Source: Nocardioides sp. BP30 (GTDB taxonomy: Bacteria > Actinomycetota > Actinomycetes > Propionibacteriales > Nocardioidaceae). Taken from it: a stretch of DNA of 64,000 bases. This document shows positions 1 to 64,000 of this stretch, one piece after another. The stretch covers positions 248,001-312,000 of the forward strand of contig NZ_CP123620.1 in NCBI RefSeq assembly GCF_029873215.1, read 5' to 3'. The position numbers and the translations under genes were made by a program. The first letter of the stretch is position 1. Each line of letters opens with the position of its first letter. Under the pieces are notes generated by a model. That model was given only the letters and a program-made list of their open reading frames with translations, was not told where the DNA came from and searched no databases.

Positions 1-795
1 TACTACGACCCCGACCGGCACGCCACCACCGCCGCGACGGTCCTCGGGTTCAGCACCGACGGCGACGGGCGCGGGGGGCAGACAGCCAAGGACTACCTCG
101 ACTACCTCGCGCATCACCCCTCGACAGCGCGCCGGATCGCCACCAAGATCGCCACCCGGTTCGTCAGCGACACCCCCTCCGATGCGCTCGTCACCAAGCT
201 GGCCCAGGTCTACCTCGCCAGCGACACCGACGTGCGACCGGTGCTGCAGACGCTGGTCCGGCACCCGGAGTTCGCCGCGGCGGCCAAGCAGAAGGTGCGC
301 ACGCCGGTGGCCGACATGATCGCCACCCTCCGGCTGCTGGGCGTCGACGTGCAGCCACCCGCCTCGCGCGACGACGCCGCCCACCAGCTCGTCTTCGTCC
401 ACGGGGGCCTGCAGCCCTACTCGTGGCCGCGCCCCGACGGCCCCCCCGACAGCGCCGCCGAGTACGCCTCGGCCAGTCGGATGCTGAACAGCTTCGCGAT
501 GCACTGGAACCTCGCCGGCGGCTACTGGCCGACCGGCGGCGTCACCTACCGCTCGCCCGGAGCGTTCCTGCCCGCCGGCAAGCCCACCGTCGCGCAGTAC
601 GCCGAGCACCTGTGCCGGCTCTTCCACGCCACCGGCACCACCGCCACCACCACCCAGGCGCTCGCCCAGGCGATCGGGATGAGCCCGACCGACACCATCG
701 ACCCGACCAGCTGGCAGGGCGAGGGCCTGCAGGAGTGGCTCGGCGTCCGCGCCCTCGGCGTCGTCCTCGACCACCCGCGCCACATGACCCGATGA
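1..795 (+). CDS. DUF1800 family protein, C-terminal part (5' cut by window)
   Basis: The reading frame is open from base 1, so the N-terminus lies outside the window; about 264 residues are visible. The visible part has the DUF1800 C-terminal pattern: a segment on restoring a minimum tally (HPSTARRIATKIATRFVSD), then PEFAAAAKQKVRTPVADMI, and a late stretch around GGYWPTGGVTYRS. DUF1800 proteins are large, exported, functionally obscure proteins encoded next to DUF1501 proteins, and that is the arrangement here: the next gene starts 7 bases after this stop. The pair is probably co-transcribed. The function is unknown; the family assignment is by pattern recognition only. Confidence 0.85.
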   Translation, partial: YYDPDRHATTAATVLGFSTDGDGRGGQTAKDYLDYLAHHPSTARRIATKIATRFVSDTPSDALVTKLAQVYLASDTDVRPVLQTLVRHPEFAAAAKQKVRTPVADMIATLRLLGVDVQPPASRDDAAHQLVFVHGGLQPYSWPRPDGPPDSAAEYASASRMLNSFAMHWNLAGGYWPTGGVTYRSPGAFLPAGKPTVAQYAEHLCRLFHATGTTATTTQALAQAIGMSPTDTIDPTSWQGEGLQEWLGVRALGVVLDHPRHMTR

Positions 796-802
796 GCCGA
801 CG

Positions 803-2140
803 ATGACCCGACCGAAGAGCACCGATCCAGCCGCCGGCGACCCCTGCTGCGCCGACTACCGCGCCGGCCTCTCCCGCCGCGGCTTCCTCGCCGGTCTCGG
901 TGCCGCGGCCCTCGGCGGCGTCGCCGTCAGCGTCTTCGGCGACGCCGTCCGGCAGGTCGCCTATGCCGACACCACGACCACCGGGACGAGCGCCCGCAAC
1001 GTCTTGGTGGTGCTGTCGCTGCGCGGAGCGATCGACGGCCTCGGAGTCGTCGTCCCGCACGGCGACACCGCCTACGCCGCGGCCCGACCCACCATCGCCG
1101 TACCGACCTCGAAGCTGCTGGCGGCCGACTCGATGTTCGGCCTGCACCCCGGCCTGGCACCGCTGCTGCCGTGGTGGCAGTCGAAGCAGTTCGCCGCCGT
1201 GCAGGCGGTCGGCCTGCCGATGCCGAACCGGTCGCACTTCTCCGCGATGGAGGAGATCGAGGAGGCGGACCCGACCGAGACCGTGCGGCAGGGGTGGGTC
1301 AACCGGATGATCGGCCTCGACGCCGGCACCTCGCCGACCGAGGCCGTGCACCTGACCTCGGCCATGCCACCGACGCTGGTGTCGGGTCCGGCGCCGACGC
1401 TGGCCGCCGACCGGCTCTCCGACATCGCGCTGGTCGGGGCGAACCCGCTCTTCGACACCGACGCCTCCTGGCGGGCGCGGCGGCGGCAGGGCCTGCAGAC
1501 CGTCTGGAGCGGCGCGACCGGCACGCTGGGCGCGGCCGGCCGGCAGGCGCTGACCGTCACCGACGTGCTGGCACAGGCCGCGGCGACGACGTACCAGCCG
1601 CAGAACCAGGCGACGTACCCGACCGCATGGCCGGCCACGGACCTGGCCGCGGCGCTGAAGGACACCGCCCAGCTCATCCGTGCCGACGTCGGCACGGAGG
1701 TGGTCTCGATCGACTTCGGCTCCTGGGACTACCACGCGGACTACGGGACAGTGGACAGCGGCAACATGGCCGGCATGGTCGGCGCGCTCGGCTCGAGCAT
1801 CGCCGCGTTCCTCACCGACCTCGGCTCGGACCTGGACCGCGTCACGGTGCTGACGATCAGCGAGTTCGGCCGTCGGCTGGGCGAGAACGGAGCCCACGGT
1901 CTCGACCACGGCTGGGGCAACATGATGCTGCTCTTCGGTGCGGGCGTGAACGGCGGCCGCTACCACGGCACCTGGCCCGGCCTCACCGATCCGGCCAGCC
2001 CGTACGTCGACGACGACCTGGCGGTGACCACCGACTACCGCGACGTGATCGGTGAGGTGCTGGCCAAGCGCTTCCCCGACCGGAGTGTGGCCGCCGTGTT
2101 CCCCGGCCACCAGCAGAGCCCGATCGGCGTCATGAGCTGA
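803..2140 (+). CDS. DUF1501 domain protein, Tat-exported
   Basis: 445 residues. The N-terminus carries a twin-arginine signal (SRRGFLAGLGAAALGG, about residues 24-39), so the protein should be exported folded by the Tat system. The body matches DUF1501, a family related to the alkaline phosphatase/sulfatase fold: LRGAIDGLGVVVPHGD near residue 75, a central FGSWDYHADYG segment and a late EFGRRLGENGAHGLDHGWGN segment rich in possible metal ligands. It follows the DUF1800 gene by 7 bases, the usual pairing of these two families. Substrate is not known. The ATG at 803 is chosen because it directly precedes the Tat motif. Confidence 0.88.
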   Translation: MTRPKSTDPAAGDPCCADYRAGLSRRGFLAGLGAAALGGVAVSVFGDAVRQVAYADTTTTGTSARNVLVVLSLRGAIDGLGVVVPHGDTAYAAARPTIAVPTSKLLAADSMFGLHPGLAPLLPWWQSKQFAAVQAVGLPMPNRSHFSAMEEIEEADPTETVRQGWVNRMIGLDAGTSPTEAVHLTSAMPPTLVSGPAPTLAADRLSDIALVGANPLFDTDASWRARRRQGLQTVWSGATGTLGAAGRQALTVTDVLAQAAATTYQPQNQATYPTAWPATDLAAALKDTAQLIRADVGTEVVSIDFGSWDYHADYGTVDSGNMAGMVGALGSSIAAFLTDLGSDLDRVTVLTISEFGRRLGENGAHGLDHGWGNMMLLFGAGVNGGRYHGTWPGLTDPASPYVDDDLAVTTDYRDVIGEVLAKRFPDRSVAAVFPGHQQSPIGVMS

Positions 2141-2224
2141 CGTGCGCCGAGCCCGTCGAGGCGCCTGCTGGCCCTCGGCGAACTCCGGGACAGGAACCCC
2201 TCACGAAACGCACTTGAACGATCA

Positions 2225-2234
2225 CGATATATCG
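2225..2234. promoter_or_regulatory. candidate PadR operator (CGATATATCG palindrome)
   Basis: A perfect 10-bp palindrome, CGATATATCG, lies 42 bp upstream of the PadR start. AT-rich steps of this kind are very rare in this GC-rich window, and PadR-family repressors commonly bind AT-rich palindromes in their own promoter. This is inferred autoregulation, without direct proof. Confidence 0.45.
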
Positions 2235-2275
2235 CGTTACGGTTGGTTCATCTACTGAGCGATAGGAGCTCCTGC

Positions 2276-2824
2276 ATGATGAACGAATCACCAGATGAGC
2301 GCCGCGGGCCCCGCGGGCACGGCGGTCGCTCCGGCGGTCGTGGCGGCCGCGACGGAAACGGCGGCCGCGACGGACGAGGCAACCGCCGGCGCGGTGGCCG
2401 CCGGCGCGGCGACATCAGGCGGCTGCTGCTCGCCGGCCTGATCGACGGCCCGGCCCACGGCTATGAGCTGATGCGCCGGCTCGAGGAGCGCTCCGACGGG
2501 CGCTGGCGGCCGAGCCCCGGCTCTGTCTACCCGATGCTCCAGCAGCTGGAGGACGAGGGGCTGGTCCGCAGCGCCGAGGGCGAGGGTCGTCGGGCCTACG
2601 AGCTCACCGACGAGGGCCGCGCCCAGGCCGACCCGTCCGCCCTGGACGAGCTCGCCAGCACCGGCGAGGACGATCCCGCAGCCGGTCTGCGCGAGGAGAT
2701 CGAGCAGCTCCACCTCGCGGTCCGGCAGGTGCGCGCCGTGGGCGGCGGGGACCAGATCGCCGAGGTCGCCGGCGTTCTTCGCCAGGCGCGTCAGACGATC
2801 TACCGCCTGCTCGCCGAGGCCTGA
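2276..2824 (+). CDS. PadR family transcriptional regulator with Arg/Gly-rich N-terminus
   Basis: About 182 residues from ATG 2276, which has an AGGAG 7 bases upstream (ATG 2279 is also possible). Residues about 45-125 are a PadR winged helix: LLLAGLIDGPAHGYELMRRL, then SPGSVYPMLQQLEDEGLV and RRAYELTDEG. The C-terminal 50 residues look helical and should dimerise. The first 40 residues are unusual: almost only Arg, Gly, Asp and Asn in RGG-like runs (GGRSGGRGGRDGNGGRDGRG), which typical PadR proteins lack. The ligand and targets are unknown; the following small membrane protein is a plausible target. Confidence 0.9.
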   Translation: MMNESPDERRGPRGHGGRSGGRGGRDGNGGRDGRGNRRRGGRRRGDIRRLLLAGLIDGPAHGYELMRRLEERSDGRWRPSPGSVYPMLQQLEDEGLVRSAEGEGRRAYELTDEGRAQADPSALDELASTGEDDPAAGLREEIEQLHLAVRQVRAVGGGDQIAEVAGVLRQARQTIYRLLAEA

Positions 2825-2858
2825 CCCGGTCGGTCGCCGTAAGTGGGACCATGCCTCC

Positions 2859-3353
2859 ATGACGGCGGCATCCGAGGCCCAGGACGAGACGCTCGACCTG
2901 CGGCGTGAGACGTTCACGATGGCGCTCTACGTCGCGATCTGCCTGTTGGCGGCGATGCTCGCCGTGCCCGAGGACAGCGAGCACGCCCATGCTCTCGGCA
3001 TCGTCTGGGGGATCTCGATCGGCCTGGTGCTGGCGCACCTGTTCGCCTTCCGCCTCGCGACGCGGCTGGTCAACCTCGGCGCGTTCGATGCCGAGGACGC
3101 CCGGCTGGCCGCCGCCCAGCTCGCCGGCGGGATCGCCGCCGCGGTCCTCGCCTCGGTCCCCGTGATCCTGTTGCCGGCCGACAGCGAGATCACCTGGGCC
3201 GAGCTGCTGCTGGCGGCGCTCATCGCCGCAGCCGGGTACGCCGTCGCGCGGCGCGCGGCAGCGCACCCGCTCACAGCGATCGCCTACGGGCTGGTGATGC
3301 TGGCGCTCGCGGTCGGGGTCGCGTTGCTCAAGAACCATCTGGCCGGCCACTGA
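2859..3353 (+). CDS. hypothetical multi-pass membrane protein
   Basis: 164 residues with four to five hydrophobic segments (about residues 25-43, 48-66, 88-107, 112-131 and 140-158) separated by short charged loops, so an integral membrane protein. It begins 34 bases after the PadR stop on the same strand and is probably in the same transcript. PadR regulators often control an adjacent membrane protein or exporter, so this may be the regulated gene. I do not recognise a family. Confidence 0.75.
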   Translation: MTAASEAQDETLDLRRETFTMALYVAICLLAAMLAVPEDSEHAHALGIVWGISIGLVLAHLFAFRLATRLVNLGAFDAEDARLAAAQLAGGIAAAVLASVPVILLPADSEITWAELLLAALIAAAGYAVARRAAAHPLTAIAYGLVMLALAVGVALLKNHLAGH

Positions 3354-3425
3354 GTGCGGGCGTCTCGCCCAGCGGACCCCCGATGCGGAGCCAGACGACC
3401 GCGGTCCATAGTCTTGTAAGCAACT

Positions 3426-3439
3426 AGACATTGGTGTCT
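3426..3439. promoter_or_regulatory. short inverted repeat upstream of arylsulfotransferase-like gene
   Basis: AGACATTGGTGTCT: 5-bp arms AGACA/TGTCT around TTGG, about 20 bp before the ATG at 3459. It is a possible operator, or part of the 5' leader. No regulator is obvious nearby. Confidence 0.25.
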
Positions 3440-3458
3440 GGTGATAACAGGAGGACCC

Positions 3459-4739
3459 ATGCACCACCAGCGGATCGGGCTGCTGGCGACCACCGCCGCG
3501 ACAGCCCTCACCCTGACCGCCGCCCTCGCTGCCACCGTCCCCGCCGCCGACGCGGCGACGTACGGACATCGCAGCCACGACGTCCACCACGTGCTGCCGA
3601 GTGCTGCCGACACCTCGGCAGCGCCGCCGGTCACCGTGACCAAGAACAAGCTCGGTAGCCGGGCGAAGGGCGACATCTTCGTCGCTCCCTACGGGACGTC
3701 GGACACGTACGCGAGCGGCGCCGAGATCCTCAGCCCGAACGGCAAGAAGGTGCTCTGGTACCACCGGGCCGCCGCCGGCAAGACCATCGCCGACTTCCGC
3801 ACCCAGACCTACCGCGGCAAGAAGGTCCTGACCTTCTGGCAGGGCACCGGCCTCGGCGGCGTGGCGACCGGGACCGACTACATCTACAACGACAAGTACC
3901 GCCAGATCGCCGAGGTGCACGCGGGCAACGGGCTCAGCGCGGACGGGCACGAGTTCCTCATCACCAAGAAGAACACAGCGCTGATCCTGAGCTACACCAC
4001 CGCGACCGCCGACCTCACCTCGATCGGTGGCCCGGCGAACCAGACGGTGATCGACGGGGTCGTCCAGGAGGTCGACATCCGCACCGGCAAGGTGCTGTTC
4101 TCCTGGAACAGCGCCGACCACGTCCCCTACTCCGAGAGCCAGCAGCCGCTGCCGGCCAGTGCGAGCACCCCCTGGGACTGGTTCCACGTCAACGCCGTCA
4201 AGGAGCAGGGACGCAAGCACCTGCTCATCGACGCCCGCAACACGTGGACGGCGTACGACGTCAACCGCCGCTCGGGTGCGATCGACTGGAAGCTCGGCGG
4301 CAAGAACAGCTCGTTCACCCTGAAGGCGGCCGACGGCACCGAACTCAACGATGCCGGCCGCATCTTCGCCTGGCAGCACGACGCCGAGGCCCACGGCCAC
4401 GGTCTGATCACCGTCTTCGACAACGAGTCGGCAGGCACCGCCAACACCGGTCAGGGCGCTGTCTCCTCGCTCGGCCACAGCCGCTCGACCAAGATCCGCC
4501 TCGACCTGAAGCACCGCACGGCCACCCTGGTCAAGGAGTACGACGAGCCCACGGGCACCCTCGCCTCCTCGCAGGGCAACACCCAGCTGCTGTCGAACGG
4601 ACACGTCTTCACCGGCTGGGGCGCCCTGCCGCACCTGTCGGAGTTCAACGCCCGGGGCAAGGACGTCTTCGACGCCAGCTATCCGACCGGGTTCGTCAGC
4701 TATCGCGCCTACCGGCTGCCCTGGAAGGCACGCCGCTAG
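3459..4739 (+). CDS. secreted arylsulfotransferase (ASST)-like protein
   Basis: 426 residues from ATG 3459, which has AGGAGG 4 bases upstream; the upstream in-frame GTG at 3441 has no such site. A Sec signal peptide covers about residues 1-32 (hydrophobic run ending PAADAA). The mature protein looks like the beta-propeller arylsulfotransferase family (PF14269 type), with repeated short blades and segments such as GHEFLITKKNTALI, WDWFHVNAV, FAWQHDAEAHGHGLITVFDN and a closing NTQLLSNGHVFTGWG. Members move sulfate between phenols or are catalytically undefined. It is followed by a strong hairpin, so it is probably monocistronic. Confidence 0.8.
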   Translation: MHHQRIGLLATTAATALTLTAALAATVPAADAATYGHRSHDVHHVLPSAADTSAAPPVTVTKNKLGSRAKGDIFVAPYGTSDTYASGAEILSPNGKKVLWYHRAAAGKTIADFRTQTYRGKKVLTFWQGTGLGGVATGTDYIYNDKYRQIAEVHAGNGLSADGHEFLITKKNTALILSYTTATADLTSIGGPANQTVIDGVVQEVDIRTGKVLFSWNSADHVPYSESQQPLPASASTPWDWFHVNAVKEQGRKHLLIDARNTWTAYDVNRRSGAIDWKLGGKNSSFTLKAADGTELNDAGRIFAWQHDAEAHGHGLITVFDNESAGTANTGQGAVSSLGHSRSTKIRLDLKHRTATLVKEYDEPTGTLASSQGNTQLLSNGHVFTGWGALPHLSEFNARGKDVFDASYPTGFVSYRAYRLPWKARR

Positions 4740-4753
4740 GTCCTCGCCGCTTC

Positions 4754-4792
4754 GCAGAGCGCCACTGTCACCCGGTGACAGTGGCGCTCTGC
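4754..4792. terminator. strong bidirectional hairpin terminator
   Basis: A perfect inverted repeat with 19-bp arms and a single central base: the left arm 4754-4772 begins GCAGAGCGCC and the right arm 4774-4792 ends GGCGCTCTGC. It lies 14 bases after the arylsulfotransferase stop. It also overlaps the 3' end of the PLP-enzyme remnant on the other strand, so it probably once ended that gene too. Confidence 0.85.
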
Positions 4793-4920
4793 ACATCCGC
4801 ATGCCCGAACAGCGCGGGCAGCAGCCCGCCGCTGACGAGCAGGACGACGACCTCCGCACGGTCGATGTGCCCGTCCGCGACCTCGGCGAGCAGCCCCGCG
4901 AGGGCCCGCCCCGACGGGCG
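4768..4920 (-). pseudogene. remnant of D-cysteine desulfhydrase / ACC deaminase-like PLP enzyme (C-terminus only)
   Basis: On the minus strand about 45 codons read like the end of the ACC deaminase/D-cysteine desulfhydrase family: SGRALAGLLAEVADG, then RAEVVVLLVSGGLLPALFGHAD, matching the family's usual TGKALAGLL ... VVFLHTGGLPALFGYAD ending. The frame continues upstream into sequence with no recognisable family motifs, and the rest of the enzyme (about 280 residues) is absent; the ABC gene on the other strand begins at 5074. The stop is inside the hairpin at 4754-4792. I read it as a decayed gene end. No other gene is seen between 4740 and 5073. Confidence 0.6.
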
Positions 4921-5073
4921 ACAGGTAAAGATCAGAAAAGCAGCGGGCCGTTCATCAACGGTTCGGCTGCGCGACTTCCTGAGTAAAGGCTGAGGAGTGG
5001 TCGCGATCCCTAGCGTCCTCTCGCCAGGGCGTCGGCCATCGTGCCGGTGCGTCGACGGCAAGGAGAGGCAGCC

Positions 5074-6024
5074 ATGGGTCTTCGCGCGGTCCGGGTCCGC
5101 GGCATTCGCAAGGACTTCGGCGACGTCGTCGCCCTCGACGGCGTCGACATCGACGTCGAGGCGGGCACCGTCCACGGCCTCGTCGGTCCCAACGGCGCCG
5201 GCAAGACCACCCTCCTGGGCATGCTGCTCGGGCTCGCCGCCCCTGACGCCGGTGACCTGGAGATCCTCGGTCGTCCGGTCGGTCGGGACCTGGCGGTTCC
5301 CGACGGCGTCGCCGGCTTCGTCGACGGGCCGGGCCTGTACCCGGCTCTGACCGCCCGCAAGAACCTCCGCACGCTCGCGACCCTGCGCGGGTACGCCGCC
5401 TCGTCCGTGGAGGATGCGCTGGAAGAGGTCGGCCTCCTTGACGTCGCCGACGACCCGGTGCGTGGCTTCTCGCTCGGCATGCGCCAGCGGCTCGGCCTGG
5501 CTGCGGCGCTCCTCGGCGACCCGCGCCTGCTGGTGCTGGACGAGCCGGCGAACGGCCTCGACCCGGCCGGCAAGCGCCACGTCCATCGGGTGATCATGAG
5601 GCTGGCCGAGCGGGGCGCGGCGGTCGTGCTCTCCAGTCACCGGATGGACGACCTCGCGGCCCTGTGCGGTGACGTCACCCTGCTCGCGGCCGGCCGGGTG
5701 GTGTTCTCCGGGCCGCTGGCCAAGCTCGCCGCCGAGAGCGGTGACCTGGACTACCGCCTCGTCACCTCCGACGGCGCCCGCGCTCGCGAGGTCGCCGCCC
5801 GCACTCCCGGCATCACGGTGGTCTCAGCGTCCGTGATGAGCTCCGAAGTCCTCGGGGCCGAGGCAGCACTCGTCGTGCGCGGCTCGGTCCCGAGGATGGA
5901 CGAGCTCGTCACCGGCATCGTCGGGTCGGGCATCGCCGTTCGCGAGCTCGGCCCGGTCACGCCCCCGCTGGAGGCCGCCTTCCTCGCCCTCACGGGCGAG
6001 ACCTCCGAGGAGCGCCCTCGATGA
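5074..6024 (+). CDS. ABC transporter ATP-binding protein
   Basis: 316 residues from ATG 5074 (AGGAG 8 bases upstream; an earlier in-frame GTG at 5041 lacks a site). Walker A is GPNGAGKTT (about residues 40-48), the signature region is FSLGMRQRLGLAAALL, and Walker B is LLVLDEPANGLD. The length and the C-terminal 80-residue tail are those of the ABC-2/CcmA-type exporter ATPases. It overlaps the permease start by four bases (ATGA), so the two are translationally coupled and form one exporter. Substrate unknown. Confidence 0.93.
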   Translation: MGLRAVRVRGIRKDFGDVVALDGVDIDVEAGTVHGLVGPNGAGKTTLLGMLLGLAAPDAGDLEILGRPVGRDLAVPDGVAGFVDGPGLYPALTARKNLRTLATLRGYAASSVEDALEEVGLLDVADDPVRGFSLGMRQRLGLAAALLGDPRLLVLDEPANGLDPAGKRHVHRVIMRLAERGAAVVLSSHRMDDLAALCGDVTLLAAGRVVFSGPLAKLAAESGDLDYRLVTSDGARAREVAARTPGITVVSASVMSSEVLGAEAALVVRGSVPRMDELVTGIVGSGIAVRELGPVTPPLEAAFLALTGETSEERPR

Positions 6025-7412
6025 GCACTGATGCCCCGGTCCGCCCCACCTCGCCCGCAGCTCCGGCGACGGTCCGCCCGGCGTCGTTGCGGCGTACGTT
6101 CCGCTTCGAGCTCGTCAAGCTCCTGGCCCAGTGGCGGATCAGGCTGATGCTCCTGGTCTGCCTGGTGGCTCCGGGCGCATTCGTCGCCGCCGTGGGGCAG
6201 CAGAGCTCCCTGCCCGCCGACACCGTCTTCGGCCGCCAGATGGCGCTCACCGGCTGGGCCGGTCCGCTGGTCGTCCTCGCCTTCGCGAGCACCTGGGCGC
6301 TGCCGCTCCTCACCTCGCTGGTCGCCGGTGACGTCTTCGCGACCGAGGACCGGCTCGGCACCTGGCGCCACCTCGTCGTGGCGGTGCGCTCGACCCGGCG
6401 CATCTTCGCCGCCAAGGCGCTCGCCAGCCTGATCGTGGTGCTCGCGATGGTGGCCTGCCTGGCGGGCTCCGCCATCGCCGGCGGCCTGCTGGGGGTCGGC
6501 AGCCACCCCCTGGTGGGCCTCGACGGTCACACCCTCGGCGTCGGGGACGCCGCCGGGCGGGTCGCCCTCGCGTGGCTGTGCGTCGCCGTGGCGACCCTGA
6601 CGTACGCCGCCGTCGGACTGCTCGGCTCGGTCACCATGGGTCGCTCCCCCATCGGCCTGCTGCTACCGGCCCTGCTCGCCCTGCTGCTCCAGCTCGTCAC
6701 GATGCTGCCGCTGCCCGTCGTCGTACGGATGGCCCTGCCGAGCAACGCGTTCCTGGCCTGGCGCGGCCTGTTCACCGAACCGGCCCAGCTGGGGCCGATC
6801 TGGGTCGGGCTGGCCGTCAGCGTGACCTGGACCGTCGTCGCGACCGCGGCGGCCAGGCGTCTGTTCGTACGCCGGGACTTCACCGACGTGAGCAACGACG
6901 GCTCCTCGCGCCGCATCGCTGTGGGTGGGCTGCTGCCGCTGGCCGCCCTGACGGCGCTCACGGCCGTCGTGGTCGGCATCGCCACCCCGGCGCACGCGAC
7001 CGGGGTGACCCGGGCGAAGCTGCAGGAGTCGCTCGCCACGACGTTCAGCCACCTCTACGTGCTGCAGACCGCCGAGCTCCATCAGACGCCTGTCACCGAG
7101 GCCGCGATGCGCACCACCGCGACGTGTGACAAGGGCGGCGCCACCGACCGGAGCAGCGCGGACAGCGCTGTCACGGGTCAGGGCGCCGGACCGGGGAACG
7201 ACTGGCGCTGCATCGTCTCCTGGCACACCCCCGGTACGGCCTTCGTCGGCCAGGCCACCTTCCAGCTCGACGTGACGGCCGACGGCCGCTACGTCGCCGA
7301 CGGTGACGGACCCAAGGAGGTCAACGGCTCCTTCCAGGTCCACACCGCCGACGGGGACATCCCCAACCCGTTGTGGCAGTTCGACGGTCTCGTCGACCTG
7401 CTGACGACGTAG
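6021..7412 (+). CDS. ABC transporter permease with long C-terminal extracytoplasmic tail
   Basis: 463 residues. Six or so hydrophobic segments lie between residues 35 and 330, as in ABC-2 permeases, with a cytoplasmic RLGTWRHLVVAVRSTRRIFAAK coupling loop. Unusually, a hydrophilic tail of about 125 residues follows the last membrane segment (after GIATPAHA), has two cysteines (TCDKGG and WRCIVSW) and ends FDGLVDLLTT. It looks like a secreted domain fused to the permease. The gene starts in the stop codon of the ATPase and is followed 50 bases later by the phosphoesterase fusion. Confidence 0.88.
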   Translation: MSTDAPVRPTSPAAPATVRPASLRRTFRFELVKLLAQWRIRLMLLVCLVAPGAFVAAVGQQSSLPADTVFGRQMALTGWAGPLVVLAFASTWALPLLTSLVAGDVFATEDRLGTWRHLVVAVRSTRRIFAAKALASLIVVLAMVACLAGSAIAGGLLGVGSHPLVGLDGHTLGVGDAAGRVALAWLCVAVATLTYAAVGLLGSVTMGRSPIGLLLPALLALLLQLVTMLPLPVVVRMALPSNAFLAWRGLFTEPAQLGPIWVGLAVSVTWTVVATAAARRLFVRRDFTDVSNDGSSRRIAVGGLLPLAALTALTAVVVGIATPAHATGVTRAKLQESLATTFSHLYVLQTAELHQTPVTEAAMRTTATCDKGGATDRSSADSAVTGQGAGPGNDWRCIVSWHTPGTAFVGQATFQLDVTADGRYVADGDGPKEVNGSFQVHTADGDIPNPLWQFDGLVDLLTT

Positions 7413-7462
7413 CACCTCCCTCGTGGCACCCATCCCCCGCACGCAGCAGGAAAGGACAGTCC

Positions 7463-10400
7463 ATGCACGTCACGCGTCAGCGCCGGCGTCCTGAGGGTCT
7501 CTCGGCCTTCCACGGCGCCCTGAGAGGCAAGCGCCTGCGCCTCCTCGCGGCAGGCGGCGTCGCACTCGCGCTCGCGACCGGTGGCATCGCCACCGCGTCG
7601 ACGGTCGGGTTCGGCAACCACACCGTCGGGTCGACCTACTCCGACGGCAGCGTCCAGGTCTCCGCCGACCAGACGATCAACCCCCTCGGGGACCGCCTCA
7701 TGACGCCGTTCGGCAAGATCATGGGCTCGACCATCAGTCCCAACGGACACATCCTGGCGACGACCAGCACCGATCACTCCGTCGACGTCCAGATGTTCGA
7801 CCTGGACACCTACGCGCCCGTCTCCGCCGCCGGCACGGCTCCGCTGGGCGATGCGAAGACCGCCAACACCTTCCTGAACGCGGCGGCGAACGCCGGCTTC
7901 CCCTCGATGACCTACCTCAACACGCCTGCCGGTCAGACCAGCGCCAACACCTGCACGCCGGGCGGCACGAGCTCCGACGGCACGATCGGCCAGGGCAACC
8001 CGACCTTCTCCCCCGACGGCACCAAGCTGTGGGTTCCGGTCGCCTGCGGCTTCGACGTCTACACGGTCGACGCGACCGGCAACCTCAGCGCGCCGAGCAC
8101 GTACTTCCTGCCCGTCGTCACCGCCGCGCACCCGATCGTCACCAGCACCGCCAACCCGTTCGCCACCACCACGACCGAGCTGCCGCTGACGGCCGGATCC
8201 GTCTTCGGCCCCGACGGCCACCTGTACGCGGCGCTCAACGGCCAGGATGCGGTCGACGAGATCGACCCCTCCAACGGTTCGGTGCTCGCCCAGTGGAAGG
8301 TCGGCGTTGCTCCGCGCCAGCTGTCCTTCGTCGGCGGCAAGCTCTACGTCACCAACGAGGGCGGCGCGGCGAACCCGACCGGCACCACCATGCAGTCCTA
8401 CGGCTCGACGGTCGCCGCGAACGGCACCACCGGCTCGGCCACGGGCGGAACCGTCTCGGTGATCGACCCGACCGTCGCCACGGGTGTCGCGGCGACCATC
8501 ACCGTCGGACGTCACCCGACGGCGACGTACACCGACGGCACGACCCTCTACGTCGCGAACACCGACGAGGACACCGTCTCGGTGATCGACCCGACCACGA
8601 ACGCCGTCGTCCAGACGATCAGCACCCAGCCCTGGGTCAATGCCAGCGACCGGGGCAAGGACCGCGGCACGGCGGTCGGCTATGAGCCCGACTCGATCGA
8701 CATCGTCAACGGCCACCTGCTGGTCTCCCTGGGCCGGGCCGACGCCATCGAGGTCTTCGCGCTCGGGTCGAGCGCCCAGGACCCGGTGAGCGAGATCGGG
8801 CTGGTGCCCACCGACTATTACCCCTCGGGCGTCTTCACCGACGCCGCCGGCCGGGTCGTGGTCGCCAACCGCCGCGGCGTCGACGCGCGCGGCCCGAAGC
8901 TCAGCTTCAGCGGGGGTCTCAACACCAACACGGCGATCGGGCACGGCACGCACGCCACCACCGCTTCGCTGACCCGCTTCACCTGGCCGACCGACGCCGC
9001 GATCAAGGCCGACACGGCGACGGTGTTCCAGCAGAACGGCTGGAGCGCCGACCCGTCGATGAGCACGACCCAGAAGGTCACCACCTGCAAGACGGTCCAG
9101 GTCAAGGTGAAGCTCACGAAGAAGGAGCTGAAGAAGGCCAAGAAGAAGGCGAAGAGGCACCACAAGAAGCACTTCAAGCACTACAAGTACGTCGACCGGC
9201 GGGTCTGCTCCACCAAGAACGTCACGGTGCCCAGCGCCAACCCGGTGCCGACCCAGATCGGCCAGGCGTCCTCGAAGATCAAGCACGTCTTCCTGATCGT
9301 CAAGGAGAACCGCACCTACGACCAGCTCTTCGGTGACCTCAAGCAGGGCAACGGCGACCCCACGCTGGCGCAGTTCGGCCAGGAGGTCACCCCGAACCAG
9401 CACGCCCTCGCGACCCAGTTCGGGCTTTACGACAACACCTACGACATCGGCACCAACTCGGCCGAGGGTCACAACTGGATGATGATGGGCGACAACCCGG
9501 AGTACACCGAGTCCTCGGCCGGGGAGTACACCCGCTCCTACGACACCGAGGAGGACGTGCTCGGCCACCAGCGCTCCGGCTTCCTGTGGAGCGCGATCCA
9601 GGCGGCCGGCGGCACGGCGCGCAACTACGGTGAGTACGAGTACGGCGAGGGCAAGCCGGCCGGCTCCACGTGGCAGCAGTACTACTGCGCCGCGACGGCG
9701 TACGACGCGAACGCCGACGCCACGCAGCTCACCACGGGCCCGCTCGCCGGTGCCCACTACGGCTCGGTCATCCCCTCGCTCAACGCGATCAGCGACCCCT
9801 CGTCGCCGGCGTTCGACACCTCGATCCCCGACATCTTCCGCGAGGCGGTCTGGGAGCAGGACTTCGACAAGCAGGTCGCCGGCGCGGGCGGTGCCGACAA
9901 GGCCGTGCCGAACTTCAACATGATGTGGTTCTCCAGCGACCACACCAGCGGTCAGGCGAGCCCGGAGGCGCAGGTCGCCGACAACGACCTCGCCGTGGGC
10001 CGGGTCGTCGACAAGATCTCGCACTCGGCGATCTGGAAGGACTCGGTCATCTTCGTCGCCGAGGACGACAGCCAGGCAGGCGCTGACCACGTCGACGGTC
10101 ACCGGGCCCCGATCCAGGTCATCAGCCCCTGGGCGCAGCACGGCAAGGTGGTCGACACCTACTACTCGCAGATCAGCATGGTCCGCACGATCGAGCAGAT
10201 CCTGGGTGCCCAGCCGCTGAACGAGAAGGTGGCCGCCGCGACCCCGATGTACGGCGCCTTCACCACCACGCCGAACAACGCGCCCTTCGACGCGGTCGCC
10301 AACCAGGTGCCGCTCACCGAGGGCCTCGCCGGTGGCACCCCGGCGTGCGGCAACGACACCCTCGGCAAGACGGGTGCCGCTGCCAAGGCCCTGCAGAAGA

Positions 10401-10648
10401 AGGAGGCGGCGGCCACCGACGTGCCCACCGCCGAGCAGGCCGTCGCCAACGAGTGGGACACCTGGGCGAACCAGCAGCACCTCGCCGGTGCCATGGCGAT
10501 CGCCGACTACGCCAACCCGGATCTGATGAACCGCTACACCTGGTACCGGGCGCACGACTGGAGCACGCCCTACCCCGGCGACGCGCAGATCTACGCGCCG
10601 TCGCAGGTCCCGGGGGCCAACGTGCCGAACGCCGACACCGACCACTGA
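7463..10648 (+). CDS. secreted YVTN beta-propeller / phosphoesterase fusion protein
   Basis: 1061 residues from ATG 7463 (AGGAAAGGA upstream). A signal peptide or anchor covers about residues 1-46. Residues about 60-520 form a YVTN/NHL-like beta-propeller (VSVIDPT, TVGRHPTATYTDGTTLYVAN). A strongly basic linker at about 548-573 carries clusters of Lys and His (KKELKKAKKKAKRHHKKHFK). Residues about 605-930 are a phosphoesterase of the PF04185 type: IKHVFLIVKENRTYDQLFG at the metal/nucleophile site and FVAEDDSQAGADHVDGHR later. Such proteins act outside the cell on phosphate or phospholipid esters; the substrate is not known. It lies just downstream of the exporter genes and ends at a strong hairpin. 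Confidence 0.88.
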   Translation: MHVTRQRRRPEGLSAFHGALRGKRLRLLAAGGVALALATGGIATASTVGFGNHTVGSTYSDGSVQVSADQTINPLGDRLMTPFGKIMGSTISPNGHILATTSTDHSVDVQMFDLDTYAPVSAAGTAPLGDAKTANTFLNAAANAGFPSMTYLNTPAGQTSANTCTPGGTSSDGTIGQGNPTFSPDGTKLWVPVACGFDVYTVDATGNLSAPSTYFLPVVTAAHPIVTSTANPFATTTTELPLTAGSVFGPDGHLYAALNGQDAVDEIDPSNGSVLAQWKVGVAPRQLSFVGGKLYVTNEGGAANPTGTTMQSYGSTVAANGTTGSATGGTVSVIDPTVATGVAATITVGRHPTATYTDGTTLYVANTDEDTVSVIDPTTNAVVQTISTQPWVNASDRGKDRGTAVGYEPDSIDIVNGHLLVSLGRADAIEVFALGSSAQDPVSEIGLVPTDYYPSGVFTDAAGRVVVANRRGVDARGPKLSFSGGLNTNTAIGHGTHATTASLTRFTWPTDAAIKADTATVFQQNGWSADPSMSTTQKVTTCKTVQVKVKLTKKELKKAKKKAKRHHKKHFKHYKYVDRRVCSTKNVTVPSANPVPTQIGQASSKIKHVFLIVKENRTYDQLFGDLKQGNGDPTLAQFGQEVTPNQHALATQFGLYDNTYDIGTNSAEGHNWMMMGDNPEYTESSAGEYTRSYDTEEDVLGHQRSGFLWSAIQAAGGTARNYGEYEYGEGKPAGSTWQQYYCAATAYDANADATQLTTGPLAGAHYGSVIPSLNAISDPSSPAFDTSIPDIFREAVWEQDFDKQVAGAGGADKAVPNFNMMWFSSDHTSGQASPEAQVADNDLAVGRVVDKISHSAIWKDSVIFVAEDDSQAGADHVDGHRAPIQVISPWAQHGKVVDTYYSQISMVRTIEQILGAQPLNEKVAAATPMYGAFTTTPNNAPFDAVANQVPLTEGLAGGTPACGNDTLGKTGAAAKALQKKEAAATDVPTAEQAVANEWDTWANQQHLAGAMAIADYANPDLMNRYTWYRAHDWSTPYPGDAQIYAPSQVPGANVPNADTDH

Positions 10649-10686
10649 TGCCGGCGAGACCACGGCGGTGATCACCGTCTGACCAC

Positions 10687-10725
10687 GAACAGCGGCCCGG
10701 AGTCCTCGACTCCGGGCCGCTGTTC
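10687..10725. terminator. hairpin terminator
   Basis: 17-bp perfect arms (left 10687-10703 begins GAACAGCGGCCC, right 10709-10725 ends GGGCCGCTGTTC) around a CCTCG loop. It is 38 bases after the phosphoesterase stop. No T-run follows, as is common for actinobacterial terminators. Confidence 0.85.
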
Positions 10726-10726
10726 A

Positions 10727-10803
10727 CGTCGAGTCGGGCCTGCGTCCCCGTTCAGTCGGGCCTCCGTCCCGGTCGAGTCGGGCCTGCGTCCCGGTCGGGC
10801 CTG
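10727..10803. repeat. 22-bp tandem repeat, three copies plus a partial copy
   Basis: Three head-to-tail 22-bp units at 10727-10748, 10749-10770 and 10771-10792, each of the form NGTCGAGTCGGGCCTGCGTCCC with one to three differences, followed by an 11-bp partial unit. It sits between the hairpin and the LysR stop codon (minus strand). It is a minisatellite; no spacers are present. Confidence 0.85.
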
Positions 10804-10826
10804 GTGCGACGCCGGAAGTCCGCGAC

Positions 10827-11756
10827 CTACCCTGAGCCGGGATCTGGTGCCGCTGCGTCGCTCATGCAATCGGCGACCTGCTGACGGAACCACGCGTGCG
10901 CGAGATCGTGCTCACGGTTCTCGTGCCACCACAGCGTGAAGGCCAGGGGAGGCATGATCCACGGGCACTCGAGCATCCGTACGCCGGCGGCAGCCGCCCC
11001 CAGCCGGTCCAGCAGCGCCGCCTGGACCAGGCCGACGCTCTCGGTGCCGGCGACGAGGTAGGGGACCGCGCCGAAGCTCTCGGTGGTGACGGCGATGTTG
11101 AGGTCGATCCCGTGATCGAGGAGGCGCTTGCGCCAGGGCAGGTCGCGATGCTTGCTGACGGTCGGCAGCACCCAGGTGTGCGCGTAGGCGCTGCTGAGCG
11201 GCAGCTCCTCGCCGACGGCGGTGTTATCCCGGTCGACGATGCACACCCAACGATCGCTGAACAGGCCGGAGGAAGGCTTGTCCGGCATCACATCCCGGGG
11301 TCCGATCCAGCCGTCGACCTTCGAGAACCAGTCGCCCTCCGTGCCGGTCGAGGACATCCCGCGGAAGGCCAGCCGCGCGTGCGGCGCCGCCGTCCGGAGG
11401 CGACGGATCAACGCCGCCCCGAAGAGGGTCTGACCGTACTCGCTGGCGACGACGACGAACTCGCGGGTGGTGGCGTGAGCGTCGAACGAGCCGGCCGAGC
11501 CCATCAGGTCCTGGACGCCGCCCACTGCCTCACGCGCCGGTCCCACCAGGAGCTGGGCCAGCGGCGTGAGGACGTAGCCGTTGCCCTGACGATCGAGCAG
11601 GTCGTCGCCGAAGTGACGGCGCAGACGGGCCAACGCCCCGCTCGCCGCGGACTGGCTGATCGAGAGCCGGCGCGCGGCTCTGCTGACATTCCGCTCCTGC
11701 AGAAGGGCGTCGAGCGCGGGAATGAGGTTCCAGTCGATATGGCGCAACTCGTCCAT
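10827..11756 (-). CDS. LysR family transcriptional regulator
   Basis: 309 residues. The N-terminal helix-turn-helix is clear (about residues 8-66: IDWNLIPALDALLQERNVSR, then SISQSAASGALARLRRHFGD). The remaining 220 residues are the LysR substrate-binding domain. It is divergent from the large secreted glycosidase gene at 11893, and LysR proteins usually regulate the divergent gene, so that glycosidase is the likely target. Effector unknown. Confidence 0.93.
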   Translation of the reverse strand: MDELRHIDWNLIPALDALLQERNVSRAARRLSISQSAASGALARLRRHFGDDLLDRQGNGYVLTPLAQLLVGPAREAVGGVQDLMGSAGSFDAHATTREFVVVASEYGQTLFGAALIRRLRTAAPHARLAFRGMSSTGTEGDWFSKVDGWIGPRDVMPDKPSSGLFSDRWVCIVDRDNTAVGEELPLSSAYAHTWVLPTVSKHRDLPWRKRLLDHGIDLNIAVTTESFGAVPYLVAGTESVGLVQAALLDRLGAAAAGVRMLECPWIMPPLAFTLWWHENREHDLAHAWFRQQVADCMSDAAAPDPGSG

Positions 11757-11772
11757 GGGTTATCACCTCGCC

Positions 11773-11786
11773 GATAGCGGCCTATC
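11773..11786. promoter_or_regulatory. candidate LysR box
   Basis: GATAGCGGCCTATC: 5-bp arms GATAG/CTATC around CGGC, 17 bp upstream of the LysR start. It fits the T-N11-A style of LysR recognition sites. A further inverted repeat follows at 11826-11843. Confidence 0.4.
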
Positions 11787-11825
11787 AAAAAGCGTGTGAC
11801 GACGATCACTGCGATCTGTTGCGTC

Positions 11826-11843
11826 CGTCACATCGCGGTGACG
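11826..11843. promoter_or_regulatory. inverted repeat in the LysR/glycosidase divergent region
   Basis: CGTCAC and GTGACG (6-bp arms) are separated by ATCGCG, 50 bp before the GTG start of the glycosidase. Together with GTGACGACGATCAC at 11796-11809 this gives two related dyads, a reasonable place for a regulator to act on the glycosidase promoter. Confidence 0.35.
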
Positions 11844-11892
11844 AAGATTGCACCACGTTCCAATGAAACGATTCAAGCCCAAGGAGCCTTTC

Positions 11893-14800
11893 GTGCCGAA
11901 ATCTGGACATCCTCGCCGGAGAACATCCGCCCGACCCCGCCACCGCGGCTATCGGCTCGGTGCAGTGGTCGCCGGCGGAGCGGTCGCGCTGAGCACCGTG
12001 ACGATCGCGGTCGGTCACGCCAGCGCCGCAACCGGCGGCACCGACCCGGACGGCCAGCCGCCGTCGACCTCGACGTACGCCGCTCTGAACCCGGTGGTCG
12101 GCCTCACCGCCTCCTCGTTCGCCCACCCGGCGAACACGGAGAAGCCGTGGGTGCGGTGGAACTTCATCCCGACCGACCCGACGACCACCGACGACTCGCT
12201 GCGCGCCGACCTCGATGACGCCGCCGCCCACAACATCGGCGGCGTCGAGATCGGTCAAGGGGGCGTCCCGACCGCGGACCAGCTCAAGGTGATCTACGCC
12301 GAGGCCGACAAGCTCGGCATCACTGTCAGTCTCAAGGCCGCCTCCGCCCTCCCGGGCCAGTCCTACGCCAACACCGACTCCTACGCCCGGCGCACGCTCA
12401 GCTTCAGCCAGTTCACCCCGGTGACCGCTGGTGGCACCGTCGACGCGGACGTCCCGGGTACGGCGACGGGCACCATCGTCGCGGTGGTGGCCTACCGGTG
12501 CACCGCTGCCAACTGCGCACCGTCCACGGCAGGCCAGGTCTCGCTCGTGCGCGACTCGGCCGTCGACCTCACCAGCACGCTGACCGCCACCAACACCGCC
12601 GGGTACAACGGCGGAAGCACCGCCGGCCACCTGACCTGGACCGCCCCGACCACCACGCCCGGGGCCAGCTGGGTGGTCACCGTCTACCGCGCCGTCCCCT
12701 TCGGCACGACTCCGGAGACGCTGAGCCCGGAGGGCACCCGGGAGGTGACCGACGCCTACGACAGCTACTTCGCCGCGAACGGCCTCTCCGATCTGGTGAA
12801 GAAGAACGGCGGCGACTTCTTCGTCGACTCCCACCCGAGCGACCCCTGGGGTGTGCCGCAGGAGCTCTGGTCCAGCAACATGAGGACCGAGTTCCAGGCC
12901 CGTGCCGGCTACGACATCACCCCCGACCTGGCCGCCCTCGCCGACACCACCATGGTCGCCGGCCTCGCCACGACGTACACCTTCAGCGACGGGTCGGCCA
13001 ACCGGATCCGCTCGGACTTCAGCAAGGTCCGCAGCGACCTCTACACCGCCAACCGGATCACCGCCTTCCAGGACTGGGCGCACACCTACAACATGAAGCT
13101 GCGCCTCCAGCAGGAGGACATCCCGATCACTGCCAGCGGTGACCAGATCCAGACCTCGATCGCCCTGGACCGCTCCGAGCACGAGTCGCTGATCGGCAGC
13201 GACCAGACCGACAACTACCGCTCGATGGCATCGGGCAACCACATGACCGGCAACACCTGGTTCAGCACCGAGTGCTGTGCGGTCCTCAACGAGAGCTTCG
13301 CCCAGACCCAGGAGGACTACCTCGTCCGGATGAACCACGAGTTCGCGGGCGGCGTGACGCGGATGGTCTACCACACGCGTCCCTCGACGGCGACGTCCAC
13401 CAGCACGTGGCCCGGACCGGTGTTCAACGGTGGCCCGGGGAAGGTGAGCTTCTCCAACTCCTACAACAGCCAGCAGCCCTACTACACCGACGCGGCGGCG
13501 GCCAACGACTCCTTCGCCCGCACCACCGAGGTGCTGACCCAGGGCGCTGCGAAGATGGACATCGCCGTCTACATGCGCAGCTACTCCGATCCGGCGGCGT
13601 TCAGCACCTCCGACCCGTCGAACAAGCACTGGCAGGACACCGCCCTGCAGCGGGCCGGCTACACGTGGGACTACTACGACGAGAGCTCCATGGACCTGCC
13701 GAACGCGACCGTGTCGAACGGCCGGCTGGCCAACGACGGGCCCGCGTACCGGGCGATCGTGTTCGACCAGTTCCTGCAGCCCTCGACCGGCACCACCCGC
13801 GGCACGCTGACGGTCAAGGCCGCCCAGAAGATGCTGTCCTACGCCAAGGCCGGGCTGCCGGTCATCTTCGTCGGCAACCCGCAGGGCTCGGGCACCTTCC
13901 CGGCCTCGACCGACACCGACCTCAACGCGGTGCTCGGCCAGCTGCGCGCTCAGAACACCTTCTCATCCGTTCCCACCGAGGCGGCGCTGCCGAGCAAGCT
14001 CAAGAGCCTGGGCATCACCCCTGCGGCGCAGACCAAGACGGCCAGCAGCGTCCTGAGCGTGCGCCGGGACGACGCTGCCACGGGCACGAACTACTACTGG
14101 CTCTACAACCAGGGCGTCGATGCGGCGCCGGCGAGCACCTCCATCTACGGCGAGACCCCGAGCAACCTCTACGAGGCCCCGCAGGTCTGCCACACGACCG
14201 GCTCGATCCTCAACCCCTGCATGGCCACGGGCGATGCGGTCGACACCACCATCACGCTGGAGGGCCAGGGCGTTCCAATCCTGCTCGACACGACCTCGGG
14301 CGCGATCACACCGATCTCGGAGTACAGCCGCGACGGTGACCACGTGACCGTCAAGCTGCACCTGGATCGTGACGACACCACCGTCATCGCACTGACCACC
14401 GACCCGAGCCGGTTCGGGGTGACCAGCTCGACGCGATACGTAGCGTCCACCACCGCCGACGGCGCCGTCGCCCACGGCAACGACCTCTTCGTGAAGGCGC
14501 CGAGCAAGGGCAGCTACGTCACCACCCTCGGCGGCTCGACGACCCCGATCGTCTCCACCGTCGGCGACGTCCCGAGCAAGCTCGACCTCACCGACCAGGC
14601 CTGGAGCCTCAACGCCGAGGACTGGCAGCCGACCGCGGCCTACGGGACCACCGGCACCGCAGGCTCGGAGACCACGAAGGTGCCTGTGTCGGTACACCTG
14701 GACTCGCTCAAGCCGTGGTCCCAGATCCCGGCGCTGCAGTATGCCTCCGGCATCGGCACCTACAGCACGACGGTGCACCTGCCCGCCGACTGGAAGCCCG

Positions 14801-15366
14801 GCAGCGAAGGCGCGACCCTGAGCCTCGGCCAGGTCACCGACTCCTTCCGGGTGAGCGTCAACGGCACCGACATCCCGGTCGACCAGGTCTCCGCACAAGC
14901 CGATATCAGCAGTGCCCTCCACGCCGGTGCGAACACGCTGACCGTCCGCGTCTCGACCACGCTGAACAACAGGCTCTACTCGCTGGACACCGCTGTGGCC
15001 AACCGCGGCCTGCTCCAGGACTACGGTCTGGTCGGACCGGTGAGCGTCAACCCGTACCGGCTGGTCGCGGTCAGCCCGGCCAGGCCTGGCGCCACCGCCC
15101 TGCGCAACACTGTCGCGCCGAAGCTGCGGGGCACCGCCGCTGTCGGCAGGAAGCTGCACGTCAAGCACGGCACCTGGACGCCGGCAGCCACGTCGTACGT
15201 CTACCAGTGGAAGCGCAACGGCAAGGTCGTGAAGACCACCACGAGCGCCCACTACCGGGTGAAGGCGGCTGACCGCGGCAAGCGGATCAAGGTGACGGTG
15301 ATCGCCTCGCGTGCCGGTTACGCCAGCGCCGCGGCCAGCACGGGGGTGAAGCGGATCACGAGGTAG
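11893..15366 (+). CDS. secreted GH106-like (alpha-L-rhamnosidase-like) glycoside hydrolase
   Basis: About 1157 residues from GTG 11893, chosen because AAGGAG lies 6 bases upstream; in-frame starts at 11848 (TTG) and 11863 (ATG) have no ribosome site. A Tat/Sec-like signal (basic RRRTSARPRHR run, then a hydrophobic stretch ending GHASA) covers about residues 1-46. The body looks like family GH106: PWVRWNFIPTDPTTTDDSLR followed by IGGVEIGQGG, where the family has its VFWWWNG...GGVEI region. A galactose-binding-like domain is near residues 940-1050. The last 95 residues are an Ig-like repeat (GTAAVGRKLHVKHGTWTP ... YQWKRNGK), typical of Nocardioides secreted proteins. Probable role: degradation of rhamnose-containing polysaccharide. 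Confidence 0.82.
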   Translation: MPKSGHPRRRTSARPRHRGYRLGAVVAGGAVALSTVTIAVGHASAATGGTDPDGQPPSTSTYAALNPVVGLTASSFAHPANTEKPWVRWNFIPTDPTTTDDSLRADLDDAAAHNIGGVEIGQGGVPTADQLKVIYAEADKLGITVSLKAASALPGQSYANTDSYARRTLSFSQFTPVTAGGTVDADVPGTATGTIVAVVAYRCTAANCAPSTAGQVSLVRDSAVDLTSTLTATNTAGYNGGSTAGHLTWTAPTTTPGASWVVTVYRAVPFGTTPETLSPEGTREVTDAYDSYFAANGLSDLVKKNGGDFFVDSHPSDPWGVPQELWSSNMRTEFQARAGYDITPDLAALADTTMVAGLATTYTFSDGSANRIRSDFSKVRSDLYTANRITAFQDWAHTYNMKLRLQQEDIPITASGDQIQTSIALDRSEHESLIGSDQTDNYRSMASGNHMTGNTWFSTECCAVLNESFAQTQEDYLVRMNHEFAGGVTRMVYHTRPSTATSTSTWPGPVFNGGPGKVSFSNSYNSQQPYYTDAAAANDSFARTTEVLTQGAAKMDIAVYMRSYSDPAAFSTSDPSNKHWQDTALQRAGYTWDYYDESSMDLPNATVSNGRLANDGPAYRAIVFDQFLQPSTGTTRGTLTVKAAQKMLSYAKAGLPVIFVGNPQGSGTFPASTDTDLNAVLGQLRAQNTFSSVPTEAALPSKLKSLGITPAAQTKTASSVLSVRRDDAATGTNYYWLYNQGVDAAPASTSIYGETPSNLYEAPQVCHTTGSILNPCMATGDAVDTTITLEGQGVPILLDTTSGAITPISEYSRDGDHVTVKLHLDRDDTTVIALTTDPSRFGVTSSTRYVASTTADGAVAHGNDLFVKAPSKGSYVTTLGGSTTPIVSTVGDVPSKLDLTDQAWSLNAEDWQPTAAYGTTGTAGSETTKVPVSVHLDSLKPWSQIPALQYASGIGTYSTTVHLPADWKPGSEGATLSLGQVTDSFRVSVNGTDIPVDQVSAQADISSALHAGANTLTVRVSTTLNNRLYSLDTAVANRGLLQDYGLVGPVSVNPYRLVAVSPARPGATALRNTVAPKLRGTAAVGRKLHVKHGTWTPAATSYVYQWKRNGKVVKTTTSAHYRVKAADRGKRIKVTVIASRAGYASAAASTGVKRITR

Positions 15367-15384
15367 TCGCGTCGAAGGGGGAGC

Positions 15385-15413
15385 CGGGCGGGGCCGATCG
15401 GCGGCCTCGCCCG
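15385..15413. terminator. hairpin terminator after glycosidase
   Basis: CGGGCGGGGCCG and CGGCCTCGCCCG pair with one mismatch around a five-base loop, 18 bases after the glycosidase stop. The rest of 15414-15621 has no gene that I can see; it holds the promoter region of the next gene. Confidence 0.6.
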
Positions 15414-15621
15414 GTTGCTCCTGCCGGCGACGGAAGGGGGTCGACCGTTCATCCGCCGACTGCGGCGGGCACGCGCGGCGGCGCCACCGAGCGACGTACG
15501 CCGTATTTCTCACGCACGCGTATATAGCGCCCGAATGTGACGATTCATCGCTTTCGCTTCGAGATATGCCCCACCTGGGTAAAGGCTGCCGCGCCAACGC
15601 CGATCTCAATAGTCTCGCTGC

Positions 15622-16683
15622 ATGCCGGAACGGGTCGTAAGAATCGCCAGTGACATTGCGTCATTGACCCGAGAGAAGCTGAGTCGCGTCGCCGATGTTG
15701 CGACAGCGACGAAGATGCTCGCCATCAACGCCGCCATCGAAGCCGCGCATGCGGGGCCCGAAGGAGCCGGGTTCGGGGTGGTCGCCAAGGAGATCGCCTC
15801 CGTCGCGGACGAGGTCCGCGACCTCTCCGCTCAGCTCAACGACCAGATGGCACCACTCGTGGCCGCCTTGAGCGATCTCGGCGGCGTCCTCGTGATGCAG
15901 GTACGCGGAACACGTCTCTCCGACCTGGCCCTCCACGTCGTCGAGCTCATCGACCGGAACCTGTACGAGCGGTCCTGCGACGTCCGATGGTGGGCCACCG
16001 ACGCCGCAGTCGTCGAGGCCTGCTCCGACCCCTCGTCGCAGAGCTGCACGCATGCCAGCCAGCGCCTCGGGGTCATCCTCGCGTCGTACACGGTGTACCT
16101 GGACCTGTGGGTGGCCGACGCCCAGGGGAAGGTCATCGCCCACGGCCGTCCCCAGCGGTATCCCGGCGTCCTCGGTCGCGACGTCTCCCGCGAGCGTTGG
16201 TTCGAGCAGGCGATGGCGACGCGCGACGGCACCGAGTTCGCCGTCGTCGACGTCACTGTCAACCCGGCTCTGGCCGGCGCGACCGTCGCCACCTACTCCA
16301 CGGCCATCCGCGAGAACGGTGACGAGCACGGCCGAGCCGTCGGCGCCCTGGGCATCTTCTTCGACTTCGCTCCCCAAGCTCACGCCATCGTGACCGGCGT
16401 GCACCTGTCGGAGGAGGAGCGAGCGCGGACGCGCGTCATGCTGGTCGATCACGATCACGTCGTGCTCGCCTCCTCGGACAACCAGGGGCTCCTGCGCGAG
16501 CGCGTCGACGTCACACGCGCCGACGACACGCGCGCCGGGGTCTACCGACGACCCGACGGGACCATGGTGGGGTTCTCCATCACGCCCGGCTACGAGACCT
16601 ACGAGGGTCTGGGCTGGTACGGCGTCGTCATGCAGACCCCGCCGCCGCTCGATGATCCCCACCCTGCAGGGACGGCACGGTAA
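15622..16683 (+). CDS. soluble sensor: MCP hairpin-tip segment fused to Cache-like domain
   Basis: 353 residues without any membrane segment. Residues about 33-70 match the conserved tip of methyl-accepting chemotaxis proteins (KMLAINAAIEAAHAG followed by GAGFGVVAKEIASVADEV), with short helices either side instead of the usual 250-residue coiled coil. Residues about 95-345 look like a Cache/PAS ligand-binding module (LWVADAQGKVIAHGRPQRYPG, SRERWFEQAMAT, and a closing YETYEGLGWYGVVMQTP). In normal receptors the sensor comes first and is outside the cell; here the order is reversed and the protein is cytoplasmic. No chemotaxis gene is nearby. Role unknown, probably small-molecule or redox sensing. 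Confidence 0.75.
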   Translation: MPERVVRIASDIASLTREKLSRVADVATATKMLAINAAIEAAHAGPEGAGFGVVAKEIASVADEVRDLSAQLNDQMAPLVAALSDLGGVLVMQVRGTRLSDLALHVVELIDRNLYERSCDVRWWATDAAVVEACSDPSSQSCTHASQRLGVILASYTVYLDLWVADAQGKVIAHGRPQRYPGVLGRDVSRERWFEQAMATRDGTEFAVVDVTVNPALAGATVATYSTAIRENGDEHGRAVGALGIFFDFAPQAHAIVTGVHLSEEERARTRVMLVDHDHVVLASSDNQGLLRERVDVTRADDTRAGVYRRPDGTMVGFSITPGYETYEGLGWYGVVMQTPPPLDDPHPAGTAR

Positions 16684-16763
16684 CCGCCGGAGGGGTCCAT
16701 CCCCGACCCAGGTGCGCCGACCCCGGTGCGCCGTGACGCCGGTGTGGTGGCTCCGGACACGAT

Positions 16764-17981
16764 TCAGCGGCCACGCAGTCGGTGGATCTCGGCACGGGAG
16801 TGCTCGACCTGCGGGGTGTCCTGGCCCTTGCCGGTCGACAGGTCGTGGGCGAGGTCGAGACTGGCGGCGAGGACGTGCTTCTCGCGGCGTCGGGTGACGC
16901 CGTCGGAGCGGCCGCTCACGGCTGCCTTGCGATCGCGTCGGCGGTGCTCGCGCTCCCCGGCGACGGCGAGGAGTTCCACCTCGGTGATGGTGCCGTTCGC
17001 CACCTCCGGCGCCAGGACGTCACGCAGCCAGCCCCGCTCGCGGCGCGCTCCCCACCGGAGTGCGACGAAGAGGACGACCACGCTGGTCACCGTGATGAGC
17101 ACCATGAGGAGGATGACGCCCAGCGCGTTGCCGTCGGCCACCGCCGGCATGGAGTCCCACACGCCGTGCAGCACCATCGCCGTCAGGGCCAGCAGGAGCC
17201 CGCGACCGATGCGCCGCGGTTGCGCTCGGGTGCCGACGAGGTAGATGACGCCGGCCGAGAAGAGCGCCGTGTACATCGCGTGCGAGGCAACCCCCGTGGC
17301 GGAGCGAAGGACGAAGGTCTGGAGGACGGAGTCGACCTGGTGGATGCCGAAGCTCTGGTAGGCGCTCTGCTGGCCGTAGAGCATGTCCTCGAGGACCTGG
17401 AAGCCGAGGCCGACGTAGGCGCCGACGATGAGCCCGTCGTAGACGGTGCGGATGACCAGGGGTGCGAGGCCGAGCAGGAGGACGAACACCGCGCCCTTGG
17501 CCGTCTCCTCGACGAACGGCGCGCTGAGCCCGGCCCTCCAGTCGGTTGCCCAGGCCTGGCCGAAGCTCTTCGCGTACAGGTTCATCAGGGCGCCGTTGCC
17601 TGAGAGCGCCATCGCCCACGGCGCGCCGATGCCACCGCCGACGAAGGCCGTCACAGCGAGCAGTGCCGGGGTCCGCTCGTACCGGTCGGCATGGTGGAGG
17701 AAGAGCAGGAAGACCAGGCAGAAGACTCCGGCCGAGCCGACGGCCGCGAGGTTCGCCTCGGCGAACACACCGGCCGTGGGGGCGGCGAGCTCGTAGAGCT
17801 GGCGCGCACCCATGGCGAGCAGCAGCAGGTAGATCCACAGGCACACGTTGCGGGGCTGGAACAGGTGGAACCGGTTGCCCCAGCCGGACTCCTCGATGGC
17901 GTCGGTACGACGGGTGAGCAGTGCGTGGGTCTCGGGCGCGTCGGCACCCTCGTCGGTGATGGTGGAGTCGGTCGAGCGCAT
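16764..17981 (-). CDS. PrsW family intramembrane metalloprotease
   Basis: 405 residues with about eight hydrophobic segments. The PrsW/CAAX-like motifs are present: FVEETAKGAVF (glutamate pair), FQVLEDMLYG, and SHAMYTALFSAGVIYLVG with the metal-binding histidine. PrsW-type proteases cut membrane-bound anti-sigma factors or act on prenylated-like substrates. The ATG shares its last base with the stop codon of the next upstream gene, so both are translated together. A basic, Glu-rich C-terminal tail of about 110 residues is cytoplasmic. Confidence 0.85.
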   Translation of the reverse strand: MRSTDSTITDEGADAPETHALLTRRTDAIEESGWGNRFHLFQPRNVCLWIYLLLLAMGARQLYELAAPTAGVFAEANLAAVGSAGVFCLVFLLFLHHADRYERTPALLAVTAFVGGGIGAPWAMALSGNGALMNLYAKSFGQAWATDWRAGLSAPFVEETAKGAVFVLLLGLAPLVIRTVYDGLIVGAYVGLGFQVLEDMLYGQQSAYQSFGIHQVDSVLQTFVLRSATGVASHAMYTALFSAGVIYLVGTRAQPRRIGRGLLLALTAMVLHGVWDSMPAVADGNALGVILLMVLITVTSVVVLFVALRWGARRERGWLRDVLAPEVANGTITEVELLAVAGEREHRRRDRKAAVSGRSDGVTRRREKHVLAASLDLAHDLSTGKGQDTPQVEHSRAEIHRLRGR

Positions 17982-18607
17982 CAGGACTCGCCCCCGTCCT
18001 GGGCCAGGGAGTCGATCATCGCGTCGGTCTCGCTCTGGAGTGCGGTCACCTGGGCCTGGGGGCCGCTCACCTGGATCTCGATACCGGTCCCGTCGACGAC
18101 GAAGGCGTCGATGGAACCGATACCACCCAGGTAGGTGAAGTCCTCGCCGATGCCCCGTAGCCCGGCGGCGGTGGTGACGTCACGCGTCTCGCCGGGAACG
18201 TGGAAGCCCGAGCTGGACGCGGCGGTGATCCGCTCGGTCTGGTCGAGCAGCCGGGAGGGGCTCTGGTCGAAGGGGCCCTGGACGATGGAGAACAGGACGC
18301 CGTCCTTGACCAGCGCGTCCTGCTTGACGGCCTTCGCGCCACTGCGCGTCTCGTCGCTGGTGCGCAGCCCGGCGATCACGCCCCAGCCAGGCGCGACGGA
18401 CATCGTGATGTCGTCGGTGACCTGGATGGCCTCACCGGCCCGGGTCGAGTCGTCCCACGCCACCCGGTCGTCGACCCACGGCATCACCCACGCCCACAGT
18501 GCGATGACGGCGAGCGCCACCAGTCCGTAGGGGATCGACCGCCGATCCAACCCGAGCCAACGGTGCTCGACCGGGACCCGGGGCACCTCCGCCTGCGTCG
18601 TAGCCAT
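17981..18607 (-). CDS. membrane-anchored hypothetical protein, partner of PrsW-like protease
   Basis: 208 residues: a short cytoplasmic N-terminus, one membrane segment (about residues 27-46, YGLVALAVIALWAWVMPWVD), then a soluble extracytoplasmic domain of about 160 residues. It overlaps the protease gene (TGATG). The one-segment topology makes it a plausible substrate or regulator of the PrsW-like protease, but I see no anti-sigma motif. Family not recognised. Confidence 0.75.
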   Translation of the reverse strand: MATTQAEVPRVPVEHRWLGLDRRSIPYGLVALAVIALWAWVMPWVDDRVAWDDSTRAGEAIQVTDDITMSVAPGWGVIAGLRTSDETRSGAKAVKQDALVKDGVLFSIVQGPFDQSPSRLLDQTERITAASSSGFHVPGETRDVTTAAGLRGIGEDFTYLGGIGSIDAFVVDGTGIEIQVSGPQAQVTALQSETDAMIDSLAQDGGES

Positions 18608-18692
18608 TCGAGATCCCTCCCGCGAGAACGACTCCCCTTCCCCCGGTCGCGAGCCTATCCACCACGCACGGCTGCCGTCATCAGCACCGACC

Positions 18693-19358
18693 TCAGCGCT
18701 GCAGCCATGTCAGGACGGCGAGTACCCGCCGATGGTCGAGCCGGGAGGCCTCGAGGTCGAGCTTGGCGAAGATGGCCGTGCTGTGTTTCTCCACGGATGC
18801 GACGGCGAGGTGGAGAGCATCGGCGATGCCCTGGTTGGTGCGGCCCTGCGCCATCTGCTCGAGGACTTCCCGTTCGCGTGCGGTCAGGCGGGACAGCGGG
18901 TCGTGCTGTCGCGAGAGCAGGGCGGAGATCAGTTGCGGATCCAGGACGGTGCCCCCACCGGCGATGCGACGTACCGCCTCGCGCAGCTCCGCCAGTGAGC
19001 TGATGCCCTCCTTGAGCAGGTAGCCGACGCCTCGGGGTCCTGCGGCGAGGAGCTCGCGGGCGTAGTCGACCTCGGCGTACTGGCTCAGCAGCAGCACCCC
19101 GATGTCGGGGTGTTGCCGGCGCAGCGCGAGGGCGACGCGGAGCCCCTCGTCGCGGAACGTGGGAGGCATCCGGACGTCGAGCACCGCGACGTGGGGCGAC
19201 GTCGTGGACAGGGCGGCGAGCAGCGAGTCACCGTCGCTGTAGGCAGCCACGACCGGGAACCCGGCCTCGTCGAACAGGCGGATCAGGCCCTCTCGGAGAA
19301 GGGCGGCGTCCTCCGCGATGACGACCCGGACAGGCTCCTCGCCTGCGGCGATGCTCAC
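18693..19358 (-). CDS. LuxR/NarL family response regulator
   Basis: 221 residues. The receiver domain has the phosphoacceptor in VAVLDVRMPP (Asp 61) and a conserved Lys in GYLLKEG. The C-terminal LuxR helix-turn-helix is LTAREREVLEQMAQGRTNQG. It follows the histidine kinase by 4 bases and closes an ABC transporter-kinase-regulator operon, so it probably responds to the signal handled by that transporter. Confidence 0.94.
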   Translation of the reverse strand: MSIAAGEEPVRVVIAEDAALLREGLIRLFDEAGFPVVAAYSDGDSLLAALSTTSPHVAVLDVRMPPTFRDEGLRVALALRRQHPDIGVLLLSQYAEVDYARELLAAGPRGVGYLLKEGISSLAELREAVRRIAGGGTVLDPQLISALLSRQHDPLSRLTAREREVLEQMAQGRTNQGIADALHLAVASVEKHSTAIFAKLDLEASRLDHRRVLAVLTWLQR

Positions 19359-19362
19359 CGCT

Positions 19363-20730
19363 TCAGCCTAGGGTGCCGGCGGGACGGTCGACCGGGATGT
19401 TCGCGGTGATGGTCGTCGGTCCACCGGGCGGCGAGACGATCGTGAGCGTGCCGCGAAGGCCCGCGATCCGATCCTCGAGACCGGCGAGTCCGTGGCCTGG
19501 CCTGGTCCTGGCTCCGCCGATCCCGTCGTCGCCGACCGTGAGACGCAGGTATTGCCTGCCGTCGGCGTCGGTGGCCAGTTCGGCCGCGAGGTCCGCGCGG
19601 GTGGCGTGAGCGTGACGGACCGCGTTGGTGAGGAGCTCGGCGGCGACGTAGTAGGCACTGCGTTCGATGGGTGCCAGCAACGGCGACGGACCGAGGTCCA
19701 GGCGGGCATGCACGGTCATGACGCTCTGGTCGGCCAACGAGCTCAACGCCGCCGCCAGCCCCCGGTCCTGCAGGATCGGTGGAGCGAGTCCGCGGGAGAG
19801 GCTGCGCAGCTCGTCCAGCACGGTCTTGGACCGTTGCAGCGTCTGCATGATGAGCGTCTGTGCGCCCGCGGGGTCGGTCTCGATCCGGTTGGCGGCGATC
19901 GCGAGGTCGTACTGGATCCGGACCAGGTGCTGCTGCGGACCGTCATGCAGGTCACGCTCCAGGCGGCGTAGTGCAGCATCCTCCGCGATCACCGCCGAGC
20001 GCCGGGACTGCTCCGCCTGAGCCGCATCGCGCTCGTGCTGGAAGGAGCGGCGCTCCCCCAGCAGCGCGGCGGCCAGCCGGCAGTGCGCGGCCATGAGCAC
20101 CCTGCCGAGGATCGGCACCAACGCGGCGGCCATCACACCCAGGACGAGCATGACGCCGTCGCGTGCCAGCGTCGCGGGCACGCCCAGACCGCCACTGCGG
20201 ACCAGGAAGGCAGCGACCTGGAAGAAGGCCGAACCGCGGCCATGGTCGGTCAACGGACTCCATGCCCAGAAGGTGAGGGCACCGGCCGCGCTGCCGACCC
20301 AGGTCAACGCCAGGGTCCAGGTCGCGATGCCCAGGATGCCGTTGGCCAGCGTGTGCGCGAGGTAGGCCCAGTGTCGCGAGTCGACGAGCGTGGCTCGCAG
20401 AGCCAGTCGCGGCGAGGTCCGGCGCGCGGGCCAGGCCGGCGGGTCGACCGGGCGCACACCGGCTGCCCGGAGGCGGGCGAGCTCCACGGTTCCGAACCAG
20501 CGACCGGCCACCAGCCCCACGGCCAGCACGGGCAGTCCCACCCACACGACCACGAGCGCCGTACCGATCGCGGAACAGAGGCCGGCGACGAGAAGTCCAC
20601 CCAAAGCGAAGGGCAACGAGGTGAGGAGGTAGCCATAGGTGGCGGCCGTACGGCGCCACACCATGACCCATCGGGCGGTGGAGCGCGGCGGCGTCACCGG
20701 ACCATGGTGACGGATCGGGAGCAAGCTCAT
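19363..20730 (-). CDS. sensor histidine kinase (HisKA_3 type)
   Basis: 455 residues from ATG 20730, which overlaps the stop of the permease gene (ATGA). About six membrane segments occupy residues 25-235 in an actinobacterial multi-pass sensor domain. The kinase core has the HisKA_3 phosphorylation motif LRRLERDLHDGPQQHLVRIQ and an ATPase domain with ELLTNAVRHAHA and DDGIGGARTRPGHGLAGLEDRI. It is the partner of the LuxR-type regulator that follows. The longer frame to 20847 has no supporting ribosome site. Confidence 0.92.
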   Translation of the reverse strand: MSLLPIRHHGPVTPPRSTARWVMVWRRTAATYGYLLTSLPFALGGLLVAGLCSAIGTALVVVWVGLPVLAVGLVAGRWFGTVELARLRAAGVRPVDPPAWPARRTSPRLALRATLVDSRHWAYLAHTLANGILGIATWTLALTWVGSAAGALTFWAWSPLTDHGRGSAFFQVAAFLVRSGGLGVPATLARDGVMLVLGVMAAALVPILGRVLMAAHCRLAAALLGERRSFQHERDAAQAEQSRRSAVIAEDAALRRLERDLHDGPQQHLVRIQYDLAIAANRIETDPAGAQTLIMQTLQRSKTVLDELRSLSRGLAPPILQDRGLAAALSSLADQSVMTVHARLDLGPSPLLAPIERSAYYVAAELLTNAVRHAHATRADLAAELATDADGRQYLRLTVGDDGIGGARTRPGHGLAGLEDRIAGLRGTLTIVSPPGGPTTITANIPVDRPAGTLG

Positions 20731-22613
20731 GTGCGAGCCTGCAGCACGACGACAGGTCGGTCGCGGGTGGCCGACCAAGCGGTCCAGAGTCCGGCGGCAC
20801 CGGTGACGCCCAGGACGGTGGCGGCGGTGGCTCCCAGCAGGGGCCACGGTACGACGAGGGCGACCGTGCCGGTGAGGTGCCGGGTGGTGACCCCCGCGGC
20901 TGCCGCGGTCGCCGCCGCGGCGGCGATTCCGAGCACGAGTCCGGCGATCACGACCATCCAGGTCTCCAGTACCGCCGTGCGCAGCGTCTGACCCCGGGTC
21001 AGACCGGCGGCTCGCATGGCGGCGTACTCGCGTCGGCGATCGGAGGCGGCGATCGCGATGGAGTTGACGACACCGATCACGGCGTAGAGGACGCCGAGGG
21101 CGAGCACGACCACGAGGGTGTCACTGCTCGCGTCGTGTCCCGCATGGCGTTGGGCGTCCAGCCAGGCGGTGAAGGTCTGGACGTGCCCGAAGCGGGCGAG
21201 GTCACGCAGGGTGGCGGCGGTGACGTTGCCGCCCGTCGTGACGAAGGTCGTTGCCGGTGCGTCGGCGAGCAGGTCGGTCGGCACTCGTCGGCGCGGGATG
21301 AGGACACTCCCCGCGCTGCCCGCGACGGATCCGCTCAGGCGTACGACGCCGAGATCGACCGGCCCGACGCGCAGCTCGGCCTGCCCGCCGAGGCCGGAGC
21401 CGACGGTGTCCACCCCGGTCGTCACCGCACCGGCAGCGAGGGCGTCGACATCGGCGCTCGGGTGGACGGACGTGTAGTCGGCCGGGTCGACCACCAGGGC
21501 GTCGGCGGTGGTGCCGGCTCCTGCCTCGTCCCTGGTGGAGTCCAGAGCGACCGGAAGCTCGTACTGGGTCGAAGCCCCGATGACGCCCGTAGCGTCGTGG
21601 ATGCCCGCGCCCACGGGACCCGTGCCGGTGACGACCAGATCGGCCGAGGTGGTCGCGTGCAGCTCGTCGACCCTCGAGGAGGCGAAGGAGAGCATGGCGA
21701 TCGGCTGGCTGAGCAGGAGGCCGCAGAGCACGATGACCGGGGCGGCGATCGAGGCGCTGCGCTGAGCGGCGTCGCGGAGGTTGGCTGCGGACAGGCGGCC
21801 ACCGACACCGGCACGTGGCACAGCCACGGCGAGAGCCGGCACGATCACGGGGGCCAGGGCGGCGAAGCACAGCGAGGCAGCGATCGCCACGCACATCGCC
21901 ATCGCCTGGCCGCCGGCTCGACCGCCGTACGGAGCTGCGGCGAACAGTGCGAGGGCACCGAGCCCGAGGACCGAGCCGCTCACGAGTCGCAGGACGGTGA
22001 GGCGTCGGGCCTGCTCACCGGTCTCGCGCAGAGCATCCAGCGGGCGGACGCGCTGGATCCGGCGTGCCGCCACGAGCACGCCCGCGATCGAGAGACAGGG
22101 CCCGATGGCGAGGGAGGCAGGGATGATCCACACGGGCCACGCCGGGGCGAAGTGGGGAGGCACGAACCCGTAGTGCGACACCAACGCCGTCTCGAGCCGC
22201 TGCAGACCGGCGCCGGCGACGACGCCGACGGCAGCGCCCGCACCGCCGAGCAGGGCCGCCTCACCCAGCAGGACCCGGCGCAGGTCGGCGACGCCGGCAC
22301 CGACCAGGCGCAGCAGGGCCAGTTCACGCCGACGCTGGGCGATGGTGAAGGCGAAGGTGGAACCGATGATCGCGACGGCGAGGAACGCTGCGAAGGCGAG
22401 CATCACCGCCAGCACGGTGACGGCGGTCAGGTTCGTCTCCTGGAAGCGCATCTGGTCGACCGGGGAGGCCTCGGCCGGCACCGGCTCTCGCACGGCGCCG
22501 AGGAGGAGCACCAGCGAGGACTGGGCGAGTCCGACCCCCAGAGCCACGGTGAGGAAGGACCCGAGGTAGAGGTGCCAGCGCTCCCGCAACCCGTTGATGA
22601 TCACGGCCCTCAT
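20727..22613 (-). CDS. FtsX-like ABC transporter permease
   Basis: 628 residues. Two FtsX repeats are visible, each with three or four membrane segments: the first after LTAVTVLAVMLAFAAFLAVAII with QRRRELALLRLVGAG, the second near the end with SDRRREYAAMRAAGLTRGQT. Between them is a large extracytoplasmic domain of about 180 residues. The family is used in antibiotic-peptide resistance and lipoprotein handling. It overlaps both the upstream ATPase and the downstream kinase gene by four bases, so a single operon. Confidence 0.93.
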   Translation of the reverse strand: MRAVIINGLRERWHLYLGSFLTVALGVGLAQSSLVLLLGAVREPVPAEASPVDQMRFQETNLTAVTVLAVMLAFAAFLAVAIIGSTFAFTIAQRRRELALLRLVGAGVADLRRVLLGEAALLGGAGAAVGVVAGAGLQRLETALVSHYGFVPPHFAPAWPVWIIPASLAIGPCLSIAGVLVAARRIQRVRPLDALRETGEQARRLTVLRLVSGSVLGLGALALFAAAPYGGRAGGQAMAMCVAIAASLCFAALAPVIVPALAVAVPRAGVGGRLSAANLRDAAQRSASIAAPVIVLCGLLLSQPIAMLSFASSRVDELHATTSADLVVTGTGPVGAGIHDATGVIGASTQYELPVALDSTRDEAGAGTTADALVVDPADYTSVHPSADVDALAAGAVTTGVDTVGSGLGGQAELRVGPVDLGVVRLSGSVAGSAGSVLIPRRRVPTDLLADAPATTFVTTGGNVTAATLRDLARFGHVQTFTAWLDAQRHAGHDASSDTLVVVLALGVLYAVIGVVNSIAIAASDRRREYAAMRAAGLTRGQTLRTAVLETWMVVIAGLVLGIAAAAATAAAAGVTTRHLTGTVALVVPWPLLGATAATVLGVTGAAGLWTAWSATRDRPVVVLQART

Positions 22614-23362
22614 CGATGCATCTCCAAGGAGACGAGCCGATCGGCGACGGTGGCCGGGTCCGCGCCGTCGAGCCGACCCGCCAGGTGTCCGTCGCTGAGG
22701 AAGACGATCGAGTCGGCTCGGGCGGCCGCCGCAGGGTCGTGGGTGACCATCACGATGGTCTGACCCCGGTCCGCCATCGCGCGCATCAGGTCGAGCACCA
22801 CCCCGGCCGAGCGCGAGTCGAGGGCTCCGGTGGGTTCGTCGGCGAAGAGCACCTCGGGCCGGGTCGTCATCGCCCGTGCGATCGCGACGCGCTGCTGCTG
22901 GCCCCCGGAGAGCTCACGCGGTCGATGGCCGGCACGACCGCCCAGGCCCACCTCCTCCAGGGCGCGGCGCACATCGGCGGCCGATGGCGACCGCCCCGCC
23001 AGTTGGAGCGGCAGCGCGACGTTCTGTGCGGCGGTCAGCGAGCCGATGAGGTTGAAGCTCTGGAACACGAACCCGATCCGGGAACGGCGCAGGATCGTCA
23101 GCTCCCGTTCGCTCACGCCGACGAGGTCGTGCTCGCCCAGGAACACATGGCCGCTGTCGACCCGATCGAGGCCCGCGGCGCAGTGCAGCAGAGTCGACTT
23201 GCCCGAGCCGGACGGGCCCATGATCGCGGTCCAGGACCCACGGGGAAAGGCGATCGTGACGTCGTCGAGCGCGACGACCGTGCCGGATGCGTCGCGATAG
23301 CTGCGACTCACGCCGCTCAACTCGAGGGCGGTCGCGGCGCCGAGGTAGGGGGTGGTTGTCAT
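22610..23362 (-). CDS. ABC transporter ATP-binding protein (LolD/MacB type)
   Basis: 250 residues. Walker A is GPSGSGKST, the signature is [16 protein letters not shown], Walker B is [13 protein letters not shown] and the switch His is in [12 protein letters not shown]. The SxxxA-type N-terminus and size match ATPases that energise FtsX-like permeases such as BceA/MacB. It overlaps the permease start by four bases (ATGA). First gene of the four-gene operon running down to 18693. Confidence 0.95.
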
Positions 23363-23436
23363 GCCTCAAGTCCAGCCGGGCGAGCGCCTCGGCGACACCG
23401 GGCATGCCGTCGAGATCGGGTAGGGATAACCCGGGG

Positions 23437-24195
23437 TCACACCAGGTGCACTTCGGCGCCGGCATCCTCCAACGTCTGCAGGAGCTGGCGAGGAGCCGAC
23501 TGCTCGGTGACGATGACGTCGAAGTCGGTCAGCGGGCAGACCACGGCCATGGCGGTGAGGGCGAACTTCGCGGCCTCGGCGACCAGGATGGTCCGGTTGG
23601 CCGATCGCATCATCGCCTGCTTGGCTGCGGCGTCGGCGAAGTCGAAGGCTGTCACGCCGGCCGCTTCGGCCGCACCGCAGCAGGACAGGACGGCGGTGTC
23701 GAGCCTCGTCCGGGCGAAGGCCGCCTCCAGGAGCGGGCCGCTGAGCGAGCCCTCGGTGGGGTGGACGGTGCCGCCGGGCACGACCACGCTCGCGGTGGCG
23801 CTGGTCGACAGCACGCCGATGCCCTGCACCGACATCGGCATGACGGTCACCCGCCGCGAGAAGAGTGCGCGTGCGACGGCGACAGCTGTCGTGCCGCTGT
23901 CGAGCCCGACAGCCTCTCCGTCGGAGATCAGGTCCGCCGCCACCGCTGCGAGTCGGCCCTTCCCCTCGGCGTTCTCCGAGGCTCGCATCGCGAAGGGGAG
24001 GCCTTCGCCGCGGAGACCACTCGAGACGGCGCCGCCGCGAACGCGCCGCAGAGCACCCACCCTGGCGAGCTGATCGAGGTCGCGGCGGATGGTGATCACC
24101 GAGCATCGTGTCTCGCGCGCCAGATCGGCCACCTCCACGCGGCCGGCCTCCCGCAGTCGGTCGAGGACCAGTCGTTGTCGCTCCGCGCTCTCCAT
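23437..24195 (-). CDS. DeoR/GlpR family transcriptional regulator
   Basis: 252 residues from ATG 24195 (MESAERQRLVLDRLREAG). The DeoR helix-turn-helix is at residues 20-60 (VADLARETRCSVITIRRDLDQLARVG). The C-terminal sugar-sensing domain has DSGTTAVAVARAL and the closing VTEQSAPRQLLQTLEDAGAE. The family answers to phosphorylated sugars. It is divergent from an MFS transporter with a shared palindromic operator, so it probably represses that transporter. Confidence 0.93.
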   Translation of the reverse strand: MESAERQRLVLDRLREAGRVEVADLARETRCSVITIRRDLDQLARVGALRRVRGGAVSSGLRGEGLPFAMRASENAEGKGRLAAVAADLISDGEAVGLDSGTTAVAVARALFSRRVTVMPMSVQGIGVLSTSATASVVVPGGTVHPTEGSLSGPLLEAAFARTRLDTAVLSCCGAAEAAGVTAFDFADAAAKQAMMRSANRTILVAEAAKFALTAMAVVCPLTDFDVIVTEQSAPRQLLQTLEDAGAEVHLV

Positions 24196-24196
24196 G

Positions 24197-24221
24197 GAAC
24201 GATCATACCTTTTGATCGTTC
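24197..24221. promoter_or_regulatory. candidate DeoR operator
   Basis: Perfect 9-bp arms GAACGATCA (24197-24205) and TGATCGTTC (24213-24221) with a 7-bp spacer. It touches the DeoR start region and lies about 27 bp before the divergent MFS start, so it could silence both. A further half-site-like TTCGATC follows at 24241. Confidence 0.7.
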
Positions 24222-24247
24222 GATCTGTCTTGTGTGATGCTTCGATC

Positions 24248-25477
24248 ATGAGCATTGAACTCTCCTCTCCCCCACGTCCTGTCCGACGAGCCCGGTGCGC
24301 GGTGTACGCCGCGTTCTTCGTCAACGGCCTCTCGCTGGCGGTCTGGATCGTGAACATCCCGCAGATCGTGCGCCGTACGGGCATCAGCAACGGGATGCTC
24401 GGGGGCCTTCTCCTCGTGCTCGGCGCGGGCGCGGTCCTCGGCATGCAGGGCAGCGGCCTCCTGGCCTCGCGCGTCGGCAGCAGGGCGGCCGTCGGCGTCG
24501 GCGCGGGCGTCCTCGCCGTCGGAACCGTGCTGCCCGCCTTCGCACACACTCCGCTCGAGCTCGGTGCGGCACTGGCCGTGCTCGGACTGGGCAACGGCTG
24601 CATCGACGTGGCCATGAACGATCAGGGGGTCGCCGTGCAGAACGCCTACGGACGTCCGATCCTCTCCAGCTTCCACGCCCTGTTCTCCGTGGGCGGGGCG
24701 TGTGGGGCCGGTCTCGGCGCGCTGGTCCAGGCTCAGGGCGGCGGCGTTCTGGCGTCCATGGGGCCGACCGCCGTCGCGTCGCTGCTGGCCGGAGCCGGCC
24801 TCGTACCGTTCCTGCTCTCCCATGAGGCCGTGCACGGCGGGCTCGACGGCGCCGTTGACACGATGACCCGGGAGACAGCTCCCGGCGTCCCCTCACGCGG
24901 CCGTCACGGCCTGCTGCGCACCGCGCTCGCGCTGGGCGCCATGGCGACCGCCTTCATGCTCACCGAGGGCATCGCCAACGACTGGAGCGCCGTCCACGCT
25001 GTCCAGCACCTCCACCGCACCGGAGCCGCGGCCGCGGCGCCGTACGTCGTCTTCGCCACCGCCATGACGACCGGTCGTCTCGTCATCGATCGGGTGACGG
25101 CCGCCGTCGGCCCGGTGCGGGTCGTTCGGGTCGGCTCGACGATCGCGATCCTCGGTCTCCTCGCTGTGGTGGCGGTGCCGGCCTACGCCGTCGTCCTCGT
25201 CGGGTGGGCCGTCTTCGGGATCGGGCTGGCAGGCATCATCCCGCAGCTCTTCACCGCCGCCGGCAGCCTCGTGCCCGGCCCCCGTGGCGCCATCATGCTC
25301 TCTCGCATCGTCGGTGCCGGCTACGTCGGCTCGCTCGCCGGGCCCGCGGTGATCGGCTGGGTCTCGGAGGCGACCGGGATCAACGCGGCGCTCCTCATCC
25401 CCGTGGCGCTGTGTGCGCTCGGGCTGGCCCTCGCCGGCGCCACACGCGGGGGCGTCCGAGCCGAGTCCGTGGGATGA
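24248..25477 (+). CDS. MFS transporter, DeoR-linked
   Basis: 409 residues from ATG 24248 with twelve hydrophobic segments. Recognisable parts are VYAAFFVNGLSLAVWIVNIP (first helix), LGNGCIDVAMNDQGV (helix 4, a feature of the sugar/fucose-permease-like MFS branch) and SSFHALFSVGGACGAGLG. It is divergent from the DeoR regulator and shares its operator, so its substrate is probably a sugar or sugar derivative. The upstream open frame back to 24089 overlaps the regulator and is rejected. Confidence 0.9.
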   Translation: MSIELSSPPRPVRRARCAVYAAFFVNGLSLAVWIVNIPQIVRRTGISNGMLGGLLLVLGAGAVLGMQGSGLLASRVGSRAAVGVGAGVLAVGTVLPAFAHTPLELGAALAVLGLGNGCIDVAMNDQGVAVQNAYGRPILSSFHALFSVGGACGAGLGALVQAQGGGVLASMGPTAVASLLAGAGLVPFLLSHEAVHGGLDGAVDTMTRETAPGVPSRGRHGLLRTALALGAMATAFMLTEGIANDWSAVHAVQHLHRTGAAAAAPYVVFATAMTTGRLVIDRVTAAVGPVRVVRVGSTIAILGLLAVVAVPAYAVVLVGWAVFGIGLAGIIPQLFTAAGSLVPGPRGAIMLSRIVGAGYVGSLAGPAVIGWVSEATGINAALLIPVALCALGLALAGATRGGVRAESVG

Positions 25478-25511
25478 GAGGCCCCTCGGCTCCCGCGCGC
25501 ACTCGTCATCG

Positions 25512-26732
25512 TCATCCGTGCGCCTGCGAACCTTGGTCGAGGGGGAAGGCGGTGCGTTTCGCCGTGTAGGAGACGACAGCGCTGACCGCGACGAGGGCGA
25601 GGCAGACCCACGCCAGGGTGTGGCTGCCGAAGGCGTCGACGAGGACGCCGCCGATGAGACCGCCGGCAGCAATGGATCCGGAGAAGATCGAGATCATCAG
25701 CGTGTTGGCGACCTCTGCGGCCGGCCCGGAACGGGCGACGACGGCGGTGGTGAACAGCGTGGCCGAACTGCCGAAGGCGAGGCCCCAGGCGGCTGCGGCG
25801 AGGTACACCAGCACGGCGACGCCCGACAGCGTCGCGAGCACGAGGACGGCGAACGCGAACACGAACGCCGAGCCGACGACGAGCTTGCGCAGGTGCCGAT
25901 CGATCTGGGCGCCCACGAGGAGGATCGAGGCGATCGCCATCGCGCCGAAGACGAAGAGGATCCAGCCGGTCTGGTCGCCGAGACCCGCGTCGTCGAGGAA
26001 GTCGGCGATGTAGGTGTAGAGGATGTTGTGGGCCACCACGAAGCAGCCCACGACCAGCAGGATCGTCTTGATGCCGGGCAGGTTGAGCACCTCGAGCGCG
26101 GTGTGCCGCTCTGTCCGGGCAAGGCCCGGCAGGTTGGGGAGGGTCGCCAGCACCCAGGCGATGGTGAGGGCGGTCAGGCCGACCGAGCACCAGAAGGCGA
26201 CCTGCCAGCTGGCGACCGATCCGATCGCGACCCCGGCCGGGATGCCGAGCGCCAGGGACACCGGGATGCCGCCGAGCGCGATCGAGATGGCGCGGCCCTG
26301 CTTGCCCTCGGGCGCGATGCGGGCGGCGTACGAGCCCAGCAGGGACCAGATCACGGCCGAGGAGAGGCCGGCCACGAACCTCGCGACCATCGTCAGCATG
26401 AAGTCGTGGGACAGAGCAGTGATCGCGTTCGTCACGATCTGACCCAGGAGCGCCACGACCAAGAGATCACGCCGGCGCCAGTGCGTCGTCGCCACCGAGA
26501 GCGGGATGACGAAGGCGGCGGTGCCGACGGCGTACACGGTGACCGTCTGACCCGTGACGGAGATCGACTGGTGCAGCGTGTGGCTCATCGCGGGCAGCAA
26601 TCCGGCGGGCAGCGCCTCGGTGAGGATGCCGATGAAGCCGGAGACGAACAGACCGATGAGGGCAGGGACCGGCAGCCGTCCCGGATCCAGAGCCGTGGGT
26701 GGCGGCGTCGCCGCTTCGTGGTGAGTTGACAT
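25512..26732 (-). CDS. MFS transporter (DHA1 efflux type)
   Basis: 406 residues, twelve hydrophobic segments, with the AraJ/YdhP-like start ALIGLFVSGFIGILTEALPAGLLPAMSHTL and motif A region VATTHWRRRDLLV. This branch exports sugars, arabinose-like compounds or drugs. It is divergent from a TetR regulator (26807) with an inverted repeat between them, the classic layout of a repressor-controlled efflux pump. Confidence 0.92.
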   Translation of the reverse strand: MSTHHEAATPPPTALDPGRLPVPALIGLFVSGFIGILTEALPAGLLPAMSHTLHQSISVTGQTVTVYAVGTAAFVIPLSVATTHWRRRDLLVVALLGQIVTNAITALSHDFMLTMVARFVAGLSSAVIWSLLGSYAARIAPEGKQGRAISIALGGIPVSLALGIPAGVAIGSVASWQVAFWCSVGLTALTIAWVLATLPNLPGLARTERHTALEVLNLPGIKTILLVVGCFVVAHNILYTYIADFLDDAGLGDQTGWILFVFGAMAIASILLVGAQIDRHLRKLVVGSAFVFAFAVLVLATLSGVAVLVYLAAAAWGLAFGSSATLFTTAVVARSGPAAEVANTLMISIFSGSIAAGGLIGGVLVDAFGSHTLAWVCLALVAVSAVVSYTAKRTAFPLDQGSQAHG

Positions 26733-26739
26733 GGCGTCA

Positions 26740-26764
26740 ACTTTAACGCGTCAGGGCTTAAAGT
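26740..26764. promoter_or_regulatory. candidate TetR operator
   Basis: ACTTTAA (26740-26746) and TTAAAGT (26758-26764) are perfect 7-bp arms with an 11-bp spacer, placed 8 bp upstream of the MFS start on the minus strand and in front of the TetR promoter. It fits TetR control of both genes. Confidence 0.6.
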
Positions 26765-26770
26765 GACACT

Positions 26771-26806
26771 GTGACAAATGAGGGCCGGCCGCGATAAAAT
26801 GTGGGG
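26771..26806 (+). promoter_or_regulatory. promoter of a likely leaderless TetR mRNA
   Basis: GTGACA (26771-26776) resembles a -35 box and TAAAAT (26795-26800) a -10 box, with an 18-bp spacer. Transcription would start near 26807, the first base of the GTG start codon, so the mRNA would have no leader. No ribosome site is seen upstream of the GTG. Confidence 0.55.
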
Positions 26807-27445
26807 GTGCCGCACATCAAGGACGAGTCACAGCGGCAGCGGACCACCACCAAGGGCGACGAGCGCGCGAGCGCGATCCTGAACGCGGCGGAGGCGCAGC
26901 TGACAGCGGGCGGCTATGACTCGATCACCATCGCCAGCCTGACCGGGGCCGTCGGCCTGACCCGCGCCGCGTTCTACTTCTACTTCGCCAACAAGGCCGA
27001 GGTGATCGCCACGCTGGTCGCTCGGACGGTGAGTGCGCTGCACACCAGCATCGACGAGCTTCGCGGCAGCGACGACGACCGCCCCATGGACACCATCCGA
27101 GAGCTGCTGCAGCGGACCAAGCAGATGTGGCTCGAGCACGGACCCGTCATGCGGGCGGCTGTCGACCTGTCGCCGACCGTTCCAGAGGTCGACGCGAGCT
27201 GGCGTTCGGCCGCCGATGCCGTGACCGTGACGACCGCTCACCTGCTTCGCGGAGCCGGACTGCCCGACACCCCGCGACCGGACGGGGCCGCAGCCCTCGC
27301 ACGCGCCCTCGTCCTGATGAGCGAACGCAGCTTCTATCACGCCTCCGCCGGCGGAGCAGCAGAGTTGGACGACGCCGCGGCGACCGCCGAGATCGTCTGG
27401 TCCCTCGTGTTCCAGGGCTCGAAGCCGGGCGCCGGTGCCGCATGA
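26807..27445 (+). CDS. TetR/AcrR family transcriptional regulator
   Basis: About 212 residues from GTG 26807 (GTG 26801 is two codons earlier). The helix-turn-helix domain is residues about 15-65: ASAILNAAEAQLTAGGYDSI, then LTGAVGLTRAAFYFYFANKAEV. The rest is a typical ligand-binding helical domain. It is divergent from the DHA1 efflux MFS, with an inverted repeat between them, so it probably represses that pump and itself. Confidence 0.92.
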   Translation: MPHIKDESQRQRTTTKGDERASAILNAAEAQLTAGGYDSITIASLTGAVGLTRAAFYFYFANKAEVIATLVARTVSALHTSIDELRGSDDDRPMDTIRELLQRTKQMWLEHGPVMRAAVDLSPTVPEVDASWRSAADAVTVTTAHLLRGAGLPDTPRPDGAAALARALVLMSERSFYHASAGGAAELDDAAATAEIVWSLVFQGSKPGAGAA

Positions 27446-27494
27446 CGGGTGGCCGCAAGCACCCCCTCTGCGATGGGGCGGCGACCCGCCGAGG

Positions 27495-28016
27495 TCATCG
27501 AACCGCGGCGGCGAGCTCCGCGGCAGCGCGGCTCGCGCCGTCGACGCCATGCTGCATGTAGCGGCGCCACAACGGGATCACGATGCTGCGCAGGAGCCAG
27601 CGCCGCCTCGGCAGCGGCTTGAACTCGTAGGTCCATCGGATCAAGGTTCCGTGGCCGTCAGGGGTGAACGTCCACTCGCCGCGGACGCCCATCACCAGCC
27701 GCTTCATGGGGCCGGTGAACGCGGTGATCTCATAGGCGAAGGAGTGGGGCGCGGTGTACTCCGTGAGCCGCTCGAGCGCTGTCGAGCCGTCCGTCAGGTC
27801 GGGGTTCCGCGACTGACCCGCCGCGTCCCAGCCTCCGGTCTGGTGGTGCGCCCCCCGCACCCCCGGGAACGGACCCCAGCCCTTGAAGATCAGCGAGAGG
27901 TCGATGGGCACGACGATGCGGAACACGTCCCCGGGAGGCAGGTGGCTCCGGGTCTGCACCGTCACCGGGATCGTGACGTCCTCGGCGGTGATCAGGAGCG
28001 ATGACGACGTCACCAC
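27495..28016 (-). CDS. SRPBCC family protein
   Basis: 173 residues from a GTG start. The fold pattern is that of the polyketide cyclase/START-like superfamily: RSHLPPGDVFRIVVPIDLSL, a central ALERLTEYTAPHSFAYEIT, and GEWTFTPDGHGTLIRWTYEF. Such proteins bind hydrophobic ligands. The gene overlaps the end of the upstream SDR oxidoreductase by 7 bases, so the two are co-expressed. Confidence 0.85.
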   Translation of the reverse strand: MVTSSSLLITAEDVTIPVTVQTRSHLPPGDVFRIVVPIDLSLIFKGWGPFPGVRGAHHQTGGWDAAGQSRNPDLTDGSTALERLTEYTAPHSFAYEITAFTGPMKRLVMGVRGEWTFTPDGHGTLIRWTYEFKPLPRRRWLLRSIVIPLWRRYMQHGVDGASRAAAELAAAVR

Positions 28017-28714
28017 CGTACGGGTCCGAATCGGTCGATGATGCGGCCCGTGCCGGCCGCGGCCGGCTCGGTCGCGAGCGTCACGATGGCGTCAGTGCCC
28101 TCGGTGACGGTCTGGGTGCCGCGGTTGCCGTTCAGATCGGTCGCGGTGTAGCCGGGATCGGCGGCGTTCACGCGCACCTCGGGTAGGGCCTTGGCGTACT
28201 GCGTGGTCAGCATCGTGACAGCGGCCTTGGAGGCGGTGTAGAGCGGTGCCACGATCTGCGACTCGACTCGCTCGGGATCGTGGGTCAGGGCCAGTGAGCC
28301 CATGCCGCTGCTCACGTTCACGATCCGCGGACCACCCGGCGCCGCCGCCCGGCGCAGCAACGGCAGGAAGGCGTTGGTGACCCGCAGGATGCTGACGACG
28401 TTGGCGTCGAACACGGCAAGCGCGTCGGCTCCCCTGAGCTGCTCGGCCGGCACGAGGGGCTGCATGACGCCGGCGTTGTTGATCAGCACGTCGAGGCTGC
28501 CCTCATGGGCGGCGATGTCGGCGACCGCCGCCTCGACCGAGGCGTCATCGGTCACGTCGATGCGTACGAAGCGAGCGCCCAACTCGTCGGCAGCGGCCCG
28601 GCCGCGGTCCGCGTCGCGGGCGCCGAGCAGGACCGTGTGCCCCGCCTCGATGAGCCGCCGTGCGGCTTCGTAGCCCAAGCCCTTGTTGGCTCCGGTGATG
28701 AAGGTGATGGTCAT
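28010..28714 (-). CDS. SDR family NAD(P)-dependent oxidoreductase
   Basis: 234 residues from ATG 28714. Short-chain dehydrogenase motifs are clear: FITGANKGLGYEAAR (cofactor), LINNAGVM, VNVSSGMGSLA (catalytic Ser) and YTASKAAVTMLT (Tyr-x3-Lys). This sub-branch includes carbonyl-reductase-like enzymes. Divergent from the XRE regulator at 28826, which may control it. Confidence 0.94.
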   Translation of the reverse strand: MTITFITGANKGLGYEAARRLIEAGHTVLLGARDADRGRAAADELGARFVRIDVTDDASVEAAVADIAAHEGSLDVLINNAGVMQPLVPAEQLRGADALAVFDANVVSILRVTNAFLPLLRRAAAPGGPRIVNVSSGMGSLALTHDPERVESQIVAPLYTASKAAVTMLTTQYAKALPEVRVNAADPGYTATDLNGNRGTQTVTEGTDAIVTLATEPAAAGTGRIIDRFGPVRW

Positions 28715-28825
28715 GGCCTCAGCATCACCTCGGACTCCGGACCCGACCAGAGACGCCTCGGCGGTAGGAAGGGCAGTACCACCTGAGGCCGTTGCTCGGA
28801 CGGTGGGCAGCCGCACACTGGACGC

Positions 28826-29692
28826 GTGAACACCGACGAGTTGGGCCTGGGAGCGACGATCCGGGCGTGGCGTGACCGCATCGACCCCGCTTCCGTCGGT
28901 CGCCCGCCCGCGCGGGGGCGCCGAGCACCGGGACTACGACGCGAGGACCTCGCCGAGCTTGCGGGTGTCTCTGTTGACTACGTCGTCCGGCTCGAGCAAG
29001 GTCGCTCTCGCACACCCTCGGCCCAGGTGGCTGCGGCACTGGCGCGTGCGCTCCAACTCACCCGAACCGAGCGCGACCATCTCTACCGGCTCGCCGGACT
29101 GCGGCCGCCGAGCGACGGCTCGATCAGCGAGCACGTTCCCCCCGGGCTGCAGCGAATCCTGGCCCGGCTGGGCGACACACCGGCCGCGGTGTTCGCGGCC
29201 GACTGGCACCTGGTGTGGTGGAACCACGATTGGGCGGCCCTCCTCGGCGATCCGCGCGCCGTACCGCCTGGGGAGCGGAACCTGGTGCGCTCGCGTTTCC
29301 CGGTCGGGACGGACAGCGGACGGATCGCGACCTGGCCCGTCACCTCGGTCGATCCCGACGCGTCCGACAGAGCGATCGTCGCGGACCTGCGCAGGGCGTC
29401 CGCGCGCTACCCCGATGATCAGGGCTTAGCTCGGTTGATCCGTCGCACCCTGGTCGGCAACGCCCGCTTCGCCCGGCTGTGGGCCGACGGGACCGTCGAC
29501 GGGCACGCCGAGGACCGCAAGACGATCCACCATCCGGCTGTGGGTGAGATAGCTGTCGACTGCGACGTGCTCACCGACACCGCCACCGATCTCAAGATCG
29601 TCGTCTACACAGCCCCCGCAGGCACCGAGGACGAGACCAAGCTCGACCTGGTGCGGGTGGCCGGCGTCGGTGCACCGCTTCCACACGCCTGA
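28826..29692 (+). CDS. XRE family regulator with MmyB-like ligand domain
   Basis: 288 residues from GTG 28826. The N-terminal Cro/C1 helix-turn-helix includes GLRREDLAELAGVSVDYVVRL and TPSAQVAAALARALQLT. The C-terminal 180 residues match the MmyB-type domain of actinobacterial regulators (ADWHLVWWNHDWAALLGDP and HHPAVGEIAVDCDVLTDTA). It often controls a neighbouring SDR gene, and here the SDR is divergent from it with 111 bp between starts. Confidence 0.93.
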   Translation: MNTDELGLGATIRAWRDRIDPASVGRPPARGRRAPGLRREDLAELAGVSVDYVVRLEQGRSRTPSAQVAAALARALQLTRTERDHLYRLAGLRPPSDGSISEHVPPGLQRILARLGDTPAAVFAADWHLVWWNHDWAALLGDPRAVPPGERNLVRSRFPVGTDSGRIATWPVTSVDPDASDRAIVADLRRASARYPDDQGLARLIRRTLVGNARFARLWADGTVDGHAEDRKTIHHPAVGEIAVDCDVLTDTATDLKIVVYTAPAGTEDETKLDLVRVAGVGAPLPHA

Positions 29693-29783
29693 GGACTGTC
29701 GGCGCCATCCCGCTGCGCTTGCGACCCGCCGTCTCCGTGCCCGCGAGCATCCCTTCCTTCGAGCCACACGGGGCTCGATGGGT

Positions 29784-30908
29784 TCAGGCCGTAGCCGCGG
29801 CGGCAGCGCTGCCGGCGTCGATCGGTCGCTTCGGGACGACGATCGCCACCTCGGGATCGGGGGTGAGGAACACCGGGTGGCCGTGTGCCACGCCCACCTT
29901 CTCCTGGTAGACCCGGACCCGCATCAACTCCGTACCGACGCGGACGTGATAGTCCCAGCAGTCGCCGTGATAGATGCTGAACTCCACCGTGCCCGGCCAG
30001 GACCCTTCCTTGCGGGAGAGACGCAGGCTCTCGGGGCGCATGAACACGCTGACGCCGTCGCCGACCCGGACGTTCGGCGCCTTGACGCAGGACAGCGTTC
30101 CGGAGGCCGTGTCGACGGTGATGCTGCCGTCGGTGTCGACCGTCTTCACGATCCCCTCCACGCTGTTGGAGACACCCAGGAACCGGGCGGTGAACTCGTC
30201 ACGGGGGAAGGTGTAGATCTCCTGAGGCAGCCCGCGCTCGACGATGTTGCCGTAGTTCATCACCACCACGTCGTCGGAGATGGCGAGCGCCTCGTCCTGG
30301 TCGTGGGTCACGAACACGGTGGTGATGCCGAGCTGGAGCTGCACCTCGCGGATCTGGTCGCGCATCCGGTCCCGGAGGCCCTTGTCGAGGTTCGACAAGG
30401 GCTCGTCGAGGAGCAGGACCTTCGGCTGCCGGACGAGAGCCCGGGCCAGGGCGACACGCTGCTGCTGACCACCGCTGAGATCGGGAGCCGGGCGAGTGGC
30501 GAAGTCGGCCAGGCCCACCATGTCCAGCGCCTCCAGGGCGCGCCTGTTGGCCTCATCGCGCGAGACCTTCGCCTTTCCCACCCGGAGGGGGAACATGACG
30601 TTCTGTGCCACCGTCATGTGCGGCCAGATCGCGTAGGACTGGAACACGATCCCGATGGGACGGCGGTCCGCTCCCAGGTAGATGCGCCGGGACGGGTCCG
30701 AGACGACCTTGTTGTCGATCTCGATCGTGCCGCCGTCGTTGCGCTCCAGTCCGGCGATCATCCGCAGTGTGGTGGTCTTCCCGCAGCCGCTCGGACCCAG
30801 CAGCGAGACGAGCTTGCCGTCCGGGATCTCCAGGTCGAGTCCGTCGACGGCATTGGCGGTGACGGTGCGTCCCGGGTACCGCTTGACGAGTCCGGTCAGC
30901 TTGATCAT
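29784..30908 (-). CDS. ABC importer ATP-binding protein (PotA/FbpC type)
   Basis: 374 residues. Walker A is LGPSGCGKTTTLRMIAGLE, the signature is [20 protein letters not shown], Walker B is LLLDEPLSNLD, followed by a TOBE-like C-terminal domain (VFMRPESLRLS). The family powers iron(III), polyamine or organophosphonate/organic-acid importers. It is last in an operon with the double permease and the binding protein, which starts behind an ATGGTNNNACCAT operator, so it belongs to the catabolic island. Confidence 0.94.
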   Translation of the reverse strand: MIKLTGLVKRYPGRTVTANAVDGLDLEIPDGKLVSLLGPSGCGKTTTLRMIAGLERNDGGTIEIDNKVVSDPSRRIYLGADRRPIGIVFQSYAIWPHMTVAQNVMFPLRVGKAKVSRDEANRRALEALDMVGLADFATRPAPDLSGGQQQRVALARALVRQPKVLLLDEPLSNLDKGLRDRMRDQIREVQLQLGITTVFVTHDQDEALAISDDVVVMNYGNIVERGLPQEIYTFPRDEFTARFLGVSNSVEGIVKTVDTDGSITVDTASGTLSCVKAPNVRVGDGVSVFMRPESLRLSRKEGSWPGTVEFSIYHGDCWDYHVRVGTELMRVRVYQEKVGVAHGHPVFLTPDPEVAIVVPKRPIDAGSAAAAATA

Positions 30909-30960
30909 CGATTCTTCCGTTTCCTTGAGTGCGGTGAGGTTCGTACGGCTCGCGGCCGCG

Positions 30961-32724
30961 TCAGCGGCGCTGCTTGATGCCGAAGGCCCGGGAGAGGAGC
31001 TGGACGAGGGCGACGAGGACCACCAGGAAGAGGACCATCAGGATGCCCAGCGCCGCGACGACCGGGTAGGTGCCATTGCGGTAGAGGTCGTAGATCTGCA
31101 CCGAGACGACCTCGGTGCCCGAGGAGTAGAGGAAGATCGCCGCCGAGATCTCTCGGAAGGAGACGATCATCGAGTACAGGAAGGCGGCCAGGAGCGAGGG
31201 CATCAGCAGCGGCACGAAGACCCTGCCGAAGCTCTGCAGCCAGCTCGCGCCACTGCTGGTGGCCGCTTCCTCGAGCTCGTCCTTGATGGCCGCCATGCCG
31301 GGCACGATGTAGCGCATGCCGTAGGGCATCGTGATGGTGACGAAGGCGATCACCAGGATCGTGAGCGTGCCGTAGAGGTGCACCGGGAGCGGAGCGGCGA
31401 GGTAGAAGTAGAGGATGCCCACGCCCATCACGATGCTCGGCACGGCGATCGGGATGGTGGCCAGACCGTCGAGGATGCCGCGGCCGGCGACCTTCGTCTT
31501 GACGGTGATGTAGGCGACCACGGCGCTGAGTGCGGTCACGACGATCCCGGTGGTGAAGGAGACGATGATGCTGTTCTTCAGCGACCGCAGCAGCACCGTG
31601 TTGTGGAAGATGTCGGAGTAGTTCTTCAGCGTGAAGTCCTTGAGCGCCTGCACGCTCGGGGGCTCGTAGCCCGGCAGGAACGAGGACCACAGCAGCATCG
31701 CCATCGGCAGCACTGCGGCGACGAGGAAGAAGAGCAGGAAGCAGCCCAGGCCCACCCAGCGCCACGCACCGATGTCCTGCACCTGGGCGCGGAATCCCTT
31801 GCCGGTGATCGTCTGTACGCCGTTGCCCTTGGCGAAGCGGCGCGAGAGCCACAGTCCCAGGACGGCGATCACCAGGACGAACACGCCGATCGTCCCGACC
31901 GTGCCGTAGTCGGCGGGGAACTGCTGGAGCGCTGAGTAGATCTTGCTGACGAAGACGTAGGAGTGACCGGGCACGCCGATCAGCTGCGGCACCTCGAAGG
32001 TCGAGATCGTCTGGATGAACATGAGCAGCGCCGCCGACATGATCGCCGGCCGGGCCATCCGGAGCGTGATGGTGAAGAAGGTCCGTCGGGCCGAGGCGCC
32101 GGAGGCCATCGCGGCCTCCTCCAGGGAGGAGTCCATCGCGGAGAACGCCGCGGTGCCCATCAGGAAGGCGATCGGGACCACGTGCATCGACTGCACGAAG
32201 ATCATGCCGTGCAGCGAATACACGTCGAAGGCGGGCAGTCCGACGTGTCGCAGGAGCTGGTTCAACGGACCCTGTTGGGGTGAGAGCAACAGGCTCCAGG
32301 CGATGGTGTTGAGGATGCCGGGGATGATCATCGGCACCAGCGCTGCCGCCCGCGCGAAGCTCTTGAACGGAGCGTTCGTGCGCACCACGAACCATGCGAG
32401 ACCGAAGCCGATCACGATGCACACCAACGCCGTCGCGATCGCGTAGGCGAACGAGTTGGCGACCAGTGAGCCGAATCCCGGTGCGGCGAAGGTCTGGTGG
32501 AAGTTGTCCAGCGTCCACTTGCTCTGCCCGATGCCGAGGAAGTTGGTCTGGAGACTGGCGTAGACCATCGTGCAGACCGGCACGAGAGCGAGGTAGGCCA
32601 CCGCGACCGAGGCCACGACGAGCGTCACGTAGCGGCCGTTGACGTACCGTCGCCAGTCGAACCGCCGTGGGGCGGGCTCGGGTGTGACGGCGGTGCTGGG
32701 CGGGTTGTCGATCATGGTGGCCAT
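30961..32724 (-). CDS. ABC importer double permease (FbpB type)
   Basis: 587 residues containing two BPD_transp_1 domains in one chain, each with six hydrophobic segments. The coupling motif EAAMASGASARRTFFTITLRMARPAI is seen near residue 220 and EEAATSSGASWLQSF near residue 490. Fused permeases of this kind belong to the iron(III)/2-aminoethylphosphonate/putrescine-type importers. It lies between binding protein and ATPase genes on the same strand. Confidence 0.94.
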   Translation of the reverse strand: MATMIDNPPSTAVTPEPAPRRFDWRRYVNGRYVTLVVASVAVAYLALVPVCTMVYASLQTNFLGIGQSKWTLDNFHQTFAAPGFGSLVANSFAYAIATALVCIVIGFGLAWFVVRTNAPFKSFARAAALVPMIIPGILNTIAWSLLLSPQQGPLNQLLRHVGLPAFDVYSLHGMIFVQSMHVVPIAFLMGTAAFSAMDSSLEEAAMASGASARRTFFTITLRMARPAIMSAALLMFIQTISTFEVPQLIGVPGHSYVFVSKIYSALQQFPADYGTVGTIGVFVLVIAVLGLWLSRRFAKGNGVQTITGKGFRAQVQDIGAWRWVGLGCFLLFFLVAAVLPMAMLLWSSFLPGYEPPSVQALKDFTLKNYSDIFHNTVLLRSLKNSIIVSFTTGIVVTALSAVVAYITVKTKVAGRGILDGLATIPIAVPSIVMGVGILYFYLAAPLPVHLYGTLTILVIAFVTITMPYGMRYIVPGMAAIKDELEEAATSSGASWLQSFGRVFVPLLMPSLLAAFLYSMIVSFREISAAIFLYSSGTEVVSVQIYDLYRNGTYPVVAALGILMVLFLVVLVALVQLLSRAFGIKQRR

Positions 32725-32785
32725 GACGGAAGCGGTTCCCTCCGGGCTGGGGTCGGTCAGAGGCTGAGAAGGGTGGGGTCACAGG

Positions 32786-32802
32786 GTCGGTCGAGGACCG
32801 AC
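32786..32802 (-). terminator. small hairpin between binding-protein and permease genes
   Basis: GTCGGTC and GACCGAC pair around GAG, 15 bp after the binding-protein stop (minus strand). Such hairpins often protect or attenuate the message so that binding protein is made in excess over permease. Arms are only 7 bp. Confidence 0.35.
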
Positions 32803-32816
32803 GCCGCGACGTCGCG

Positions 32817-33908
32817 TCACTGCGGCGCGTGCAGTGCCTGCTCGAACTCGGAGAGCTCGGCGTTGTACTCGTCGGGCGAGAGCATCGGGTCACCCCAGGC
32901 GGGCTTCCACTTGTTCTCGTCCCACACGGACGGGTCGTTCTTCACATCGGGTCGCAGCGAGGTGTGGTTGGTCTGGTCCACGACCTCCGTCTGGCCGGCC
33001 TGGGAGACCATCCAGTCCTCGAAGACGCGAGCGGCGGCCGGGTGGGGGGCGTGCGCGACGACGTCGATGAGGTTCAGCGAGGACGGCAGCGGGTCCGGAT
33101 TCGCGAAGGCGACCTGGTTCGGGGTGTCCTTCGCCATGTCCGACGCCTTGTAGCCGTAGATGGTCGCGCCGCCGGCGGGCTCGCCCGAGGCCACCTTGGT
33201 CAGAGCATCGGTGTGGCTCTCCACGAAGACAGGATCGTTGTCCCCGAGCTTCTTGACCAGGGCCAACGCCTGGTCGTGGCCCATCATCTTGACCAGCGAG
33301 TCGTACCAGTTGACCGCCGACGGGTCGATGGAGAACTTGCCCTTCCAGGCCGGATCGGTGAAGGTCTCGACGCTGGTCGGGACCGGCAGCCCCTGCTGCT
33401 TGACCACGGTGGGGTTCCACCCGACCGAGGCGGTCAGCACGTAGACGACGCCCTCATATCCCTTGGGCAACGTGAGGCCGGCGGGCAACGCGCTCTGGTC
33501 CGGCGGGGTGTAGGGCTGCAGCACCTGGGCCTGGATCATCTGCGCGATCTGGGGTGAGTCGCCGCTGACGACGTCGGCGGTGTACTGGTGACCCTTCTGC
33601 TCGGTGATCACCTTCGGCGGGATCTGGTCGGCGCTGAGCCGCAGCGCCGACACCTTGATCTTCGGGTAGACCTTGTTGAAGGCCTTGATCATCGGATCCA
33701 CGTCATCGGAGCTGAAGGTCGTGTACCAGGTGACCTTGCCCTCGGTGTTTGCTGCGGCTTGAAGGTCCGCAAGGGACATACTGCTGTAGCTGGCACCGTC
33801 GGCGGCAGTGCTGCTGTCGCCCGACGAACCGCAGCCAGCGACACTCAGAGCAAGACCGAGAGCGGCCAGCGGAACCATCGCCCGCCGGACAGTTCTCTTC
33901 GTCCTCAT
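32817..33908 (-). CDS. ABC transporter extracellular solute-binding lipoprotein 1
   Basis: 363 residues. A lipoprotein signal ends in the lipobox LSVAGC (Cys 26), so it is tethered outside the membrane. The mature part is an AfuA-like (COG1840 type) binding protein: GKVTWYTTFSSDDVDPMIKAFN and WKGKFSIDPSAVNWYDSLVK. It is very similar along its whole length to the paralogue at 34121-35206. Its promoter contains the island operator (33999-34011), so the cargo is probably the compound the island degrades, not iron, despite the family name. Confidence 0.93.
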   Translation of the reverse strand: MRTKRTVRRAMVPLAALGLALSVAGCGSSGDSSTAADGASYSSMSLADLQAAANTEGKVTWYTTFSSDDVDPMIKAFNKVYPKIKVSALRLSADQIPPKVITEQKGHQYTADVVSGDSPQIAQMIQAQVLQPYTPPDQSALPAGLTLPKGYEGVVYVLTASVGWNPTVVKQQGLPVPTSVETFTDPAWKGKFSIDPSAVNWYDSLVKMMGHDQALALVKKLGDNDPVFVESHTDALTKVASGEPAGGATIYGYKASDMAKDTPNQVAFANPDPLPSSLNLIDVVAHAPHPAAARVFEDWMVSQAGQTEVVDQTNHTSLRPDVKNDPSVWDENKWKPAWGDPMLSPDEYNAELSEFEQALHAPQ

Positions 33909-33998
33909 TCCACGTTCCCTTCATCGACCGAGTGGATTCGGCTATCGAAGCCGGTGACAGCGCTGTGGCGCACATCACGACGGACCCAGTATGGCAAT

Positions 33999-34018
33999 AT
34001 GGTTAGACCATTTGTCAA
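33999..34018. promoter_or_regulatory. GntR-type operator 1 inside promoter of binding protein 1
   Basis: ATGGTTAGACCAT at 33999-34011. On the minus strand it falls between a TTGACA -35 box (34018-34013) and a CATACT -10-like box 19 bp downstream, so a bound repressor would block polymerase. The same arrangement is repeated before binding protein 2. Confidence 0.75.
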
Positions 34019-34120
34019 TGCGTTCTACCTGAAAGTTTCATCTGGCTCCGGAAGGCTCGTTCGCGCGGCGGTGGAACGGCGGCCGGTGCCGGCCGGCCCC
34101 GAGGCCGGTCCGGCGTTCGC

Positions 34121-35206
34121 TCACTGAGGAGCGTGCAGTGCGGCGGCGAACTCGGCCAGCTCGGAGTTGTAGTCGGAGGACGCGAGCATCGGGTCTCCCC
34201 AGCCGGCCTTCCACTTGCTCTCGTCGAAGACGGACGGGTCGTTCTTCACATCGGGTCGCAGCGTGGTGTGGTTGGTCTGGTCCACGACCTCGGTCTGGCC
34301 GGCCTGGGAGACCATCCAATCGGTGAAGACACGGGCGGCGGCCGGGTGGGGGGCGTGCGCCACGACGTCGATGAGGTTGAGCGACGTCGGCAGCGGGTTC
34401 GGGTTGACGAAGGCGACCTGGTTGGGGGTGTCCTTGGCCATGTCCGCAGCCTTGTAGCCGTAGACGGTCGCCGCCCCGGCCGGCTCGCCGGCCGCGACCT
34501 TGGTCAGCGCGTCGGTGTGGCTCTCCACGAAGACCGGGTCGTTGTTCCCGAGCTTCTTGACCAGGGCCAGCGCCTGGTCGTGGCCCATCATCTTGACCAG
34601 CGAGTCGTACCAGTTGACCGCCGACGGGTCGATGGAGAACTTGCCCTTCCAGGCCGGGTCGGTGAAGGTCTCCACCCCCGTCGGGACCGGCAGGCCCTGC
34701 TTCTTGACCACCGTCGGGTTCCACGCGACGGCCGTCGTGTTGGCGTACACCACCCCCTCGTAGCCCTCGGGCAGCTTGAGCCCGGCGGGCAGCGCTGTCT
34801 GGTCGGGCGGGGTGTAGGGCTGCAGCGTCTTGGCCTGGATGAGCTGTGCCACCTGCGGCGAGTCGCCACTGATCACGTCGGCGGTGTACTGGTGGCCCTT
34901 CTGCTCGGTGATCACCTTGGGCGGGATCTGGTCGGCGCTGAGCCGCAGCGCCGTCACCTTGATGTTCGGGTAGTCCTTGTTGAAGGCCTTGATCATCGGA
35001 TCCACGTCATCGGAGCTGAAGGTCGTGTACCAGGTGACCTTGCCCTCGGAGTTCGCCGCCGACTTGAGGTCGGACAACGACATCTTGTTGTAGTCGGTGC
35101 CGTCGCCGGCCTTGTCGCTGGATGAGCCGCACGCGGCGACGCTCAGGGCCAGACCGAGAGCAGCCAGCGGAACGACTGCCCGCCTGACGGTTCGCCTAGA
35201 CCTCAT
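34121..35206 (-). CDS. ABC transporter extracellular solute-binding lipoprotein 2
   Basis: 361 residues from ATG 35206. Lipobox LSVAAC (Cys 26). Long stretches are identical to binding protein 1 (for example NWYDSLVKMMGHDQALALVK and VVDQTNHT), showing a recent tandem duplication. It has its own operator-bearing promoter. It has no permease of its own, so it probably shares the single permease/ATPase pair and may widen the substrate range. Confidence 0.93.
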   Translation of the reverse strand: MRSRRTVRRAVVPLAALGLALSVAACGSSSDKAGDGTDYNKMSLSDLKSAANSEGKVTWYTTFSSDDVDPMIKAFNKDYPNIKVTALRLSADQIPPKVITEQKGHQYTADVISGDSPQVAQLIQAKTLQPYTPPDQTALPAGLKLPEGYEGVVYANTTAVAWNPTVVKKQGLPVPTGVETFTDPAWKGKFSIDPSAVNWYDSLVKMMGHDQALALVKKLGNNDPVFVESHTDALTKVAAGEPAGAATVYGYKAADMAKDTPNQVAFVNPNPLPTSLNLIDVVAHAPHPAAARVFTDWMVSQAGQTEVVDQTNHTTLRPDVKNDPSVFDESKWKAGWGDPMLASSDYNSELAEFAAALHAPQ

Positions 35207-35308
35207 TGCACACACGTTCCCTTCGTCAACCATCGGCTACGACCGTCGAAGCCGCGGAGCCACACCTGCCTGTGGTGTGCATCACTTTCGGGACCCGAGT
35301 ATGGCAAG

Positions 35309-35328
35309 ATGGTCATACCATTTGTCAA
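35309..35328. promoter_or_regulatory. GntR-type operator 2 inside promoter of binding protein 2
   Basis: ATGGTCATACCAT at 35309-35321, a 13-bp dyad. On the minus strand it sits between TTGACA and CATACT exactly as at operator 1. The remaining stretch 35329-35586 shows no gene to me. Confidence 0.75.
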
Positions 35329-35518
35329 CGGTACAAGGGAAAGTTTGCCGACCTGGCTTCGGCCGGTCCGCTCGCCGGCGATGCACGCCCCCGGGCTCCC
35401 GTTCGCGCGCCCGGCGAACCCCGGCCACCGGCCCTGGACGGTCGGTGCGCTGGTCCCGTTCCGCTCGGGGGTAGCGGCGGCCCCGGGAGATGGGATCGGG
35501 GCACCCGTCGCCGGCTCA

Positions 35519-35543
35519 GCGGCCGCCGTCGCTCGAGGCGGCC
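35519..35543 (-). terminator. possible terminator of the cupin/EutA operon
   Basis: GCGGCCGCC (35519-35527) and GGCGGCC (35537-35543) can pair, about 45 bp past the EutA-like stop on the minus strand. The stem is short, so confidence is low. Confidence 0.3.
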
Positions 35544-35586
35544 CCGCAGCCGGCGCGCGGGACCACCTTGTGAACGCGGCCGTGCG

Positions 35587-37224
35587 TCAGGCCGGCGTCG
35601 GCCCCATCGCCGAGAAGACCAGGGACTTGATCGTCACCGGGACGGTGCCCGACGGCTGCCGCACCCGGCCGAGGTCGACGTAGTCGAAGTCTCGCAACAG
35701 GACGCCGTCGAGGACGACCAGGTCGTTGCTGACGCCGAGCTCGTCGCGCAGCAGCATCCCCAGCGTGCGAGCGATGTCGGCGTCGAGCATCAGATACAGC
35801 GGCTGTCCTGCCGAGATCCGGGAGGCCAGGCCCTTGACCACTGCCTCGCCGAGAGCACGGATGCGGCGGTACTCCGGTGGCCCCTCCCACCTCAGGGCCA
35901 CCGCCAGCTCGCCCGTCTCTCCCGGGCCGAAGCGCTCGACGTGTCGTTCGATCGCCTCGCCGACCGCGGCAGCGTCGACCGACGCGCCCAGCTCGTAGTG
36001 CGGCTGCGCCACGGCGAGGTTGCGGCGTGGCAGGGTCCGCTCCGGCGCGCTGATGAAGCTGGTGATGCCACTGAGCTGCACCGTATACTCCGAGGCACCC
36101 AGCACCGTGGCTCGAATCCGGGCGTCTGCCGCGACGACGGGTCCGGGCAGCCCTCCTGCGGCCCCGGCCGCCGCGAGGGCCTCACCGAGCCGCTGGCCGA
36201 GGTCTCCGAAGGTGCGTTGCTCGGTCCCGTACACGTACTCGGCGACGCCGCCGGAGAAGATCACGGCGTCCACGGGCGCCAGGTCCGGAAGCGGATCGGT
36301 GAGCCAGAGATCCGGCTCCGAGGGCGGCTCGCCGCGCAGCACCGCGAGCAGCTCCTCGGCCATCCGATCGGCGATCGCGACCAGGTCGTGCTCACCCACC
36401 CGGGTGCCCAGCTCGACCGGGATGCCCGCACGACGCGCATGACGGGCACCGCCCGGCTCGAGCCGGATAACGGTGCCGTCCCGATCGGCGGCGACCAGCC
36501 GGCCGCCGACGTGGAATGCGGCCGTCGCGCTGATCCGACCGCCCTCGACCAGGGTGAGCTTGGTGGTGCCGCCGCCGATGTCGACATTCAGCACCCGGCT
36601 GTGCTCGCGGTGGGAGGCCAGCACCGCACCCGAGCCGTACGCCGCGAGCATGGCCTCCATGTGGTGTCCCGCCGTGGCGCAGACCAGGTCACCAGCCCGC
36701 TGGCTGACCACCGACGCGATCAGCTCGGCGTTGCGGCGCCTCAGCGCCTCGCCGGTGAGGATGACCACGCCGGTGTCGATCTGCTCGGGCGTCACCCTCG
36801 CCTCGGCGTAGGCGGTGTCGAGCATGCGGCCGAGCTCCACCGGGTCGATGAACAGGTCGCCGTCGTCGCCGAACGGGGTGAGCTGCACCTCCGATGCGTA
36901 GTGCGTCTCGCGGCGCACGACGACGTACCGGCTGGTGAGGTCCTCGCTCAGCCGACGCAGGTGCAACCGCGAGAACGCGACCTGGGTGCCGGCGGAACCG
37001 ATGTCGACACCGACGCTGTGCAGGACGACGTTGTCCTGCAGCCAGATCGGGTTCTCCTCGATCGGGATCTCGACGCCGTCGTCGTGCTCGTCGTCGATCC
37101 CGTGCCCGTGATGGTGATCGTGATCGTCCCCGTGATCGTGCCCGTCGGCGGCTGCCCGGCCGTGGCCATGCCGTCGGGCATCGTCGTGACCCTGACCGAG
37201 GGAGTGGAGGTGCTCCTGACTCAT
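35587..37224 (-). CDS. EutA-family reactivating ATPase with His-rich N-terminus
   Basis: 545 residues from ATG 37224, overlapping the stop of the bicupin gene (ATGA). The body matches EutA, the actin-like ATPase that reactivates ethanolamine ammonia-lyase: VGVDIGSAGTQVAFSRL (phosphate-1, about residue 71), VLNVDIGGGTTKLTLVEGG, HVGGRLVAADRDG, SGGVAEYVY, and the closing SGTVPVTIKSLVF. Residues 5-47 hold 13 histidines (for example HDHGDDHDHHHGHG), a metal-binding-like tail that E. coli EutA lacks. There is no eutB or eutC here. It may instead release damaged cofactor or metal from an enzyme of this island; that is inference. Confidence 0.85.
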   Translation of the reverse strand: MSQEHLHSLGQGHDDARRHGHGRAAADGHDHGDDHDHHHGHGIDDEHDDGVEIPIEENPIWLQDNVVLHSVGVDIGSAGTQVAFSRLHLRRLSEDLTSRYVVVRRETHYASEVQLTPFGDDGDLFIDPVELGRMLDTAYAEARVTPEQIDTGVVILTGEALRRRNAELIASVVSQRAGDLVCATAGHHMEAMLAAYGSGAVLASHREHSRVLNVDIGGGTTKLTLVEGGRISATAAFHVGGRLVAADRDGTVIRLEPGGARHARRAGIPVELGTRVGEHDLVAIADRMAEELLAVLRGEPPSEPDLWLTDPLPDLAPVDAVIFSGGVAEYVYGTEQRTFGDLGQRLGEALAAAGAAGGLPGPVVAADARIRATVLGASEYTVQLSGITSFISAPERTLPRRNLAVAQPHYELGASVDAAAVGEAIERHVERFGPGETGELAVALRWEGPPEYRRIRALGEAVVKGLASRISAGQPLYLMLDADIARTLGMLLRDELGVSNDLVVLDGVLLRDFDYVDLGRVRQPSGTVPVTIKSLVFSAMGPTPA

Positions 37225-38342
37225 GCGGTCGGCAGCGGCGGGAGGTCCTCGAGCTCGGCGGCGTAGGCGGCGTCCATCCGCGGCGTCAGACCCTTCTCCG
37301 CGAGCGCCTTCGCGAACGTGTCGCGCACGATCGGGGACTCGTCGGCATAGTCGATCTGGTCGCCGCCCACGCGCTGGCTGATCCACGCCTTCGGGACGCC
37401 CTGTGCGTTGCGGATGGAGACCACCTCGTGCTTGAAGGCGAGGTAGCGGCCGGGGGTCTCACCGGTGTTGAAGTGCTGGTGGTACCACATGTTCGGCGGC
37501 ACGATCAGGGTGCCGGGCTTCCAGTCGTAGCGCCGGGGCTCCTCGCCCTCGGGCCACATGAGGCTGAAGCCCTCGCCGCTCATGATGATGACGTGGGCGC
37601 CCGGGCCGTGCCGGTGGCCCTTCTTGTACGTCGCCACCGGGAACTGCGAGATGTGGCTGTTCATCGAGCCCTTCGCCATCATGAAACGGATGTGGCCGCC
37701 ACCCGCGCCGCGCTCCTTGGCCTCGTTGAGCTTCAGGTTGACCGCGTCGTAGACGAAGTTCGTCTTGAGGAGCAGGCCCTCGCGGTCGTCCTTGTCGGTG
37801 AAGTAGTCGGGTTCGCCGTCGAACCGGCCGAGGAAGTCGTGCGGGGTGCCGAACACGAACTCGGGCTCGTCGAACTGGTTGATCACCGGCGGCATGTTGG
37901 TGGAGGAGACGAACCGCGCCGCCTGGGTGCCCGAGCCGTTGAAGTGCTGGTGGTGCGCGTTGAGCGGGATGGCGAACAGCGAGCCCGGGCCCCACTCGAA
38001 GGTGACCTTGTCGCCCTTGTCGTTCCACACGGAGGTCGAGCCGTGGCCCGACAGGACCAGGATCATCTCCTCGAAGAGCTGTCGGCGCGGAGCGAGCGCA
38101 CCGCCGGCCGGGATCTCACAGACGTAGCAGTCGTTGGACGTGCGCGAGGCCTCGTGGTTGATGAAGACACCACGACCGCCGCGGCTCTCCCACGGCTTCA
38201 GCTCGACGGTGTTGAGGTCGGGGACGTAGTGCGCCGCGATGATGTCGAGCCCCTCGGCCGTCACCCACCGCACGTACGGGGAGTCCTTCTCCTGAGCGAA
38301 CTTCTTCGCCATGTCCTCGGAAACGAGTGCGTCCTTGACCAC
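37221..38342 (-). CDS. bicupin protein 1 (putative ring-cleaving or metal-binding oxygenase)
   Basis: 373 residues from GTG 38342, preferred because GGAGG lies 5 bases upstream; ATG 38354 is the alternative. Two cupin domains: residues about 70-140 have a degenerate first motif (APRRQLFEEM, no HxH) with HHQHF later; residues about 235-305 have GHRHGPGAHVIIMSGEGFSL and YHQHFN, suitable metal ligands. Gentisate-type bicupin dioxygenases have this kind of layout. It heads the operon with the EutA-like gene and has an island operator in its promoter. Reaction not proven. Confidence 0.8.
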   Translation of the reverse strand: MVKDALVSEDMAKKFAQEKDSPYVRWVTAEGLDIIAAHYVPDLNTVELKPWESRGGRGVFINHEASRTSNDCYVCEIPAGGALAPRRQLFEEMILVLSGHGSTSVWNDKGDKVTFEWGPGSLFAIPLNAHHQHFNGSGTQAARFVSSTNMPPVINQFDEPEFVFGTPHDFLGRFDGEPDYFTDKDDREGLLLKTNFVYDAVNLKLNEAKERGAGGGHIRFMMAKGSMNSHISQFPVATYKKGHRHGPGAHVIIMSGEGFSLMWPEGEEPRRYDWKPGTLIVPPNMWYHQHFNTGETPGRYLAFKHEVVSIRNAQGVPKAWISQRVGGDQIDYADESPIVRDTFAKALAEKGLTPRMDAAYAAELEDLPPLPTA

Positions 38343-38371
38343 GTGATCCTCCATCTCTTGCGTTTGGTGAA

Positions 38372-38399
38372 ATGGTATTACCAATGCCGGGTATGTCAA
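38372..38399. promoter_or_regulatory. GntR-type operator 3 in bicupin 1 promoter
   Basis: ATGGTATTACCAA at 38372-38384. On the minus strand TTGACA (38399-38394) is the likely -35, and the dyad overlaps the -10 region about 18 bp further on. Confidence 0.7.
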
Positions 38400-38402
38400 G
38401 CG

Positions 38403-39656
38403 TCACGTCGCCGCACGAGGCTCGCCAGCCGACGCGGCGGAGGCGGCCGCGCCCGCGTAGCGGCGGACCGGATTGTCGCTGCCGAGGAACGCACCCACGT
38501 AGGCGATCGTCAGCACGCCGCCCAGGACCAGCGACGTCGCGGGGCCGAGCGTCGCTGCGGCCGAGCCCATCAGCGTGTCGCCCAGCGCCGGTCCCCCCTT
38601 GGACGCCATCTGGTAGATCGCCGAGACCCGGCCGCGCATCTCGTGCGGCGTCTCGAGCTGGACCGCGGCCTGCCGGATCGTCGTCGCCATCGCATCGCAG
38701 GCGCCGAGCAGCAGCAGGGCGAGGATCGCGACCGGGACGACACCCGCGCGCGCCAGCAGGATCGCACTCAGCCCGTAGGCCACCGTCGAGGTGAGCAGAA
38801 CCGTCCCCAGACGACGGCTCCGGCCCACCACGCGGAACACCGTGTAGGTGGCCACGAGGGCACCCAGGGACGGCGCCGAGGACAGCAGGCCGTATCCCGC
38901 CGGGCCGATGTGGAGGCGGTGCACGGCCAGCGCCGGCAGCACCACCCGGTAGGAGGAGAAGAGGGTCGCGGAGAGGTCGAGCGACATCATCATCCACACG
39001 ATCCGGCGACGCCGGACGAAGGCGAAGCCCTCGCCGATCTGATGCCAGACGGACTGGCTCCTCGGCGCGCCCGGCAGCTGCGCGACGCGGACCAGGCCGA
39101 GCGCCAGGATGAGCAGGCCGTACGTCGCGGCGTCGAGCAGGTAGACCAGGCCGGGTCCGTGCAGCGCGATCAGCACGCCGGCGAGCGCCGGACCCAGCAG
39201 GACGGCGAGCTCGCGGGAGGGGTTGAGCAGTGCGAACGCCTGCGGCAGCTGCGCGGCCGGCACCAGTGCGGGGATGAGCGCGTTGCGGGCGGGCTGGTCG
39301 AACGTCGCGGCGGCCGAGGTGAGCACGACGGAGACCAGCACTTCCCAGGTGGTGATCGAGCCGACCAGGCTCAGAGCGGTGATGGCCACCGCGACCACGA
39401 GGGCGACCCCCTGGCTGCACTGCAGGAGCCGGCGTCGATCCAGCCGGTCGGCGTACACACCGCCGAGCGGGCTGAGCACCAGCAGCGCCACCGCCTGCGC
39501 AGCACCGACCAGCCCGGTCTGAGCGAGCGAGCCCGACAGCTCATAGACCTGGTAGAGGTTCGCGGCGAGCGTGCCCCGCGTACCGATCTGTGAGAGCACC
39601 ACGCCCGACCAGTACAGATCGAAGTCTCGGTTCCTCACGATGAGGGGGATCGCCAC
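38403..39656 (-). CDS. MFS transporter (DHA3 type)
   Basis: 417 residues from GTG 39656 (GGAGG 5 bases upstream; the longer frame to 39698 starts within the operator). Twelve hydrophobic segments; the start IPLIVRNRDFDLYWSGVVLSQIG and GGVYADRLDRRRLL match the EntS/DHA3 branch of exporters. It is divergent from the GntR regulator and shares the operator at 39686. It may export toxic intermediates or import the substrate. Confidence 0.9.
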   Translation of the reverse strand: MAIPLIVRNRDFDLYWSGVVLSQIGTRGTLAANLYQVYELSGSLAQTGLVGAAQAVALLVLSPLGGVYADRLDRRRLLQCSQGVALVVAVAITALSLVGSITTWEVLVSVVLTSAAATFDQPARNALIPALVPAAQLPQAFALLNPSRELAVLLGPALAGVLIALHGPGLVYLLDAATYGLLILALGLVRVAQLPGAPRSQSVWHQIGEGFAFVRRRRIVWMMMSLDLSATLFSSYRVVLPALAVHRLHIGPAGYGLLSSAPSLGALVATYTVFRVVGRSRRLGTVLLTSTVAYGLSAILLARAGVVPVAILALLLLGACDAMATTIRQAAVQLETPHEMRGRVSAIYQMASKGGPALGDTLMGSAAATLGPATSLVLGGVLTIAYVGAFLGSDNPVRRYAGAAASAASAGEPRAAT

Positions 39657-39685
39657 GGGCACCTCCAAAGTCGTCCCTGTGGCGT

Positions 39686-39698
39686 ATGGTCTTACCAT
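39686..39698. promoter_or_regulatory. GntR-type operator 4 between MFS and GntR genes
   Basis: ATGGTCTTACCAT, a perfect 5-bp-arm dyad. It is 30 bp upstream of the MFS start and 90 bp upstream of the GntR start, so it can serve both; autoregulation of the GntR gene is likely. Confidence 0.75.
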
Positions 39699-39788
39699 TA
39701 ATCACTTGGTGCTGCATGCTCTCCGTCACCTGGTAGGCATAGGGTGGCGCACACTGGCTGTCGGCGGGACGGCTTGAAGGAGGGGACG

Positions 39789-40517
39789 ATGGCGGCCAAC
39801 ACCGCGGACCGGCAAGACATGTTCAGTCCGGTCACCGTGGACCGGGTATCGCAGGTGATCGTCGACCAGATCAAGGTGCTCATCCGAGACGGACGACTCC
39901 AGCCCGGCGACCGACTGCCGAGCGAGCGCGAGCTCTGCCAGCGCTTCGGCGTGAGCCGGGTGACGGTGCGCGAGGCGCTCCGTGTGCTCGAGGCCAGTGG
40001 CCTGCTCGCGATCCGCGTCGGTGCCCACGGCGGCGCGTTCCTCACCACACCCTCGGCCGAGCGGCTCGGCGAGGGTCTGGCCGACCTGATCTCGCTCGCG
40101 CCCCTGACCGCCACAAACGTCACCGAGGCCCGCATCGTCGTCGAGCTCGGCGTCCTGCCCCTGGCGGTGGAGCGTGCCACCGAGGAGGACATCGACGCCC
40201 TCTTCGCCATGGTCGAGGACGGCGAGCGAGCCGTCGAGTCCGGCACCTACAACGTCGAGATGTCGGCCGCCTTTCACATCCGGGTCGCCGAATGCACCCA
40301 CAATCCGGCGATCGAGATGCTGATGCAGAGCTTCCACGGGCCGATGCGGATGTCGATCGAGGAATCCCACGCCGCGGCTCCGATGGGTCCGCGAGGCGTC
40401 GAGGAGCACCGCGAGCTGGCTGAGGCCATCAAGCAGCGCGACGTCGCCGCCGCCCGCGAGGTCATGACCACACACCTGGACCGCACCGCCCAGCGCGTGC
40501 GCACCCAGACCGACTGA
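39789..40517 (+). CDS. GntR family regulator (FCD domain), predicted master repressor of the island
   Basis: 242 residues from ATG 39789 (GGAGG upstream). The winged helix is residues about 14-85: VIVDQIKVLIRDGRLQPGDR, LPSERELCQRFGVSRVTVREALRVLEASGL. The C-terminal FCD domain includes AFHIRVAECTHNPAIEMLM and EEHRELAEAIKQRD, with the histidines that bind a metal in this family. FCD-GntR proteins often sense organic acids, and many bind TGGTNNNACCA-like sites, which is what lies before almost every unit from 29784 to 57658. It is divergent from the MFS gene. Confidence 0.93.
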   Translation: MAANTADRQDMFSPVTVDRVSQVIVDQIKVLIRDGRLQPGDRLPSERELCQRFGVSRVTVREALRVLEASGLLAIRVGAHGGAFLTTPSAERLGEGLADLISLAPLTATNVTEARIVVELGVLPLAVERATEEDIDALFAMVEDGERAVESGTYNVEMSAAFHIRVAECTHNPAIEMLMQSFHGPMRMSIEESHAAAPMGPRGVEEHRELAEAIKQRDVAAAREVMTTHLDRTAQRVRTQTD

Positions 40518-40606
40518 GGGCACCGCGGGATTCCTCTCCGGCGCCGGCCGCGGCCTCGACCTACGGTTCAGGATGCGGCGGCGACACGCTGGCATCGCGC
40601 CAGGCA

Positions 40607-40619
40607 TTGGACATACCAT
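40607..40619. promoter_or_regulatory. GntR-type operator 5 before the MoxR-VWA operon
   Basis: TTGGACATACCAT: the right half matches the consensus and the left keeps TGG in register. It is 47 bp upstream of the MoxR start. Confidence 0.6.
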
Positions 40620-40665
40620 TGCTCCAAAGGAACGGCTCGCTCGTTCCCGTGCGAGAGGACGAACC

Positions 40666-41496
40666 GTGACCCAGACCGTCACCCCATCGACTGTGGACGC
40701 GCCGTTCTACCTGCCCGTCCGTGACGAGGTCGAGCTCTTCGAGGCAGCGTACGAACAACGGATCCCGGTGCTGCTCAAAGGCCCGACCGGGTGCGGCAAG
40801 ACGCGCTTCGTCGAGCACATGGTGTGGCGGCTCCTCGGCCGGCGCAGCGGCGCTCCGGAGCAGCCGCTGATCACCGTCAGCTGCCACGACGACCTCACCT
40901 CCGCGGACCTGGTCGGCCGCTACCTGCTCTCCAGCGAGGGCACCACCTGGCTGGACGGCCCGCTGACCCAGGCCGTGCGCACCGGCGCGATCTGCTACCT
41001 CGACGAGGTGGTCGAGGCGCGCAAGGACACCACGGTGATCCTGCACGCGCTCACCGACCATCGTCGGATCCTGCCCGTGGAGCGTCTCGGCACCACGATC
41101 GAGGCGCACCCCGACTTCCTCCTGGTCGTCTCGTACAACCCCGGCTACCAGGCAACCGCGAAGGACCTCAAGCCGAGCACGCGCCAGCGTTTCATGGCCA
41201 TCGAGTTCACCTATCCCGAGCGCGACCTCGAGACCCGCATCATCACGCACGAGGCCCACGTCGACGAGACGACCGCCCGCGACCTCGCCTTCCTCGGCGA
41301 GCAACTGCGCCGGCTCGACGAGGCGGGCGTCATCGAGGGCCCGAGCACCCGGTTGCTCGTGCACGTCGGAGGCCTGATCACCCGCGGCATCGCTCCGCGG
41401 CGAGCGTGCGACGTGGGCCTGGTCCAGGCACTGAGCGACGATCCCGACGTCCAGGAGGCCGTGACCCAGGTCGTCGAGGCCGTCTTCCCGGCCTGA
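40666..41496 (+). CDS. MoxR-type AAA+ ATPase (NorQ/CbbQ/GvpN branch)
   Basis: 276 residues from GTG 40666 (AGAGG upstream). Walker A is LLKGPTGCGKTRFVEHM (about residues 37-53), Walker B is ICYLDEVVEARKD (about 109), and the NorQ/CbbQ hallmark LLVVSYNPGYQATAKDLKPSTRQRF is present. These ring ATPases act with a VWA protein to install or restore metal centres or to activate enzymes. Its VWA partner follows after two bases. It probably serves a metalloenzyme of this island, the bicupins or the Rieske oxygenase. Confidence 0.92.
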   Translation: MTQTVTPSTVDAPFYLPVRDEVELFEAAYEQRIPVLLKGPTGCGKTRFVEHMVWRLLGRRSGAPEQPLITVSCHDDLTSADLVGRYLLSSEGTTWLDGPLTQAVRTGAICYLDEVVEARKDTTVILHALTDHRRILPVERLGTTIEAHPDFLLVVSYNPGYQATAKDLKPSTRQRFMAIEFTYPERDLETRIITHEAHVDETTARDLAFLGEQLRRLDEAGVIEGPSTRLLVHVGGLITRGIAPRRACDVGLVQALSDDPDVQEAVTQVVEAVFPA

Positions 41497-41498
41497 GC

Positions 41499-43583
41499 AT
41501 GACCACTCTTCGCGAGACCGCCGAACTGGAGGTCGCCGCCGCCGAGGACCGCACCAGGCACTCGCTGGCGCTCTACTACCGCGCGCTGTGCGGCGAGGTC
41601 TGCTCGCTGATCCCCTACGACGACGGCTCGAGCCCCTGGGAGCACGCCGACACCGAGACCACGGTCTGGCTCCCCCGCGAGGCCCCTCTGGACGACCACG
41701 CCGAGTTCGACGCACAGGAGTGGTATCAGGTCGCGATGACCCATCGGGCGATGCACCGCGCGCTCGGCACGTTCGACATCGACCTGGCCCGCGACGAGCC
41801 CCTCTTCGCGCGGATGCGTCCGACCGATCCCGGGGACCCGGACGTACCGTCGCTGCGCCGGCTTGCGGGGCTCTTCGGCCACTCCGTGCTCGGCGTGCAC
41901 GTCTTCGCCACCTGCGAGGACCTGCGCATCGACGCCGCCACCGACCGGCTGCTGCCCGGCCTCGTGAAGCCGGCCAGGGCGGTGCACCACGGAGCGCTGC
42001 ACGAGCGACCGCAGCCGGCGACGCTCTTCCCCCGCGCGGCCGCTGTCGAGGCACTGGTGCGCTACAGCCTGGGCGGCTCGATCGTGTGGGCCGCGTCGGT
42101 GATGCACGAGCCGATCGCCCGGATCGTCTCGGTCGTTCAGCACCTGCGCGATCCGCGCGCCACGGTGGAGTCCAGCCTCGAGGCGGCCCTGCGGGTCTGC
42201 GACATCCTGATCGGGCTCCCGACCGAGGGCGCGCACCGCAGCACCCACCAGCTCCGGTTCGCCGACCTCGACACCACGCTGGACGACAGTCGCTTCGACA
42301 TCGCCACCCTGCCGGACCGGATGGCCGGCGCGGAGGGATTCGCTGGCTGGTACCACCCGGTCGCCTACCGCGACTGGCCTGGTCCGCGGTACGTGGGAGC
42401 ACCAGCCGCCGACGTCTCCTTGGAGGCTTTCCTGCCCCAGGTCGCCCAGGCCGGGACCGCGCCGGTGCATGTCGGCAAGGACGACGAGGACGCCGACGCA
42501 CAGGGGCCCGGCCGCGCGGTCGCCGAGGCCGTCAGCGGCGGTGCCGACCCCGCTGCCGCACCCAACCTCCGTCCGCTCGTCCCCGTGGTGGGCCACGAAC
42601 CCTGGGCCGACCTGGACACCCCGATGACCTCGCGCGCACCGAACGAGTTCGTCTACCCGGAGTGGGACACCTATACGGGTGGCTACCGGGCCGACTTCAC
42701 CCGCGTGCGGGTCCTCGGTGCACCGATCAAACGCGCCGACCACAGCCACTACCGGGCGCTTGCCCGCTACGGGCACCTGGTGGGCCGGCTGGTCCGGGAG
42801 CTCGAGCGGGTCCGCCCCGACGGCCGGACGGTCTCGCGGCGGTCCGCTCACGGTGACGACCTGGACCTCGATGCCTGTATCGAGGCCACCATCGACCTGC
42901 GCACGGGGGTGGAGCCCTGCGACCGGGTCTTCACCGATCTGCGCCGGCGACGCCGCGACGTCGCCGTGGTGTTCCTGCTGGACCTGAGCGGGTCGACGGC
43001 CGTGGTGCTGCCGCCGGATCCAGAGACGCCGGGGACGGTGCGCAGCATCCTCGACCTGCAGCGTGACGCCGTCAGCCTGCTCGCGCGGGCGCTGGACCGG
43101 GTCGGTGACGACTACGGGATCTACGGGTTCAGCGGCAGCGGCCGCGACGACGTGCGCCTCTCGGTGGTCAAGGACGTCGAGGAGCGTGCCACGCCCGCCG
43201 TGTGGCACCGTCTGGGCGGGCTCGTCCCCGACCACACCACCCGGATGGCGCCGGCGATCCGGCACCTCACCCGGCGACTGCGTGACGTCGAGGCGGCCAC
43301 GAAGATCATGTTCGTGATCTCGGACGGCCGTCCCTACGACATCGACTACGGGCAGCAGTACGGCGAGATGGCCATGCTGGGGTACACCATCGACGACACC
43401 GCCCGGGCGCTGGGCGAGGCCCGTGAGGCGGGGGTGCACCCCTACCTGGTGACCGTCGATCCCGACGGTGCCGACTACCTCGGCACCGCCTGCGAGCCCG
43501 GCTCCTATCGGGTCATCGCCGAGACCGCCGACCTTCCCGAGGCGCTCGCCGCGCTGTACACCTCGGTTCGCGGCACCGTCTGA
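41499..43583 (+). CDS. VWA-domain protein (NorD/CbbO type), MoxR partner
   Basis: 694 residues from ATG 41499, two bases after the MoxR stop. The C-terminal 200 residues are a von Willebrand A domain with an intact MIDAS motif (FLLDLSGSTAVV, near residue 495) and a matching IMFVISDGRPYDIDYG. The long N-terminal part is typical of NorD/CbbO, which bind both the ATPase and the client enzyme. In known cases the client is nitric oxide reductase or Rubisco; neither is encoded here. Followed by a hairpin terminator. Confidence 0.9.
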   Translation: MTTLRETAELEVAAAEDRTRHSLALYYRALCGEVCSLIPYDDGSSPWEHADTETTVWLPREAPLDDHAEFDAQEWYQVAMTHRAMHRALGTFDIDLARDEPLFARMRPTDPGDPDVPSLRRLAGLFGHSVLGVHVFATCEDLRIDAATDRLLPGLVKPARAVHHGALHERPQPATLFPRAAAVEALVRYSLGGSIVWAASVMHEPIARIVSVVQHLRDPRATVESSLEAALRVCDILIGLPTEGAHRSTHQLRFADLDTTLDDSRFDIATLPDRMAGAEGFAGWYHPVAYRDWPGPRYVGAPAADVSLEAFLPQVAQAGTAPVHVGKDDEDADAQGPGRAVAEAVSGGADPAAAPNLRPLVPVVGHEPWADLDTPMTSRAPNEFVYPEWDTYTGGYRADFTRVRVLGAPIKRADHSHYRALARYGHLVGRLVRELERVRPDGRTVSRRSAHGDDLDLDACIEATIDLRTGVEPCDRVFTDLRRRRRDVAVVFLLDLSGSTAVVLPPDPETPGTVRSILDLQRDAVSLLARALDRVGDDYGIYGFSGSGRDDVRLSVVKDVEERATPAVWHRLGGLVPDHTTRMAPAIRHLTRRLRDVEAATKIMFVISDGRPYDIDYGQQYGEMAMLGYTIDDTARALGEAREAGVHPYLVTVDPDGADYLGTACEPGSYRVIAETADLPEALAALYTSVRGTV

Positions 43584-43593
43584 GCGAGACAGA

Positions 43594-43623
43594 CGGCCCG
43601 CGCCCCGAGGGGAGCGCGGGCCG
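43594..43623. terminator. bidirectional hairpin between VWA and bicupin 2 genes
   Basis: CGGCCCGCGC (43594-43603) pairs with GCGCGGGCCG (43614-43623), extended by CCC/GGG with one bulged A. It sits between two convergent genes and probably ends both. Confidence 0.75.
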
Positions 43624-43642
43624 CGTTCGCCGGGCGTGGGCC

Positions 43643-44659
43643 TCAGGCGCTCCGGTGCTCGGTGTACTCCGGGGCATCCTCGAAGAAGTAGACGTTGTCG
43701 TAGCCGAGGTACTGGAAGATGCGGTTCTCGGCGCCGAGCAGATGGATCGGCGTGCCGTCGGCGGCGAAGTGCTGGACGATGGTGTTCTGCGGGACGTAGA
43801 TCGTGTCGCCCTCCTTCCACTCGTGCCGGGTCGGTTCGTTGGCGATGCGGGCGTAGTACTTCTCCGCGATCTCCGCCTCGACCTCCCACATCAGGGAGTA
43901 GCCCTCGCCGGCGAGGGCGTAGAAGACCTGGTCGGCCATCTTCCAGTACTTCCCGGTGCGGCCGCCGGCAGGGGTGGTGACCTCGTAGAAGTCCATGGAG
44001 AACTGCCGGTTGTTGGGCGTCACGTCCTTGTGGTTCATCCAGCGCATGTGGCCGAGCGGGGTGTACTCCCACCGTCCGTCGGTCGGCTTGACGACCTTGC
44101 TCATCTCGGTCGCGCCAGGGGTCCAGATGCGCGACCACTCCTCCCGGCCGCCGAAGGCCTCAGGACGGTCGATCGGGCCGCTGCGGCCCTGCTGGATCAG
44201 GCCCATGAACATCCACAGGCTCTTGGACTTGAAGACCAGCGCCCGAGCGGTCTCGTCGTACGGGTTGAAGTGCTGGTGGTGGGAGTCGGTGTGGACGAAG
44301 CACAGATCGCCCTTCTCCCAGTCGTAGCGCTTGTCGTCGTGGATCTCGTAGCCACGGCCCTCGAGGATGTAGAAAGCGGCCTCGTTCTGGTGGCCGTGCC
44401 CGTTGTTGGCGCTCTGCCCGGGGAACTCGTTGAAGTGGACCTGGATGGTCTGGGTGAGGAACGGCTCGTCACCCGGACCCACCCGCCACCACGTGCGGGT
44501 CTTCGCCGAGTCGCCCGAGTGGGCGACGCTGTCGCCGGTGTCGACGACGATCGTGTTGTCGCGCACCCGGGGCGCGTCGAGCTGAGCCCGGCGGAACTGG
44601 TTGAGGGTGTAGGTCTCGGAGTTCATCCCCCGGACAAAGGTGCGAGTCTTCTTCGCCAT
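43643..44659 (-). CDS. bicupin protein 2
   Basis: 338 residues. The first cupin domain has a canonical metal site GHGHQNEAAFYILEGRGYEI (His 88, His 90, Glu 93) and a later HHQHFN. The second (about residues 245-320, YALAGEGYSLMWE ... VPQNTIVQHFAADG) lacks the HxH pair. This is the mirror image of bicupin 1, in which the second domain is the intact one. Conserved lengths and the aromatic-acid context suggest an iron or manganese oxygenase or an isomerase, not proven. Monocistronic, with a weak operator copy upstream. Confidence 0.8.
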   Translation of the reverse strand: MAKKTRTFVRGMNSETYTLNQFRRAQLDAPRVRDNTIVVDTGDSVAHSGDSAKTRTWWRVGPGDEPFLTQTIQVHFNEFPGQSANNGHGHQNEAAFYILEGRGYEIHDDKRYDWEKGDLCFVHTDSHHQHFNPYDETARALVFKSKSLWMFMGLIQQGRSGPIDRPEAFGGREEWSRIWTPGATEMSKVVKPTDGRWEYTPLGHMRWMNHKDVTPNNRQFSMDFYEVTTPAGGRTGKYWKMADQVFYALAGEGYSLMWEVEAEIAEKYYARIANEPTRHEWKEGDTIYVPQNTIVQHFAADGTPIHLLGAENRIFQYLGYDNVYFFEDAPEYTEHRSA

Positions 44660-44707
44660 GGTCTCTCGCTTTCACGGTACGAGGTGAGCGATCCGAGCAT
44701 AGGGCTA

Positions 44708-44720
44708 AACGTCCTACCAT
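44708..44720. promoter_or_regulatory. GntR-type operator 6 (degenerate) before bicupin 2
   Basis: AACGTCCTACCAT: one perfect half-site (ACCAT) and a poor other half. It is 48 bp upstream of the bicupin 2 start and 60 bp from operator 7, so the repressor might bind both together. Confidence 0.4.
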
Positions 44721-44755
44721 TCCAGTGTCCGAGGTGAATCGGATCACGTTGCGGC

Positions 44756-44793
44756 TTGAACGGGGCGGTGCCCACCCGTTATGGTCATACCAA
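44756..44793 (+). promoter_or_regulatory. GntR-type operator 7 and promoter of the ferredoxin reductase
   Basis: TTGAAC (44756-44761) as -35 and TATGGT (44780-44785) as -10 with an 18-bp spacer. The operator ATGGTCATACCAA (44781-44793) overlaps the -10, consistent with repression. Confidence 0.7.
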
Positions 44794-44812
44794 TAGACCT
44801 TCTGGAGGAGTC

Positions 44813-46075
44813 ATGACCGCTGACCGCACCGGCACCCTCATCGTCGGCGCCAGCCAGGCCGGTGTCGAGCTGGCCGCGACCCTGCGCAGACTCGGCGACG
44901 ACCAGCCGATCCTCCTCGTCGGCAGCGAGGACCGCCCGCCGTACCAGCGGCCGCCGCTGTCGAAGGCCTATCTGGCCGGCAAGGCCACCGCCGAATCGCT
45001 CGAGTTCCGCACCGCGCAGTGGTACGCCGAGCAGCGCATCGACCTCCGGCTCTCCACCAAGATCGAGCGCATCGAGCTCGACGCCCCGACCGGTGGCGCC
45101 GGCGTGGCGACCACCCGCGGCGGCGAGCGCCTCGGCTTCGCCCGGCTGGCACTCACCGTCGGTGGCAGGGCCCGCCGGCTGGCGATCCCCGGCGCCGACC
45201 GGGACGGGGTGTGCTACCTGCGTCACGTGCGCAACGCCGACCACCTGCGCGCGCGGCTGGAGGCGGCCTCCGATGTCGTCGTGATCGGCGGTGGCTTCAT
45301 CGGCCTGGAGGCGGCCGCGGCAGCCCGCGCGGCCGGCAAGGAGGTCACCGTCGTCGACACGGCCGAGCGCCTGCTCGGCCGCGCTGTCGCCCCGGTCGTC
45401 TCGGAGTTCTACCTCCACGCCCACCGGCGCCGCGGCACTCATGTCCTGCTCGGCACCGGCATCGAGACGATCGAAGGCGCTGGCGAGACGGGGACGGTCA
45501 CGGGGGTACGGCTCGCCGACGGCCAGGTGCTGCCCGCGCAGCTCGTGCTGATCGGCGTCGGCCTCGAGCCGCGCACCGAGCTGGCCGAGCAGCTCGGTCT
45601 GGAGGTCGACCGTGGCATCGTGGTCGACGCGTACGCCCGGACGAGCAACCGGGCGATCGTGGCCGCCGGGGACTGCACCACGCTGCCGCACCCCCTCACC
45701 GGCGCAGGCCGGATCCGGATCGAGTCGGTGCAGAACGCGATCGCCCAGGCGCAGGCCGCGGCCGCGGCGCTGGTGGGGCGTCCCTCGGCCACCGCGGCGG
45801 TCCCCTGGTTCTGGTCGGACCAGGACACCCTCAAGCTCCAGATCGCCGGCCTGTCCACCGGCTACGACGAGGTCGTCGTGCGCGGTGAGCCGAGCAGCGA
45901 GCAGTTCTCGGTGCTCTACTACACCGGCGGTCGTCTGATCGCCGTGGACGCGGTCAACGCCCCTCGGGACTACATGGTGGTGCGCAAGCTGCTCGGCGAG
46001 GGCGGCTCCATCCCGGCCGATCTGGCGGCCGACGCCACCCGGCCACTGAAGGAGCTGCTCGCCGCGTCGATCTGA
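44813..46075 (+). CDS. FAD-dependent ferredoxin reductase (putidaredoxin reductase type)
   Basis: 420 residues from ATG 44813 (GGAGGAG upstream). Two dinucleotide-binding motifs are present, GTLIVGASQAGVELAATLR for FAD and VVVIGGGFIGLEAAAAAR for NAD(P)H, plus YQRPPLSKAYLAGK and the ATG-like AAGDCTTLPHPLTG. This type of reductase passes electrons from NADH to an adrenodoxin-type [2Fe-2S] ferredoxin. The matching ferredoxin is 11 kb away (57302-57628), beside the Rieske oxygenase, and both carry the same operator. Confidence 0.93.
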   Translation: MTADRTGTLIVGASQAGVELAATLRRLGDDQPILLVGSEDRPPYQRPPLSKAYLAGKATAESLEFRTAQWYAEQRIDLRLSTKIERIELDAPTGGAGVATTRGGERLGFARLALTVGGRARRLAIPGADRDGVCYLRHVRNADHLRARLEAASDVVVIGGGFIGLEAAAAARAAGKEVTVVDTAERLLGRAVAPVVSEFYLHAHRRRGTHVLLGTGIETIEGAGETGTVTGVRLADGQVLPAQLVLIGVGLEPRTELAEQLGLEVDRGIVVDAYARTSNRAIVAAGDCTTLPHPLTGAGRIRIESVQNAIAQAQAAAAALVGRPSATAAVPWFWSDQDTLKLQIAGLSTGYDEVVVRGEPSSEQFSVLYYTGGRLIAVDAVNAPRDYMVVRKLLGEGGSIPADLAADATRPLKELLAASI

Positions 46076-46130
46076 GGGTCGGGGCGCCCCCACGGCCCCG
46101 CCGTCCGTCGCCGTCTCGGCGGTCGCGGAC

Positions 46131-47015
46131 CTACAGGCCCCCGTCAGCGGCGCTCATCGCAGACACCACCCTGCCGAGGTAGCGGCACTCCTCGCCGTAG
46201 AGCAGGTCGGCCACGTCCCCGGCCGTGAGCGACTTCACCAGCTGGTCCACCTGGCCGGTCAGCGGCAGCATCAAGCCGCCCTCCTGGGCCAGCTCGGTGA
46301 CCAGGTCCATGTCCTTCTCCTGCCAGGTGAAGCGGGTCCCGTCCCAGCGCCGCAGCGTGCCGTTCTCCGCCGGGGACTGCAGCAGGACCTCGCGCATCCG
46401 CTGCGCGTCGACGCCGTAGCGCTTGGCCAGCGCCAGCGTCTCGAAGTTGGCGACGCTGTGCACCCAGTGCAGGAGGTTGTTGCAGGCCTTGGCGATCTGG
46501 CCGGCGCCGAGCGCGCCGACGTGCTCGACACCGCGGCTGTAGCCCATCAACGCCGGGCGCGCCCGCTCGACGTCCTCCGTGGCGCCGCCGCACAGCGACA
46601 GCAGGGTGCCCTCGCGCGCGCCCGTCGTGCCGTAGACGACCGGGGCATCGATCACCCGACCACCCACGGCCTCCAGCGACTCGGCCAGTCGACGCATCAG
46701 CGCCAGGCTGTGCGTGCCGGCGACGACCAGCAGCTGCCCGGGCCGGCCGTGTTCGGCGACCTCCGCTGCGACCGCCGCCATCTGATCGTCGGTGCGCAGG
46801 CACGCGATCACGATCCCGGTCCTCGCGGCCACCTCGGCGACCGAGGAGGCCGCTGTGACACCCCCCTCGACCGCGGCGGCCAGGCGCGCGGGGTCGACGT
46901 CGTACGCCACGACGTCCAGGCCGCGCCGGACCATGTGTCCCGACATCGGCAGCCCCATGTCGCCCACGCCGATCAGTCCGACCTTCTCTGCCGAGGTGTT
47001 CCCGGTCCCGGTCAT
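46131..47015 (-). CDS. NAD(P)-dependent hydroxyacid dehydrogenase (HIBADH family)
   Basis: 294 residues from ATG 47015, overlapping the stop of the aldolase gene (ATGA). N-terminal cofactor motif KVGLIGVGDMGLPMSGHMVRRG; substrate motif APVVYGTTGAREGTLLSLCGG; catalytic Lys in GAGQIAKACNNLLHWVHSV. The family includes 3-hydroxyisobutyrate, tartronate-semialdehyde and threonate dehydrogenases. Last gene of a six-gene operon starting with the alcohol dehydrogenase; it probably oxidises or reduces a short hydroxy-acid from the pathway. Confidence 0.9.
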   Translation of the reverse strand: MTGTGNTSAEKVGLIGVGDMGLPMSGHMVRRGLDVVAYDVDPARLAAAVEGGVTAASSVAEVAARTGIVIACLRTDDQMAAVAAEVAEHGRPGQLLVVAGTHSLALMRRLAESLEAVGGRVIDAPVVYGTTGAREGTLLSLCGGATEDVERARPALMGYSRGVEHVGALGAGQIAKACNNLLHWVHSVANFETLALAKRYGVDAQRMREVLLQSPAENGTLRRWDGTRFTWQEKDMDLVTELAQEGGLMLPLTGQVDQLVKSLTAGDVADLLYGEECRYLGRVVSAMSAADGGL

Positions 47016-47773
47016 CGTGGCTCCTTCCCTGCGTCGATCCGGTCGACGTCGTCCAGGCCCCGGAGGGCCAGTCTCCTGACGTGATAGCGCCAGACGACCG
47101 CCTCGTTGAACGCCGAGCCGAGGTCGGGCAGGTCGGCACGATCCGCCTCGCTCACCTCGTCGGGCCGACCGTCGAGGCCGGCGACAGCGACGGTCAATCG
47201 GGCCAGCTCGTCGAGGTCGAGCGTGCGCAGCACCGACTCGCGGGGGTTGTCGCCGACGGTCACCACGCCGTGACCCAGGAGCAGCGCGGCACTCCCGTCG
47301 CCCAGCGTGGCGGCCAGCGAGCGGCCCGCCTCGGCGGTCCGCACCAGGCCCCGGTGGGGCCAGAGCGGGACGCCGTCGGCCGCCATCCGATACGCCGGGA
47401 TGTTGAACGCGCCGACGACCGGCCGCAGCGGACGATCGGCCAGACCGGCCACCACGGCCGCCACCGGGTGGGCATGCACGACCGAGGCGACGTCGGGCCG
47501 TGCCCGCAGGATCTCGGCGTGGATGGGGTACTCGTTGGGCAGCCGGTACCCGTCGCCCACCTCCCCGCTGTCGTCGAGCTCGACCAGGCGGATGTCGTCG
47601 ACCGTGGTGAACAGCAGGCCGCTCTCCTGGGGACCGCGGCACCGCACCAGCACCCGACCGTCGGGCAGCCGGTGGCTGACGTGGCCGAGGATCGGCGTGG
47701 TCGCGCCGGTGGCAGCGAGGATGCGGCAGCCCAACGCGATCGTACGGCGCAGCTCCAGCAGCGTTGTGTCCAT
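47012..47773 (-). CDS. class II aldolase/adducin family protein
   Basis: 253 residues. Family motifs: metal-binding NEYPIHAEILRARPDVASVVHAH and LLLGHGVVTVGDNPRESV. The family contains L-fuculose-phosphate aldolase, and also the 3,4-dihydroxyphthalate decarboxylases of actinobacterial phthalate pathways, which would fit the neighbouring dihydroxyphthalate-decarboxylase-like genes. A sugar-acid aldolase/decarboxylase partner of the HIBADH gene (as in threonate pathways) is the alternative. Confidence 0.88.
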   Translation of the reverse strand: MDTTLLELRRTIALGCRILAATGATTPILGHVSHRLPDGRVLVRCRGPQESGLLFTTVDDIRLVELDDSGEVGDGYRLPNEYPIHAEILRARPDVASVVHAHPVAAVVAGLADRPLRPVVGAFNIPAYRMAADGVPLWPHRGLVRTAEAGRSLAATLGDGSAALLLGHGVVTVGDNPRESVLRTLDLDELARLTVAVAGLDGRPDEVSEADRADLPDLGSAFNEAVVWRYHVRRLALRGLDDVDRIDAGKEPR

Positions 47774-47786
47774 CAGACGACGCCCA

Positions 47787-48788
47787 TCAGATGACGAACG
47801 ACTCGAGCGACTCGGGCGCGAAGAGCTGTTCCGGCGTACGCAACGTCCGCGACAGGCCCTGCTCGTGGTGATAGCGCAGGAACGTCGACAGCACGTGCCG
47901 GTCGCGCTCTCCCAGGCCGTAGGACCAGTAGTCCTCGCCGAGCAGCGCCCGCGCCTCCTCGAGGTGCACGTTGAGCCACGGCTCCATGAACCGCAGCGCG
48001 GAGGCGTCGTAGATCCGGGCGTAGGCCTGGGCCTTGGCCTCGACCAGCGCCTTCGTCAACGACTGGGCCACCCAGCGGTGCCGCTCGTAGACCTCGCGAC
48101 GGATCGCCACCACGTGCATGATCGGGAAGATCCCGGTCGTCTCGAAGTAGGCCTTCTCCGCCACGACCGTGTCGGGGAAGAGCCGCCGCACCCGGCCGGA
48201 GCCGTCGGAGAAGCTGCTGGGGATGCGCGGACCGAAGAACGCGTCGAGCTCGCCGTCGCCCACCATCTGGGCCAAGGTCTGCCCGGGGCCGATCGGGTCG
48301 ACGGCGTACGGCACCTCGATCCTCCCCTTCTCGATCCGCCCCGGCTTCTCCTGGCCGCCGGTGAGGAAGGTGGAGGCGTCGATCGGCAGGTCGTGCTCGT
48401 CGTCCAGGATGCCGCGCTGCCACACGCACGCGGTGAGCTGCACCTCCGGCATGCCGATGCGCCGTCCGCGCAGGTCGGCGGGCTTCTCGATGCCGGCGGC
48501 GGCGTTGACGAACATCCCCCCGTGGCGGAACTGCCGCGAGGTGTAGACCGGCAGTGCCACGAAGGGCGGCTGTTCGCCCTCGTCCAGCGCGTTCAGCGTG
48601 GCGGTGTAGGTCGACAGCGACATCTCCGCGACGTCGAACTCCCGGTGCCGCAGCATCCGGAAGAAGGTCTCCTCCACCGGCAGCCGCAGGTAGGTCAGAT
48701 CGACGCCGTCGACCGGGACGCTGCCGTCCTCGACGGCCCGGGTCCGGTCGTAGTCGCCACAGGCGAAGGTCAGGTGCAGGCGTGACAT
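47787..48788 (-). CDS. 4,5-dihydroxyphthalate decarboxylase-like protein 1
   Basis: 333 residues, no signal peptide. It has the periplasmic-binding-like fold of 4,5-dihydroxyphthalate decarboxylase (Pht5 type): LTFACGDYDRTRAVEDGSV, FRMLRHREFDVAEMSLSTYT, DLRGRRIGMPEVQLTACVWQRG and FPIMHVVAIRREVYERH. The size and motifs fit the enzyme family, which removes one carboxyl group from 4,5-dihydroxyphthalate to give protocatechuate. A paralogue with weaker resemblance is at 51774. Part of the six-gene operon. Confidence 0.85.
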   Translation of the reverse strand: MSRLHLTFACGDYDRTRAVEDGSVPVDGVDLTYLRLPVEETFFRMLRHREFDVAEMSLSTYTATLNALDEGEQPPFVALPVYTSRQFRHGGMFVNAAAGIEKPADLRGRRIGMPEVQLTACVWQRGILDDEHDLPIDASTFLTGGQEKPGRIEKGRIEVPYAVDPIGPGQTLAQMVGDGELDAFFGPRIPSSFSDGSGRVRRLFPDTVVAEKAYFETTGIFPIMHVVAIRREVYERHRWVAQSLTKALVEAKAQAYARIYDASALRFMEPWLNVHLEEARALLGEDYWSYGLGERDRHVLSTFLRYHHEQGLSRTLRTPEQLFAPESLESFVI

Positions 48789-48798
48789 GGGTGCTCCT

Positions 48799-49812
48799 TC
48801 AGCGGCCCTGCGCGGCGAGCCGGCGGTCGAGGGCGGGGTAGACGCGACGGGCGTTGCTCTCGTGGATCGCCGCGAGCGCCTCGGCGTCGCGGACGGCAGC
48901 GTCGACGTAGCGCAGCGTGTCGTCCCAGGCGATACCGGTGTCGGGGTCGGCGCCGCGGACGGCGCCGAGCATCTCGGAGGCGAACAGGATGTTCTCGGGC
49001 GGGATCACCCGGGTCAGCAGGTCGACGCCCGCCTGGTGGTAGACGCAGGTGTCGAAGAAGACGTTGCCGAGCAACTCGGCCGGGTCCTGCCAGCCGTTGC
49101 GCATCGCCAGGCCGCGGTAGCGGCCCCAGTGATAGGGCACCGCACCACCGCCGTGCGGGATCACCAGCCGCAGCCTCGGGAAGCGCTGGAACAGGTCGCC
49201 CTGCAAGAGTTGAGCGAAGACGCTGGTGTCGGCGTTGAGGTAGTGCGCGCCCAACGTGTGGAAGTTGCTGTTGCACGCGGTGGACACGTGGATCATCGCC
49301 GGCACGTCGAGCTCCTCGACGACCTCCCACAGCGGGAACCAGGACGCATCGGTGATCGGCAGCCCCGCCCAGGTGCCGGACGGGTCCGGGTTCACGTTGG
49401 CGCCGACGAAGCCGAGCCCCACGGTGCGGCGCAGCTCGGCGATCACGCCGTCGAGCTCGCCGTCGGGCGTCTGGGGCAGCTGGGCGACGGGCACGAAGTG
49501 CTCCGGAAAGAGCTCGCCGAGCCGGTGGCACAGGTCGTTGGACGCCCGCGCCCACGCGGCGGCCACCGCGCGGTCGCCCACGTGGTGCTCCATGCCCGAC
49601 GCCTTCGGCGAGAACAGCATGACGTCGCCGCCGCGCTCGCGCAGGACCGCGAGCTGGTTGCGCTCCACCGAGTCGCGCAGCTGCTCGTCGCTGATGTCGG
49701 CCAGGGTCGGCGCCGGCGCCGACGGGTCGGTGAGTCCGGCGAGCTGGGCGTCGCGGAACGCCTGCAGCTCGCCGGGAGCGGTGGTGTAGTGGCCGTGGAT
49801 GTCGATGATCAC
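48799..49812 (-). CDS. amidohydrolase family, 4-oxalomesaconate hydratase-like (LigJ type)
   Basis: 337 residues from GTG 49812, whose codon overlaps the stop of the LigK-like gene (GTGA). Metal site VIIDIHGHYTT at the N-terminus, then VPAMIHVSTACNSN and RLVIPHGGGAVPYHWGR, FFDTCVYHQAGVDLL and ASEMLGAVRG. These match LigJ, which hydrates 4-oxalomesaconate to 4-carboxy-4-hydroxy-2-oxoadipate in the protocatechuate 4,5-cleavage and gallate pathways. The next gene upstream is the enzyme that cleaves that product, which supports the assignment. Confidence 0.86.
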   Translation of the reverse strand: MIIDIHGHYTTAPGELQAFRDAQLAGLTDPSAPAPTLADISDEQLRDSVERNQLAVLRERGGDVMLFSPKASGMEHHVGDRAVAAAWARASNDLCHRLGELFPEHFVPVAQLPQTPDGELDGVIAELRRTVGLGFVGANVNPDPSGTWAGLPITDASWFPLWEVVEELDVPAMIHVSTACNSNFHTLGAHYLNADTSVFAQLLQGDLFQRFPRLRLVIPHGGGAVPYHWGRYRGLAMRNGWQDPAELLGNVFFDTCVYHQAGVDLLTRVIPPENILFASEMLGAVRGADPDTGIAWDDTLRYVDAAVRDAEALAAIHESNARRVYPALDRRLAAQGR

Positions 49813-50513
49813 GCCTGCTGCTCCCTGTGCCACTGGCTGTACTCGACGTACCGGACGCCGGCCCGCTCCAGCAGCGGGCGCATGTCGTTGACGTCGAGCG
49901 CGATCTCCCCGGCGGCATAGCGAGCGCGCGACAAGGCCTCCTTCTCCTCGCGCGCGGTCGCCGCGGCCAGCACCTCGGCCAGGCGAAGCCGCGGCACCAC
50001 GACCACACCGTCGTCGTCGGCGACGATCGCGTCGCCGGGCGCGACGACACGACCCGCGATCGCGATCGGCACGTTGACGTCGCCGACCGTGCCCTTGCCG
50101 GTGCCCTCCGCCGAGACGCACCGCGACCAGACCGGGAAGCCCATCTCGCGGAGGTCGGCGACATCGCGCACGCCCGCGTCGATGACCAGGCCGCGAACGC
50201 CGCGTGCCTGCAGCGACGTGGCGAGCAGATCGCCGAAGTAACCCATGTCGCAGGGCGCGGTCGGGGTCACCACGAGCACGTCACCGTCCGAGCACTGCTC
50301 GACGGCGACGCCGATCGTGGTGTTGTCACCCGGGGCCACGGTGACGGTGACGGCACTGCCGGCGATCCGCGTGCCCGTCTGGATCGGGTTGAGGTGGGAG
50401 CCGAGCAGACCGGTACGGCCCTGGGCCTCGTGGATCGTCGCCACGCCGTACGCCGCGAGGGCATCGACCAGCTCGCGCTCCGCCCGCGGCGGGTTCGTCA
50501 CCACGATGCTCAA
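49809..50513 (-). CDS. 4-carboxy-4-hydroxy-2-oxoadipate aldolase-like (RraA/LigK family)
   Basis: 234 residues. RraA fold motifs: ATIHEAQGRTGLL, CDMGYFGDLLATSLQARG, GLVIDAGVRDVADLREMGFPVW (metal-binding Arg-Asp) and DDDGVVVVPR. LigK cleaves CHA to pyruvate and oxaloacetate, which enter central metabolism. The start appears to be TTG 50513, whose last two bases form the stop codon of the alcohol dehydrogenase (TTGA), suggesting translation by coupling. Confidence 0.87.
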   Translation of the reverse strand: MSIVVTNPPRAERELVDALAAYGVATIHEAQGRTGLLGSHLNPIQTGTRIAGSAVTVTVAPGDNTTIGVAVEQCSDGDVLVVTPTAPCDMGYFGDLLATSLQARGVRGLVIDAGVRDVADLREMGFPVWSRCVSAEGTGKGTVGDVNVPIAIAGRVVAPGDAIVADDDGVVVVPRLRLAEVLAAATAREEKEALSRARYAAGEIALDVNDMRPLLERAGVRYVEYSQWHREQQA

Positions 50514-51658
50514 CGCACTGCACCCCCGGGCTGGCCGATGAGCTCGGGCATCATCGAGATGTGGATGGCGTCCTCGTCGGTCTCGCCGGCGAGCACGCGG
50601 ATGGCGTGGTCGACCTGGTCGATGCCGTACCGGTGGGTGGCGAGCATCTCGAGGGGATAGCGGCCGGACGCGAGCTGGGCGACGGCGAGCTCGCAGGCCT
50701 TGAACGAGTGCCCGCGCGCGGACTTGATCGTGATCGCCTTCTCGGTGACCTGCTTGACCGGGAAGTCGGGGAACGCCGCCAGCTCGCCCTGGATCAGCAG
50801 GGTGCCTTCGCGCCGCTTGAGGACGTCGATGCCCAGCAGCACCGGGGCGGTGCCCGCCCGGGAGGTGCAGTCGAGCACGACGTCGAGGCCACGGCCGTCG
50901 GTGAGGTCCATGATCTTCTCCCGCGGGTCCTCGGTGAGGACGTCGATGACCTCGTCCGCCCCGAGTTGCCTGGCGAGGTCGAAGCGGCGCTTGTCACGGG
51001 TCGTGCCCGACATGATCACCTTCGCGGCGCCGGCCTGCTTGGCGGCGACCAGCTGGGAGAGGCCTTGCTGTCCGGGCCCTTGGATCAGCACGGTGTCCTG
51101 GTAGCCGATCCCGGCGGTGAGGAGTGCCCACTCGATGCCGTTGGAGAGCGGCATGACCAGGCCGGCCTGCTCAGCGGTGATGGTGGCGGGGATCTTGTGC
51201 ATCACCGCGTTCCACGGCAGGTACATGTACTCCGAGAACCCTCCCCACAAGGTGCCGGGGAAGTCAGCCGACGTGTAGCCGAAGCGGCGGGCGTCGGCGT
51301 TGGTGCGCCAGTCGGTGGCCTCGCAGTGGCGGTACTCGCCGATCCGACACCACTCGCAGTTGAAGCAGCCGACGTAGTGCTCGAGGAAGACGCGGTCCCC
51401 GATCGCGACGTTGTGCCGCTGGAGGAACTTCTCACCTGCCTCCGCGATCACACCGACGTTCTCGTGTCCCATGATCACCGGCCCCTGCGTGGCAGGGCTC
51501 GTCGGCGGGTTGCTGTACAGCTTCACGTCGGTCCCGCAGATGCCGGCGACCTCGACCTTGAGGAGAGCTGAATCGGCGTCGATCTCGGGCCGATCGAACT
51601 CGCGCATCTCCGTCGTGCCCGGGGCGACCCGGACCGCCGCTCGCACCTTCTCCGTCAT
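50510..51658 (-). CDS. zinc-dependent alcohol dehydrogenase (MDR family)
   Basis: 382 residues from ATG 51658. The catalytic zinc site has GICGTDVK and VIMGHENVGVI; the structural zinc cysteines are in YVGCFNCEWCRIGEYRHC. The cofactor motif is LIQGPGQQGLSQLVAAKQAG, slightly unlike the usual GxGxxG. It is the first gene of the operon running to 46131 and has the double operator at 51701 upstream. A likely role is oxidation of a dihydrodiol or a hydroxymethyl group of the aromatic substrate. Confidence 0.9.
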   Translation of the reverse strand: MTEKVRAAVRVAPGTTEMREFDRPEIDADSALLKVEVAGICGTDVKLYSNPPTSPATQGPVIMGHENVGVIAEAGEKFLQRHNVAIGDRVFLEHYVGCFNCEWCRIGEYRHCEATDWRTNADARRFGYTSADFPGTLWGGFSEYMYLPWNAVMHKIPATITAEQAGLVMPLSNGIEWALLTAGIGYQDTVLIQGPGQQGLSQLVAAKQAGAAKVIMSGTTRDKRRFDLARQLGADEVIDVLTEDPREKIMDLTDGRGLDVVLDCTSRAGTAPVLLGIDVLKRREGTLLIQGELAAFPDFPVKQVTEKAITIKSARGHSFKACELAVAQLASGRYPLEMLATHRYGIDQVDHAIRVLAGETDEDAIHISMMPELIGQPGGAVR

Positions 51659-51700
51659 GAGCTGACTCCCTTGGCTCGGCCGTTGTCGATTCTTGGCAGA

Positions 51701-51721
51701 ATGGTATAGCCAATATACCAT
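51701..51721. promoter_or_regulatory. GntR-type double operator 8 in a divergent promoter
   Basis: ATGGTATA (51701-51708), GCCAA, TATACCAT (51714-51721): a 21-bp dyad holding two overlapping copies of the 13-bp site (51701-51713 and, read the other way, 51721-51709). It lies between the divergent alcohol dehydrogenase (start 51658) and the second decarboxylase-like gene (start 51774) and could control both. Confidence 0.75.
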
Positions 51722-51773
51722 CACTGTGACCCAGGCCACCGGACGCGTCGGTGGCAGCCGACCGAGGAGCGCC

Positions 51774-52703
51774 ATGCACGACCTCTTCACGCTGACCCGC
51801 CCGCAGGGCGCCAACCAGGCCCTGGTCGACCATGAGGTGGAGCCCGAGGGCTGGAGTCTCCGTTTCGCCGACGAACCGGTGCTGGTCGACGGGTTCCGTG
51901 CGATGGTTCGGCACGAGGTCTACGACGTCGCCGAGCTGGCCGTCACTACCTACCTGACGGCGAAGGAGCACGGTGCCCGGTTCACCGCGCTGCCGATCTT
52001 CATCGTGCGGGACTTCCACCACGCCAAGACCCAGGTGCTGGCGGCCGGGCCGATCAGGGCCGCCGCCGATCTCGCGGGCAAGCGGGTGGGCGTCAACCGC
52101 GGCTACACCGTGACAGCCGGCGTCTGGGCGCGGGCGGCCCTCGCCGACGCCGGCCTGGACCTCTCCTCGGTGACGTGGGTGCTCTCCGGCGACGAGCACG
52201 TCGCCGGCTACGTCCCCCCGCCGAACGTCGTCTCCGCGCCCGGGGGCCGGTCGCTCGAGGAGCTGTTGCTCGCCGGCGAACTGGACGCGGTGGTCAACGC
52301 CGACATCCGACACCCCGAGGTCGTGCCGCTGCTTGCCGAGGGCGCCGCCTGGGACTCCCTGCGCACGACCGGCTTCATCCCCATCAACCACCTGATCGTG
52401 ATCCGCGACGAGCTGATCGAGGCGCACCCCGGCCTGGCCACGGCCGTCTTCCGCGCCTTCGCCGAGGCCAAGGTGCCCTACCTCGAGCGGCTTCGTCGCG
52501 GCGAGGGCGACGCCGGGCAGGACCGCCTGCTGCGCCGGGCGATGGAGATCACCGGCGGCGCCGACCCGCTGCCGTACGGCGTGGAGGCCAACCGGGCGGT
52601 GCTCGCGAAGCTGATGGAGAACGCCGTCGCCCAGGGCATCCTGACCGGGCCTGCGAACCTGCAGGACGTGTTCGCCGCCGAGACCCTCGACCTCGTCGGC
52701 TGA
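51774..52703 (+). CDS. 4,5-dihydroxyphthalate decarboxylase-like protein 2
   Basis: 309 residues from ATG 51774 (GAGGAG upstream). No signal peptide. It resembles the protein at 47787-48788 in fold order: FRAMVRHEVYDVAELAVTTYL, AADLAGKRVGVNRGYTVTAGVWARAALAD and FIPINHLIVIRDELIEAHPG, but many positions differ. It could be a decarboxylase for a related ring-acid or a cytoplasmic ligand carrier. It is followed by an overlapping sugar-isomerase-like gene. Confidence 0.8.
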   Translation: MHDLFTLTRPQGANQALVDHEVEPEGWSLRFADEPVLVDGFRAMVRHEVYDVAELAVTTYLTAKEHGARFTALPIFIVRDFHHAKTQVLAAGPIRAAADLAGKRVGVNRGYTVTAGVWARAALADAGLDLSSVTWVLSGDEHVAGYVPPPNVVSAPGGRSLEELLLAGELDAVVNADIRHPEVVPLLAEGAAWDSLRTTGFIPINHLIVIRDELIEAHPGLATAVFRAFAEAKVPYLERLRRGEGDAGQDRLLRRAMEITGGADPLPYGVEANRAVLAKLMENAVAQGILTGPANLQDVFAAETLDLVG

Positions 52704-53167
52704 TGCGGATCGCGCTCGCCGCGGACCATCACGGGGTCGCGCTGAAGTCGCGGCTGTTCGACCGGCTGGCCGCTGCGGGCCACGCTGTCACCGATGCCGG
52801 CACGGACGACCCCGACGTGATCGTGGACTACCCCCCGCTGTGCGCGGCAGTGTCGCGGCTGGTCGCGCGCGGGGAGGCCGACCTGGCCATCGTGATCGGT
52901 GGCAGCGGGCAGGGCGAGGTCATCGCGTGCAACAAGATCCGGGGCGTGCGGGCCGGGCTGGCCTACAGCCGGTTCAGCGTGCAGATCTCGCGAGGCAACA
53001 ACGACGCCAACGTGATGGTGCTGGGCACCAAGGTGCTCGCCGAGGCGGAGGCGCTCGAGTTGGTGGAGCTCTGGCTCGCGACACCGTTCAAGGGTGCCGA
53101 GCATCGGCGCCGCGTGGAGCAGATCAGCGCGCTGGAAGCAGACTCGCCACACCCAGCGGGGGGATGA
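52703..53167 (+). CDS. RpiB/LacAB family sugar-phosphate isomerase-like protein
   Basis: 154 residues. The ATG shares a base with the preceding stop (TGATG). Family motifs: MRIALAADHHGVALKSRL, DYPPLCAAVSRLVARGEADLAIVIGGSGQGEVIACNKIRGVRAGL and NNDANVMVLGTKV. The conserved cysteine of RpiB is replaced by Ser (GGSGQG), as in other members such as erythronate/threonate-type isomerases. In this setting it may isomerise a hydroxy-acid. Its end overlaps the convergent phosphatase gene by 44 bases. Confidence 0.88.
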   Translation: MRIALAADHHGVALKSRLFDRLAAAGHAVTDAGTDDPDVIVDYPPLCAAVSRLVARGEADLAIVIGGSGQGEVIACNKIRGVRAGLAYSRFSVQISRGNNDANVMVLGTKVLAEAEALELVELWLATPFKGAEHRRRVEQISALEADSPHPAGG

Positions 53168-53789
53168 TCGGCGTCGCCGTCGGGACCTGCGCCAGGGCCG
53201 TCTCGGCCAACGGCCGGCCGGTCGCCAGATGCAGCAGGACGCGCAGCGCGTTGCCGTGCGAGACGACCAGCACCCGGCCGCCATCGGCGAGCAGGGGACG
53301 CAGGACGGCCTCCCAGTAGGGCCGCATCCGGGCGGCGACATCGGCCAGGCTCTCGCTCCTGGTCAGACGCGCCTCGGAGGCGCCGTACCGAGCGTCGGCC
53401 AGCTGCCTCGCGAGCGCGTCCTGGTCGGCCGGCGGCGGGCGTACGTCGACGGCGCGGCGCCAGCGCTCGACGTCCTCCGCGCCGTACCGGCTGCGCGCCA
53501 GGTCCTTGTGCAGACCCTGGAGCGCGCCGTAGTGGCGCTCGTTCAACCGCCAGTCGCGCCGCAGCGGTGTCGTCCAGCCCGCCGCATCGGCGAGGAGGTG
53601 CGCGGTGTTGATCGCCCGGCCGAGCACCGAGGTGTGGATCTCGGTCGGCCGCAGGGCGGCCAGGGCGTGCCCGGCGGCGCACGCCTGGCCGATGCCGCGC
53701 GGGGTGAGGGGGACGTCGAGCCAGCCCGCGAAGAGCTCTCCGGCGTTCGCGGTGCTCTCGCCGTGCCGCAGCAGCACGAGGGGGCCCAT
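53124..53789 (-). CDS. histidine phosphatase / phosphoglycerate mutase-like protein
   Basis: 221 residues from ATG 53789, overlapping the stop of the hydrolase gene (ATGA). Active-site motif LVLLRHGESTANAGELFAGW (His 9), NERHYGALQGLHK, and VLVVSHGNALRVLLH near the end. It resembles 2,3-bisphosphoglycerate-dependent mutase GpmA. It is the last gene of the ferredoxin-Rieske operon, an odd place for a glycolytic enzyme, so the substrate may differ. Confidence 0.9.
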   Translation of the reverse strand: MGPLVLLRHGESTANAGELFAGWLDVPLTPRGIGQACAAGHALAALRPTEIHTSVLGRAINTAHLLADAAGWTTPLRRDWRLNERHYGALQGLHKDLARSRYGAEDVERWRRAVDVRPPPADQDALARQLADARYGASEARLTRSESLADVAARMRPYWEAVLRPLLADGGRVLVVSHGNALRVLLHLATGRPLAETALAQVPTATPIIPPLGVASLLPAR

Positions 53790-54637
53790 CAGTGCTCCCC
53801 CAGGAAGGTCAGGATCCGGCGCGGAGCGGTGAGAGCGGTCTGCTCGGCGACCGGCACGTCCCAGTACTCGTGCACGGGCAGGCACTCCTGGAGGTAGCGC
53901 GCGGCGGACGGCGCGTGGGAGGAGTCCTGGCCCGGCACGACCAGCGCGGGGACGTCGAGCGTCATGAGGTCCTCGGCCTCCACTCCCGGGACGGTGTCGC
54001 GGTCGAACAGCCCCCGCACGGTGCCTGTCACGACCAGCTCATAGCGTGCCGGATCCCCGGCGGCGTACGACGCGGCGAACGCCGCGTCCGTGCGCAACGG
54101 AGCGGCCCACGGACCGACCCGTGGGTCCTGGGAGAACCCGGCCTCGGTGGAACGGGCCAGGTCGACGACGGCTGGGAGGCCGTGCTCGGCGACGAACGCG
54201 AGGTGCTGGACGAAGCGGCGGTGCTGCGCCATCCGGTAGCGCGGGCCGCCGGCCGGGGAGAAGAGCACCATGCTGCGCACCCGCTCAGGCGCGGCGACGG
54301 CGAGCGCCGCCGCCGTCGAGCAGCCGACGCATCCGCCCATGGTGTGCACCCGGTCGAGGCCGAGATGGTCGATGAGCCGCAGGGCCTGGTCGACGTACGC
54401 GGACCAGGTCAGCCGCTCGACCCGGCCGCCGGAGCGACCGGACTCGCGCCGGTCGAAGACCACGCAGGTGTAGGAGGAACGGAACGCGTCGACGAAGCCG
54501 AGGTCGCGGTAGCGGCCGAACGTCGTCCAGTTCTCCAGGCTCGAGTCGAAGCCGCCGGGGCTGAACATCAGCAACGGAGGACCCTCTCCCACTGTCTGGT
54601 AGCGGGTCGGGATGCCGCCGAGGTCGACGATCGGCAC
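53789..54637 (-). CDS. alpha/beta hydrolase with cysteine in the nucleophile elbow
   Basis: 282 residues. Fold markers: oxyanion region LLMFSPGGFDSSLENWTTF, FDRRESGRSGG, and the nucleophile elbow HTMGGCVGCSTAAALAV, in which the usual Ser of GxSxG is Cys (GGCVG). A candidate acid and His lie in VPALVVPGQDSSHAPS. Cysteine nucleophiles occur in dienelactone hydrolase, so it could open a lactone intermediate of ring cleavage (for instance a pyrone), which would supply the missing LigI-like step. Inference only. Confidence 0.87.
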   Translation of the reverse strand: MPIVDLGGIPTRYQTVGEGPPLLMFSPGGFDSSLENWTTFGRYRDLGFVDAFRSSYTCVVFDRRESGRSGGRVERLTWSAYVDQALRLIDHLGLDRVHTMGGCVGCSTAAALAVAAPERVRSMVLFSPAGGPRYRMAQHRRFVQHLAFVAEHGLPAVVDLARSTEAGFSQDPRVGPWAAPLRTDAAFAASYAAGDPARYELVVTGTVRGLFDRDTVPGVEAEDLMTLDVPALVVPGQDSSHAPSAARYLQECLPVHEYWDVPVAEQTALTAPRRILTFLGEH

Positions 54638-54667
54638 AACTGCTCCTTCGGGTCCTGGCGCGCGGGG

Positions 54668-55492
54668 CTACTTCTGGCCGCGGAGCCGGCGCGCGCCGCG
54701 GATGTCGGACGCACAGGCGACGAGGGCGTCGTAGGCCACCCTCGCCACGTTCGCGTAGGTGTCGGGCTCACTGTCCACGTTGGCGGCGTGGTAGCCGATG
54801 GCCGCCGTGACCATCCGGATCCGGCCGTCGAGCCACGGGCCGCCGCCGAAGCCACCGAGCACCGGGATGGCGACGGCGTCCACGACCGCGGGGCCGACGA
54901 CCGGACCCGAGTTCGTGAGGTTGAGCGCGACAGCGCCGGCGGACTCCAGCCGCTTGGCCTCGGCGACCAGCTCCTCGAGCATCCCGTCGGGCACCCGGGC
55001 GGTGCTCGCAGCGGAGTACTCCACGCCGTACTTCAGCGAGGTCTGCGGCGTGATCCCGAACTGCGCGAAGACCGGGATCCCCGCGCGGGTGATCGCCTCG
55101 ACGGCCTCGGGGAAGTCCGACGCGCCGTCCAGCTTCACCAGGTCCACGCCGGCCTCCTTGGCCAGGCGCACCGCAGCCCGCACCGCGGTCTCGACACCCT
55201 CCTGCAGCGGGCCGAACGGGAAGTCGACGCTGAGGAGTGCTCGCCGCACGCCGCGCCGCACCGCCTTGGCGACCACCAGGATCTCTCCCATGGTGATCTC
55301 GAGCGGGTGCGGCTGACCCCACAGGTTGACCCCGACCGTGTCGCCGACGGAGACGATCTCGGCGCCGGCACGGTCGGCCAGCTGAGCCATCTGGTAGTCC
55401 CAGGCGACGAAGCAGACGCTCTTCTCACCGGCGGCCTTCATCGCCCGCAGCGCGGGGATCGTGACCTTGTCGGCGCGCGGCGCCGTACTCAT
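54668..55492 (-). CDS. PanB-like 3-methyl-2-oxobutanoate hydroxymethyltransferase family protein
   Basis: 274 residues. Recognisable PanB (ketopantoate hydroxymethyltransferase) motifs: IPALRAMKAAGEKSVCFVAWDYQMAQLADRAG opening, then VSVGDTVGVNLWGQPHPLEITMGEI and VDFPFGPLQEG. No pantothenate gene is nearby and the gene overlaps the following unknown gene by four bases (ATGA) within the Rieske operon, so it may carry out an aldol reaction on a pathway keto-acid rather than make pantothenate. Confidence 0.84.
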   Translation of the reverse strand: MSTAPRADKVTIPALRAMKAAGEKSVCFVAWDYQMAQLADRAGAEIVSVGDTVGVNLWGQPHPLEITMGEILVVAKAVRRGVRRALLSVDFPFGPLQEGVETAVRAAVRLAKEAGVDLVKLDGASDFPEAVEAITRAGIPVFAQFGITPQTSLKYGVEYSAASTARVPDGMLEELVAEAKRLESAGAVALNLTNSGPVVGPAVVDAVAIPVLGGFGGGPWLDGRIRMVTAAIGYHAANVDSEPDTYANVARVAYDALVACASDIRGARRLRGQK

Positions 55493-55971
55493 GCGCGGGT
55501 TGCCCGGAGCAGCTCGAACAGGTCGTCGTGCTCGGCCGGGACGAGCAGGATGCGTGCGTAGGGGCGGATCGCCATCAGGGTGTCGCCGGCGAGGCTGCCC
55601 TCGTCGGTCATCAGCAGTCCGGCCGTCATGGTGGACCGCTCACGGCAGACGGCCCCGACCGCTGCCACCGCCCGCGCGTTGATCGCGTTGGTAGCCACCA
55701 TGATCACCGAGTCGGAGTGTTCCAGCTCGGCGGCCATCGGCCGCGCCTCGCCGCTCAGGGTGATCAGCTCGGCCCCGGACACGGAGGCGGTGTAGAAGTG
55801 CGCCTGCCCCCACGGCCCGTCGGAGACGGCACGGACGACTTCGGCGGCGGCCGGGTCGAAGGCGATGACGCGGGTCGAGCGGGCGTGGGCCAGTGGGTAG
55901 TCGAGCCGGTACGCCGCCTCCTTCGAGGTGGCCGCCCGGGCACAGCTGCTGACCAGGATCGGGGTGGCCAT
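55489..55971 (-). CDS. hypothetical protein in Rieske operon
   Basis: 160 residues, soluble, no signal. I do not recognise a family. It looks like one alpha/beta domain: PILVSSCARAATSKEAAYRL, a long VIMVATNAINARAVAAVGAVCRE helix-strand and an end ILLVPAEHDDLFELLRATRA. Between Rieske (3 bases) and PanB-like (4-base overlap) genes, so tightly co-expressed with them; it may be a subunit or partner of the PanB-like protein. Confidence 0.65.
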   Translation of the reverse strand: MATPILVSSCARAATSKEAAYRLDYPLAHARSTRVIAFDPAAAEVVRAVSDGPWGQAHFYTASVSGAELITLSGEARPMAAELEHSDSVIMVATNAINARAVAAVGAVCRERSTMTAGLLMTDEGSLAGDTLMAIRPYARILLVPAEHDDLFELLRATRA

Positions 55972-55974
55972 GGC

Positions 55975-57276
55975 TCAGACCGTCGTCTGCGGGACGCCCG
56001 GGCGAGCCTGGAAGGCCTCGCCGATCCCCTCGACGAACGGCTGGTCGGCGGGCAGCACGATCGCCACCGAGCGGATCGCCTGGTGCTCGGGCACGTTGCC
56101 GACCGGCTCGGTGCCGTGGTCGCGCAGCGCCTCCACGGCCCGGCGCAGCTTCTGCCGGGCCTTGATGATGCCGGCGTCCGTCGCCACCAGGCGCTCCTTG
56201 GTCCGGTCCACGATCGGGCCCATGCTCTCCTGGAGCGAGGAGTCCTGGATCGCGATGCCCTTGACGCCGGAGAAGAGCTCGCCGGTCCGCTGCTTGTCCC
56301 GGTCGATCAGGTAGTCGTTCTCCTTGTTCGCCACCGGCCGGTAGGTGCCGGGGATGTTCTCGCTGTGGACGCCGGCACCTGCCCTCATCGCGTCGACCTC
56401 CTTGACGGAGAGCTCCCGAGCCGGGTGGTAGTCGAAGCTCCACGCCCAGCAGTTCTCGTCGTCGATCGGCACCCAGAAGTGGCCGTGCATCGGATGGTCG
56501 CCGCGCGGTGGGACCATGGTGAAGTTCGGCAGCACCCAGGGGGTCACGCGCCAGTAGTACTGGCCGTCCTCGGCGTTGCGGCGGGCACCGATCAGGAGGC
56601 CGCCGTCGTTCTCGACGACCTCGAAGAACGGCTTGAGGTCGTTCTTGTTGTAGTGGTTGCCCCTGGAGCCGGCGAAGAGGGGGTCGGCCTCCAGGCCCTT
56701 GCCCGACGGTCCACCGCCGTGCAGCCACGTGACGTGGCTGGAGTCGATGCCGCCTTCGAGCGCCTGGAGCCAGTTGCACTCCTGGAACCGCTTGGAGGTG
56801 AACGTCTGCTTCTCCGGGACGGTGGCGAACTCCCACGACGGGAGCGGCGGCTGCGCTGCGGGATCTCCGAGGTAGGCCCACAGGATGTCGCCGACCTTGA
56901 CCAGCGGGTAGGAGCGGAGCTTGACGTTCTTGCAGAAGTCGGAGTTGTCCAGCTCGCTGGGAACGTCGACGGCCTGGCCCGCGGCGTTGTACTTCCAGCC
57001 GTGGTACGGGCAGCGGATGCCGCCCTCCTCGACCCGGCCGAAGAACATCGAGACTCCCCGGTGGGCGCAGAACTCGTCCATCAGGCCGTACTCACCCTCG
57101 GGGGTGCGGACCGCGATGAGTCGCTCCGAGAGGATCTTCACCCGGACGGGCGGGCAGCCGTCCTCCGGCAGCTCCTCGGTGTGCAGCACCGGCTGCCAGT
57201 AGCGGCGGAACAGGTCGCCCATCGGGGTACCCGGACCGGTCTGGGTGAGCAGGTCGTTGATGTCAGGACGCAGCAT
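55975..57276 (-). CDS. Rieske non-heme iron oxygenase, alpha subunit
   Basis: 433 residues from ATG 57276. The Rieske cluster ligands are Cys 70, His 72, Cys 89 and His 92 (FCAHRGVS and CPYHGWKYNAAG). The catalytic iron region is EGGIDSSHVTWLHGG, the EGxxDSxHxxxLH pattern of the phthalate 4,5-dioxygenase/O-demethylase group, which works without a beta subunit. Its electrons should come from the ferredoxin next door. It probably performs the first attack on the aromatic substrate: dihydroxylation or O-demethylation. Confidence 0.92.
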   Translation of the reverse strand: MLRPDINDLLTQTGPGTPMGDLFRRYWQPVLHTEELPEDGCPPVRVKILSERLIAVRTPEGEYGLMDEFCAHRGVSMFFGRVEEGGIRCPYHGWKYNAAGQAVDVPSELDNSDFCKNVKLRSYPLVKVGDILWAYLGDPAAQPPLPSWEFATVPEKQTFTSKRFQECNWLQALEGGIDSSHVTWLHGGGPSGKGLEADPLFAGSRGNHYNKNDLKPFFEVVENDGGLLIGARRNAEDGQYYWRVTPWVLPNFTMVPPRGDHPMHGHFWVPIDDENCWAWSFDYHPARELSVKEVDAMRAGAGVHSENIPGTYRPVANKENDYLIDRDKQRTGELFSGVKGIAIQDSSLQESMGPIVDRTKERLVATDAGIIKARQKLRRAVEALRDHGTEPVGNVPEHQAIRSVAIVLPADQPFVEGIGEAFQARPGVPQTTV

Positions 57277-57301
57277 GGCGTGTGCCTCTCTTCGCGGGTT
57301 C

Positions 57302-57628
57302 TCAGTGCCACGCTTCGGCGCGCGGCTCGACGACGAGGCCGTCCAGCTCGTCGGTGACGGTGATCTGGCAGCCGAGCCGGCTCGCCTCGGTGAAGTCGGT
57401 GACGCCGAGATCGAGGAGGTCCGCCTCCATCTCGCCGGGACCGCCGACGCGGTCGCGGAAGTCCTCGCGGACCCAGACGTGGCAGGTGGCGCACGAGAGC
57501 TGGCCGCCACACTCGCCCACGATGCCGGGAACCCCGGAACGGACGGCGGCGGCCATCACGTTCTCGCCCGCGGCGGCATCGACGACACGCTCCTCGCCGT
57601 CGGCGCTGACATAGACGACCTTGGGCAC
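57302..57628 (-). CDS. adrenodoxin-type [2Fe-2S] ferredoxin
   Basis: 108 residues from GTG 57628 (AAGGAG 6 bases upstream). The cluster ligands are Cys 40, Cys 46, Cys 49 and Cys 87 (GECGGQLSCATCHVW and RLGCQITV), the putidaredoxin/adrenodoxin spacing. It passes electrons from the FAD reductase at 44813 to the Rieske oxygenase. First gene of the six-gene operon ending at 53124. Confidence 0.94.
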   Translation of the reverse strand: MPKVVYVSADGEERVVDAAAGENVMAAAVRSGVPGIVGECGGQLSCATCHVWVREDFRDRVGGPGEMEADLLDLGVTDFTEASRLGCQITVTDELDGLVVEPRAEAWH

Positions 57629-57645
57629 TGCGATCTCCTTCCGTA

Positions 57646-57658
57646 ATGGCCTAACCAT
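57646..57658. promoter_or_regulatory. GntR-type operator 9 before ferredoxin-Rieske operon
   Basis: ATGGCCTAACCAT, 17 bp upstream of the ferredoxin GTG. On the minus strand it lies just after a plausible TTGACG (57685-57680), 17 bp, GACAAT promoter, covering the transcription start. Confidence 0.7.
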
Positions 57659-57799
57659 TGTCCCAATTTGTGTGACGTGCGTCAACCGCCCCGGCCGGGT
57701 CGGGGCGAACGTTGTCCACAACCCCGGGCCCGCAAGGCTCGATCGGGGGTGCCGTCTCGCCGCGATCGCGAGCAACGGCGATGGGCTAATGTGCCGCGC

Positions 57800-58243
57800 A
57801 TGTCATCCTCGGAAGCCCTCGTCATGGACGCCGGCCTCGCCCGCACACTGCCGCTGGCCGTGATGCGTCTGCGTCGCCGGCTGCTGAACGAGCGGCACCC
57901 CGACAACGACCTGTCATTGGGCGCGATGGCGGTCGCAGCGGCACTGGAGCATCACGGGGACATGGCGCTGGGCGCGCTGGCCCAGCGCGAGCGGGTGCGC
58001 CCGCCGAGCATGACCCGTACCGTCAACTGTCTCGAGGAGGGCGGGTACGTCGTGCGCCGGCCCGGGGAGACCGATCGGCGCCAGGTGATCGTGTCACTCA
58101 CCGACAAGGGGCGTGAGACGCTCCGGGTCGACCGCGCCCGCCGTACCGAGTGGCTGGCCCAGCGACTCGGTCAGCTCGACGAGGCCGACCGTGCGATCCT
58201 GTCGGACGCGATCCCTCTCCTCGAGATGCTCGCCCGCGCGTGA
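57800..58243 (+). CDS. MarR family transcriptional regulator
   Basis: 147 residues from ATG 57800. Winged-helix motifs: GALAQRERVRPPSMTRTVNCLEEGGYV and RRPGETDRRQVIVSLTDKG. It is divergent from the ferredoxin operon with 171 bp between the starts; it may add a second layer of control (aromatic acids are common MarR ligands), but I see no clear palindrome for it. Confidence 0.92.
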   Translation: MSSSEALVMDAGLARTLPLAVMRLRRRLLNERHPDNDLSLGAMAVAAALEHHGDMALGALAQRERVRPPSMTRTVNCLEEGGYVVRRPGETDRRQVIVSLTDKGRETLRVDRARRTEWLAQRLGQLDEADRAILSDAIPLLEMLARA

Positions 58244-58270
58244 GCGGGCACCACGCCTACGGTGGCAGGC

Positions 58271-58924
58271 TCACTCCAGGGTGGACCGCCGGCGGAGCGG
58301 CGGAGCGCCCACGCTGAGCAGGGGGCGCAATCGCGTGTTCCCGAGTGCCTCGATGAGCCTGGTCAACGGTCGGCTCGCCAACCGCCAGCCGACGAGCATC
58401 ACGACGCAGCTGAGGATGATCGCGCCGATGACGTCGTGGGGGTAGTGCTGGCCCAGGTAGATCCTCGAGAAGCCCTCCAGAGCGGCGAGTGCGACGGCCA
58501 CGAGGCCGATGGTGCGGTTCACGATCCAGAGGCCGACGGCGAGCGCCACCGCGACCGTCATGTGGTCGGAGGGGAACGAGTAGTCGGTGGGGCCGGGACA
58601 GGCCTGCACGCTGTGCACCATGAGCGCTTGGCACGGCCGGGTCTCCTGGAAGACCTGCTTGAGGAGCAGGCCACCGGCGACGCAGAGGACGGCGCCGATC
58701 CCGACCCACGCCACCGCGGCGAGGTCCCGGGGGTTCGAGCGCGAGCGGGCGTACCACCATGCGACAGCCGTCATCACCACCAGGAGCACGATGCTGGCGG
58801 TGGTGTAGACCTCGATCGGCCGGTGCAGCCATCCGGTGCGGTCGGCGAACGACGTGATCGTCCGGTACCAGCCGTCGTCGGCAGTCGTGACGGTCCTGGT
58901 GTGCTGGACGGTGGCCAGTGCCAT
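58271..58924 (-). CDS. PAP2 family phosphatase
   Basis: 217 residues from ATG 58924 (a TTG two codons earlier is possible). Five to six hydrophobic segments and the three lipid-phosphatase motifs: KQVFQETRP, PSDHMTVA and GFSRIYLGQHYPHDVIGA. It should remove phosphate from a lipid such as undecaprenyl diphosphate or phosphatidic acid at the outer face of the membrane. Confidence 0.92.
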   Translation of the reverse strand: MALATVQHTRTVTTADDGWYRTITSFADRTGWLHRPIEVYTTASIVLLVVMTAVAWWYARSRSNPRDLAAVAWVGIGAVLCVAGGLLLKQVFQETRPCQALMVHSVQACPGPTDYSFPSDHMTVAVALAVGLWIVNRTIGLVAVALAALEGFSRIYLGQHYPHDVIGAIILSCVVMLVGWRLASRPLTRLIEALGNTRLRPLLSVGAPPLRRRSTLE

Positions 58925-58993
58925 CGGCAAGTGAGTCCCTCTCGGTGTGGTTCCGCGGGCGGGTGGTGCGCCGGCGGGTGGTCGGGCCGGCGG

Positions 58994-59695
58994 TCAGGCC
59001 GGCTTCGCGAAGTCCGGCAGTCGGACTTCCTTCTCAGGTCGGGGGGCGCCGGAGAAGCTGGCGCCGTCTGCCGCCACCGACATCGCGAGCGTGTAGCCCT
59101 GAGCCTGTATCGCCGCCCGGCACTGGGCCTTGGCTGACTGCTCGTTCGTCGCGCCGACGGGACGTGCGTAGACGGCGTTGGCCGGCACGTTCTCCTGGTC
59201 GAACCGCGCCTCGATGCGCAGAAGGCTGTCGCCGTACCGCCGCCCGGTCACGTAGAAGATCGAGTAGCCGAGGTCGTGCGCCGCCCTCACGAAGCGGACC
59301 GAGCGTGGAACGAGGGCACCGATCCCTCCGAAGTGGGTCTGGACCATGACGTCGTCGATGCCCATCACGACCGCCAGACGCTCTCCAGGGCCGCGGTGGG
59401 CCATCCGGTGCCTGAGCCACGCTTCCGCGCCGTGCCCACCGGTGGAGCTGTAGGCGTGGTCGACGGCGCGCAACCAGGCCCGCTCGTCCTGAGGCGCTGG
59501 CGGCATCCTGTCATCGGCGATGCGAGCACTGGACTGCTCGGGGGACCCGGTCAAGGGACGAGCGAGGTCGAGGTCTGCGGGGCCGTCCACCGCGCAGGCG
59601 GTGAGGAGGGCGCAGGCCATCAGGGCGAGCGCCGCATGGAGTCGGCGTCCCGGCCGGAGGCGCGGCGTCCGCCCGGGCGGCGTCATCGGGACCAT
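58994..59695 (-). CDS. acid-phosphatase-like lipoprotein lacking the HAD nucleophile
   Basis: 233 residues from ATG 59695 (GGAGG 5 bases upstream). A lipobox LLTAC near residue 34 predicts a membrane-anchored extracytoplasmic protein. The body follows the class B/C acid phosphatase (HAD) layout with RLAVVMGIDDVMVQT, FYVTGRR and SAKAQCR. The motif normally DIDET is GIDDV here: the nucleophilic first Asp is Gly. It is therefore probably not an active phosphatase, although the rest of the fold is intact. Confidence 0.8.
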   Translation of the reverse strand: MVPMTPPGRTPRLRPGRRLHAALALMACALLTACAVDGPADLDLARPLTGSPEQSSARIADDRMPPAPQDERAWLRAVDHAYSSTGGHGAEAWLRHRMAHRGPGERLAVVMGIDDVMVQTHFGGIGALVPRSVRFVRAAHDLGYSIFYVTGRRYGDSLLRIEARFDQENVPANAVYARPVGATNEQSAKAQCRAAIQAQGYTLAMSVAADGASFSGAPRPEKEVRLPDFAKPA

Positions 59696-59838
59696 GCAGA
59701 CCTCCGGCTCATCCGACGATCCGGCCGGCGGGGTCATGGTTGGTCACCGCACCAGTGAAGGGGCACCGCCATGCCACTGACCTGACCGCCGGCGCGCGGC
59801 CAGGCTAATGGCACCCACCGCGCCGGATCGTTGGCGCC

Positions 59839-61344
59839 GTGAGTGCGGTCGTCGAGTGTGCCGACGAGCGGGTCGAGCACGCGCGGCCCGCTGTCCTGCA
59901 GCCGTGGTGTCGGTGGCGGACAGGCGTTGCGTACGCCGTCGTCGTCGCGGTGGCACGTCTGCTGATCGCCCGACTGCCCCTGACGCCGGATGAGGGCGGC
60001 TACCTGTTGGCGGCCTCGCAGTGGCACCACGGCACGTCGACGTACGGCAACTACTTCGTCGACCGTCCACCGCTGTTGATGGCCGTCTACGCGCTCGCCG
60101 GGGTACTCGGTGGGGGCCTCGTCCTGCGACTGCTCGGCGTCGTCGCCGCTGTCGCCGCCGTCCTCGTCGCCGGGCGAATTGCCGGCCGGGCCGCGGCTGC
60201 TGCCGTCGCCGTCCTCGTCGTCACGCCCCTGTTCGGCACGACGAACGTCGACGGCGAGCTGCTTGCTCTGCCCTTCATCCTCGCCGGTCTCCTGGCGCTG
60301 TTGCGAGCGGTGTCACCGATAGACCGGCCATCGCTCCGAGCTGGGGTGGGCGCGGGCGTGCTGGCGATGGCGGCGATGCTGATCAAGCAGAACATGCTGG
60401 ACGTGTTCGTGGCGGCGGCCAGCGTCTGCGTCGTGCTGGCCGCGAACCGACACTGGCGATCCGCAGCACGCCTGGGCGGCTCGGTCGCGGCGGGGGCGCT
60501 GGCCGCAGGTGCCGTCGCACTGAGCCTGGCCTGGGCGCGCGGAACGTCGCCGGCGCATCTGTGGGACGCGCTGGTGACCTTCCGGTTCCAGGCCGGATCG
60601 CTCATCTCCGCACAGGGCAGTGCTGCGGGCGGCACCGCCCACCGTCTCCACCAGCTCCTGCGGTCGCTGGTCCTCTCGGGAGCGCCGTTCGTCGGGCTCG
60701 TCGCGCTCGTCGCGGCCGGGAGGCCAGCCCTGAGGATGACCTCGGACCGGCCGTGGCGACTCGACCTGCGGTGGGTCGCGCTGCCGGTCATCGGCTGGGA
60801 GGCGGTGGGAGTGGTGCTGGGAGGCAGCTACTGGCTGCACTACCTGATCGCGCTGATCCCGGGGCTGGTGCTGCTCCTGGGTGCGGTACGTCGCCTCGGC
60901 GTCTCCCGGCAGGGGCCGAGGGTCCCTGTGCTGCTGGGCACCTCGCTCCTCGCCTCAGCCATCAGCGCGACGATCGCCTTCGTCGGCGTGGCCGTGCACC
61001 AGCCGCAGCAGGACAGCGATGCTCGGATCGCCGCGTATCTCTCCGCCCACCGACAGGCAGGCGACACCGTGGTGGTGGCCTTCGGGCATCCGAACATCGT
61101 CTACGACGCGGGGATGACCAGCCCGTACGAGCATCTGTGGAGCCTCTCGGCTCGGGTGCGTGACCCGCGGCTGCTCGATCTGACCCGGCTGATGGATCAA
61201 CCGCGGCCACCGCAGTGGGTGGTCGTCGCCGGTGCCTCGCTCGGCACGTGGGGAGTGGACGCGACCGCTGCGGACCAGGCCCTGCACCGGCACTACCGCG
61301 CGGTGGCGGCCGCCGGCGACTGGCACATCTTCGAGCGGGACTGA
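59839..61344 (+). CDS. multi-pass membrane glycosyltransferase (GT39/ArnT-like)
   Basis: 501 residues from GTG 59839. Around ten hydrophobic segments. After the first one comes LPLTPDEGGYLLAASQWHHG, with the DE pair found in the first outer loop of GT-C mannosyl/arabinosyl transferases, then NYFVDRPPLLMAVYAL. The C-terminal 100 residues are an outer soluble part. It should move a sugar from a polyprenyl-phosphate donor to cell-wall material. The 60-bp gap before it holds nothing I can name. Confidence 0.88.
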   Translation: MSAVVECADERVEHARPAVLQPWCRWRTGVAYAVVVAVARLLIARLPLTPDEGGYLLAASQWHHGTSTYGNYFVDRPPLLMAVYALAGVLGGGLVLRLLGVVAAVAAVLVAGRIAGRAAAAAVAVLVVTPLFGTTNVDGELLALPFILAGLLALLRAVSPIDRPSLRAGVGAGVLAMAAMLIKQNMLDVFVAAASVCVVLAANRHWRSAARLGGSVAAGALAAGAVALSLAWARGTSPAHLWDALVTFRFQAGSLISAQGSAAGGTAHRLHQLLRSLVLSGAPFVGLVALVAAGRPALRMTSDRPWRLDLRWVALPVIGWEAVGVVLGGSYWLHYLIALIPGLVLLLGAVRRLGVSRQGPRVPVLLGTSLLASAISATIAFVGVAVHQPQQDSDARIAAYLSAHRQAGDTVVVAFGHPNIVYDAGMTSPYEHLWSLSARVRDPRLLDLTRLMDQPRPPQWVVVAGASLGTWGVDATAADQALHRHYRAVAAAGDWHIFERD

Positions 61345-61372
61345 GGCTTTCTCGCCCGAGACGGCGTCGGTC

Positions 61373-62782
61373 TCATCCGTCTTTCGGGTGTTGGTCCTCG
61401 CCGAGGGCCGGTGCCGCGGCCGGGAGCCTGATCTCGAACGTCGCACCGCCGCTCGGGGCGTGGGGTCGAAGCGTCACGTCGCCCCCGACGCTGCGCGCCA
61501 CCCGCCGAGCGAGCGCGAGTCCCAGTCCGCTCCCCCCACTGCCGGTATGGCCCGGGGTGAAGATCACGTCGAGGTCGGCATCGTCGATGCCGGGTCCGTT
61601 GTCGGCGACGAGCAGGGAGATCCAATCCTCACGACGTACGCCGACCACCTCGACGTGCTCGGCGTGGCGGATGGCGTTCTCCAGGACGGGCGCGACGGCG
61701 CGCGCGGCGAGGGTCGGAGCCACCGCCACGCACAGGTCGGCCGCGAGGTCGACCTGCACCCGATCGCCGCCGGCGAGGTCGCGGAGCAGCCCGTGGATCA
61801 CCGAGGCGAGGTCGGCGTCGTCGGCTCGAGCACCCGTCGACGTCGACCTCGCGAGCTCGACGAGTCCGGTGATGGTGGCGGCCATCTCGCGGCAGGAGTC
61901 GGTGATGTAGCCGAGGTCCTCGCGTAGCTCCGCGTCGAGGTCGTCGCGATCGGAGATGACCTCCGCCGTGGCGAGGACGGCCGTCAGCGGTGTCCGCAGC
62001 TCGTGAGCCAGCTCGGAGGTCAACCGTTGCTCGTCGAGGATGGCGCGACGCACGCGATCGAGGAGCCGGTCGAGGGTGTGGCCCAGGGCCCTGATCTCGT
62101 CGGTCGGTGGGCCCAGGTCGAAGCGCCGGTCGAGGTCGTGCTCGCTCCATGCCTCCGCGGTGTGCGCCATCAATGCCACCGGCACGAGGGCGCGCCGGCT
62201 CGCCCAGGCGACGAGCAACGTGGCGAGGACGACGATCGTCGCCCCGATGCCGATCGCGATGGCGAGGGCGTCGTGGATGATGTCCTGGTAGCTGTCGAGC
62301 CGTTCGGAGACGACGACGACGCCGCTGACGCCACTCGGGGTCGTGAACGGTTGGGCGAGGAGCGCGAAGGCGTCGCCGATGTGGGCCCGACGCGTGGTCG
62401 AGGACGTCGACAGGTCGGCGAAGAAGCGCGCCTGGGAGGGCGGCACCACTCCGGCGACGAGCCGGCCGGCCGTGTCGTAGACGGCGACACCCGGATCGAG
62501 CCGGGCATCGGGGACCGAGAGTGTCCGGCTCGAGCTCGCCGACGAGGCGGAGCTGATCACCGCGTCGGCTCGATCCTCGAGCACCCTCGCGACGGCGCTG
62601 TGGGAGGAACGCGAGAGTGCTACCTGGATGACGAGGATCAGCAGGATCGCGACGGTGCTGGCGAAGACGGCGGTGAGCGTGACCAGGCGACGCCGCAAGG
62701 TCGAGCTGTCGCCGCCGAAGCCGCCCCAGGCCGCCAGCCTCCTGATCGGGGATGGTGCGGTCGGCCCGTGCCGGCCGCTCAC
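61373..62782 (-). CDS. sensor histidine kinase (HisKA/HAMP)
   Basis: 469 residues from GTG 62782, overlapping the response regulator stop (GTGA). Two membrane segments (about residues 35-55 and 175-195) flank an outer sensor domain; a HAMP region follows with DEIRALGHTLDRLLDRVR. The phosphorylated His is in TSELAHELRTPLTAVLATAE, and the ATPase has VAPVLENAIRHAEHV, DNGPGIDDADLDVIF and GSGLGLALARRVA. Partner of the regulator just upstream. Confidence 0.94.
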   Translation of the reverse strand: MSGRHGPTAPSPIRRLAAWGGFGGDSSTLRRRLVTLTAVFASTVAILLILVIQVALSRSSHSAVARVLEDRADAVISSASSASSSRTLSVPDARLDPGVAVYDTAGRLVAGVVPPSQARFFADLSTSSTTRRAHIGDAFALLAQPFTTPSGVSGVVVVSERLDSYQDIIHDALAIAIGIGATIVVLATLLVAWASRRALVPVALMAHTAEAWSEHDLDRRFDLGPPTDEIRALGHTLDRLLDRVRRAILDEQRLTSELAHELRTPLTAVLATAEVISDRDDLDAELREDLGYITDSCREMAATITGLVELARSTSTGARADDADLASVIHGLLRDLAGGDRVQVDLAADLCVAVAPTLAARAVAPVLENAIRHAEHVEVVGVRREDWISLLVADNGPGIDDADLDVIFTPGHTGSGGSGLGLALARRVARSVGGDVTLRPHAPSGGATFEIRLPAAAPALGEDQHPKDG

Positions 62783-63441
62783 GAGATCGTGAAGCCGACA
62801 CCGCGCACGGTCGTCAGGGCGGCCGGGGAGTTGATCGACTCGAGCTTGACCCGGATGCGGCGGATGAAGCTGTCGAGCGTGTTCTCGGCGACGATGGCGC
62901 CGTCGGGCCAAGCCGCCGCGACGACTGCCTGGCGACGTACGACCTCGTCCGGCCGGGAGAGCACGACAGCGAGCAGCCGGTACTCCGTGGGGGTCAACGC
63001 GACCTCACCGTCGGCCGTACGCACCGTGTGGCGGAGAGGATCGAGGACCAGACCCGACTCCTCCTTCTCGCGCCGTGACGCACGGTTGATCAGCACGGTG
63101 AGCCGCGCGATGACCTCCTTGATCTCGAAGGGCTTCACGACGTAGTCCTCGGCGCCGACGGCGAAGCCCTGCAGCTTCTCATGGGTGGCGCCGAGCGCCG
63201 TCAGGAACAGCACCGGAGCATCCTGGCCGGCGGCCTTGAGCGCCTGGACGACATCGCGACCGTCGGAGTCGGGCAAGCCGATGTCCATCACGATCGCGTC
63301 GACGCCGCTGTTCGCGTGGAACAGCTTGATCGCCTCGGCTCCGTTGAAGGCGGCGAGCACCGTGTGCCCGGCCTGTTGGAGACCACGTGCGAGCGCGCGG
63401 CGGATCGCGGGCTGGTCCTCACAGATCCCGATCGTCGCCAT
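62779..63441 (-). CDS. OmpR-type response regulator
   Basis: 220 residues from ATG 63441 (GGAAGG 4 bases upstream). Receiver domain with Asp 53 in AIVMDIGLPDSDG and Lys in DYVVKPFEIKE. C-terminal winged helix with VALTPTEYRLLAVVLSRPDEVV and FIRRIRVKLE. It is the first gene of the two-component operon with the kinase. Confidence 0.95.
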   Translation of the reverse strand: MATIGICEDQPAIRRALARGLQQAGHTVLAAFNGAEAIKLFHANSGVDAIVMDIGLPDSDGRDVVQALKAAGQDAPVLFLTALGATHEKLQGFAVGAEDYVVKPFEIKEVIARLTVLINRASRREKEESGLVLDPLRHTVRTADGEVALTPTEYRLLAVVLSRPDEVVRRQAVVAAAWPDGAIVAENTLDSFIRRIRVKLESINSPAALTTVRGVGFTIS

Positions 63442-63468
63442 CGTGCCTTCCCCCGCCACCGTCAGTCC

Positions 63469-64000
63469 CTATGCGGCCGAGTCTGACACGGCGCGCTCCT
63501 CGGTGCGGTCAACCTTGCTGACGCTGAGGTAGACGACCACGGCAAGGATCGCTGCCAGGAACGCGAGGCTGGGCCACAGGGTGCCGAGAGCGAGGCCGCC
63601 CTCAGACTTGTCCGAGGAGAGGTAGTCGCCGATGTTGGCACCCAGCGGGCGGGTCAGGATGAAGGCGACCCAGAAGGTGGCGACGGCGTTGACCCCGGCA
63701 CGCCACGCGAGGAGGGTCAGCGCGATCAGGCCCAGGGGGAGCAGGACCGAGACGCCGGGAGTCCAGCCGGTGAGCTCGACGGTCCAGTCTCCGAGAGCGG
63801 TGCCGAGCGCGAAGGTCACCAGGACGGTGAGCCAGTACCAGGCCTCCCGCGAGCCGGTGTTCACGGCATGGATGGACAGGGTCCGCTCGCGCCACCACCA
63901 TGCGGCGAAGACGACGACGAGGAGCACGGAGAAGACGGTGCTGCTGATCCACAGCGGCACGTTGTGGCCGTCGGTGAGGTTGTCGGTCAGCAGCGTGCCC
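63469..64000 (-). CDS. COG4705-like multi-pass membrane protein, 5' end cut by window
   Basis: About 177 residues are visible; the frame stays open to base 64000 (GTLLTDNLTDGHNVPLWIS ...). Membrane segments with the repeated YWLTVLVTFALGTALGDWTVELTG and WVAFILTRPLGANIGDYLS pattern match COG4705-type proteins of unknown function. The gene ends 28 bases before the response regulator start and could be in the same operon. Confidence 0.8.
   Translation of the reverse strand, partial: GTLLTDNLTDGHNVPLWISSTVFSVLLVVVFAAWWWRERTLSIHAVNTGSREAWYWLTVLVTFALGTALGDWTVELTGWTPGVSVLLPLGLIALTLLAWRAGVNAVATFWVAFILTRPLGANIGDYLSSDKSEGGLALGTLWPSLAFLAAILAVVVYLSVSKVDRTEERAVSDSAA

Follow-up and report, generated by a model that had tools for sequence, protein, structure and literature searches.

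Bicupin genes and candidate ATPase partners in what looks like a phthalate-type catabolic cluster of Nocardioides sp. BP30

The window analyzed here is a 64,000-nt stretch of Nocardioides sp. BP30 (GCF_029873215.1, NZ_CP123620.1, positions 248,001–312,000 of the forward strand), in which no RNA families were found. A sequence-only reading of segment 35,587–44,659, made from the sequence and a list of open reading frames, had described two bicupins, a MoxR-VWA pair and a His-rich EutA-family ATPase, and had proposed the five as a candidate enzyme-maintenance system. All five gene types are present (Table 1), with corrected starts: the EutA-like gene begins at 37224 instead of 37386, bicupin 1 at ~38354, MoxR at ~40666, and the VWA gene at 41499. 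Judging from family matches, the cluster looks like a phthalate-type catabolic one, as it encodes a PhtC-type decarboxylase scoring above its model cut-off and a Rieske oxygenase of the LigXa_C type. The product of 47787..48788 presumably resembles a 4,5-dihydroxyphthalate decarboxylase or a binding protein.

Table 1. Genes and predicted operators of the cluster (window coordinates).
Feature	Position	Strand	Remarks
ABC transporter: ATPase, permease, two near-duplicate binding proteins	29784..35233	-	operators 34000, 35310 before binding-protein genes
EutA-like ASKHA ATPase, His/Asp-rich N-terminus	35587..37224	-	PF06277, 353 bits; proposed bicupin 1 partner
Bicupin 1, 377 aa, salicylate/gentisate 1,2-dioxygenase fold (predicted)	37221..38354	-	
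GntR-type operator (predicted), before bicupin 1	38373..38383	-	
MFS transporter	38403..39698	-	PF07690
Operator (predicted), between divergent MFS and GntR genes	39687..39697	.	
GntR/FCD regulator	39789..40517	+	PF00392, PF07729
Operator (predicted), one mismatch, before MoxR	40608..40618	+	
MoxR AAA+, NorQ/CbbQ type	40666..41496	+	PF07728 (AAA_5), PF08406 (CbbQ_C)
VWA protein, C-terminal half NorD-like	41499..43583	+	NorD chains 9qhd/9qh6
Bicupin 2	43643..44659	-	
Operator (predicted), between bicupin 2 and ferredoxin reductase	44782..44792	.	
Rieske-type ferredoxin reductase	44813..46075	+	PF07992, PF14759; best NCBIfam = dioxygenase reductases, below cut-off
3-Hydroxyisobutyrate dehydrogenase-like	46131..47015	-	
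PhtC-type 3,4-dihydroxyphthalate decarboxylase	47012..47773	-	NF053537, 283 bits, cut-off 200
Protein with no family match	47787..48788	-	
Amidohydrolase_2	48799..50121	-	PF04909
Zn-dependent alcohol dehydrogenase	50510..51814	-	
Histidine phosphatase family protein	53124..53885	-	PF00300
Alpha/beta hydrolase	53789..54637	-	
PanB-like protein	54668..55492	-	PF02548; below NCBIfam cut-offs
Rieske oxygenase alpha subunit (LigXa_C)	55975..57276	-	solved putative phthalate 4,5-dioxygenase 7fhr, 312 bits
2Fe-2S ferredoxin	57302..57634	-	PF00111

The predicted GntR-type operator TGGTNNNACCA occurs in exact copies at 34000, 35310, 38373, 39687 and 44782, all at or before gene starts, amounting to five sites in 10.9 kb, where the genome-wide density (45 sites) would predict 0.11. 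Another exact match, at 37477, was left out of this count because it is coding, within the part of bicupin 1 that reads Trp-Tyr-His-Gln; a copy with one mismatch is found at 40608, upstream of MoxR. Copies precede bicupin 1 (with the EutA-like gene), MoxR, bicupin 2 and the transporter, and the common operator ascribed to two unrelated ATPases and two bicupins is borne out, MoxR having the imperfect copy. The site at 39687 overlaps the annotated MFS start, and the true start may therefore lie further in. Ahead of bicupin 1, the operator recurs in half of the related loci (38 of 76, where 2.0 would be expected), a count that leaves out genes near locus ends and the coding Trp-Tyr-His-Gln stretch.

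The predicted structure of bicupin 1 has a fold like that of salicylate/gentisate 1,2-dioxygenase (Foldseek matches, with a second look by VIA), and both bicupins may be aromatic ring-cleavage enzymes. The likeness to these dioxygenases is one of fold: identity is 11–14%, and the two proteins score 28.4 and 23.4 bits against a cut-off of 650 in the aminosalicylate dioxygenase model. Gentisate and salicylate 1,2-dioxygenases carry their metal site in the N-terminal cupin. Each bicupin of the window has one intact site: bicupin 2 retains the N-terminal one, its ligands being intact there only (H88, H90, E93, H128, H130), whereas bicupin 1 has lost it and keeps a conserved His cluster solely in the C-terminal cupin (H246, H248, H253, H291 and H293 of the 376-aa query). 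Bicupin 1 belongs to a large family, of which 6055 relatives were scored; some are labelled ‘ethanolamine ammonia lyase-activating protein’, a name for which open-access literature searches returned no paper.

The EutA-like gene is tied to bicupin 1, as the sequence-only reading had held: its ATG shares bases with the stop codon of bicupin 1 (ATGA), EutA is present in all 50 bicupin-1 loci of at least 20 kb, and it lies within 700 bp of bicupin 1 in 65 of 80 loci. Among related loci, bicupin and EutA types co-segregate; two loci (L083, L092), in which two EutAs flank the bicupin and the closer one, with which it had been paired, is of the other type, were left out of this comparison. The protein matches PF06277 across its ATPase part (353 bits, cut-off 27), yet it differs from EutA in several respects. 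It reaches 280.6 bits against a cut-off of 598 in the best NCBIfam EutA equivalog model and falls below all EutA equivalog cut-offs; its partner gene is a bicupin; and its N-terminus is rich in His and Asp over residues ~12–48, a stretch not found in any of four control EutAs. The label ‘His-rich’ was apt, with 8 His in 20 residues placing the protein first among 22 window proteins checked (runner-up, 4); 6 of 62 a-type EutAs lack the strict motif. This is the only EutA in the genome, and EutB, said to be absent, was searched for in the genome and not found, which rules out a role as ethanolamine ammonia-lyase reactivase here. EutB was found in 3 of 40 bicupin-1 genomes.

The second ATPase, MoxR, carries AAA_5 and CbbQ_C domains, and its best solved chains are CbbQ and NorQ (up to 332 bits), CbbQ of the Rubisco activase CbbQ/CbbO being at least as close as NorQ. 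Its partner resembles NorD over residues 380–693 (139 bits to 9qhd) and has no PDB match by sequence before residue ~326; it constitutes a distinct family, and its metal-adhesion residues DLSGS and SDG were recognized by eye. The pair combines a NorQ-type AAA+ protein with a VWA protein that is NorD-like in its C-terminal half, but differs from NorQ/NorD in being linked to bicupins; neither NorB and NorC nor Rubisco was seen among the identified cluster genes. NorQ/NorD is described as inserting Fe(B) into cNOR (PMC13036017, PMC9976466).

Taken as a single system, the five families do not hold together. When their co-occurrence was checked, the unit proved not to be conserved: of 80 loci, none had VWA within 10 kb of bicupin 1 and one had MoxR there, as a 74-residue remnant, and whole-genome searches of 40 bicupin-1 genomes gave a full-length VWA relative in none and a partial match in one. 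On these absences, a single conserved unit was rejected. The operator sharing, the EutA-bicupin 1 and MoxR-VWA-bicupin 2 links and the absence of EutB stand, and the better unit is one bicupin plus one ATPase. A family search for VWA (0 of 112) carries little weight, as the set contained no positive. It is also doubtful, though by no means far-fetched, that MoxR-VWA is a mere passenger unrelated to bicupin 2, as the absences near bicupin 1 would allow and as its varying placement with respect to bicupin 2 elsewhere would suggest. However, a gap of just 59 bases separates bicupin 2 from the VWA gene here, the operator before MoxR is of the shared type, and 12 of 45 bicupin-2 clusters lie on a contig exactly equal in size to one with a VWA relative (0.1 expected). 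MoxR-VWA loci sit among cluster genes in 4 of 4 cases. There are also exceptions to the absences near bicupin 1: one contig (G900), equal in size to that of a bicupin-1 locus (L070), carries MoxR-VWA, its VWA match ending 68 bp from another bicupin match.

Bicupin-ATPase modules recur across genomes. In relatives, a gentisate-dioxygenase-like bicupin (bicupin 3) is followed by a Pch2/TRIP13-like AAA+ protein in all 20 testable loci, pairs being counted with the AAA domain alone, and a diverged bicupin 2 adjoins a CDC48-type AAA+ protein in 3 of 3. His/Asp-rich stretches are found in the EutA-like and CDC48-like proteins and in many VWA partners, the clade of the window’s own VWA protein being without one; as controls, 14 NorD-like loci were tried, and none of the 8 with a recovered ORF exceeded 3 His in 20 residues. 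That other cupins of this kind sit beside other, unrelated helpers points to a class of enzyme-maintenance machines about which little is known.

On balance, we consider it probable that the cluster is a substrate-responsive, phthalate-type one for the catabolism of aromatic acids, in which dedicated ATPases keep ring-cleavage-type bicupins active by loading or resetting their metal centre. The EutA-like ATPase would be co-translated with bicupin 1 and use ATP to open or remodel it, while its His/Asp-rich N-terminus would hold metal for return or accept a wrong or oxidized one; MoxR-VWA could do like work on bicupin 2 as an optional accessory. That the ATPases instead maintain another metalloenzyme of the cluster, chiefly the Rieske oxygenase, with the bicupins as neighbours, seems unlikely. 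Of 50 long loci, 41 do have the alpha subunit in the vicinity of bicupin 1, as does the window, but the other 9 have EutA and bicupin 1 with no Rieske alpha subunit in reach; the closeness of EutA to bicupin 1 and the co-segregation of their types likewise speak against it, as does the adjacency of TRIP13-like and CDC48-like ATPases to bicupins. Equally improbable, in our judgment, is a reading in which the ATPase is a subunit that joins the cupin in a single functional enzyme (a carboxylase, hydrolase or sensor dependent on ATP). Other ASKHA proteins are enzyme subunits, and the tight linkage and translational coupling would fit; against this, four unrelated kinds of ATPase are found as partners within the one bicupin superfamily, and three of them look like known remodelling machines.

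Extending the maintenance reading, it is conceivable, at somewhat less than even chances, that ring-cleaving bicupin dioxygenases need catalytic chaperones, that these arose by recruitment of unrelated ATPases on at least four occasions (EutA-type ASKHA, MoxR-VWA, Pch2/TRIP13-like, CDC48-like), and that several of them use a loading arm rich in His and Asp to insert or exchange the metal of the active site. Such chaperones would be the cupin counterpart of Rubisco activases, which PMC5437159 presents as three distinct AAA+ classes acting on one enzyme. The likeness lies in a single enzyme family having several different ATPases at its service; the differences are that the clients here would be bicupin oxygenases and that one ATPase is ASKHA, not AAA+. 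If true, nature would offer a second example, alongside Rubisco, of a single enzyme family with several distinct kinds of ATP-driven repair machine, and the large bicupin 1 family would gain a testable role. To our knowledge, no ATPase has been described for salicylate/gentisate 1,2-dioxygenases, and this would be the first case of metal loading by members of the EutA and Pch2 families. Open-access literature searches returned no paper joining cupin, EutA and MoxR, and gentisate is not connected with MoxR in the available portion of PMC11278965.

Plasmid searches found bicupin 1 in 4 records and bicupin 2 in none; the VWA query returned 255 records, none covering 80% of the query, and the CDC48-like query 1841, of which, as the search tool counts, none reached 80% coverage in one place. 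The usual view is that cupin dioxygenases acquire their metal unaided, and a need of whole cupin branches for dedicated ATPases might account for the inactivity of some when produced on their own. As to the identity of the metal, one NikR/NixA neighbour hints at nickel.

The genes that the sequence-only reading had joined into one maintenance system (two bicupins, a MoxR-VWA pair and a His-rich EutA-family ATPase) were all located in the window, bases 248001-312000 of a host genome of 4.28 Mb in a single contig. A Rieske-type ferredoxin reductase gene diverges from bicupin 2, a catabolic gene run occupies the minus strand from 46 to 57.6 kb, and to the left of the bicupin/EutA genes stands an ABC transporter whose two binding proteins are near-duplicates. 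Judged from sequence, PhtC, the Rieske oxygenase with LigXa_C, the ferredoxin, the transporter and their neighbours mark the locus as a phthalate-type aromatic catabolic cluster. The binding-protein genes (32817-35233) stand in tandem and are very alike, each with an operator upstream.

Features of the window and of compared loci (L) and genomes (G); coordinates are those of the window unless a locus is named
Feature	Location	Strand	Remarks
EutA-family ATPase	35587-37224	-	ATGA overlap of its start with bicupin 1 stop
Bicupin 1	37221-38354	-	upstream of EutA-family ATPase
GntR/FCD regulator	39789-40517	+	
MoxR AAA+, NorQ/CbbQ-type	40666-41496	+	
VWA protein	41499-43583	+	
Bicupin 2	43643-44659	-	convergent with VWA gene, 59 bases apart
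HIBADH-like dehydrogenase	within 46-57.6 kb	-	
PhtC, 3,4-dihydroxyphthalate decarboxylase	within 46-57.6 kb	-	283 bits, curated cut-off 200
Amidohydrolase	within 46-57.6 kb	-	
Zn alcohol dehydrogenase	within 46-57.6 kb	-	
Histidine phosphatase	within 46-57.6 kb	-	
Alpha/beta hydrolase	within 46-57.6 kb	-	
PanB-like protein	within 46-57.6 kb	-	
Rieske oxygenase with LigXa_C	within 46-57.6 kb	-	312 bits to 7fhr, putative phthalate 4,5-dioxygenase
2Fe-2S ferredoxin	within 46-57.6 kb	-	
Gentisate dioxygenase-family bicupin, then Pch2/TRIP13-like AAA+	L034 8828-10776		
Diverged bicupin 2 + CDC48-type AAA+ with His-rich linker	L137 3980-7223		repeated in two other genomes
VWA locus	G698		neighbours: GntR, Zn-ADH, ferredoxin, a bicupin
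VWA locus	G729		neighbours: Rieske alpha 87%, ferredoxin 84%, EutA 38%, bicupin 33%
VWA locus	G1054, 9 kb contig		ABC transporter 64-71%
VWA locus	G900		bicupin-3-like match (44%) 68 bp from VWA match; bicupin 2, bicupin 3, GntR within 20 kb

A scan of named genomes gave 317 relatives of bicupin 1. The top 80 (73-87% identity) were retained, a sample skewed to close relatives of the window's protein. These 80 loci come from Actinomycetota and from Alpha-, Beta- and Gammaproteobacteria. In 65 of them EutA is no more than 700 bp from bicupin 1 (61 on the same strand), and in 8 it is farther away; it was not found in 7, all shorter than 10 kb. ABC transporter genes come between the two in several of the proteobacterial loci. 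Among the 50 loci of at least 20 kb, EutA is present in 50, the Rieske alpha subunit in 41 and the VWA gene in none; likewise, a full-length VWA relative occurs in 0 of 40 bicupin-1 genomes searched, with a partial match in one. The proposed five-gene system therefore does not recur as a unit. In an even sample of the phylum, bicupin 1 was detected at E<=1e-30 in only 5 of 296 genomes, its own included.

EutA type tracks bicupin type. Two additional bicupin/EutA types are carried on rhizobial plasmids, and the two EutAs of a Sinorhizobium locus (L012) share 39% identity with each other, and 76% and 77% with Phyllobacterium EutAs of matching bicupin type. On one Phyllobacterium plasmid, an EutA-bicupin pair is directly adjoined by NikR and a HoxN/NixA-type Ni/Co transporter (L011 14911-16513), hinting that its metal may be nickel or cobalt; a YjbE-type metal transporter gene (L009 17805-18446) lies close to another such pair on the same plasmid.

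The known client EutB is absent, as had been claimed: a search did not find it in the window's genome, while the identical search recovers it in E. coli. It was also not found in 37 of 40 bicupin-1 genomes. An ethanolamine system is ruled out here by the missing EutB. Four control EutAs, three with annotated EutB and EutC adjoining and one from an unannotated record, all open straight into the ATPase domain. In contrast, the a-type EutAs of bicupin loci have a His/Asp-rich stretch at their start, for example PDHDHVHDD (strict motif in 56/62). A DHEH version is found in 3/3 b-type EutAs, and the His/Asp-rich motif is missing in the other 9 of the 12 non-a-type EutAs.

The VWA protein forms a distinct family, with 168 matches out of 7995 scored candidates. 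When the longest contigs of the 120 best bicupin-2 clusters and the 120 best VWA clusters were compared, 12 were identical in length. Among contigs above 5 kb, 12 of 45 bicupin-2 clusters match; 2000 jittered trials gave 0.10 on average and never more than 2. By eye, all 12 fall within the 56 top-scoring bicupin-2 clusters (12 of the 24 with contigs above 5 kb), and none of the 21 lower-scoring clusters with such contigs matches. Above 5 kb, bicupin 1 has one length in common with the VWA list (28699) and another in common with bicupin 2 (407300). We infer that identical lengths denote one and the same contig.

VWA relatives at E<=1e-60 occur in 2/250, 2/200 and 0/112 whole genomes of three families; in the window's own order, besides its own VWA, there are partial matches only, in 2 of 293 genomes. 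All four VWA loci of the whole-genome searches lie amid cluster genes. The G900 contig equals in length (59971) that of L070, a locus carrying bicupin 1 and EutA, so this genome probably has both modules. Five remoter NorD/CbbO-like loci of the phylum sample (one just 5.2 kb) were compared with 15 other window proteins and gave only one match, a partial one to the ABC ATPase. MoxR-VWA is optional, since a full-length VWA relative is missing from the 40 bicupin-1 genomes searched, since 19 of 80 bicupin-1 loci contain bicupin 2 at >=40% without it, and since in Nonomuraea cypriaca (L023 8734-8940) a 74-residue MoxR match, probably a remnant, adjoins GntR with no VWA gene. In G729 the gene immediately upstream of MoxR is not a bicupin; the upstream ORFs (L138 13200-16970) look like genes for an aminopeptidase/NicX-like protein and for an oxygenase of TauD-like type. 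In this genome MoxR-VWA may thus act on some other metal enzyme.

Two further ATPase families adjoin bicupins outside the window. Bicupin 3 matches gentisate 1,2-dioxygenases; of the 21 other loci, 20 have a copy 75-92% like the query. In 20 of 22 loci it is directly followed by an AAA+ whose best solved relatives are Pch2/TRIP13; both exceptions have at most 130 bp of DNA remaining. At one locus (L033) bicupin 3 and AAA+ both match weakly or partially. A CDC48-type double AAA+ (507 bits) with a His-rich linker, e.g. EDHHHHGPSDHDHDH, adjoins a diverged bicupin 2 in 3/3 genomes, and four other loci with weaker single-cupin relatives have no CDC48-type gene.

Exact copies of the GntR-type operator TGGTNNNACCA lie upstream of both binding-protein genes and of bicupin 1, and in the MFS/GntR and bicupin 2/reductase gaps, a density of 5 in 10.9 kb against 0.11 expected; MoxR is preceded by a copy with one mismatch, and the 46-57.6 kb genes have no exact copy upstream. 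In relative loci the site lies upstream of bicupin 1 in 38/76 (2.0 expected), bicupin 2 in 6/15 (0.39), GntR in 8/26 (0.68) and the ferredoxin gene in 4/33 (0.87). It precedes Rieske alpha in 1/48 (1.26 expected), the MFS gene in 0/28, the reductase gene in 0/9 and EutA in 0/73, the last as would be expected if EutA is cotranscribed with bicupin 1.

The maintenance reading stands in part: recurrence of bicupins with four ATPase families gives it more support, although the five genes are not a conserved unit. PMC13036017 and PMC9976466 describe non-haem iron insertion into NO reductase by NorQ and NorD, with a motor proposed to twist and stretch a NorD linker, and PMC5437159 describes three evolutionarily distinct AAA+ activases for Rubisco; the bicupin-ATPase pattern fits this logic. 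By analogy, the ATPase would open the bicupin barrel or free a dead-end ligand; metal would be given or captured by the His/Asp-rich stretch. The analysis shows the linkage and coupling of the genes, the operator, the motif and a predicted fold; from these we infer contact, metal handling and the reaction. Nine of 240 bicupins reach 5 His per 20 residues and none exceeds 5. Stretches like PHDHGPDLDDHHEHAHGHLH occur in 0/46 members of the window's own VWA clade, in none of 8 ordinary NorD-like proteins recovered, and in 70/74 remoter VWA-family members.
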